From a virus, in the IMG/VR virus record IMGVR_UViG_3300032046_001353, positions 1-30,439 of that record: DNA of 30,439 nt; one strand, 5' to 3'. The notes under the pieces are model-generated. The model saw only the letters and a list, made by a program, of their open reading frames with translations. It had not been told where the DNA came from and made no database searches. The position numbers and the translations under genes were made by a program. Every line of letters begins with the position of its first letter. Within the stretch, counting starts at the first letter, position 1. This document shows positions 1 through 30,439 of this stretch, one piece after another.

Positions 1-1
1 G

Positions 2-34
2 TGTTACCGCCGCTCTTTGAGAGAATGGACCTAA
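2..34 (+). CDS. possible 3' end of an upstream gene (partial)
   Basis: A reading frame enters from the left edge and stops at TAA 32-34, leaving only about ten codons, too few to identify. Another frame stops at 18-20, so which one is the real upstream tail is undecided. The 34-base gap to the next start carries a GAGGAG ribosome-binding site at 55-60. Confidence 0.2.
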   Translation, partial: CYRRSLREWT

Positions 35-68
35 CTAAAGCATATCACAATTATGAGGAGAGAATGGA

Positions 69-323
69 ATGTCTGAGGAAAGAGAGAGAGCCGAAAACCC
101 TAAAATCCCACATAAAGCAGTCATTCTCTACAGGATGGAAGTCGTTCAGCAGCGACCCGATGGGAAGCTTATACCAAGCCCTTTGCACACCGCTTCAGAA
201 GCTTTCGTTCTTCTTGGGAACTCGTTTGAAGAAGCTAGGGAAAAAGCTGAGAAACTATTCACAATTATAAGAAACGAGTACGACAAATATGACAAGAATA
301 ATCAAGAACCTCAAGATGAATGA
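69..323 (+). CDS. small hypothetical protein
   Basis: This is an 84-residue protein that I do not recognise. It starts at ATG 69, eight bases after a good GAGGAG ribosome-binding site, which supports this frame over the overlapping frame that runs from the left edge to 270. The N-terminus is charged, the middle has alternating hydrophobic residues (VILYRMEVVQQ) suggesting a beta strand, and a helix rich in Glu and Lys follows. The acidic tail ends EPQDE. Its stop overlaps the start region of the next gene, so it belongs to the same rightward operon leading to recA. No catalytic motif is visible. Confidence 0.6.
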   Translation: MSEERERAENPKIPHKAVILYRMEVVQQRPDGKLIPSPLHTASEAFVLLGNSFEEAREKAEKLFTIIRNEYDKYDKNNQEPQDE

Positions 324-690
324 GGCTATCTATAATCCGAACCACATATACAAGCCCGCTAAGGATGAAAGTGTCGGAGTAGAACAAGTCGAAAGAGAAG
401 TAGTCGCCATCACAGAAAACTGCGTAGAGGTCGAGGAAAACCATCCAAAGGCCCTATGTAAAGCAGTCCGTACTGGTGTCAATACCAGCTACTACATTCT
501 TTTCTCTCCTGCGGGTCGTATGTTCAACCCATATGGTTTGTACGACGCTTCTAATCAAGTCAGGAAAAGCCAGGGCGGCAAGCAGTTCGTTATGCGTTCT
601 GTTCCACAAAAGTCCTTTGAGCTTTACATTAAGTTTCTACAGACAAGGAACCAATCCCTATTAATCAACGCAGAAAGAGAGAATAGCTAA
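316..690 (+). CDS. hypothetical protein
   Basis: About 124 residues if translation begins at ATG 316, which overlaps the upstream stop (321-323) by eight bases. An in-frame ATG at 289 would add nine residues and a larger overlap; neither start has a strong ribosome-binding site. A central compact segment (CKAVRTGVNTSYYILFSPAGRM) is rich in aromatic and small residues, which suggests a globular beta-rich fold. I see no membrane segment, zinc site or nuclease motif. The stop TAA shares its last base with the next ATG (TAATG), implying translational coupling. Function unknown. Confidence 0.6.
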   Translation: MNEAIYNPNHIYKPAKDESVGVEQVEREVVAITENCVEVEENHPKALCKAVRTGVNTSYYILFSPAGRMFNPYGLYDASNQVRKSQGGKQFVMRSVPQKSFELYIKFLQTRNQSLLINAERENS

Positions 691-1196
691 TGGCACTAAC
701 GAACGTAGAAAGATACGCCATCCAGGGTATGATAGGCCAGGGAATTCCTGTAGCCGCAATGGCAAAGTCCCTAAAAGTGAGCGAAAAGACCATCGAGAAT
801 TACCTAAACAAGCTCGGTGAGAGCTTTGATAGGCTGATTGCTAATAATGTGTCTGTAGTACCACAACCTACTAAAGAGGAAGACCCGACTCCAGAAGTTG
901 TGGTTGAGAAGGTTGAAGAGGCTAAGCCAGAAGAGTATGTACCAGAAATCACAAGGATTGAGAAGCTTAGACAAGAAACGGTAGAGAAGCCGCGTGTTGT
1001 CTCTGCTGTACCAGAAGGCTTAACAAAGAAGTTGATGCTTAATACAACTGGTGGCAAGAAGCACAAAGCTGTATCTATTATGACCGAGGGCGCGTCTGCG
1101 GTAAGCGACGATGCTAAGAAGTCTATGCAACTAACCAACAGAAGTAGAACAGCTCGCGGGGCTATCTATAACATAGAGGAAAAGAAGGTTGACTAA
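690..1196 (+). CDS. helix-turn-helix protein of unknown role
   Basis: A 168-residue protein. Residues 4-40 look like a small helix-turn-helix: a helix (NVERYAIQGMIGQG), the turn IPVAAMAKSL, then KVSEKTIENYLNKL as a likely recognition helix, similar to LuxR/transposase-type HTHs. The middle (about 50-110) is a Pro/Glu/Val/Lys-rich linker, probably disordered, and a basic Ser/Thr-rich tail follows. A DNA-binding adaptor or transcription factor is an inference from the HTH alone. The ATG overlaps the upstream stop as TAATG. The gene sits two genes upstream of recA, so a part in recombination or replication is possible but unproven. Confidence 0.65.
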   Translation: MALTNVERYAIQGMIGQGIPVAAMAKSLKVSEKTIENYLNKLGESFDRLIANNVSVVPQPTKEEDPTPEVVVEKVEEAKPEEYVPEITRIEKLRQETVEKPRVVSAVPEGLTKKLMLNTTGGKKHKAVSIMTEGASAVSDDAKKSMQLTNRSRTARGAIYNIEEKKVD

Positions 1197-1626
1197 ACAA
1201 GGACAGAAGTTTCAGTCGCGTTATTCATCAGATACATTAATTACACCGGCCCAGTATATCACTGAGCTAATTTGCGAGAAAAAGGCTAGGTTAGCCGGGG
1301 GTGAGTTGCCTCAGAAGTTTTGGACGCAACCTAAGTGGTCTGCTTTCTTTAGGCAACAAGTTCATACGGCAAATCTATTACTTCGCCTATATAGCTATCA
1401 GGCTATTATTAGGGCATTGAATGCCAAAGAGGCTGAGCGAATTTTTTCCTTGCGAGCCCCTCATCTTGACGCTATAATCAAGGCTGAGCAGGCAAAATAC
1501 GACAAACTCGTAGCACAACAAGAGAGTGCTGAGGACATCGTAAGGGTTGACGTAAATGCCAAACCACGCCAGCCAATCGTAAAGAAGAACATCGTTTCAA
1601 GACTCAAAGAATTGGATAATGAATAA
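1189..1626 (+). CDS. conserved hypothetical upstream of recA (TTG start)
   Basis: A 145-residue protein read from TTG 1189, overlapping the previous stop by eight bases, with purine-rich AGAGGAAAAGAAGG just upstream as ribosome-binding site. No ATG in this frame is better placed. The predicted fold is helical: a segment with KFWTQPKW, a central QVHTANLLLRLYSY helix and a charged C-terminal helix. No enzymatic motif is visible. The gene abuts recA directly (stop 1624-1626, recA ATG 1627), so it may encode an accessory factor for the recombinase; that is inferred from position only. Confidence 0.6.
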   Translation: MTKQGQKFQSRYSSDTLITPAQYITELICEKKARLAGGELPQKFWTQPKWSAFFRQQVHTANLLLRLYSYQAIIRALNAKEAERIFSLRAPHLDAIIKAEQAKYDKLVAQQESAEDIVRVDVNAKPRQPIVKKNIVSRLKELDNE

Positions 1627-2688
1627 ATGGCAAAGAAAAAAGTAACATCAGAAGAGAACGAGGGAGAAGACGTTGGTGTAGCGACAGAGGAAAAGGCGAC
1701 TAAGAAAACAAAGAATGTTGACTTAGCCTCCCTCTATATTAGCGCAAACTCCCTAATCAATAGGAAGACAGTAGTAATTCCAGTTAGCCCGGTCATAGAT
1801 GTTATGCTTGGCGGTGGAGTGCCAGAAGGTTCATTCGTAATACCAACGGGGCCACCCAAGGTAGGAAAAAGCACATTCAGCTTGCAATTAGCTGCTAACG
1901 CTATTCGCCCAGAATACGCATGTGAGCTTAATCCAAAAGGTAGAGAAGTCTTTATCTTCAATATCGAAGGTCGTCTTAAAAAGAGAGACCTTGAAGGTAT
2001 TAATGGACTAGACATCAATAAGGTTCATGTTATTGGTTCCGAGCCAGGAAACATCATATCAGCCGAAGACTATATTGAAAGAGGCGAGCGTCTTATTAAC
2101 GAGAGGCCCGGCGACATCTTTATCTTCGACTCATTTTCCCAGTTGTGTACAGTTGACAGAATGACGGCATCGTATAGGGATAGATTTAGAGACAACTCTG
2201 CTTCTCTACTAGCTGCTTTCTGTAAGCGTATTTGTAACGTAATCCCAATCAACCGTTCAATCGTAATTGGTATTACTCACTTGATTGCTAATCAGGGTGG
2301 TATGGGTCATTCACCGTGGAGCGAAGCTTCTGGTCAAAAGATTCAGTATGCCGCAGACATCAAGATTAAGGCAACCCACCAAACACCTTGGAAAGTTGGG
2401 GAAACTCAAATTGGTCAAGAAGTTCATTGGAAATGTACTACTTCTGCTATTGGACCTCCTGGGGGTAGCTGTAGTTCTTTACTTAGGTATGGGTATGGAC
2501 TAGACAAGGAAGCCGAGATAGTAACTCTTGCGGCTGACTTCGGCATCATCAAAAAGGGTGGAGCTTGGTACACAATGCCAGATGAAAAGAAGTTTCAGGG
2601 TCTTGAGAATACTAGGGAATACCTAGTTGCAAATCCTACTGTATACGAAGACATATATCGTCAAATCAGAGAAATGCTTGGACAATGA
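1627..2688 (+). CDS. recA: RecA/UvsX-type recombinase
   Basis: A strand-exchange ATPase that forms filaments on single-stranded DNA in recombination and recombination-dependent replication. Of 353 residues, the first 35 are a Lys/Glu-rich extension not typical of cellular RecA. Walker A is GPPKVGKST (75-83), a Glu at 114 stands where the catalytic Glu of RecA lies, and Walker B is DIFIFD (163-168). The end is characteristically RecA: GIIKKGGAWYTMP followed by QGLENTREYL and a final helix. Length matches the family. The ATG follows the upstream stop directly, and the gene overlaps the next by four bases. It sits with helicase and primase genes, as expected of a phage replication module. Confidence 0.93.
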   Translation: MAKKKVTSEENEGEDVGVATEEKATKKTKNVDLASLYISANSLINRKTVVIPVSPVIDVMLGGGVPEGSFVIPTGPPKVGKSTFSLQLAANAIRPEYACELNPKGREVFIFNIEGRLKKRDLEGINGLDINKVHVIGSEPGNIISAEDYIERGERLINERPGDIFIFDSFSQLCTVDRMTASYRDRFRDNSASLLAAFCKRICNVIPINRSIVIGITHLIANQGGMGHSPWSEASGQKIQYAADIKIKATHQTPWKVGETQIGQEVHWKCTTSAIGPPGGSCSSLLRYGYGLDKEAEIVTLAADFGIIKKGGAWYTMPDEKKFQGLENTREYLVANPTVYEDIYRQIREMLGQ

Positions 2689-3077
2689 ACGTAAGAGACT
2701 TAGACGGTAAACTTGTTAAGTGGAACCCACAAGGGGCAGCTTCCTCTGATACCAGAGCTAAGTCGTCACTACATGAGAGAGCTAGGGAACTACTTAAGTC
2801 AAAATATCCGACCATGCAGTTTATTGAGGAAGTCAAGATACCTGTAAGGTGGGGCACAACCCTATACTTAGATTTCTACTGTCCGTTGAAAAAAGTTGCT
2901 TACGAAGTTCATGGCGAACAACACTATAAGATGATACCTCATTTTCATAGTAACGTCCAGGGCTTTATCAAGCAGAAGAAAAGGGACGGTGAGAAGGAAA
3001 GGTGGTGTGAGTTGAATGATATAACGCTAGTTAAGCTTGCTTTCAATGAACTTGATGGGTGGGAGGAACAGATATGA
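2685..3077 (+). CDS. Vsr/EDxHD-like endonuclease
   Basis: A 130-residue nuclease-like protein of the PD-(D/E)XK/Vsr fold. Visible elements are an N-terminal Glu helix (LHERARELL), the strand YLDFYCP with a likely metal-binding Asp, then AYEVHGEQHY with Glu and a conserved His, and a downstream RD in a basic helix. The order Glu, Asp, His, Asp matches EDxHD homing endonucleases, whose founder I-Bth0305I belongs to a phage recA locus. Here the gene lies directly behind recA (ATGA overlap), and the neighbouring genes look intact. It could be a free-standing homing enzyme or a structure-specific recombination nuclease; the sequence does not decide. Confidence 0.7.
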   Translation: MNVRDLDGKLVKWNPQGAASSDTRAKSSLHERARELLKSKYPTMQFIEEVKIPVRWGTTLYLDFYCPLKKVAYEVHGEQHYKMIPHFHSNVQGFIKQKKRDGEKERWCELNDITLVKLAFNELDGWEEQI

Positions 3078-3175
3078 GCTTATGGGGCGGGCTTTGTCTG
3101 TGTTTTATCATAGGGTTGTTTTGTGCTGTTATAGCGGCGCTATTTGTTAAAGTACCAATGATTGAGGACGATTAA
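3074..3175 (+). CDS. 33-residue single-pass membrane peptide
   Basis: A small gene between two others: ATG 3074 overlaps the upstream TGA (ATGA) and its TAA overlaps the next ATG (TAATG). A GGGAGGAA ribosome-binding site lies at 3061-3068. After MSLWGG comes a continuous hydrophobic stretch of about 20 residues (CLCFIIGLFCAVIAALFV), then a short acidic tail ending EDD. This predicts one membrane-spanning helix. The tight coupling on both sides and the good ribosome-binding site argue it is translated. Function unknown; a lysis-related or membrane-anchoring role would be guesswork. Confidence 0.6.
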   Translation: MSLWGGLCLCFIIGLFCAVIAALFVKVPMIEDD

Positions 3176-3552
3176 TGATAAGCGATATTGAGTTAGGATT
3201 ATCTCCGTATAGCGTTGATAAGATACTAGATAGGTTTACAATGGTCCAATACAACATAGCTAATCGTCCAGAGGTATTAGTTTGGAACGGTGCTAGGTGC
3301 TGGCAGTATCATTGGTTTGAAGGCTTGCAGCCTATGAAAAAGTTTGACTGTACGGAGAATCCAGATATTAGTGTGGTCTATATTGACTTTGAACTAATTT
3401 CATGGCAGCATCTATTGACTGGGTGTAAGCTCTTAGTGGCATGTCAAGATAAGCTTAACGCAAAAGGAATTAAGAGCGTATTGTACTTTTGTACCAGGGA
3501 TGCTGAAGAATCAGCCATATGTTTAATAGAAGAGGAAAGACGAATTAAATGA
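3175..3552 (+). CDS. hypothetical protein
   Basis: A 125-residue protein, unrecognised. It is rich in aromatics and has several Cys (ARCWQYHW, DCTENPD, GCKLLVACQD, YFCTRD), but these do not form an obvious paired zinc-ribbon spacing. The pattern of short hydrophobic strands and a helix near the end suggests a globular alpha/beta protein. Its ATG overlaps the stop of the membrane peptide and its stop overlaps the next ATG by four bases, so it is part of the same translated chain. No function is proposed. Confidence 0.6.
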   Translation: MISDIELGLSPYSVDKILDRFTMVQYNIANRPEVLVWNGARCWQYHWFEGLQPMKKFDCTENPDISVVYIDFELISWQHLLTGCKLLVACQDKLNAKGIKSVLYFCTRDAEESAICLIEEERRIK

Positions 3553-4034
3553 GTACACCGAAGGAACTGCTTGAACAAAGGGACCAGATACTAGACGATT
3601 ATGAGAAGGGGATTGGGTTACCGATTTATAACAATCCGGTGCCTACTGAGGAACTTGAGAAGTACCTCTCGATGAACCGAGACATAATTGAAAGGCTATC
3701 TGCCGATGAGTGTGCGATTATAGCTATACGTCTGTTGCAATTTGGAGTACATATCCAGAGGGCACAGAATAGGGAAATATCGCGCGTGTCATGGGCTAAG
3801 AATGAACTTAAGATGACAATAGCCAACGAAGTGAATAACTACGAGGGCTATGGATATGAGCAGAAGTCCGCTCAAGCCATTAAGGGCAACAGTCACGCCT
3901 CAAAAGTAAATCAAATTGCTATCTATGCGCAGCAACGAGTTGATAGGTTGAACTTTGTCTCTAATGGGCTGAAGAACTTAGCAGATATGTTAAGGTCAAT
4001 CCAATTTAACAAGAGAAACGCAGACAATGAATAG
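3549..4034 (+). CDS. helical hypothetical protein in recombination block
   Basis: A 161-residue, largely helical protein with a conserved-looking core (LSADECAIIAIRLLQFGVHIQRAQNRE is the approximate region, residues about 50-76) followed by an amphipathic segment and a C-terminal helix (LKNLADMLRSI). Charged residues are regularly spaced, as in small phage recombination-mediator or loader proteins such as UvsY, but I see no decisive motif, so this is only an analogy. It sits between the recA/nuclease pair and the replicative helicase, where a mediator or helicase loader would be expected. ATGA overlap upstream and an eight-base overlap downstream. Confidence 0.6.
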   Translation: MSTPKELLEQRDQILDDYEKGIGLPIYNNPVPTEELEKYLSMNRDIIERLSADECAIIAIRLLQFGVHIQRAQNREISRVSWAKNELKMTIANEVNNYEGYGYEQKSAQAIKGNSHASKVNQIAIYAQQRVDRLNFVSNGLKNLADMLRSIQFNKRNADNE

Positions 4035-4656
4035 TATAACACTAGCTCAGCTAGAATCGCTCAATGAGCAAGAATTAGCTAAGGTTTACAAGCTAATTAA
4101 CAAGCTTGCATCTAAACACGGTAAAACTCCTCCAACTTATCATGGCGAGGGTGTTCCAGAATATGTGGACGAATTGTACATCGAGGAACCGGACGAAGGC
4201 GATACGGGCGTCCATTTAATCGACAAGAAAAAGGCCACCCAAAGTACGGAACCTTTTAATAAGAAACGCTCGCTACGCGAGGAACTCATTCCTGGGGCTT
4301 CTGAGGGGCTTGCAAAAGGCTCAGACCCGCGTAGAATGGGCAAAGAGGACAAAAACTACACCCGCCGCGAGCCCATCCAGACACAGGGTTATAGACCGAA
4401 CAAGTTCTTTGAGCTTATGGATGGTGGAACAAGAATCGCTGATATAGAAGAAACTTCCGAAGAAGACAAAAAGTGGAAGGAAAAAGAGAATAAGATTTGG
4501 CAGAAGAACCATAAAAACGGAAGAAGGCAGACTAGGCCATCTAGCTTAGTTGATGTTACTTGTGATGGTTGTCGCCAGACATTTGAGGTTGCAGCGAGTT
4601 TGGTTACGTCTAACAAGTTTCTATGTAATAGTTGCATCTGTAGAAGAAAAGGTTAA
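4027..4656 (+). CDS. hypothetical protein with C-terminal zinc ribbon
   Basis: A 209-residue protein. The N-terminal 30 residues form a helix (ITLAQLESLNEQELAKVY), residues about 40-160 are charged and low-complexity, probably disordered, and the C-terminal 35 residues hold a zinc ribbon: CDGC, about 18 residues, then CNSCIC. Such ribbons bind nucleic acid or protein partners. The gene lies immediately upstream of dnaB (three-base gap), so a helicase-loading or replisome-adaptor role is plausible, but this comes from position only. No enzymatic motif is visible. Confidence 0.65.
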   Translation: MNSITLAQLESLNEQELAKVYKLINKLASKHGKTPPTYHGEGVPEYVDELYIEEPDEGDTGVHLIDKKKATQSTEPFNKKRSLREELIPGASEGLAKGSDPRRMGKEDKNYTRREPIQTQGYRPNKFFELMDGGTRIADIEETSEEDKKWKEKENKIWQKNHKNGRRQTRPSSLVDVTCDGCRQTFEVAASLVTSNKFLCNSCICRRKG

Positions 4657-4659
4657 GTA

Positions 4660-6114
4660 ATGGCGTTAATGGATGTTGCGGCGGAACGTGCTGTTCTTGC
4701 CGGGATTTGCACATATGGCTCGGAAGCTTACTTTGATGTTGCGGACATTGTTAATGAGGACTCGTTTACCCAGGATGGTAATGCGATACTCTATAAGTGT
4801 CTAAAGACCATCATAGAGACAGACAATGATGCTAGGGTAGACGTTCCATCTATTTACTCGACCGCTAATATCCTGGGTCTTGGATTTCACTTTAATAAGG
4901 TGGAAGAGACTAAGCACCTTCAGGCTATTATGTCGATGCCAATTAGGCTTCCAAACGTAAGGAAGTTCGCCGCAGTAATTCGTAAGCTACAAGTTGCACG
5001 CCTGATGCACGAACAGGTCAACAATGCCCAGAATGAACTTTTGGGCGTTAAGGGTAATGAGTCATACTCCAGCATTCTTGGTATAGTAGAGAATGTTGTG
5101 TTTGACTTCGGCACCCTGCTTAATGTGGGCGGCGATGAAGAACCATCAGAACTACTTGGCGGAATTACAGCTAACATCAAACATCTAATGGACAATCCAG
5201 TCCAACAGATAGGTATTAGTTCTGGTTTTCCAGTATACGATGCGGCAATCGGCGGCGGTTTTCGTCGTGGTAGCGTTTCTATGATTGGAGCTAGGACTAA
5301 GGCTGGCAAGTCTGTTCTAGCTATTAATGTAGGCAGCCACGTTACGTCAAACTTAAAAATTCCGGTGCTATATCTGGACACCGAAATGGTTAAAGAAGAA
5401 CAGCAGATTCGTCTAGCTGCCCGCCTAACAGAAACTCCCATCAACGATTTGGAAAACGGTAAGGCCGGCGACTCAATTCACGTAAAGAAGAGAATTCTAG
5501 ATACTTTGGCTAAGGCCGAAGCTGAGAACAAATACTTCTTCTACAAGAATGTCAGCGGTAAACCATTCGAGGAAATCCTCTCCATTATGCGTCGTTGGGT
5601 AATGAAGAACGTGGGTGTGGATGATGAGGGTAGGGCAAAGGACTGTCTAATTATTTATGACTATATGAAGTTGATGTCTTCTGATGGTATCAGTCAAGAT
5701 ATGAAAGAACATCAGCTACTCGGCTTCATGATGACAAGCCTACATAATTTTGCTGTCCGTTACTCAGTTCCGGTCCTATCGTTCATTCAGTTAAATAGAG
5801 ACGGTATTTCTAAGGAAAGCACAGCGGCAGCCGCAGGTTCAGATAGAATCATGTGGTTGTGTTCTAATTTCTCAATCTACAAGTTTAAGTCCGACGAAGA
5901 AATCGCCGACGACAGTTTGGTTAATGGTAATAGAAAGTTGGTGCCAATTATACAAAGGCATGGTCCTGGTCTTAAAGATGGTGAATACATAAATATGATG
6001 ATGACCGGCGAGTTTGCTAAGATTGTAGAAGGCAAGACCTCATTTGAAACTAAGAAAGATGAAGGGTTTGTGGTAGATGATGAAGATGAAAGAGAAATCA
6101 CGCCATTCGATTGA
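4660..6114 (+). CDS. dnaB: replicative DNA helicase, DnaB family
   Basis: A hexameric 5'-3' helicase that unwinds the fork. It has 484 residues, close to the family norm. Residues 1-150 form the DnaB N-terminal helical domain (AAERAVLAGIC at the start), then a linker, then the RecA-like ATPase: Walker A GARTKAGKS (210-218), DTEM at 240-243 where DnaB proteins carry a conserved acidic residue, Walker B CLIIYDY (329-335), a sensor-like SFIQLNRDG (374-382) and IIQRHGPG near the end, matching the KQRNGP finger motif. The acidic tail overlaps the primase start region. Primase follows directly, as is common for phage replisomes. Confidence 0.93.
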   Translation: MALMDVAAERAVLAGICTYGSEAYFDVADIVNEDSFTQDGNAILYKCLKTIIETDNDARVDVPSIYSTANILGLGFHFNKVEETKHLQAIMSMPIRLPNVRKFAAVIRKLQVARLMHEQVNNAQNELLGVKGNESYSSILGIVENVVFDFGTLLNVGGDEEPSELLGGITANIKHLMDNPVQQIGISSGFPVYDAAIGGGFRRGSVSMIGARTKAGKSVLAINVGSHVTSNLKIPVLYLDTEMVKEEQQIRLAARLTETPINDLENGKAGDSIHVKKRILDTLAKAEAENKYFFYKNVSGKPFEEILSIMRRWVMKNVGVDDEGRAKDCLIIYDYMKLMSSDGISQDMKEHQLLGFMMTSLHNFAVRYSVPVLSFIQLNRDGISKESTAAAAGSDRIMWLCSNFSIYKFKSDEEIADDSLVNGNRKLVPIIQRHGPGLKDGEYINMMMTGEFAKIVEGKTSFETKKDEGFVVDDEDEREITPFD

Positions 6115-7249
6115 TTTTATGGACCAGGGTAAGCTTGGAATGTTATCCAATCTTATAGTCCAGAATATGGACATGCTTCTTCTTACTCTGGGTATTACTG
6201 TGGGCGGCACGCCCACTATGAGAATAGGATGCTGCCCTGTTCACGGCGGCGATAGATTCAATGCGTTCAATATCTATGAAAGTGGTTATTGGGCCTGTAG
6301 AAGTCGCCATTGTGAACAACACTTCAAAAAGACTCCCCTTGGAATGATGAGGGGAATTCTATCTCATCAAAAGTATGGCTGGTCTAACATCGGCGATACA
6401 GAGGTAACATTCGGCCAGACTATTAGAGCTATCTTAGACATGCTCGGTATTAACTGGGACGAAATGGAGGTTGACCGAGAAGCTGTTGAGAAGATGCAGT
6501 TTGTTAAACAAATGCAGATTGTCAAGAAAAAAGCGCAAGAAGCTACGACCAATACCATGATTACCCGTGATAAGATAAGAAGGGCTATAGATATTCCAGC
6601 CCAGTATTACTTAGACAGAGGGTATACTCCACAGATACTAGATAAGTATGATGTTGGGTTCTGTAGGGATAAGACTAAGGAAATGCGTTACAGGGTTGTT
6701 GTTCCAGTCTATAATGAGGACGGGAACTACGTAGGATGTTGTGGTCGCTCTATATTCCCTCAATGTAAAAAGTGTCATGTTTATCATCACGAAAACTCAG
6801 ATTGTCCAAAGAAGGAGTTTTTCCCACTGTATTGTAAGTGGAAGCATTCTGGTTTTAAATCCCATGAACATCTATATAACTACTCAAACGCAAAGCCATT
6901 CATTCAGCAGACTGGAGCTGTAATTCTTGTTGAGAGCCCAGGCAATGTATGGAGACTAGAAGAAGCGGGTATACATAACTCAGTAGCCCTATTCGGCTCA
7001 TCGCTTAGTGAAACACAGAAAACCGTACTTGACTCAAGCGGAGCCCTTAGTATTATAGTATTGGGTGACAACGACGAGGCGGGAAAAGGCTTGTTTAATA
7101 CAGTGAAGGAAAAGTGCCAGAGAACATATAGGTTGTACTGTGTATCTCTTGATAAAAAAAATGATGTTGGAGATATGTCAGTTGACGAAATAACGGAAGA
7201 TATTAGACCACTAATAGAGAAGGTTGGAGGATTGGGTAGTGGGATTTAA
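6077..7249 (+). CDS. dnaG: DNA primase, DnaG type
   Basis: Synthesises RNA primers on the lagging strand, working with the DnaB helicase just upstream. Zinc-binding module near residues 52-79 (CCPVHGG, then WACRSRHC). The TOPRIM domain spans about 280-350, with ILVESPG (metal-binding Glu) and the acidic GDNDEAGKG at 330-338. An extra cysteine/histidine cluster (CKKCHVYHHENSDCP) interrupts the polymerase core. Start uncertain: ATG 6077 has GAAGGG upstream but overlaps dnaB by 38 bases, while in-frame ATG 6119 begins five bases after the dnaB stop and gives a 376-residue protein with all motifs. At 390 residues it lacks a full C-terminal helicase-binding domain. Confidence 0.9.
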   Translation: MMKMKEKSRHSIDFMDQGKLGMLSNLIVQNMDMLLLTLGITVGGTPTMRIGCCPVHGGDRFNAFNIYESGYWACRSRHCEQHFKKTPLGMMRGILSHQKYGWSNIGDTEVTFGQTIRAILDMLGINWDEMEVDREAVEKMQFVKQMQIVKKKAQEATTNTMITRDKIRRAIDIPAQYYLDRGYTPQILDKYDVGFCRDKTKEMRYRVVVPVYNEDGNYVGCCGRSIFPQCKKCHVYHHENSDCPKKEFFPLYCKWKHSGFKSHEHLYNYSNAKPFIQQTGAVILVESPGNVWRLEEAGIHNSVALFGSSLSETQKTVLDSSGALSIIVLGDNDEAGKGLFNTVKEKCQRTYRLYCVSLDKKNDVGDMSVDEITEDIRPLIEKVGGLGSGI

Positions 7250-7298
7250 AGAAGATTTGACTGGAGTGATAGAAATACAATTACCGGAGCAGGTATAA
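7239..7298 (+). CDS. possible 19-residue peptide
   Basis: GTG 7239 opens a 19-codon frame ending at TAA 7296-7298, just before the dNMP kinase start. A GGAGG at 7226-7230 stands eight bases upstream, which is better than most ribosome-binding sites here, and the frame overlaps the end of the primase gene. The peptide (VGFKEDLTGVIEIQLPEQV) is not recognisable. It could be a leader or coupling peptide, or chance. Confidence 0.22.
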   Translation: MGFKEDLTGVIEIQLPEQV

Positions 7299-7300
7299 AT

Positions 7301-8218
7301 ATGTCAGAGCAAAGAATTTTAGGTATCTCTGGAAGAAAACAAGCTGGTAAATCCACCTGTGCTAACTTCCTAGTAGGTGTCGAGACACTCAACCTAGGTA
7401 TTGTGAGCGGGGGCTTCTATATTAACGAGCATGGTCAGTTAATAATCTCAGACCTTTTTGGTAATGAAGATTATGCTGGTCATCTAGACCTTAATAGGAG
7501 CAATCCTGAGTTTATAGACTTCTTAAACAGTGAGATTAATCCATACGTTAAGCTGTATAGCTTTGCAGACATCTTGAAGAAGGATGTGTGTATGAAGGTA
7601 TTGGGGCTAACGCACGAACAGTGTTTTGGTAGCGACGACGATAAGAACTCGCTAACAAATATACTATGGGAAGATGTGCCTGGGGTTTGCACAAAGAAAC
7701 CTATTGACTTTGCGTGGTCGCTCGTAGAAGGCTACACAGAGGAAAAGAATGAAGTGTTTAGGTTAGAGGGCAGGCTAGGCAAATACTACGAAAAAGACGG
7801 GTTGTTTGTTTATCACGCCCCAGGTCAAATGACTGCCCGCGAGGTTATGCAGTATGTGGGCACCGAAATATTCCGTAGGATGTATAGGAATGTCTGGGTA
7901 GATTCGACCATTAGGCAGGTTTACGCAGAAGATTCCTTGTTTGCTATTATTGCAGATGTTCGCTTTCCGAATGAGGTTAGGGGAGTTAAGGATGCTGGTG
8001 GTAAGGTAATCAGATTTACCAGGAATCCGTTCAACGATATGCACGATAGCGAGACAGCTCTAGATAAGGATAACTTCGACTGGAGTGAGTTTGATGTTGT
8101 TATCGACAATCAAGATATGACTATTAATGAACAAAATGCCGCAACACTTAAGGTAATCACAGAGTGGGGTTGGGCAATAGATGAAGATGTGGACTTAAAT
8201 GAAACCCCTAGCGAGTAA
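7301..8218 (+). CDS. deoxynucleoside monophosphate kinase-like protein
   Basis: Phosphorylates dNMPs to dNDPs to feed phage DNA synthesis, by analogy with T4 gp1. It has 305 residues. The P-loop is GRKQAGKST (11-19); the middle contains AREVMQYVGTEIFRRM and VWVDSTI, typical of phage dNMP kinases; IIADVRFPNEV follows as a conserved Asp/Arg strand. Residues about 35-80 look like an insertion relative to a minimal kinase. A good ribosome-binding site (GGAGCAGG) precedes ATG 7301. The gene sits in the replication cluster between primase and a RecB-type nuclease. Substrate specificity cannot be read from sequence. Confidence 0.8.
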   Translation: MSEQRILGISGRKQAGKSTCANFLVGVETLNLGIVSGGFYINEHGQLIISDLFGNEDYAGHLDLNRSNPEFIDFLNSEINPYVKLYSFADILKKDVCMKVLGLTHEQCFGSDDDKNSLTNILWEDVPGVCTKKPIDFAWSLVEGYTEEKNEVFRLEGRLGKYYEKDGLFVYHAPGQMTAREVMQYVGTEIFRRMYRNVWVDSTIRQVYAEDSLFAIIADVRFPNEVRGVKDAGGKVIRFTRNPFNDMHDSETALDKDNFDWSEFDVVIDNQDMTINEQNAATLKVITEWGWAIDEDVDLNETPSE

Positions 8219-8222
8219 TCGA

Positions 8223-9272
8223 ATGATAATTACGTACTTCAGAAGTTCTAGTTATAATGCCCATGATGACTGTCCGCAGAGATATTACATGGAGTATAAT
8301 CTAGGATGGAAAGGCCCAAGCGGTCTTAAGGCCGATAGAGGTACAATAGTCCATAAGGTGCTTGAAATATTGGCAATTGCCAAGAAGGCACAGCAAGACA
8401 AGAAGAAAACATTTGTTGATGACTACATCGGCAAGGTTACTTTGTCTAAGATGGCACCGATTGATACGATTACAGAGCAAGTTTTTGGATACTATACCAA
8501 TCTAGTAAACCACCATAACTGGTCTGAAAAAGACCTTAAGATATGCCAGGAACTAGTTCAAACAGCCATCACACTTAACGATGGAATGTTTAACCCTCTA
8601 AAGAGGGATGTGGTAGCTCCAGAACTTCACTTCGACTTTCAGATTAATGAGCCGTGGGCGAAGTATGAGTATCAAATGCCAGACGGTACTCAGCTAGATG
8701 GTCAGCTTGCCATTAAGGGTACAATCGACTTAATCACAAAGGTAGATGATAGTGTCTACGAGGTTGTTGACTGGAAGACCGGCAAGAGACTTAACTGGGC
8801 GACTGGTGAAGAAAAGACGTATGAGAAGCTACAGGATGACCCACAGCTTAGGATGTATCACTACGCCCTATCTAAAGTCTATCCAGATATTGACCAGATA
8901 ATGGTTACTATCTTCTTTATCGCCGATGGTGGTCCGTTCACTATTTGCTATACGAAGGATGACCTACCTAAGACAGAACAGATGCTTAGGGAGAAGTTCG
9001 ACATTATTAGGGCGACTCAGGTTCCTCAGTTGAATAGGTCTTGGAAGTGTACAAAACTTTGCCCGTTTGGCAAGGGTACGTTTGACGGCACAGACAAGAA
9101 GGTTATCACCGAATTCCGTAATGGTCAAGTTACCAGATATGGCGCTCCTATGACGATGTGCGAACAGATTCGTTTCGAGATTCAAAGGAAGGGAATGGAC
9201 AAGACTACCAAAGAGTACCTTGCTCCAGGTCACGATGTTGGCTATTATAAAGCGCCAGGAGGAGTAGAATGA
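8223..9272 (+). CDS. RecB/Cas4-family PD-(D/E)XK exonuclease
   Basis: A predicted DNA exonuclease of the RecB/Cas4 superfamily, probably processing ends for recombination. Counting from ATG 8223 (349 residues): N-terminal DDCPQRYY with Cys17, RGTIVH with His44, GTIDLI with Asp169, VVDWKTGK with Asp183 and Lys185, and a QLRMYHYAL helix with the usual Gln and Tyr. Cysteines at 276, 280 and 313 together with Cys17 could ligate an iron-sulfur cluster as in Cas4/AddB, though their spacing is not canonical. An in-frame ATG at 8199 would overlap the kinase gene by 20 bases; 8223 fits the family start better. Overlaps the next gene by four bases. Confidence 0.82.
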   Translation: MIITYFRSSSYNAHDDCPQRYYMEYNLGWKGPSGLKADRGTIVHKVLEILAIAKKAQQDKKKTFVDDYIGKVTLSKMAPIDTITEQVFGYYTNLVNHHNWSEKDLKICQELVQTAITLNDGMFNPLKRDVVAPELHFDFQINEPWAKYEYQMPDGTQLDGQLAIKGTIDLITKVDDSVYEVVDWKTGKRLNWATGEEKTYEKLQDDPQLRMYHYALSKVYPDIDQIMVTIFFIADGGPFTICYTKDDLPKTEQMLREKFDIIRATQVPQLNRSWKCTKLCPFGKGTFDGTDKKVITEFRNGQVTRYGAPMTMCEQIRFEIQRKGMDKTTKEYLAPGHDVGYYKAPGGVE

Positions 9273-9511
9273 AAGACAAGCACGTTCAATGTAGGCTTAG
9301 AAAACCCATTACAGGCGAAGCGTATAAGGAACAGGTTTCCTTTATACCAGAGAAGTATGCGTCTGTAGGAAGGGTATTAAAACTCAGGAATTGTCTTGAG
9401 GAATGGGAAGATGGTTGGGTTGTAGAGGATACATATGTTGTTATGCCTAGCGACCTAGTTGTTCAAAACAGCCATGCGTGGACAAAACAGAGAAAGACAT
9501 CAGATATATGA
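9269..9511 (+). CDS. small hypothetical protein
   Basis: An 80-residue protein, unrecognised. Its ATG overlaps the nuclease stop (ATGA) and its TGA overlaps the ATG of the polymerase gene (ATGA), so it is translationally coupled on both sides. A GGAGG-containing sequence (CAGGAGGAG) directly upstream serves as ribosome-binding site. Short beta-prone segments (AYKEQVSFIPEKYASVGRVL, GWVVEDTYVVM) suggest a small SH3-like or OB-like domain, but there is no diagnostic motif. It lies between a recombination nuclease and the replicative polymerase. Confidence 0.6.
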   Translation: MKDKHVQCRLRKPITGEAYKEQVSFIPEKYASVGRVLKLRNCLEEWEDGWVVEDTYVVMPSDLVVQNSHAWTKQRKTSDI

Positions 9512-11379
9512 ATAGGTATGTTCCCCTTCATGTTCATTCGCACTACTCATTGCTCGACGGCCTAAATAAAAGTCCGCAGATAGCAGATAGAATCGCCGAG
9601 CTTGAATTAGATGGCTGCGCCCTGACTGAACACGGCAACATAACTTCTTCCGTTCAACACATCCAGGCGATGGAAAAGAAGAAGCTTAAGCCGATTGTGG
9701 GCTGTGAACTGTATCTATCAAACCAGTCGTCGTTTGTTAAGGAAGCGTCTAATCGTAAGTTGTTCCATCAGGTGGTTCTAGCCAAGAATAAAGCTGGCTG
9801 GAAAAATCTGATTAAGATGACATCTGAAAGTAACAATCCAGACAGGCTGTACTACCGTCCTCGTCTTGACTACAAGTATTTTGAAGAGAACAAGCCGGAT
9901 GGTATCATAACATTCAGCGGTCACCTTGGTTCTAGACTATCAAACGTCGCACAGAAGGAAGGTGTAGATGCCGCTGTTAAGGAAGCTGAGTATCTAAGAG
10001 AGTTGTTCGGTAAGGACAACTTCTTTATTGAAGTGCAGCTTATCGACTCCTTACTGAATGATGACGCTAGAATTGTGGGCGACCAAATGAGGGAAGTCGC
10101 AAAGAGAACAGGAATACCACCTGTGGCTACTGCCGACTCCCACTATTGTCGTAAAGAGGATGCTGAGGACCAGAGAGTATTGTTGTGTACTAATCTACGT
10201 ACAACACTAGCTAAGATTCAGAAGTCCTTTGATGACGATGAAGAGGTTGGCCTATCTTGCTTCTTCAAATCGAACAACTTCCATATTCCTTCTCATGAGG
10301 AAATGGCACAGTTCCATACCACCGAGGAGCTTGTTAATACTAGGCTTATTTCGGCGATGTGCGAACAGTATAACGTGCTTGGAAAACCCATTCTACCCCC
10401 ATTCGATTGCCCGAACGGCATGAAGCCAGACGAGTATTTGAGGCATCTATGTAGGCAGGGTTGGGTAAAGAAGATTCAGAGTAAGGTTGATAGCAACGAG
10501 CATAATACGTACGCAGAGAGAGTTAAGTATGAACTAGGGGTTCTACAGGGTGCTGACCTATCTAGCTACTTCCTAATCATTCAGGATATTATCCAGTTTG
10601 CTAGGAACAACAGTTGGATGGTTGGCCCAGGTCGTGGTAGTGCCGCCGGTTGCTTAGTATCCTATTTGATTAGCATCACAGCAATCGACCCTATTAAGTA
10701 TGGTCTTATCTTCGAGAGATTCTACAACGCCGGTCGTAATACCGCCGAAAGAGTTTCGTATCCTGATATTGACGTTGACTTGCCAGTTAATAAGAGAGAG
10801 CAAATCATCGACTATATTCGTCAAAAGTATGGTCACGATAAAGTCTCTCAAATGGCTACGTTTCAAACGATGAAGGGTCGCGGTGCATTTAAAGATGTAT
10901 GTCGTGCCCACGGTTCTATCTCATTTGAAGAAATGGGTGAGATTACTCAGCACATTCCAGATGAAGCTAGAATCGCCGATGAACTACAGGAAATGAAAGA
11001 GGAGACAGGTGAATCCTCAATCATTCGTTGGGCTCTAGAAAATAACGCTGATAAGCTAAAACAGTGGTGTTACATAGATTCCAAGGGTAACCTACAAGGA
11101 ACTCTATCAAAGAGATTCGAGCAGGCTATTAGATTAGAAGGTACTAAGACCGCACAGAGCAAACACGCCTCTGGTATAGTTATAGCCCCTTCTGCTCTGA
11201 GTGAAATATGCCCGATGGTTCTTGACAGTAAGAGTAAGGACAAGTCACTTATTGCCGGTATGGAGATGGCAGACTTAGAAGCTCTTGGTATTATCAAGCT
11301 AGATATTCTAGGTCTAAACATGTTAGATAAGGTCATGGGTATTCAACAGATACTTGAGTGTGGCGACATACATGATTAG
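9508..11379 (+). CDS. dnaE: DNA polymerase III alpha, N-terminal half (PHP + palm)
   Basis: The catalytic half of a C-family replicative polymerase, 623 residues from ATG 9508 (ATGA overlap); an in-frame GTG at 9478 is less likely. The PHP domain begins at once (LHVHSHYSLLDG, later DGCALTEHGN and ADSHYC). The palm has VGPGRGSAAG, PDIDVDLP with catalytic-type Asp422 and Asp424, and KLDILGL with Asp599. The protein ends about 24 residues after Asp599, just before the fingers. The rest of alpha is encoded 2.2 kb downstream at 13569. All three catalytic aspartates are here, so the two products must associate to give a working enzyme. No intein residues are visible at the end. Confidence 0.92.
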   Translation: MNRYVPLHVHSHYSLLDGLNKSPQIADRIAELELDGCALTEHGNITSSVQHIQAMEKKKLKPIVGCELYLSNQSSFVKEASNRKLFHQVVLAKNKAGWKNLIKMTSESNNPDRLYYRPRLDYKYFEENKPDGIITFSGHLGSRLSNVAQKEGVDAAVKEAEYLRELFGKDNFFIEVQLIDSLLNDDARIVGDQMREVAKRTGIPPVATADSHYCRKEDAEDQRVLLCTNLRTTLAKIQKSFDDDEEVGLSCFFKSNNFHIPSHEEMAQFHTTEELVNTRLISAMCEQYNVLGKPILPPFDCPNGMKPDEYLRHLCRQGWVKKIQSKVDSNEHNTYAERVKYELGVLQGADLSSYFLIIQDIIQFARNNSWMVGPGRGSAAGCLVSYLISITAIDPIKYGLIFERFYNAGRNTAERVSYPDIDVDLPVNKREQIIDYIRQKYGHDKVSQMATFQTMKGRGAFKDVCRAHGSISFEEMGEITQHIPDEARIADELQEMKEETGESSIIRWALENNADKLKQWCYIDSKGNLQGTLSKRFEQAIRLEGTKTAQSKHASGIVIAPSALSEICPMVLDSKSKDKSLIAGMEMADLEALGIIKLDILGLNMLDKVMGIQQILECGDIHD

Positions 11380-11554
11380 TTTTTGTACCCTTGAAATAGG
11401 CGATAGATTTATCTATGCTGGTGTAACGTGGGTGGTAACAGAACTTGTTAGGGTTGGTAACTGTGGTTGCATATCACACTCCAACGCTAATCAAGAAGTG
11501 GAAACTAACATAGCGGCCCTATTTAACTGTGATTACGAGGTTGAGAAACTATGA
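11372..11554 (+). CDS. small hypothetical protein, SH3-like
   Basis: About 60 residues from ATG 11372, which overlaps the polymerase stop by eight bases; an upstream in-frame TTG at 11354 gives 66 residues. The pattern ISFCTLEIGDRFIYAGVTWVV resembles small phage proteins with a barrel-like fold in which GDxF and a following strand recur, and the C-terminus is acidic. It is the first gene of the cassette that separates the two halves of polymerase III alpha. The stop overlaps the next ATG (ATGA). Function unknown. Confidence 0.55.
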   Translation: MISFCTLEIGDRFIYAGVTWVVTELVRVGNCGCISHSNANQEVETNIAALFNCDYEVEKL

Positions 11555-12168
11555 CGACTAAAGCAGAAGAGTTTCAAAAGCTCAATAGACTAATCCTAAA
11601 AAGCCTTGAGGGGTTAAGGATTCAGATGGGTGCCAGCAACGTAGTTTTAGGACACGGTCCTATTAACGCTAAGATAATGATGATAGGGGAGGCCCCAGGA
11701 GAGAACGAGGATATTGAAAACATGCCATTTGTTGGGCGTGCTGGAGATTTGCTCGACAAGCTTTTAATAGAGGGTCAACTACTATCTCGTAATAGATGTT
11801 ATCTAACTAATCTTGTTAAGTGTCGCCCGGTAGGTGAGCCGAGGGGCAACTATAAGAATAGGCCACCCTCAAAAGAAGAGATAGCTATATGTAAGCCGTT
11901 TCTTTGGAAAGAGATGAAACTGCTTAATCCAAATGCCATAATAACACTTGGTAAGGTTCCAACGCAACTTTTACTAGATGGTCATAACGAGAACTTCAAG
12001 AAAAAAAAGCCTATGGATGAACTTGTCGGCACGGCGTTTGACGTTCCGTATCTTCGTGCTAAAATAATCCCAGCGTGGAACCCCTCGTTTTTACTTAGGG
12101 GTAATGCCTATTACATTAATAAGACAGTCAGTGCTTTTAGATTGGCGAGCATATGGACACACACATAA
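11551..12168 (+). CDS. family-4-like uracil-DNA glycosylase with altered active site
   Basis: A uracil-DNA glycosylase superfamily protein of 205 residues. Motif A is GEAPGENED, followed by MPFVGRAGDLLDKLL, typical of families 4 and 5. The second cysteine pair of the family-4 iron-sulfur site is kept (VKCRP and AICKPFL), but both N-terminal cysteines are replaced by Leu (segment SLEGLRIQMG aligns with the usual CxxCPL), and motif B reads NPSFLLR rather than HPSxLLR. It may be inactive, have a changed substrate or work without a cluster. Related phage genes are often labelled SPO1 DNA-polymerase-like. Lies inside the split polymerase locus, next to MazG and a proofreading-type exonuclease. Confidence 0.8.
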   Translation: MTTKAEEFQKLNRLILKSLEGLRIQMGASNVVLGHGPINAKIMMIGEAPGENEDIENMPFVGRAGDLLDKLLIEGQLLSRNRCYLTNLVKCRPVGEPRGNYKNRPPSKEEIAICKPFLWKEMKLLNPNAIITLGKVPTQLLLDGHNENFKKKKPMDELVGTAFDVPYLRAKIIPAWNPSFLLRGNAYYINKTVSAFRLASIWTHT

Positions 12169-12596
12169 GATGGATTAAGGGAACAGACCTTGATACTGTA
12201 CATAGAATTGATTTCGAGGTAAACGATTACCCAAGCTCAGAGCTTAGAGAAATCATGAAGCAACAGAATACGGTTTGTTTAGTTGCGGCATCAGATAATG
12301 ATGATGATATTGTACGTGGGTTTATCATATATAGGTTCTTGGAGCCCGTGTTTGACATACTCCATTTAGCTGTAGATGGCGACTGTTGGAAGCAGGGTGT
12401 CGGCACAGCCCTATTGAACAAAATCAAAGATAAGGTGTCGATAAACACAACTAGGGAAATACGAATAACAATAACAGAGAGTAACTTAAGGGCCGCAAGG
12501 TTTCTTAAGAACAGAGGGTTTGTTTCACAGTTTGTCCACAAAGACTATTTTGAAACTGGTGTTGACGGTTATACAATGATATGGAGAAAGCCATGA
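12153..12596 (+). CDS. GNAT-family N-acetyltransferase
   Basis: Transfers an acetyl group from acetyl-CoA to an amine; substrate unknown. It has 147 residues. The acetyl-CoA loop is WKQGVGTALL (79-88), preceded by the beta strand FDILHLAVDGD and followed by RITITESNLRAARFLKNRGF, the usual RimI-like order. The start ATG 12153 overlaps the uracil-DNA glycosylase gene by 16 bases, and the stop overlaps the MazG start (ATGA). It could acetylate a protein or a sugar; the nearby glycan genes make the second conceivable, but nothing in this gene shows it. Confidence 0.8.
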   Translation: MDTHIRWIKGTDLDTVHRIDFEVNDYPSSELREIMKQQNTVCLVAASDNDDDIVRGFIIYRFLEPVFDILHLAVDGDCWKQGVGTALLNKIKDKVSINTTREIRITITESNLRAARFLKNRGFVSQFVHKDYFETGVDGYTMIWRKP

Positions 12597-12919
12597 CGTT
12601 TGATGAGTATACAAAAGTTGCCTTGAGTACATCTATTAACTTGAATAAAAATGACTATACATATCCAGTTCTTGGGTTGTGTGGAGAAACAGGTGAGGTA
12701 GCTGAAAAGATTAAGAAGGTAATTAGAGACAAGGGTGGTGTCTTTACCGAAGACGATAAGAAAGCTATAGCGACAGAGCTATCTGACGTACTATGGTATA
12801 TTAATCGTTTTGCGTGGGGGCTAGGTTATACGCTAGAAGAAATAGCCGACCTTAACGTAAAGAAGCTATTAGACAGACAGGCCCGTGGCGTTCTCGCCGG
12901 AAGTGGAGATAATAGGTAA
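12593..12919 (+). CDS. mazG: MazG-like NTP pyrophosphohydrolase
   Basis: Hydrolyses (d)NTPs to monophosphates, in phages often thought to influence nucleotide or ppGpp pools. It has 108 residues from ATG 12593, seven bases after GGAG and overlapping the previous stop; ATG 12581 is in frame but lacks that spacing. The all-alpha MazG motif is complete: GLCGETGEVAEKIKK with Glu32 and Glu35, then TELSDVLWY with Glu62 and Asp65, which coordinate magnesium. It lies between an acetyltransferase and the exonuclease gene, whose ATG overlaps its stop by one base. A dUTP or modified dNTP substrate would fit the nearby uracil-DNA glycosylase but is not shown. Confidence 0.85.
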   Translation: MTFDEYTKVALSTSINLNKNDYTYPVLGLCGETGEVAEKIKKVIRDKGGVFTEDDKKAIATELSDVLWYINRFAWGLGYTLEEIADLNVKKLLDRQARGVLAGSGDNR

Positions 12920-13572
12920 TGAATTTCAAAACCATCGTTGTTTTTGATACTGAAACCACTGGTGTAAATCCAGAAGAGTGTAGTGCGGTTCAGCTAGCTG
13001 CTATAGCTATTGACCCAAGAAACCTAACAATCATTCCTGGGTCAGAGCTTAATTTGTTCATGCGTCCAGACCCGATTACGATTAACCAGTCAACCCTTGA
13101 GTGGCACGCAAGAAGACTTAAGATGGAACCAGAACAGGTTCTTGATATGTGGTCTAAGTATCCAGACCCAAGGGTTATATGGCCTGAATTCTTGAAGTAT
13201 CTAAGGGTACATCACACAAAGCAAGATAGACAGACTATGCACAGTGCGCCCATTCGTGCTGGTTGTAACATCGAAAAGTTTGATATGCCAATCGTAAGTA
13301 GGTATCACGAAAAGTTTGGTGACGGCAAGGCTCTATTTTCTCCAAGAGATAAGATAGACTTGTTGGATGTGTTCTTCATGTGGTTTGAGAATAGCGCTGA
13401 TATAACAAGCTACGCTATGGACAACATGAGAGATTTCTTTGGTATGTCGAAAGACAACGCCCACGATGCTCTACAAGACGTTAAGGACTCAGCGGAAATG
13501 ATAATCAGATTCATGAAGCTACACAGGAAGACTGCGGAAAAGGTAACATTTAAAGGGGCGTTCTCAAAGTGA
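12919..13572 (+). CDS. dnaQ: DnaQ-like 3'-5' exonuclease (DEDDh)
   Basis: A predicted proofreading exonuclease, the counterpart of the epsilon subunit. It has 217 residues. The motifs are ExoI FDTETTG (Asp10, Glu12), ExoII NIEKFD (Asp122) and ExoIII AHDALQDV (His182, Asp187), so the DEDDh set is complete. The gene ends in a GTGA overlap with the C-terminal half of polymerase III alpha, which suggests coupled production with its polymerase. I see no evident clamp-binding peptide at the C-terminus (TFKGAFSK). An RNase T-like role is possible, but the location favours proofreading. Confidence 0.87.
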   Translation: MNFKTIVVFDTETTGVNPEECSAVQLAAIAIDPRNLTIIPGSELNLFMRPDPITINQSTLEWHARRLKMEPEQVLDMWSKYPDPRVIWPEFLKYLRVHHTKQDRQTMHSAPIRAGCNIEKFDMPIVSRYHEKFGDGKALFSPRDKIDLLDVFFMWFENSADITSYAMDNMRDFFGMSKDNAHDALQDVKDSAEMIIRFMKLHRKTAEKVTFKGAFSK

Positions 13573-15272
13573 AGACTTTAAACTATTCGTGTGGTTGCTC
13601 GTTTGATGTTTTGAATGAAAACGAGACTATGACTAGAATTGCGTTTGACCCTCAGGCTATTCTTGAGAGCGAACACACCTGTCAAAAAACTTGGGACTAT
13701 ATCAGCAGCGGTAGAACTAAAGGGGTGTTCCAGTTGGAAAGCCCATTAGGTCGCTCGTTGTCTAAGAAGCTAGCCCCACAAAACATTGAACATCTTTCTG
13801 CATTGATGGCAATCATGAGGCCGGGAACAATGGAGTCAATGATTGGCAACAAGTCAGTTACACAACACTACATAGATAGAAAGCATGGTAGAGAACAAGT
13901 TGAATATTATCATCCGTCTCTTGAACCTGCTCTTAGAGGAACGTATGGATTGTTAGTATATCAAGAGCAAGCTATGCAAATAGTTAAGGATATTGCTGGT
14001 TTCAATCTAATGGAAGCCGATACTCTCCGTAAAGCTATTGGTAAAAAGAAGCCAGAAGAAATGGCTAAGGTTAAGACTATGTTCCTTATTAAGAGTAAAG
14101 AACTTGGTATTGTTACCGAGGAAGAGGCCCAAGAGATATTTGGTTGGATTGAGAAGTCTCAAAGATACTCCTTCAATAAGAGCCATAGCGTCTCGTATGC
14201 TTTTAACGGATACTTATCCGCCTACTGTAAGGCCCACTTCCAAAGGCCGTTCTTCACATCTTACCTATACAACTCAAAAGAAAAGGCTAAGCAAAGCTCG
14301 GAAGTTAATGAGTTGGTAAACGATGCTAGAACCTGTAACGTGGTAATCTGCGTGCCAGACTTTAGAAGAATCATTACTGCTTCCACGATAGAGAACCTTA
14401 ATCCCGCTATGCACTTTATGCTTAGAGAGAAAGTTATCTATGCTGGGTTCAGCGATATTCTTGGTATCGGCGAGGCCGCTATAGACAAGCTGCTTAAGTT
14501 GATACCAGGGGTTGAGACGCTTTTGGGCAAGCCATATACAGACTGGACTTGGTTAGAGTTCTTACTTTTCTGCTCTACGAAAATGACAATGCCCGTCGTA
14601 ACAGCGATGGTGGAAGCTGGCTGTTTTGATTATACCGGGAAGACTAGAACAGAGCTATTGTATAACTACAACGCTTTGAAGAAGCTTACCGATAAAGAAA
14701 CAGAGTACATTAAGAAGATGTATGTAGCATTTGCCAACGACATAACCGAAACTACTAGCTTATCTATCCTGCTCAAGCAAATGGTTCAAGAAGGCACGGG
14801 CAGAGGAAAGGGTATATCTAACAAGAATAGGTTGACCTTGGTGGGCGACATTGTAACAACACTGGAAAACCCACCCATTAGTCTTGCAGATTCGCCAGAT
14901 TGGATTGCCGGTATTGAACAGTCGTTACTTGGTATTTCTCTTACCTGTACAAAGGTAGACGGTAGGGATACTAGTGCCGCCAACTGTACGTGTAGGGAGT
15001 TTAGAGAAGGGGCGACCTTCAATGGTTACTCTATTATTGCCGCTCAGATTGTAAATATCAACGAGATTAAGACAAAGAACGGTAAAGACCCAGGCCAGAA
15101 GATGGCATTTATTACAATATCGGATACTACAGGTTCACTTGATAATGTAGTAGCATTTCCAGAGACATGGAAAGAATGTAAAGGATTGTTGGTAAGTGGT
15201 AACATTGTGTTAGTGGGAGGTGAAAAGGGTAAGGATAACAGCTTAATAGTGAAAAAGGTATGGCAAATTTAG
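13569..15272 (+). CDS. dnaE: DNA polymerase III alpha, C-terminal half (fingers to OB fold)
   Basis: The second half of the C-family polymerase, 567 residues, starting at GTG 13569 (GTGA overlap). After a Cys-containing leader (SCGCSF and Cys38) comes the fingers core: KGVFQLES, ALMAIMRPGTMES, YGLLVYQEQAMQI, LRKAIGKKKPEEM and YSFNKSHSVSYAF. A helix-hairpin-helix (FSDILGIGEAAIDKLL) follows, then an OB fold at the C-terminus (GQKMAFITISDTTGSLDNVVAFP). The protein ends with the OB fold, so the tau-binding tail of the E. coli protein is missing, and no clear clamp-binding motif is seen. It continues the homology where the N-terminal half stops. The promoter of ssb begins at its stop. Confidence 0.92.
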   Translation: MKTLNYSCGCSFDVLNENETMTRIAFDPQAILESEHTCQKTWDYISSGRTKGVFQLESPLGRSLSKKLAPQNIEHLSALMAIMRPGTMESMIGNKSVTQHYIDRKHGREQVEYYHPSLEPALRGTYGLLVYQEQAMQIVKDIAGFNLMEADTLRKAIGKKKPEEMAKVKTMFLIKSKELGIVTEEEAQEIFGWIEKSQRYSFNKSHSVSYAFNGYLSAYCKAHFQRPFFTSYLYNSKEKAKQSSEVNELVNDARTCNVVICVPDFRRIITASTIENLNPAMHFMLREKVIYAGFSDILGIGEAAIDKLLKLIPGVETLLGKPYTDWTWLEFLLFCSTKMTMPVVTAMVEAGCFDYTGKTRTELLYNYNALKKLTDKETEYIKKMYVAFANDITETTSLSILLKQMVQEGTGRGKGISNKNRLTLVGDIVTTLENPPISLADSPDWIAGIEQSLLGISLTCTKVDGRDTSAANCTCREFREGATFNGYSIIAAQIVNINEIKTKNGKDPGQKMAFITISDTTGSLDNVVAFPETWKECKGLLVSGNIVLVGGEKGKDNSLIVKKVWQI

Positions 15273-15273
15273 C

Positions 15274-15285
15274 GCGGCTTGCCGC
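15274..15285 (+). promoter_or_regulatory. GC-rich dyad overlapping the -35 of the ssb promoter
   Basis: GCGGCTTGCCGC is a perfect 12-base inverted repeat that overlaps the -35 hexamer (15279-15284). It could be an operator or, in RNA, a four-base-pair hairpin capped by CUUG just after the polymerase stop. No T-run follows, so it does not look like a terminator. Confidence 0.35.
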
Positions 15286-15306
15286 TGGCAAAATCGTCGC
15301 TATAAT
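15279..15306 (+). promoter_or_regulatory. sigma70-like promoter for ssb and sigma gene
   Basis: TTGCCG (15279-15284), 16 bases, then a perfect TATAAT (15301-15306). It lies in a roughly 80-base non-coding gap, one of very few on the plus strand, so a dedicated start for ssb is likely. Transcription would begin near 15312, with a leader of about 40 bases containing the GGAG at 15338-15341. Confidence 0.65.
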
Positions 15307-15351
15307 ACAAACGGTTTAAGATACACTTTTGTTTTTTGGAGAAATTTGATT

Positions 15352-15780
15352 ATGAACAAGTACATTGTGACAGGTAATCTTACACGCGACCCCGAAGCTA
15401 AGGTTTTGGACTCAAACGGTAAGAAGGTAACAGTAACCAATTTTACTATCGCCTCTTCCCGTCCTTTCAAGCGTAAGGATGGAACACCAGACCAGGAAAC
15501 GCTCTTTATTGATGCGGAAGCCTGGGATACTGGCGCTGAGACTATCGCTAAGTATTTCACTAAGGGCTCAAAGATTCTTGCCGAAGGTTCACTCAGAAAT
15601 GAGAACTGGGTTGACAAGGATGGTGGAAAGAGAAGCAAGATTAAGCTTCGCGTAAGCCATTTCGAGTTCTTCTCCACAAAGGGTGACTCCACAAGGGTTG
15701 CTGTTAATGGAGCAGAGGGTGAAGGCGAACCAGACTCAGTTGCCGCTGATGTTGGAGCCGAGGAACCAACTCCGTTCTAA
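15352..15780 (+). CDS. ssb: single-stranded DNA-binding protein
   Basis: Coats single-stranded DNA at forks and in recombination. It has 142 residues from ATG 15352, ten bases after GGAG; TTG 15346 is in frame but too close. The OB fold is typical of bacterial SSB: MNKYIVTGNLTRDPEAK at the start, FTIASSRPF, then FIDAEAWDTGAETIAKYFTKGSKILAEGSLRNE in the usual order. A Gly/Glu/Asp-rich linker leads to an acidic tip EEPTPF, close to the DDDIPF tip through which bacterial SSB recruits partners. It has its own promoter upstream and abuts the sigma gene with no spacer. Confidence 0.93.
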   Translation: MNKYIVTGNLTRDPEAKVLDSNGKKVTVTNFTIASSRPFKRKDGTPDQETLFIDAEAWDTGAETIAKYFTKGSKILAEGSLRNENWVDKDGGKRSKIKLRVSHFEFFSTKGDSTRVAVNGAEGEGEPDSVAADVGAEEPTPF

Positions 15781-16260
15781 ATGACTGTCAATAATAACGA
15801 AATAGAAACCAGGCTCATATTGCAAAATATGGGCCTGGTTATTTCTATAGCTAACAACTTTCGCCCTACATCTAAGCAAGAACTAGAAGAGTATGTTCAA
15901 GCTGGTAGGATAGGGTTATTAGAAGCTATTCGTAGTTATGATAATAGTAAAGCTGCACTGTCTACATGGGCATATCAGCATGTTAAATGGGAAATAATGA
16001 GATACATAGATAAGAATAAGGGCAACCTTGATTCTCGTCTGTCTGACATTAAAATACCTATAGTAGCTCCCGAAAAGAGTGATTTCTCAGAATACCTTCC
16101 AGACTATCTATCTAGCGAGGAGGTCGAGATAATAATGCTCAGAAGGGCTGGCTACACCCTAAAACAAATAGGGGAAATGCTAAGTCTCAATACGTATGCC
16201 ATCGGCAAAACGATAAAATCCGCAGTAGAAAAAATCAGGATAGCAAACAAAGATGACTAA
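15781..16260 (+). CDS. small sigma70-family RNA polymerase sigma factor
   Basis: Directs RNA polymerase to phage promoters. It has 159 residues. Region 2 spans about 8-75 (LILQNMGLVISIANNF, YVQAGRIGLLEAIRSYDNSKAALSTWAYQHVKWEIMRYI in segments), and region 4 is a C-terminal helix-turn-helix (RRAGYTLKQIGEMLSLNTYAIGKTI in segments). Regions 1.1 and 3 are absent or minimal, as in small phage and ECF-like sigmas. The ATG directly follows the ssb stop and has no clear ribosome-binding site of its own, so coupling to ssb is likely. A long hairpin with a GNRA loop covers codons 9-20. Phage sigma factors usually switch on later genes. Confidence 0.85.
   Translation: MTVNNNEIETRLILQNMGLVISIANNFRPTSKQELEEYVQAGRIGLLEAIRSYDNSKAALSTWAYQHVKWEIMRYIDKNKGNLDSRLSDIKIPIVAPEKSDFSEYLPDYLSSEEVEIIMLRRAGYTLKQIGEMLSLNTYAIGKTIKSAVEKIRIANKDD
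15807..15840 (+). promoter_or_regulatory. strong RNA hairpin with GCAA tetraloop inside the sigma gene
   Basis: Bases 15807-15821 pair with 15826-15840 over 15 pairs including one G-U, closing on a GCAA (GNRA) loop. It starts 27 bases into the sigma gene and covers the in-frame ATG at 15829. The downstream sequence is only weakly T-rich (TATTTCT), so it may act as an attenuator, an RNA-stability element or a brake on ribosomes, rather than a classical terminator. Confidence 0.6.
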
Positions 16261-17938
16261 GAAAAGAAGAATACTAATGGTAAGCGAAGCTAGCTATACC
16301 CTTAGTGGCTATGGAATCTATTCACAACAAATACTGTCTAGACTACATAAGAGCGGCAAGTATCACGTTGCTGAGTTTGCTAGTTATGCTGCCGTAGAAG
16401 ACCCAAGGGATAAGCAACCTTGGAGAGTTTATCCTAACGGCCTATCTGCGCAAGGTGGTAATGACCCTCGCATCAAACAGCTTAATTCTGCTCAGGTAAA
16501 CCAGTTTGGTGCTTGGAGATTTGAGCAGGTTCTATTAGATTTCAAACCTGATATTGTGTTCGATATTCGTGACCCTTGGATGTTCACATATCAGAACCTA
16601 TCTCCTCTTAGAAGGTTCTTTAACTGGGCTGTAATGCCAACAGTTGACTCTATGCCACAACAAGACGAGTGGATGCAACACTTTGCTGATGCAGATGGTG
16701 TTTTCACGTATAGCGACTGGGGCCTAGATATTCTTAAGAATCAGGGTGGTGGCAAGATAAAGCTTATTAGTTCAGCCCCGCCAGCTATCAACCTAAATGA
16801 GTTCAAGCCAATCCTTAATACCGCAGAGCATAAAAGGAAGTTCTTTGGTAGGGACGACATTAATGTCATTGGCACAGTTATGCGTAATCAGCGCAGAAAG
16901 CTGTATCCAGACCTATTAGTTGCCTTCTCTAAGTTTCTAGAACTATGTAAGGAAAATGGTAGGGACGACCTAGCAGCTAAAACATATCTATACTTCCATA
17001 CATCATATCCAGAAGTTGCTGGTTGTTGGAACATTCCAAGACTATTGAAAGAAACAGGACTTGCCAGTAAGGTGTTCTTCACCTACATCTGTAAGAACTG
17101 CGGTCATGTATTCGCTTCAAACTTCCAAGATGCCAGAACAGTATGTACAAGGTGTCAACACGCCGCCGCTGTTCTTCCTAGTGTTAGCTATGGTCTATCA
17201 ACCCCTCAGCTAAACGATGTGTATAACCTATTCGATGCTTATGTGCAATATGCGGTATGTGAAGGATTTGGTATGCCACAGGTTGAAGCTGCCGGTGCGG
17301 GTGTTCCTGTATTCTCAACAGACTATAGCGCTATGACAGACGTAGTTCGTAAGCTAAACGGAACGCCAATTAAGGTAGCCAGGATGTTTAGGTCACCAGA
17401 AGAAGATGCTTGGAAGGCCCTACCTGATAATGACGATTGTGCAGATAAGCTATTTAAGTTCTTCTCTCAGTCTGTATCGGCCAGAAAGAGAAAGGGTATG
17501 GAGGCCAGGAAGGCTGTCGAACAACATTATACATGGGATAAGACATATAAATTATGGGAAAGCTACTTTGATACAGTAGAGCTTACTGGTCTTCAAGGTA
17601 AATGGGATGCTCCTCCACAATTCTTACGTCCTAATGCTAATCCACAAGATGCGCCAACAGATGTTCCAAACGAAGACTATGTTGATTGGTGTCTAGCTAA
17701 TCTATATGGTAGTAGCGAGCATGTTAATACGTTGATGTCTATGGATATGGTTAGGGCTCTAAACTATGAACTAGCTGTACAGACCGGCGCTGCTCCTGTA
17801 GCTTATAGTAGACAGCACGTAGTAGACAAAATTCAAAGTATGGTAGTAAACCATAATCAGTGTGAAGAAGTCAGGTGTGGGTTTGCCCAGGTTCCGCCGC
17901 AAGATTGGATTGAATATGCTAATAGGAGGCCAGTATGA
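16253..17938 (+). CDS. GT4-type glycosyltransferase with inserted zinc ribbon
   Basis: A GT-B glycosyltransferase, 561 residues, using a nucleotide-sugar donor; acceptor unknown. The N-terminal Rossmann half starts RILMVSEASYTLSGYGIYSQQ, and the C-terminal half carries VCEGFGMPQVEAAGAGVPV (about 337-355), the family-4 donor-binding signature with its Glu pair. A four-cysteine zinc ribbon (CKNC at 280-283, CTRC at 298-301) is inserted in the C-terminal half between a strand and the PQLNDVYNLFDAYV helix, which is unusual for GT4. The last 130 residues are extra and unassigned. It heads the glycan cluster and overlaps the sigma gene by eight bases and the next GT by four. Confidence 0.85.
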   Translation: MTKKRRILMVSEASYTLSGYGIYSQQILSRLHKSGKYHVAEFASYAAVEDPRDKQPWRVYPNGLSAQGGNDPRIKQLNSAQVNQFGAWRFEQVLLDFKPDIVFDIRDPWMFTYQNLSPLRRFFNWAVMPTVDSMPQQDEWMQHFADADGVFTYSDWGLDILKNQGGGKIKLISSAPPAINLNEFKPILNTAEHKRKFFGRDDINVIGTVMRNQRRKLYPDLLVAFSKFLELCKENGRDDLAAKTYLYFHTSYPEVAGCWNIPRLLKETGLASKVFFTYICKNCGHVFASNFQDARTVCTRCQHAAAVLPSVSYGLSTPQLNDVYNLFDAYVQYAVCEGFGMPQVEAAGAGVPVFSTDYSAMTDVVRKLNGTPIKVARMFRSPEEDAWKALPDNDDCADKLFKFFSQSVSARKRKGMEARKAVEQHYTWDKTYKLWESYFDTVELTGLQGKWDAPPQFLRPNANPQDAPTDVPNEDYVDWCLANLYGSSEHVNTLMSMDMVRALNYELAVQTGAAPVAYSRQHVVDKIQSMVVNHNQCEEVRCGFAQVPPQDWIEYANRRPV

Positions 17939-19050
17939 AAATACTCTACGTAGGACCATATAGACAAAATGACGGTTGGGGTCTGGCCTCTAGAGATTTA
18001 GCTATGGCTCTATCTAAGAGTGTTCACGAAGTAGCCGCGCGTCCACTATATATGACAAGCAGCAACATAACTAGAACTATACCAGAAGAAGTAAAGAAGC
18101 TGGAAGAAAATTCGTTTCCAGACTATGACGTTGTTATTCAGCATACATTTCCGGTACTGTTTGACTACAATGGTAAGTTCAATAAAAACGTAGGCTCCTT
18201 CTTCTCTGAGACAAACCATCTAGAGTACACTCCGTGGCCTAGACACTGTAATCTTATGGATGAGATTTGGGTAACATCAGAAGCAGAAAGACAACACCTT
18301 AAAACTAGCTTAGTTACTAAGCCAATCAAAAAGGTTAATATGCCTATTGATGTTAGTAAGTTTGAAAAAACCTATCCGAAGTTTAAACTTCCAACCGAAG
18401 GTAAGACGTTTAACTTCTACTTTATTGGAGAGTGGATAGAGAGAAAGAATATACCGGCGCTATTGCTAGCGTTCCATCTTGAGTTTGGTAGACAAGAACC
18501 AGTAAACCTAGTGTTGAAAACTGGTATTCAAGGTCTTGATGCTAATAACTCTAGACAGCGTATAGAGCAAGATATTATGTCTCTTAAGCAGTCGTTTGGT
18601 ATCTATAATCAAATAGAAGCGTATAAGCCAGAAATGCTTATTACAGACTATTTGCCAGACGATATGCTATATGGTCTACACGCCGCATGTGACTGTCTTG
18701 TTATGCCGTCTCGCGGAGAAGCTTGGTGCCGCCCAGCTATTGATGCTCTTGGATTTGGAAAAACACCGATAGTAACAGATGGTACGGGTATGAATGAGTT
18801 TGTCAACAACGACAACGGATGGTTAGTTAGCTCTACAGAGTCTCCTGTGTTGTGTCTAGAGAGGCGTGTGGAATACCTAAACAAAGCCCGTGAGACTTGG
18901 AACAACATAGAAATTATCGCCCTACGTAAAGCTATGAGGGAAGCCTATGAGAATAAGAACGAGCGTAAAGTAAAAGCGGCCCAGGGCGTGCAAGATGCTT
19001 ACAACTATTCCTACGACAAGATAGCGGAACAAATCAATGAATCCTGTTAG
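17935..19050 (+). CDS. GT4-type glycosyltransferase
   Basis: A 371-residue GT-B glycosyltransferase. The N-terminus is MKILYVGPYRQNDGWGLASRD; the C-terminal half has FNFYFIGEWIERKNIPALLLAF, the usual strand-turn preceding the donor site, and CLVMPSRGEAWCRPAIDALGFGKTPIV, a divergent EX7E signature followed by TDGTGMNEFV. It overlaps the first GT by four bases and the next by 14, so the three are probably co-translated. Donor and acceptor sugars are not predictable. Role: building a glycan on virion protein, DNA or a host surface, inferred from the cluster. Confidence 0.85.
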   Translation: MKILYVGPYRQNDGWGLASRDLAMALSKSVHEVAARPLYMTSSNITRTIPEEVKKLEENSFPDYDVVIQHTFPVLFDYNGKFNKNVGSFFSETNHLEYTPWPRHCNLMDEIWVTSEAERQHLKTSLVTKPIKKVNMPIDVSKFEKTYPKFKLPTEGKTFNFYFIGEWIERKNIPALLLAFHLEFGRQEPVNLVLKTGIQGLDANNSRQRIEQDIMSLKQSFGIYNQIEAYKPEMLITDYLPDDMLYGLHAACDCLVMPSRGEAWCRPAIDALGFGKTPIVTDGTGMNEFVNNDNGWLVSSTESPVLCLERRVEYLNKARETWNNIEIIALRKAMREAYENKNERKVKAAQGVQDAYNYSYDKIAEQINESC

Positions 19051-20008
19051 AAACATAATCCAAAAAGCTATCCGTAAAAGTGGAGAGCCATACAACATCC
19101 TAATGCCTGGATTTGACGGGTTCTTTGAGAATATGGTTAGTAGGACTGGTAACAATGTATATGTGCTTCCTGCAAATAGTAGGTACGAATGGCAGATTGG
19201 TCTTCCACCTAAAAACAGAGAATGTATCGTTTTAAGAGATATGGAGAATGTTCCAATCGACCTTGCTATAGATTTTGTTCTATGTAATGATAGGACTATT
19301 CAGTATGATATGTGTATTAAGATGGCGCACGCAATGCACATCCCGCTTATTATGTTTGAACACTTTGACTCGATAACTAGGATTAAGCCGGACCAGCTTG
19401 GTTTAATAGCTAGAGCCCAACCATACGACCTACATCTATCTGCTTCAAAACTTATAGCTAAAAGCTGGAACATTGAAGACTCTACCGTTATTGGATATGG
19501 TATACACGAATATCCAACAATAACAGAGAAGGATGAGGATTTGGTTCTAATGGTTGGTGAGTACGGTGATACTGACCTACAAATAGTTGGTGCCCTAGTT
19601 AATGCTATTCCTAATCTTAGAATCATCGGAAACAACAAGGGTATGACAGAGAACATTAGGAATCAATATGAAATAGATGACCTAATCAAGAAGGCTAGTA
19701 TATTCATCAACTTCTCAACAGAAGGAAGAATAAAACCACAGCTACTACAGGCTATGGCAAACAGGTGCGCAATTGTAAGTAACAACCTTCCTATTCTCGG
19801 CGAAATCTTAAACAAAGACAACTCGATACTATGTACGTCTGTTGACCAGTTCACAAGAGGGGTTGCAAAACTTAATGCCGATAGTGCGTTTAGAACTAAG
19901 TTAGCCGAAAAAGGAAGGCTTGCTTCAGAGTATCTTAATATAGAAACATTTTCATCCAAGCTTAACGAAGCATTAGATAAACTATCAACAAAGGTATATA
20001 CGAGGTAA
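19037..20008 (+). CDS. divergent GT-B glycosyltransferase
   Basis: A 323-residue protein resembling a family-4 GT with a reduced N-terminal half. Visible elements are NILMPGFDGFFENMVSR, IPLIMFEHFDSITRI, DLHLSASKLIAKSWNI in the middle, LVLMVGEYGDTD and IFINFSTEGRIKPQLLQAMANRCAIVSNNLPILGEIL in segments, where the Glu and the QAMA helix stand for the donor-binding signature. The match is weaker than for the previous two genes, so activity is less certain. The start overlaps upstream by 14 bases; two bases separate its stop from the next gene. Confidence 0.72.
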   Translation: MNPVRNIIQKAIRKSGEPYNILMPGFDGFFENMVSRTGNNVYVLPANSRYEWQIGLPPKNRECIVLRDMENVPIDLAIDFVLCNDRTIQYDMCIKMAHAMHIPLIMFEHFDSITRIKPDQLGLIARAQPYDLHLSASKLIAKSWNIEDSTVIGYGIHEYPTITEKDEDLVLMVGEYGDTDLQIVGALVNAIPNLRIIGNNKGMTENIRNQYEIDDLIKKASIFINFSTEGRIKPQLLQAMANRCAIVSNNLPILGEILNKDNSILCTSVDQFTRGVAKLNADSAFRTKLAEKGRLASEYLNIETFSSKLNEALDKLSTKVYTR

Positions 20009-20010
20009 TA

Positions 20011-20439
20011 ATGAGAGTTTTTATTAAAGCTACAGAACAACATGATAGTGACGTATCTGATGTTTGTTGCATGTTGGCTGAGCTAGAAGATAAGGTTGGT
20101 CCTGCAACAGCTACACACATAGTGTGTGAAAGTGCCCTAGATAATGAGGTAGATAGAACTGCCGGTCTACAAAAAATTCTAAGTAGACTTCGTTATGGTG
20201 GTAAACTTGTTATTACTGGTATAGACATTGAAGAAATATCTAGAGAGTTTACAGTAAGAACCATTAACGAACAACAGGCTCAATCTCTATTATATGGAGG
20301 TAGACGTTCAGCTTCAACTATTGGCCTTGTGGTTCAAGAGCTTATAAACAATGGTCTAACAATAGTAAACTCTAGACTAAAAGATTTTCATTACTACGTT
20401 CTAGCGGAGAGAAATGTTAAACCCAAGAACAATATGTAG
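20011..20439 (+). CDS. truncated methyltransferase-like protein
   Basis: A 142-residue protein resembling the second half of a class I SAM-dependent methyltransferase: HIVCESALDNE as the post-motif strand, LQKILSRLRYGGKLVITGID as the LxPGG turn, then LYGGRRSASTIGLVVQELINNGL and HYYVLAERN as the final strands. The N-terminal glycine-rich SAM loop is missing, so it may be inactive, act as a partner, or bind ligand differently. A GAGGTAAT ribosome-binding site lies at the end of the upstream GT. Sugar O-methylation would fit the cluster, but this is inference. Confidence 0.6.
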   Translation: MRVFIKATEQHDSDVSDVCCMLAELEDKVGPATATHIVCESALDNEVDRTAGLQKILSRLRYGGKLVITGIDIEEISREFTVRTINEQQAQSLLYGGRRSASTIGLVVQELINNGLTIVNSRLKDFHYYVLAERNVKPKNNM

Positions 20440-21199
20440 AGACTGTATCTTCGCTAAATACGAAGGCAATACTCAAATAGACTGCTCCCTAAACAAACTA
20501 GAGCAACTTGCATCTGTCGGCGCTAATATCCTTGAGGTAATAGATGAGACTGAAAAAGAGTTCTATGTTATAGATGGTATATTCTGTATGTGGTGTAGAA
20601 ATCCAGAATGGGCTAAATCCCATAAGACTTCTGAATGGCTAAGCGACATAGAGAAGGAAATGAGGATTCTTTATCAAGTTATTATATGGGCGAACGACAA
20701 TATAGATGACCTTAGAAAGACTGTTGAGAGTGCCGTTAATCAAACGGTTCCGCCAAAGCACATAACAGTAATTCGTCCTCCGCGTTGCAAGTTACAGCCG
20801 CCTAATATAATATCCGTATTAAACGAAGTCTGTGTTCTTGAAGACGGTACTCCGATACAATGGAGAAACCAAAACTGTATTGATAATATAGAAGATACAA
20901 GCTTGACAGTTGATGACCTGCTTGAGTTTGTTGGGCTTCCATATTATGGTATATTCAATGCCGGCTACGAAATACACCCTAGGCTATTTGAGGTTCTAGG
21001 AAACAAGATAAACAACGAAATGTTCAAGTTTGCCGTTATAGAACCTGATAAGGATGGGAATGGATACATAGCCTCAACATCAATACACAAGTTCTATGTT
21101 GGAAATGTAGAGAAACCACTACTAGAGAAAATAAGAGACGACGAATGTTACCAAATGATATATCCGATAGAGAAGCTGTTGCATTCTTGCCAAGAGTAA
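20414..21199 (+). CDS. Cys-cluster protein with GT2-like domain
   Basis: A 261-residue protein in two parts. Residues 1-65 contain Cys8, Cys11, Cys24, Cys58 and Cys61 (ICRDCIF, DCSLNKL, FCMWCRNPEW), a plausible metal or iron-sulfur site. From residue 85 a GT2-like fold begins (LYQVIIWANDNIDDLRKTVESAVNQTV in segments), but the DxD motif expected in active GT2 enzymes is not obvious. The ATG follows GGAGAG and overlaps the methyltransferase-like gene by 26 bases. A non-catalytic or divergent GT is the best guess; the Cys module is unrecognised. Confidence 0.55.
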   Translation: MLNPRTICRDCIFAKYEGNTQIDCSLNKLEQLASVGANILEVIDETEKEFYVIDGIFCMWCRNPEWAKSHKTSEWLSDIEKEMRILYQVIIWANDNIDDLRKTVESAVNQTVPPKHITVIRPPRCKLQPPNIISVLNEVCVLEDGTPIQWRNQNCIDNIEDTSLTVDDLLEFVGLPYYGIFNAGYEIHPRLFEVLGNKINNEMFKFAVIEPDKDGNGYIASTSIHKFYVGNVEKPLLEKIRDDECYQMIYPIEKLLHSCQE

Positions 21200-21762
21200 C
21201 TATTCTGGTAGCAAGTGCAAACGAAGCGATAGTAAAAACGGCGTTTGACCAAGACTATGCAAAGAAGCAAGTAATTTCTTTACCTAGCTCATTAGATGAT
21301 TTGATTGTACCAAAAACAGTAAGTAGGTTCTATAATGAATCTATTGCTCTAAGTAAGCATCTTACTGATATATACTTCTTTCTTAATGATAGTGCTTGGT
21401 TTTCAGACAATGAAGGGGTATCGCGCGTTGTAGAGAAGTTCCTATTAGAAGATATGAACTATGCTGTTATCTACACAGACTCTTTTAGAGTAGAACAAGG
21501 ATATTTGTCTAATGAGTACCTACCCTCGTTTACCCCGAATCTTTTTGCAGGTAATCAGCTAGTCAACAATCCTATTGCTGTGCAGGCGGCGGCTTTAAAT
21601 GAGAGCCCATTTAACGAAGGAATAGATACGCTGTGCTTCTTTGACATAATGAGAAAGACAGCTAGAGTAACTATGCTTTGCCATCTACCAGAACCTATCT
21701 TCACGATTAAAAGAGAGGCATTTGACATAAACAAAGAGATGACAATCCTTAATAATGAATAG
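21145..21762 (+). CDS. divergent GT2-like protein
   Basis: A 205-residue protein with the general shape of a short GT-A fold: RVTILVASANEAIVKTAF, then YFFLNDSAWFSD where GT2 enzymes carry the acidic metal site, and NYAVIYTDSFRV later. The motif is degenerate (NDSAW rather than DxD). The start is uncertain: ATG 21145 overlaps the upstream gene by 55 bases, whereas in-frame TTG 21187 would begin directly at the first strand. Overlaps the nucleotidyltransferase gene by eight bases. It may pair with the preceding GT2-like protein. Confidence 0.55.
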   Translation: MLPNDISDREAVAFLPRVTILVASANEAIVKTAFDQDYAKKQVISLPSSLDDLIVPKTVSRFYNESIALSKHLTDIYFFLNDSAWFSDNEGVSRVVEKFLLEDMNYAVIYTDSFRVEQGYLSNEYLPSFTPNLFAGNQLVNNPIAVQAAALNESPFNEGIDTLCFFDIMRKTARVTMLCHLPEPIFTIKREAFDINKEMTILNNE

Positions 21763-22477
21763 AGCTGTTAGAAACGTAAATCCAGTTAAACCTGGAAGAA
21801 AATCCAAGATTAGCGTAATACTGCTATCAGCCGGTGAGGCGAGTAGGATGAAGTCTCACGGCCCAAGGTCACTAATAAAAGTGGCAGACGATACTAATCT
21901 AATTAAGTATCAATCAGATACTATAGTCTCAGCAATACCAAACAATGAGATTATTTTAGTATGTGGTTGTGAAGCAGACCGCGTTATGAATCATGCGCCA
22001 GCCAGTATCATATGCGTAGAGAACGAAAGGTTCGACTCAACGAATATTGTAAGAAGCATGGCAATTGGTCTTAGGGCCGCTACATCTGACAAGATTCTAT
22101 TTATATATGGCGACCTCATTTTCAATCACGACACTCTTAAAAATGCTAAGTTTGAAGAGTCATCTGTCTTTATAGATAAGGAAGACTTCTTTGATAAGAG
22201 TGGAGTCGGATGTACGATTAATGAGAAAAACAATGTAGAACACATGCTTTATGGACTTCCTAATCTATGGGCTCAGATGGTATTCTTAACTGGAAGAGAA
22301 CTCTCTATCTTTAAGAACATAGTCTGGAACAGAGAGAAAGAGAAGCTATTTGGGTTTGAGGTACTCAACGAGCTTATTGATAGGCGAGGCACGTTAAAGG
22401 CCCAGTCTCCCAAGAACATGAAGGTAGCGGATATAGACTGTACTAAGGACTTACTCAACATTAAGAAGATACTATGA
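21755..22477 (+). CDS. sugar-phosphate nucleotidyltransferase-like protein
   Basis: Predicted to activate a sugar phosphate with NTP, making donor for the glycosyltransferases. It has 240 residues. The nucleotide loop is VILLSAGEASRMKSHGPRSL (21-40), the usual GxxxRMxxxxPKxL pattern with Arg in place of the second Lys, followed by IKVADDTNLIKYQ and FIYGDLIFN with the metal-binding Asp. A DIDC near the end resembles the WxDIDTxxD motif of the family. MobA-like or sugar-1-phosphate transferases are both possible; context favours a sugar. Overlaps the next gene by four bases (ATGA). Confidence 0.75.
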   Translation: MNRAVRNVNPVKPGRKSKISVILLSAGEASRMKSHGPRSLIKVADDTNLIKYQSDTIVSAIPNNEIILVCGCEADRVMNHAPASIICVENERFDSTNIVRSMAIGLRAATSDKILFIYGDLIFNHDTLKNAKFEESSVFIDKEDFFDKSGVGCTINEKNNVEHMLYGLPNLWAQMVFLTGRELSIFKNIVWNREKEKLFGFEVLNELIDRRGTLKAQSPKNMKVADIDCTKDLLNIKKIL

Positions 22478-23337
22478 AGATAATACTTTCACACTCACAA
22501 AATGATTTGTTTCAGGGCCTTGGCGCTACTTTCTTTGCTATGGGCGAACAGGCTACGTTCTGGGAAAAGGGGAGCAAACCTACGCTTGATATGTTAGAAG
22601 AAATACAGCCAGACATTGTTATTCTACATGATTATGAAGTAGATGAAACGGCGGTTATTGGTGCGCAGGACTATAGCCAAACAAAGTTCGTCGTAGTTGG
22701 TCATAACTTTAGGGATGACTTCAAACCTGCTTTGGTTTGCGTAGATAAAGAGACTGAGAATGCAAACCCAATAATGGTATGTCGCCCCGCCGCTAATCTA
22801 GCTAAGTATTGCTCTGGTAAAAAACTTGAAGAACATGCGTCAGACTTATTCTTTCTTTCTGATTTCGATACGTCTGGAAGTATAATTCCAAACATTCTAA
22901 CTACACTCGACAAGCATAGAATTAGAGTGGTGGGTGATTTCCCTATTCCAATTCCTCAATATGTTGGAAGAGACAATCTAGCAACAATAAACAATCTTAT
23001 TGCATCTACAAAAATTGCTATTGACTTTACAGGAAAGCACCATCTAGACTATGCCATAAATAAGGTGTTCTGTCTAAGCTCAGAAGAGAATGATGTAGTT
23101 ACGTCGTTTGGGCTTGAAGATTATGAGTCTCAGGTCTTTAAGTATCTGGATGTTGAAAAGCTTAGAAGCAAAGAAGTTAAGAAAGCCTATAAGAAGGTTT
23201 TAGATACATCAGCCACATACTTTCATAGGGCTGAAGAGTTGTTTATTAAACTAGGTAACAAAGAGGCCGCAGCTAAGGCCATAGCCAAAATGGAATACAT
23301 ACTCGATGTCAATGATAAAATCAAGCATTCTAGTTAG
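22474..23337 (+). CDS. GT-B-like hypothetical protein
   Basis: A 287-residue protein with two Rossmann-like halves. N-terminal MKIILSHSQNDLFQGLG, then DIVILHDYEV and TKFVVVGHNF strands; a second half with RIRVVGDFPIPIPQYVGRD and IDFTGKHHLDYAINKVFCLSS where GT-B enzymes hold the donor site. The glutamate signature is not clear, so it may be a degenerate or novel GT. A C-terminal helical tail is rich in Lys and Ala. ATGA overlap upstream; it overlaps the next gene by 32 bases. Confidence 0.55.
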   Translation: MKIILSHSQNDLFQGLGATFFAMGEQATFWEKGSKPTLDMLEEIQPDIVILHDYEVDETAVIGAQDYSQTKFVVVGHNFRDDFKPALVCVDKETENANPIMVCRPAANLAKYCSGKKLEEHASDLFFLSDFDTSGSIIPNILTTLDKHRIRVVGDFPIPIPQYVGRDNLATINNLIASTKIAIDFTGKHHLDYAINKVFCLSSEENDVVTSFGLEDYESQVFKYLDVEKLRSKEVKKAYKKVLDTSATYFHRAEELFIKLGNKEAAAKAIAKMEYILDVNDKIKHSS

Positions 23338-23782
23338 AAATCTAGACATAGCACAGCTATCTGTTTCTCTCATCAAGTCTGTAAATAGACTGTTGGCCGA
23401 GAATCCGTATATGGACACTATAGTATACTACCAGCATTGGGGTAGACTTCCAATACCTCCTCGCTTTGGAATGCTTATGGAGCGCGAAGTATGGGGCTCT
23501 AGCGGTGCCTGTATTGCTACTGACCTTAAGACAGCCGAAAAACTAGGAAGGTGTCCTGGTGACCTTAAGAAGTTTTTCTACGTATGGAACCTAGAGTGGC
23601 TTCAGTACGGGGGCGACTATACAACCATAAACAACATATACCAGAATCCAGAAATAGAGTTAGTAGCTAGGTCAGAATACCATGCTGAAATTATAGAGAA
23701 AGTATGGAAGAAACCAGCCTACATTATGAATGATTTCGACCCAGAAGTTCTAAAGAAGATTTTATATGACAGTCAACTATGA
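23306..23782 (+). CDS. hypothetical protein of the glycan cluster
   Basis: A 158-residue protein that looks like part of a GT-B enzyme: ILVRNLDIAQLSVSLIKSVNRLL, then YYQHWGRLPIPPRFGMLME, a WGSSGACIATDLKTAEKLG segment and EIELVARSEYHAEIIEKVWKKPAYI. There is no clear donor-binding signature. It may be the acceptor half of a split GT or a partner of the previous gene, with which it overlaps by 32 bases. An alternative ATG six bases downstream is in frame. Followed by the endonuclease gene. Confidence 0.5.
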   Translation: MSMIKSSILVRNLDIAQLSVSLIKSVNRLLAENPYMDTIVYYQHWGRLPIPPRFGMLMEREVWGSSGACIATDLKTAEKLGRCPGDLKKFFYVWNLEWLQYGGDYTTINNIYQNPEIELVARSEYHAEIIEKVWKKPAYIMNDFDPEVLKKILYDSQL

Positions 23783-24557
23783 TGATATGAGCAGAGAGCA
23801 GAGGCTCACGATGTTTAAGGTTGAACATCACAAAGAGGGGAAAAGCATACTAGAGCTTGCTAATGCTTATGGTACGTACCCTAATAAGCTCAGAAGAGAT
23901 GCTAAATCACTTGGCGTTGAAATACGCAATAAGAGCGAGGCACAGAAAAAGGCACTTGAACTTGGTAAGGCAAGCCACCCGACAGAAGGAAAAGAAAGGT
24001 CTGCTGAGACAAAGGTTAAGATAAGCGATGGTAGAAGCGAAGCCTGGGAGAATATATCCCCAGAAGAAAGAGCTAGAATCTCAGCTCAGTCCAAAAAGCA
24101 ATACGACGACATGGACAACGACAAGAGACAGCTTCTACATAAAAAGGCCAGTGAAGCAGTAAGACGCGCCGCCAAAGAAGGCTCTAAGCTAGAAAAGCAC
24201 ATACTCAAGGCTTTGATTGATGCTGGGTATAGGGTAGATTTCCATAAAGAACATCTATTGCTAAACGAACGCTTGCAACTCGACCTTTTCCTTCCTAAAA
24301 TGGGTGTAGCTATAGAGGTCGATGGGCCGTCGCACTTTTTGCCGATTTGGGGTAATAAGACCCTACAAAGAAACAAGAAGTCTGACAACGACAAGAACAG
24401 CTTATTGCTCTCCAGGGGTATGTATGTTATCAGGATTAAACAAGATGGGTACTTATCGGACAAGTTTAAAAGAGACACTGTAGCTAAATTAGTAGAGACG
24501 CTTGAGAAAATTTCAAAGAACGATATTCCATTAGGACAAAGGTACATTGAATTATGA
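23766..24557 (+). CDS. EDxHD-type homing endonuclease with HTH/NUMOD-like region
   Basis: A 263-residue, likely free-standing homing endonuclease. The N-terminus has a helix-turn-helix (KSILELANAYGTYPNKLRRDAKSLG), then a NUMOD3-like basic repeat (SAETKVKISDGRSEAW). The C-terminal Vsr-like nuclease domain has Glu in KLEKHIL, Asp in LQLDLFLP, Glu and Asp in AIEVDGPSHF with the His, and Asp in KKSDNDKN, matching the EDxHD set of I-Bth0305I, then MYVIRIKQ as a final strand. It sits between the glycan cluster and recombination genes, breaking neither. ATG 23766 overlaps the upstream gene by 17 bases; in-frame ATG 23787 is an alternative. Confidence 0.8.
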   Translation: MTVNYDDMSREQRLTMFKVEHHKEGKSILELANAYGTYPNKLRRDAKSLGVEIRNKSEAQKKALELGKASHPTEGKERSAETKVKISDGRSEAWENISPEERARISAQSKKQYDDMDNDKRQLLHKKASEAVRRAAKEGSKLEKHILKALIDAGYRVDFHKEHLLLNERLQLDLFLPKMGVAIEVDGPSHFLPIWGNKTLQRNKKSDNDKNSLLLSRGMYVIRIKQDGYLSDKFKRDTVAKLVETLEKISKNDIPLGQRYIEL

Positions 24558-25408
24558 CTAAAGATGAACTAGTAAAAGAACTTATTGACAATCACGGGTA
24601 CGATTCATCTATTGAGCTTCTAGAAGAGGAACAGCTTCAGGCTCAGCTTGATATTGAAAAGGATTTGATAGGCGACCTTGACTCAGTTGAGGAAGTGGAA
24701 GACGAGCCAGAGGACGTAGAGGAAGAAGAGTCATATGTTGCTCCTGGTTCATGGAATGATTATGTCATGTCCCAGTTTAGTCAAGACGAGCTATATGATG
24801 GCAATCCTACCGTAGACGCCCTTAGAAGGGTTACAGAAGAACTTATCGGCGAAATCGTCGAATGCACGACTAAGGTTGAGCAGGTTCCGACTCCAGAAAA
24901 CAACGAGAGGGCAACGGTTGTAGTTACGGTAAGTGTATTGACAAAGGGTAAGGAAGGTATCGTTAAGATATTCTCTGGTGCCGCCGATGCCTTTGCTGGT
25001 AATCTACCACAGGGTTTTGAGAGATACCCAGTTGCTTTTGCTGAGACAAGAGCTGAGTCTAGGGCGCTACGCAAGATTCTTAGACTTCGTAATGTGTCGG
25101 CTGAAGAACTTGGTGCTAATGGAGCAGTAAAGAGCAATGACGCACCTTTGCTCTCTACGACTCTTGTAGCCCCAATTAACGACAACCAAAAGAGCGCTAT
25201 CGACATAACAGCCAAAAGGTTAAATGTTAATGTTGAAAAGCTAATCAAGTACCTTGCAACCAATCTGGTACTAGACTATGATAACCTTAAGGAATTGAGC
25301 CATACGGACGGTGGAAACCTTGTCAAAGCATTGTCGGGTTACCAAGCGAACACGAACGCAATTCCGATTGAGTTAATTGGTTACAAAGCAGATTGGAGAA
25401 CTAAATGA
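24554..25408 (+). CDS. likely single-strand annealing (Rad52-like) protein
   Basis: A 284-residue protein. An acidic N-terminal tail (about 1-60, many Glu and Asp) precedes a core with ATVVVTVSVLTKG, an IFSGAADAFAGN segment and VAFAETRAESRALRKIL; this AETRA-RALR pattern recurs in Rad52/Erf/DdrA-type annealing proteins and their phage relatives. The C-terminal segment NDNQKSAIDITAKRLNVNVEKLI resembles the helical tail attached to such proteins. The assignment rests on memory of family features, not a search. It overlaps the next gene, a probable ssDNA-binding protein, by four bases, and the pair fits annealing-based recombination alongside RecA. Confidence 0.55.
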   Translation: MTKDELVKELIDNHGYDSSIELLEEEQLQAQLDIEKDLIGDLDSVEEVEDEPEDVEEEESYVAPGSWNDYVMSQFSQDELYDGNPTVDALRRVTEELIGEIVECTTKVEQVPTPENNERATVVVTVSVLTKGKEGIVKIFSGAADAFAGNLPQGFERYPVAFAETRAESRALRKILRLRNVSAEELGANGAVKSNDAPLLSTTLVAPINDNQKSAIDITAKRLNVNVEKLIKYLATNLVLDYDNLKELSHTDGGNLVKALSGYQANTNAIPIELIGYKADWRTK

Positions 25409-25947
25409 GTATAGTAGCATCAAAGCCAGGGGTTACAGCGGTAAAGAAGAAGGAAGAGTGGAGAGTGTACAAGCCAAAGAAGACCAATGATGGGTCTGCT
25501 TCCAAGCTTGAACTCAAGATAGTTACAACACAAAAAGAAAAGGATGGCAAGTCATTCTCTATAAGAGATGTCCAGCTATTCTGGGTGTCTGCAAAACAGA
25601 CTGGTGTTGACGCTAATGGAAACGCTTCTTTCGGGTGGGGTGACGATACCAAGAACGTAACTCTTAAGCTTGGCGAAGTTGATATTGGTGAAATCTTAGC
25701 TGTCCTAACTGGACAAAAAGACCAGAGCGGAGCTAAGGGCGAAAAGTTCAACGGGTTATTCCATAAGAACGCAAGCGGCTCAACATCGTTCCTTCTACAA
25801 AGAGGCGACTCTGGATACTCACTAAGAGTATCAAAGAAGGTTGGAGCAAAGCCACCAGTAGCCGTAACTCACCAAATTACCTTCGGCGAAGGTCAGGTTC
25901 TAAGAGTAATACTAGAGGCCGCTGTTCGTCAAAGCTATCAGTGGTAG
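25405..25947 (+). CDS. putative ssDNA-binding protein, PC4/Whirly-like
   Basis: A 180-residue protein with beta strands (KLELKIVTT, VQLFWVSAKQ), then TKNVTLKLGEVDIGEILAVLTGQK, a short turn, FHKNASGSTSFLLQRGDSGYSLRVSKKV in segments, and a final helix ILEAAVRQSYQW. This strand-helix arrangement resembles PC4 or Whirly-like ssDNA-binding proteins of phages, where the N-terminal part is basic. The assignment is tentative. It is the last plus-strand gene; its TAG (25945-25947) touches the stop of the leftward gene with no base between. Confidence 0.5.
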   Translation: MSIVASKPGVTAVKKKEEWRVYKPKKTNDGSASKLELKIVTTQKEKDGKSFSIRDVQLFWVSAKQTGVDANGNASFGWGDDTKNVTLKLGEVDIGEILAVLTGQKDQSGAKGEKFNGLFHKNASGSTSFLLQRGDSGYSLRVSKKVGAKPPVAVTHQITFGEGQVLRVILEAAVRQSYQW

Positions 25948-26172
25948 TTACATCTTAGAAAGAAAGAATTGGACTAAGACCGGGATAAGACTTCCAATGA
26001 AGCCCGCTATCCCGGCAACCATTCCTATTTTGAGTTTGATTAGGCTTATCTCTGTATCTATTTTAGCAAGACGGTCTTCTAAGTCTTCAACTCTAGACTT
26101 ATTTTCACCAATACAATCAAGCACAAGGCGGCGATAGTCAGCCCAACTTTCAAGGTTGTTTGTTGGTGTCAT
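25948..26172 (-). CDS. XhlA-like coiled-coil membrane protein
   Basis: A 74-residue protein. Residues about 25-45 form a heptad-like coiled coil (SRVEDLEDRLAKIDTEISL), residues about 48-71 one hydrophobic membrane helix (KIGMVAGIAGFIGSLIPVLVQFFL in segments), and the end is SKM. This build matches XhlA/hemolysin-type proteins that accompany holins in some phages, so a lysis or membrane-anchoring role is likely but unproven. An AAGGG ribosome-binding site lies upstream, at the end of the PAS-protein gene. No separate endolysin or holin is in the window. Confidence 0.65.
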   Translation of the reverse strand: MTPTNNLESWADYRRLVLDCIGENKSRVEDLEDRLAKIDTEISLIKLKIGMVAGIAGFIGSLIPVLVQFFLSKM

Positions 26173-26183
26173 TAAAAGTGCCC

Positions 26184-26591
26184 TTAAGCCTTACGAACAA
26201 TCGAAACTATTAAGTCGTTTTCCCCTCCATCCTTCATAACGCCTACATAAATATGAACTGGAACCTGGGCACCGCACTTATCCGTAGCTACAGTGACAAT
26301 ACTCTCGTTGACCTTTGATTCTATATCTGTGCAGTCTAAGATATTGCATATGTTTTTACCAAGCAAATCTTCTGGATAATAACCCAGCATCCTATATACT
26401 GAAGGATTAACAAAACGAATCAATCCATCTTTACCGGACACAAATACCGTGTCTGTTAAAGCATTTAGGATAAGATACATTTCTCTCTTATGGGCGTTCG
26501 TTTCAGCAACATCTAGCTTATCAAGATGTTCGGTTACCTGTCTTAACTTAGCTAAGGATGTAGGTTCTGATGTTGTTAGCAATGAGCCCAT
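26184..26591 (-). CDS. stand-alone PAS-domain protein
   Basis: A 135-residue protein. After an N-terminal helix (about 10-40) a single PAS domain fills the rest: YLILNALTDTVFVSGKDGLIRFVN, then PSVYRMLGYYPEDLLGKNI as the conserved helix-turn, and VPVHIYVGVMKDGG as the final strands. No kinase, cyclase, GGDEF or DNA-binding output domain is present. The LOV cysteine motif is not visible, so light sensing is not indicated. It has the strongest ribosome-binding site in the window (AGGAGG at 26598-26603, six bases before ATG). Role inferred: binding a ligand or a host signalling partner. Confidence 0.8.
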   Translation of the reverse strand: MGSLLTTSEPTSLAKLRQVTEHLDKLDVAETNAHKREMYLILNALTDTVFVSGKDGLIRFVNPSVYRMLGYYPEDLLGKNICNILDCTDIESKVNESIVTVATDKCGAQVPVHIYVGVMKDGGENDLIVSIVRKA

Positions 26592-26597
26592 ACCATT

Positions 26598-26603
26598 CCT
26601 CCT
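26598..26603 (-). promoter_or_regulatory. strong ribosome-binding site for the PAS gene
   Basis: AGGAGG on the minus strand, six bases before the ATG at 26591, within AAGGAGGA. It fixes the start of the PAS gene and suggests efficient translation. Confidence 0.75.
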
Positions 26604-26631
26604 TTTTGTATACTATATAATACACCATTTA

Positions 26632-26660
26632 AATGTATCCATTATTAGTTGCGTTGTAAA
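26632..26660 (-). promoter_or_regulatory. possible promoter for the PAS and XhlA-like genes
   Basis: TTTACA (26660-26655), 17 bases, TACATT (26637-26632) on the minus strand, in a 92-base AT-rich gap. A second TATAAT-like word lies nearer the upstream GT gene, without a good -35. Two similar words (GGTGTATAAT and GGTGTATTAT) occur in the gap. An independent transcript for the PAS gene is plausible. Confidence 0.35.
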
Positions 26661-26683
26661 AAGTCCACATTGTATTATACACC

Positions 26684-27421
26684 TTACTCACTCTCTAATT
26701 TCCCCAAAAACCCTATCGTTCTTGGATTTAGAGAAGGATTAATAGTACCTATTACTCTTCTATCCTTATAGACCTCATCCGCCCTATCATACCATGTCTC
26801 ATCCTCTGGATTCTTCATAGTCCACTGTCCATGCGCCGCCCCTGTGTGCCAACAGTATACAAATGGAATCTGGCCCACATCCTTCCACTCCCCTATACTT
26901 TTAGCTGTACGCTGCAATATATCTATAAACTGTAGGTCGAAGTCAGCCCTCTTAGTTAGAGGCCAGCCGCCCACCCTCTCAATCAACTCCTTACGAAAAC
27001 CTAATGTGGAATGGAATCTACCACCGGAGCCTTCTTCTTTAAGAGTTTGGTCTGGGCCGCAATCGGTCATTACACGCTCTGGCTTCGACAGTTCGTGCAG
27101 CTTTAAAGTTTCAGCGTGTTGTGAGACGTAGTTTTTTAAATAGATGTCGTCGTCCTCCCAAACCAAATAAGCGTCACATTCCTTCTCTGAGATTTTCGCA
27201 ATATCGAGCATGGCGTTGTACTTAATCGGCAACGACGGTAGACGATGAGCAGAAGGTATTATTACCCAATTAGGCCCTTCTTGATAATTGAAGTTACCAC
27301 CATCATCTAAGATGATTAGGAACCTTTTGTCGGCGGGATAGTCTTGTCTTTCCCACATAGCTATACTATTAGCCAGTAAGTCGGGGTGCCTGAATGTTGG
27401 GCACAGCGCTATAATATTCAT
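26684..27421 (-). CDS. GT2 family glycosyltransferase
   Basis: A 245-residue GT-A glycosyltransferase. The start is MNIIALCPTFRHPDLLANSI, with RFLIILDDGGNF as the second strand and AYLVWEDDDIYL (Asp90-Asp92) as the DxD metal site. Later GGWPLTKRADFDLQF holds the acidic catalytic-base region. Donor and acceptor unknown. An AAGGAA ribosome-binding site lies just upstream in the eight-base gap after the previous gene. It is the third gene of the leftward operon read from the promoter near 30064. Confidence 0.82.
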   Translation of the reverse strand: MNIIALCPTFRHPDLLANSIAMWERQDYPADKRFLIILDDGGNFNYQEGPNWVIIPSAHRLPSLPIKYNAMLDIAKISEKECDAYLVWEDDDIYLKNYVSQHAETLKLHELSKPERVMTDCGPDQTLKEEGSGGRFHSTLGFRKELIERVGGWPLTKRADFDLQFIDILQRTAKSIGEWKDVGQIPFVYCWHTGAAHGQWTMKNPEDETWYDRADEVYKDRRVIGTINPSLNPRTIGFLGKLESE

Positions 27422-27429
27422 TACGTTCC

Positions 27430-28032
27430 TTAGTTGTGTGTGAATAAATGTCCATCGACCTTCCTGAAGTTGTCCTTACCATATTTTTTCATAACCTCGT
27501 CTATAAATACCCAGTCTGCCCAATACTCATCAGACTTCCATCCAATCTCACACGCAACATCTTTTCTAAACATAAGCGCCGCTATATCAATAGCAGAACA
27601 CGCTAATCTATTAGTAAATATCCCATATGAATGGTGGTGGGTACTATTAAACTCAGCGTATGTGGCTACCACCTTCTTGTCTGAAAACGGCTTACATAGT
27701 CTTTCTAAGTAAACTGGATTATGATAGTTGTCCGCGTTTGTAATTACAATCAGGTCAATATCAGTACAGGGTTTTATATCCTTTAGCCACTGTCGGCGTA
27801 ATGGGTGGCCCCAACTATTTAACCTTTTCTCTGTTGCGTAACAATGAACCCTTGGGTCTGGTGTTTGAAACGCATGTTGAATAGCTAAATTATTAGAGTC
27901 TTCCGGCCCATCGTGTATTACGTTAAGCTCCCAGTTCTGGTGTTTTTGAGCAAGCATAGAACCAATGATTACGGGATAGTAGCGATATATCGGTGCCATC
28001 ACCGCAATCTTTGGATTATACGTACTCACCAT
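27430..28032 (-). CDS. GT2 family glycosyltransferase (short)
   Basis: A 200-residue GT-A enzyme. N-terminal IAVMAPIYRYYPVIIGSMLAQ, then LNVIHDGPED and LIVITNADNYHNP, where NADN stands at the DxD position. FRKDVACEIGWKSDEYWADWVF gives the later acidic site. It is shorter than typical GT2 proteins but appears complete. ATG 28032 overlaps the fusion gene by 17 bases and has AAAGGA upstream. Probably works with its two neighbours on one glycan. Confidence 0.78.
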   Translation of the reverse strand: MVSTYNPKIAVMAPIYRYYPVIIGSMLAQKHQNWELNVIHDGPEDSNNLAIQHAFQTPDPRVHCYATEKRLNSWGHPLRRQWLKDIKPCTDIDLIVITNADNYHNPVYLERLCKPFSDKKVVATYAEFNSTHHHSYGIFTNRLACSAIDIAALMFRKDVACEIGWKSDEYWADWVFIDEVMKKYGKDNFRKVDGHLFTHN

Positions 28033-30016
28033 TAGCGTCCTTTACCTTGGCCCTTCTAATGGCTTCATCTACCAAGCTTGGAATTGGGTCGCCAACATTA
28101 AGCTTGAATACTAAACCAGTTGTTATTGTCTTTAGAACAATAGCAGCTTTCTCTCTTAGTGTCATCTTCTTTGTTGGTTCCTCGACCTCTCCTGGTTCGC
28201 CTATTGTGGCGATTTCAGTTCCGGCAGCGGCAGCCTGCTCAACCTTATCCTTCCAGCCCCAGCGAACCTGATTATCCCTAATCCACTGAATAATCTGTTC
28301 TCTATTTTCAATACATCCTTCGATGCCCCACTTATCCATCTCGCGGGCCTTGGCCTTACAGTCGCAGGTTGGACTTGATTTTATGCCAAGAGACTCTAGG
28401 ATTGTTTGTAATTCTGTACCTGGGCCACCATTCAACCAGGGCCTTAGCACAACGTCTGGCTTATCTGTAGGAACCTTACATAGAACTGTTAAGCCGTGCT
28501 GCGCAGCAATATGGGCGCACACAGACCATTCTTTGTGTTCTCTCATAAAGTCCTTACACGCAGCACCTATGCCTGGACCACCATCGTCACCCTGCTGTCC
28601 AAATAGGACAGTATCGTGGAGAACAATGAACCTTGTTGTCTTAGGTCCATAAGTTGATAGCTCCCTATAAACATCGGCATATGTGTGCCTCTGGTCAATA
28701 AACAATAGGTCTGTTTCCTCAATAGAAGGAACATCGGCGGACCTTTTTTTCTCTATGGTGATTTGTAGGTCGTCGCCGCGCATACCAACCATCTTCTTTA
28801 CCTCTGGGTTATCGCCCTCGGTATTGTAAGATACAATCTTCTTAACATTTGGTTCAGCTAGGAATGCAACAAGAGACTCCCTTCTTTCTGAGAATTCTGT
28901 TACCCTAGTGATATACTTACATAGAGAGTTCAACTTATCCATGTGTTGATTCAAGTCTCTAGGTATGGATTTAACTGAGTTGAAAACATCTACAATGTTT
29001 TCTTTATTTGTTGTTTGTGGTTCTGTCATAGCAATAGGGTCGCTTAGTAGCGCTTCCCACTCTCCTTCTTTCATTAGGCCACTCTTAACAAAGTGGTCAT
29101 AGACTCTATCTAGTGGAATTCCTAACTCTTGATGTCCTATCACATAGTTACGAACCTTATCCCATCTTCTAAGAGGAAACGCGATTCCCTCTGGGCGACC
29201 AAACCTATGAAGCCACTTCAAGAAGCCAAGACACAAAACTTTGTGGCCCGCGTCCCTGAACTTCTGATGTATATACATTTCCTCGCCCCCAAAGCCACGG
29301 AAATTTTTATTAAATCCGAGCCAAGCGTCTTTGCGGCAAGAAATCAATCCACAACCGTTACCAGGAATCTCAAACTCGTCTGAGTCGAGTAATCCAAGCT
29401 TACGACAACCGTTGTCAATCAATAGTTTTTCGTGGCCTACAAACTGGCCTTTAAATGGAAGCTTAATCTCTGGATTAGATAGAGCGAAACATTCAAGAGT
29501 GTTATCTCCTATATCTCTAACAGAGAAAACAGTACCATCTGGTGATTCCCATGCACTTCCCCATGTACCCCACATCTCCCCTCTCCAGTTATCATCGAAG
29601 TGAGTAGAGATGTTATTTAGGTCATCATAGATTAGCGGCCCATTAATTAGGTCCATACTTTCTGGATTAGCATCATACCATTCCAATAGTCTACCAATTG
29701 TTCCATGTCTAAATAGAACATGGGAATCTATACATAGAACTATTTCTCCAGATGCTTCTTCAAAAACCCTATTCTTTGTATTAGCTGGGCCGACCGCATC
29801 TGTATACTCAATATATCTTGTACCTGCTGTATGATGCTTAAATGCACTAATCATACTTGGCTTTAAAAGCTTACTACCAGCATAGGTTGGGTCATTATCT
29901 ATTACTATTAGCTCTACGTTTTCAAGATTTTCATTTAGACGTAGGCTTTGTAGAGAGAACCAAGCACCATGATAGTCATGATACATTGGCATTCCTATTG
30001 TTAGTTTTGGTCTCAT
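28016..30016 (-). CDS. GT2-methyltransferase fusion protein
   Basis: A 666-residue multidomain enzyme. Residues 1-280 form a GT2/GT27-like domain: LTIGMPMYHDYHGAWFSLQ, LCIDSHVLF with a DxH (Asp97, His99) instead of DxD, FRGFGGEEMYIHQKF (239-253) and KWLHRFGR. Residues about 345-505 resemble a CmcI-like or class I methyltransferase (LLFIDQRHTYADVYREL, then IVLHDT). Residues 551-582 contain CDC, MDKWGIEGC and NREQIIQWIRDN, an unassigned Cys motif, and a helical tail follows. The DxH and GGEE resemble polypeptide GalNAc-transferases, hence possible protein O-glycosylation. The first gene after the strong promoter, with a TAAGG ribosome-binding site. Confidence 0.8.
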   Translation of the reverse strand: MRPKLTIGMPMYHDYHGAWFSLQSLRLNENLENVELIVIDNDPTYAGSKLLKPSMISAFKHHTAGTRYIEYTDAVGPANTKNRVFEEASGEIVLCIDSHVLFRHGTIGRLLEWYDANPESMDLINGPLIYDDLNNISTHFDDNWRGEMWGTWGSAWESPDGTVFSVRDIGDNTLECFALSNPEIKLPFKGQFVGHEKLLIDNGCRKLGLLDSDEFEIPGNGCGLISCRKDAWLGFNKNFRGFGGEEMYIHQKFRDAGHKVLCLGFLKWLHRFGRPEGIAFPLRRWDKVRNYVIGHQELGIPLDRVYDHFVKSGLMKEGEWEALLSDPIAMTEPQTTNKENIVDVFNSVKSIPRDLNQHMDKLNSLCKYITRVTEFSERRESLVAFLAEPNVKKIVSYNTEGDNPEVKKMVGMRGDDLQITIEKKRSADVPSIEETDLLFIDQRHTYADVYRELSTYGPKTTRFIVLHDTVLFGQQGDDGGPGIGAACKDFMREHKEWSVCAHIAAQHGLTVLCKVPTDKPDVVLRPWLNGGPGTELQTILESLGIKSSPTCDCKAKAREMDKWGIEGCIENREQIIQWIRDNQVRWGWKDKVEQAAAAGTEIATIGEPGEVEEPTKKMTLREKAAIVLKTITTGLVFKLNVGDPIPSLVDEAIRRAKVKDANGEYV

Positions 30017-30063
30017 TTTTCTTACCTTATTTTCTCTTTCCGTTCAAGAAATTCCTTAACACT

Positions 30064-30092
30064 ATTATATCCTAATCATATCAGTATGCCAA
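30064..30092 (-). promoter_or_regulatory. near-consensus sigma70 promoter of the leftward glycosyltransferase operon
   Basis: TTGGCA (30092-30087), 17 bases, TATAAT (30069-30064) on the minus strand. Transcription would start near 30057, giving a leader of about 40 bases before ATG 30016. The -35 lies two bases beyond the stop of the upstream cysteine-rich gene. This is the best promoter in the window. Confidence 0.75.
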
Positions 30093-30094
30093 GG

Positions 30095-30439
30095 TTATGG
30101 CGCTGGTGTTGTAGTTGTTGGTGTTGAGCGGCAACCTAAGTATGTACCAATATATATTGACGCATTGCACGGGTCATTAATTTGAGAATCAGTGTATGGA
30201 CTAGAGTTACAATAACAAGCCCCACACGCTGAACCAAGACAGTCTGCGTTCTGGTATTGTACCGTATTGCTTTCGTCACAAACTAATGTACATCCGAAGC
30301 TTACGCCATCGCACGCTGCTGTATATGCTGCTGGATTACACGTTGTAGTTGTCGGTGGGGTTGTTGTTGGGTCACCGCCTGTACATGCAGAGATGCACTC
30401 TGCTTCAGTATTATATGCTGTATCACCATCACAAGATGT
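30095..30439 (-). CDS. cysteine-rich protein with mucin-like Thr/Pro linkers (3' end, partial)
   Basis: A minus-strand frame open from the right edge to TAA 30097-30095, 114 codons without a stop and with no start inside the window. It contains 13 Cys. A motif repeats: CDGDTAYNTEAECISAC and CDESNTVQYQNADCLGSAC, of the form CD..T.Y....(A/E)C...C, so the protein is probably built of tandem disulfide modules. Linkers are Thr/Pro-rich (DPTTTPPTTTT and the tail STPTTTTPAP). Such architecture suits an extracellular or virion adhesin or fibre protein and is a typical acceptor for O-glycosylation. It lies upstream of the GT2-methyltransferase fusion. Confidence 0.7.
   Translation of the reverse strand, partial: TSCDGDTAYNTEAECISACTGGDPTTTPPTTTTCNPAAYTAACDGVSFGCTLVCDESNTVQYQNADCLGSACGACYCNSSPYTDSQINDPCNASIYIGTYLGCRSTPTTTTPAP

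Follow-up and report, generated by a model that had tools for sequence, protein, structure and literature searches.

A GT27-like glycosyltransferase family linked to Thr-rich, probable tail proteins and a probable O-glycosylation cassette in uncultured tailed phages

Introduction

Do tailed phages encode enzymes which place sugars on their own Thr-rich proteins? The question is raised by one end of the virus record IMGVR_UViG_3300032046_001353, where a gene for a Thr- and Cys-rich protein is followed by genes for putative glycosyltransferases (GTs). The window analysed here is the whole IMG/VR record of 30,439 b and the gene of the Thr-rich partner is therefore truly cut by the record end. A first-pass annotation had proposed a mucin-type glycosylation pair and had compared the enzyme to the polypeptide GalNAc-transferases (ppGalNAc-T, family GT27), eukaryotic enzymes which initiate mucin-type O-glycosylation.

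Phage-encoded glycosyltransferases that glycosylate virions are described for the mycobacteriophages Che8, Corndog and Myrna (Freeman et al. 2023, cited by PMC12363180 and PMC12619734). As far as these citing articles describe them, the mycobacteriophage systems share with the present locus a phage-encoded GT and a structural protein as acceptor, the latter being presumed here. However, their acceptors are the C-termini of capsid and tail-tube proteins, whereas the Thr-rich protein is assigned to a tail-tip position by gene order; the GT27-like fold and the adjacent gene pair also set the present locus apart. A search of the open-access literature returned nothing on enzymes of GT27-like type in phages, nor on phage proteins with poly-Thr.

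The gene pair at the record end

The following features are located on the minus strand:

30095..30439 (−): C-terminal fragment (114 aa) of a Cys/Thr-rich tail-module protein, the presumed acceptor; the open reading frame (ORF) is open at the record end
30064..30092 (−): sigma-70-like promoter TTGGCA-17-TATAAT before the glycosyltransferase gene
28016..30016 (−): GT27-like glycosyltransferase (P0001, 666 aa) whose C-terminal part contains a methyltransferase-like domain, from ORF, Pfam and model
29120..30016 (−): glycosyltransferase domain, residues 1–299, from model and PDB structure matches
29720..29728 (−): codons of D97-S98-H99, the D-x-H metal motif, conserved in 109 relatives
29279..29290 (−): codons of G243-G244-E245-E246, 99–100 % conserved
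29207..29209 (−): codon of H270, which aligns with the GHIY-motif His of GalNAc-T7/T10 and may be the third metal ligand

The 114-aa fragment contains 13 Cys and the linkers TTTPPTTTT and TPTTTTPAP. The complete cysteine-rich gene, whose recovery had been proposed beforehand, was found in the 93 % identical relative IMGVR_UViG_3300031885_000018 (L003/L250; L250:4884-10841), where it encodes 1985 aa and directly follows the tape-measure region. In the partner of the relative L006/L250, which has 83 Cys, five Thr tracts with 89 Thr lie between Cys modules. Thr/Ser/Pro-rich tracts alternating with Cys-rich modules are the layout of a mucin-like domain protein. PHROG and Pfam gave no assignment for the non-Thr part of the partner, so that its tail location rests on gene order; it sits in the tail module and may be an adhesin.

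The promoter in front of the GT gene, annotated as strong, is the best match in the region (11/12 positions) and is conserved in L003. The whole scan yielded 11 sites compared to 9.0 in shuffled sequences, which is no excess; the promoter is therefore backed by its conservation and not by the site count.

P0001 reaches 41.5 bits with the GT2 model PF00535 (curated cut-off 23.3), and both annotated motifs are present, DSH at residues 97–99 and GFGGEEMYIH at residues 241–250. D97 and H99 do not vary among the 109 non-redundant relatives, and H270 is 99 % conserved.

Similarity to polypeptide GalNAc-transferases

An AlphaFold2 model of the GT domain was built from 110 sequences (pLDDT 95.8, pTM 0.93) and replaced a first model from 5 sequences (pLDDT 66.9), which was dropped. 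Comparison of residues 1–290 with GT27 had been proposed in advance, and the outcome was the predicted one: in a Foldseek search against the PDB every one of the 50 matches listed is a ppGalNAc-T (human, mouse, fly or Toxoplasma), with E-values from 3.5e-11 to 7.8e-9, TM-scores of 0.54–0.65 and 11–16 % identity. The similarity is much fainter at the sequence level: the single enzyme sequence gave only a generic GT2 match in the PDB, the full family profile reached at best a weak E-value of 0.039 with GT27 members, and the profile of the C-terminal half matched GalNAc-T7 and T10 alone among 177,635 PDB sequences at E<10 (weak, E 0.085–0.2).

According to model and alignment, the phage family shares with GT27 the GT-A fold and the D-x-H motif with a distal His, and its GGE motif has aligned spacing. 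In GALNT1 the metal site consists of Asp209, His211 and His344 (PMC4202792). The FGGEE of the phage family aligns to the GGEN/GGEQ of GalNAc-T7/T10, a Glu replacing the Asn or Gln after GGE (WGGEN/Q in GT27). In inverting GT7 enzymes the position after GGE holds the carboxylate (Asp) base, and the stereochemistry of the phage enzyme may therefore differ from that of GT27. Furthermore, the phage family lacks the ricin-type lectin domain of GT27, for which Pfam gave no match in P0001, and often carries a methyltransferase-like (as in P0001) or Zn-ribbon-like C-terminus instead. Its context is cytoplasmic and prokaryotic or viral, unlike that of GT27.

Linkage to Thr-rich genes

The relatives found in the DxH-GT family comprise 402 viral sequences and 96 from bacterial genomes. 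A Thr-rich ORF lies near the GT, usually immediately upstream, in 47 of 59 distinct viral loci, compared to 1 of 49 GT4 control loci (Fisher 4e-18), the latter containing a single Thr-rich ORF among 879 ORFs. After clustering at 60 % identity the Thr-rich ORF occupies the −1 position in 13 of 24 clusters where 2.2 are expected (permutation p≤5e-5). The pairing extends far beyond this window. The partners sort into 34 unrelated groups, and the Thr tract itself is therefore their common feature.

In the reverse direction the GT was present in all eight Cys/Thr-module loci holding downstream DNA, whereas none of 96 loci of viral TTTTTPTTTTTT proteins, a generic poly-Thr pattern, had this GT nearby. 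As the profile recovered all 80 known loci in a positive control, this is a real asymmetry and not a failed profile; Thr-richness alone does not imply glycosylation. Two features mark the GT-linked partners. T-xxP-T occurs in 34/43 of them versus 26/96 generic poly-Thr proteins, in agreement with the pocket for Pro at +3 in GalNAc-T1 (PMC10901373); With T-x-x-P in their Thr/Pro-rich tracts, the partners share a preference of GT27 acceptors. A C-terminal tag shared by some partners, CNxLx[F/Y]-COOH, terminates 33 ORFs, all of them Thr-rich and near the GT (control ORFs 1/6941), and a pattern-only search for tag-terminated ORFs found it on a Thr-rich protein in 10 of 10 contigs.

The best viral structural match, A0A6J7WYC1 of an uncultured Caudovirales phage (E 4e-21, 30 % identity), belongs to the same family but is annotated only as 'Glyco_tranf_GTA_type', with neither function nor partner. 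A tblastn search with the GT family against 50,697 phage records gave no match. Most bacterial loci (52 of 75) lack a Thr-rich gene at a distance of up to two genes. Some bacterial partners are small, rich in Thr and equipped with a Tat-like signal. In Rhodococcus erythropolis NBRC 15567 (L161) and a Bradyrhizobium MAG (L144), for instance, the DxH/GGEE enzyme adjoins a small Thr/Ser/Pro-rich protein; unlike the phage partner, this one has a Tat-like signal and does not belong to a tail, and the bacterial GT is fused to other domains.

Downstream genes and the fused domain

The remaining features of the cassette are:

28382..28954 (−): methyltransferase-like domain of P0001, about residues 355–545, possibly divergent
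27430..28032 (−): second GT2 gene, 200 aa, PF00535 E 2.2e-5
26684..27421 (−): third GT2-like gene, 245 aa, with homologs downstream of the GT27-like gene in eight other loci

Two more GT2 genes had been annotated. The second gene reaches the Pfam GT2 cut-off, but no Pfam model matched the third. Comparison with the family profile showed P0003 and P0004 to be GT2s of another kind. The annotated fused methyltransferase domain resembles PF13578 (Methyltransf_24; E 0.0013) but at 20.1 bits stays below the curated 26.3. It is conserved in the long-form relatives, and its SAM-binding motif I is degenerate, reading VTEFxxRRES instead of being glycine-rich. Neither score nor motif I speaks for an active methyltransferase. 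It is conceivable that the domain methylates the glycan.

Proposed mechanism and alternative explanations

We consider it probable (roughly 80 %) that the GT27-like enzyme of phages and Bacteria O-glycosylates its Thr-rich partner and that the end of the window falls within a phage O-glycosylation cassette. Computation gave the fold, the motifs, the linkage, the promoter and the place in the tail module, and from these the following mechanism is inferred. The 666-aa enzyme would belong to a GT27-like family of GT-A glycosyltransferases and coordinate a divalent metal with D97, H99 and H270. Its acceptor would be the Thr- and Cys-rich protein whose gene closely follows the tail tape-measure region. 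In the host cytoplasm, ahead of virion assembly, the first sugar, possibly GalNAc, would be moved from a nucleotide sugar onto Thr (and Ser) of the Thr tracts; extension or capping of the glycan could then fall to the next two GT2-like enzymes, perhaps together with the methyltransferase-like domain. In this way the tail tip may carry a mucin-like stalk dense in glycans, whose function could be to resist proteases or binding proteins, to stiffen the linkers or to adhere.

Within the proposed glycosylation there is close to an even chance that the enzyme is an inverting GT7-like one or that the sugar differs from GalNAc, being for example GlcNAc, Glc or a methylated one, which would make the modification mucin-like but not mucin-type in its chemistry. 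The invariant Glu of GGEE where GT27 has Asn/Gln, weak Glyco_transf_7C matches in 13/110 family members, and the accessory GTs with the methyltransferase-like domain point in this direction, whereas the 50 listed PDB matches hold GT27 and no GT7 and the motif is D-x-H, not D-x-D.

An enzyme acting on a surface saccharide or lipid carrier, host or phage-encoded, as in serotype conversion or capsule-type systems, with the Thr-rich protein as no more than a tail-module neighbour inherited with it, is improbable. GT2 is dominated by such acceptors, GT2s of the teichoic-acid and chondroitin-synthase type are likewise matched by the N-terminal half of the profile, and the phage has a further set of genes for GT4 enzymes and nucleotidyltransferases. 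However, the best structural matches act on peptides, the neighbours have Thr tracts alone in common, and Thr-rich genes are scarce in the GT4 control loci. Less credible still is that the Thr tracts are slippage-prone low-complexity linkers paired with the GT by an accident of mosaic tail modules. The poly-Thr viral proteins devoid of this GT (0/96) fit this idea, but the permutation result over 24 clusters, the rarity of Thr-rich ORFs in GT4 loci, the T-xxP spacing and the terminal tag that are particular to GT-linked partners, and the bacterial GTs adjoining Tat-type secreted proteins all argue against it.

Implications

Beyond O-glycosylation of the partner at this locus, we lean slightly towards a widespread prokaryotic mucin-type O-glycosylation, in which a cytoplasmic GT27-like family of uncultured tailed phages and some Bacteria recognises Thr tracts on many unrelated proteins, one branch via the CNxLx[F/Y] tag, giving glycan-coated tail stalks. 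Self-glycosylation of phages is documented in a few mycobacteriophages, and here a whole enzyme family appears to be dedicated to Thr-rich tracts. The gene pair of these uncultured tailed phages suggests that many phages coat their virions with sugars along a mucin-like route which is absent from the phage records searched, and a set of poly-Thr phage proteins gains a testable explanation. Compact enzymes, some of them paired with a terminal tag, may be on offer for protein O-glycosylation in Bacteria. If true, animal mucin glycosylation would have a prokaryotic counterpart in this system, the two possibly of common ancestry, and the system would bear on the origin of mucin-type glycosylation.

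The glycosyltransferase locus and its partner gene

All elements named in the first-pass annotation are present at the right end of the window, which is the complete IMG/VR record (30,439 bases):

30095–30439 (−), Cys/Thr-rich protein (the partner), last 114 codons
30092–30064 (−), promoter-like site TTGGCA-17-TATAAT, 11/12 match
28016–30016 (−), GT2-domain protein of 666 aa (the enzyme)
27430–28032 (−), GT2 protein of 200 aa
26684–27421 (−), GT2-like protein of 245 aa

Promoter-like sites are overall no more numerous than in shuffled sequence. Support for this one comes instead from a relative in which both hexamers are kept, the spacer alone varies and the adjoining coding sequence has diverged. 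The missing part of the partner gene was found in a 93%-identical relative (L003, a 53,338-base contig), and the full cysteine-rich gene sought since the first pass is thereby available; it encodes 1985 aa (L250:4884–10841, same relative). The first ~1300 residues are followed by a C-terminal region of alternating Cys-rich modules and Thr tracts (five tracts, 89 Thr within tracts, 83 Cys). No PHROG or Pfam family matched the first 1200 residues. The gene lies one gene past the tail tape-measure gene, which was confirmed by PHROGs, and a second phage (L252) shows the order terminase, portal, ..., tape measure, one gene, Thr-rich gene, glycosyltransferase. Because of this gene order the partner is placed at the tail tip, and a function as adhesin is plausible. 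In L009 and L010 Thr/Cys-rich genes are doubled side by side and separated from the enzyme by an extra gene of 382–386 aa.

Relatives of the 245-aa protein occur downstream in eight other loci. The 666-aa protein has a C-terminal part that is conserved across the long-form branch. The fused methyltransferase proposed at first is a poor candidate, with PF13578 under the cut-off and a SAM motif I reading VTEFxxRRES; some relatives possess a Cys-rich segment, Zn-ribbon-like by eye, in place of this part. The opposite strand carries a second carbohydrate cluster (16253–22477, +) with three genes of GT4 type and one for a MobA-like nucleotidyltransferase; it may supply or extend glycans. Elsewhere in the window, DNA polymerase III alpha is split into two ORFs (9478–11379 and 13569–15272, +; PHP and polymerase domain, finger and OB domains) that are separated by four or five other genes and show no intein-like ends by eye, and a small protein (26184–26591, −) reads by eye like a PAS sensor domain.

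The enzyme family and its relation to GT27

With a profile built from five relatives, viral contigs yielded 402 relatives and bacterial genome contigs 96; the set was cut to 80 from each source. Across 109 non-redundant sequences there is practically no variation at D97, H99, W268 or the FGGEE motif, and 99% of them have H270. Searching 50,697 phage records with three different members gave zero matches. Among named viral proteins A0A6J7WYC1 of an uncultured Caudovirales phage comes closest (30% identity); it is annotated only as GTA-type domain. Further structural neighbours in BFVD (A0A6J5NK11, A0A6J5MV95, A0A6J5R1Z4) are uncultured Caudovirales proteins annotated 'Glycosyltransferase, GlcNAc'. 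Phages may have several peptide-type glycosyltransferase families.

The glycosyltransferase domain was modelled from 110 sequences (mean pLDDT 95.8, pTM 0.93). The suggested comparison with GT27 came out as expected: in a Foldseek search of 350,542 PDB chains the best 50 listed matches are all polypeptide GalNAc-transferases, from human, mouse, Drosophila and Toxoplasma (E 3.5e-11 to 7.8e-9, TM 0.54–0.65 by query length, identity 11–16%). By sequence profile many GT2 enzymes resemble the N-terminal half, whereas matches spanning both halves are limited to GT27 chains and are weak (E 0.04–0.3). With the C-terminal 111-residue profile GalNAc-T7 and T10 were the sole matches at E<10 among 177,635 sequences, with E-values weak singly, and a longer profile again found GalNAc-T7 only. 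In these alignments GGEE lies opposite GGEN/GGEQ and the conserved His opposite that of G-H-I-Y. The metal site of GALNT1 consists of a D-x-H motif and a distal His (PMC4202792), in line with the early impression that DxH recalls GT27. For such predicted similarity it is the specificity of the weak sequence matches together with the model-based result that counts, not single E-values.

Linkage to threonine-rich proteins

An ORF was called Thr-rich at ≥35% Thr in some 40-residue stretch. The family's 59 distinct viral loci include 47 with such an ORF (61/764 ORFs, 33 of the 61 directly upstream of the enzyme), against 1/49 control loci around an unrelated phage GT4 (1/879 ORFs; Fisher 4e-18 and 5e-20). 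When relatedness was reduced by clustering at 60% identity and taking a single representative of every cluster (24 in all), the gene at −1 was Thr-rich in 13/24, where shuffling predicts 2.2 (p≤5e-5); 18/23 representatives have a Thr-rich gene ≤3 genes upstream. After masking of the Thr tracts 58 partners fall into 34 unrelated groups. The partners have the tract in common and not the remainder of the protein, which is the strongest argument for the tract as acceptor.

Queries in the reverse direction show a one-way relation. A Cys module conserved in the window's clade, used as query without the enzyme, led to ten loci, and all eight with a useful length of downstream DNA carry the enzyme there. 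A search with the generic TTTTTPTTTTTT pattern yielded 96 proteins read in the Thr frame; the enzyme was found in 0/96 within the DNA stretches examined (a single weak profile match, 31 bits), while the same profile recovers 80/80 known loci. Thus presence of the enzyme predicts a Thr-rich partner, whereas high Thr content does not by itself predict the enzyme.

Acceptor-like features and a C-terminal tag

Proline occupies +3 in 134/181 three-residue spacers separating Thr runs of the linked tracts and in 49/138 such spacers of generic poly-Thr proteins; T-xxP-T occurs in 34/43 linked versus 26/96 generic proteins (Fisher 1e-8). An acceptor Pro at +3 fits a pocket present in GalNAc-T1 and many isoenzymes (PMC10901373).

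In the short-enzyme branch otherwise unrelated Thr-rich proteins beside the enzyme terminate in C-x(n)-C-N-x-L-x-[F/Y]-COOH. Examples from the tagged loci L033–L084 are:

L034:270–962 (+)
L066:7456–7983 (+)
L079:4453–7983 (+)

The tag is present in 33/8,614 ORFs, all Thr-rich, on the enzyme's strand and mostly adjacent to it, and in 1/6,941 control ORFs; L034, L042, L045 and L084 have a second or third tagged protein. A DNA pattern containing no Thr codon found ten contigs with a tag-ending ORF, all ten Thr-rich and eight with the enzyme in the DNA examined. A role of the tag in recognition or anchoring is possible. In the window's clade the tag is missing, and the proteins tend to terminate in TTTPAP-like tracts.

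Bacterial relatives and possible hosts

A Thr/Ser/Pro-rich ORF lies ≤2 genes away in 23/75 bacterial loci. Several of these partners are small and carry a twin-arginine-like N-terminus (Rhodococcus L155, L161, L165; Bradyrhizobium L144; Saprospiraceae L141), and a cellular O-glycosylation system in culturable Rhodococcus is possible. Enzyme relatives in L101 (upstream ORF) and L148 likewise stand beside small Thr/Ser/Pro-rich proteins; by eye, the L148 partner has a PqqD-like N-terminus. A Pirellulales genome (L086:1178–14646) carries the window-type pair in an apparent prophage tail module beside an integrase-like gene (by eye). There are hints of Planctomycetota as hosts of the window's clade.

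Predicted activity and significance

Most likely (probability about 0.8) the predicted activity of the enzyme is O-glycosylation of the adjacent Thr-rich protein. By its modelled fold, D-x-H metal motif and probable acceptor it would work like GT27. However, it is not filed there, because it lacks the lectin domain of GT27, its overall sequence similarity is only marginal and its activity is a prediction. An invariant Glu follows GGE where GT27 has Asn/Gln. Inverting GT7 enzymes have their catalytic Asp at this place; GalNAc as the sugar and the alpha linkage are therefore candidates only.

Mycobacteriophages provide known cases of virion glycosylation by phage-encoded enzymes (Freeman et al. 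2023, as cited in PMC12363180). The predicted system of glycosyltransferase and Thr-rich protein would be a distinct and widespread variant of it.
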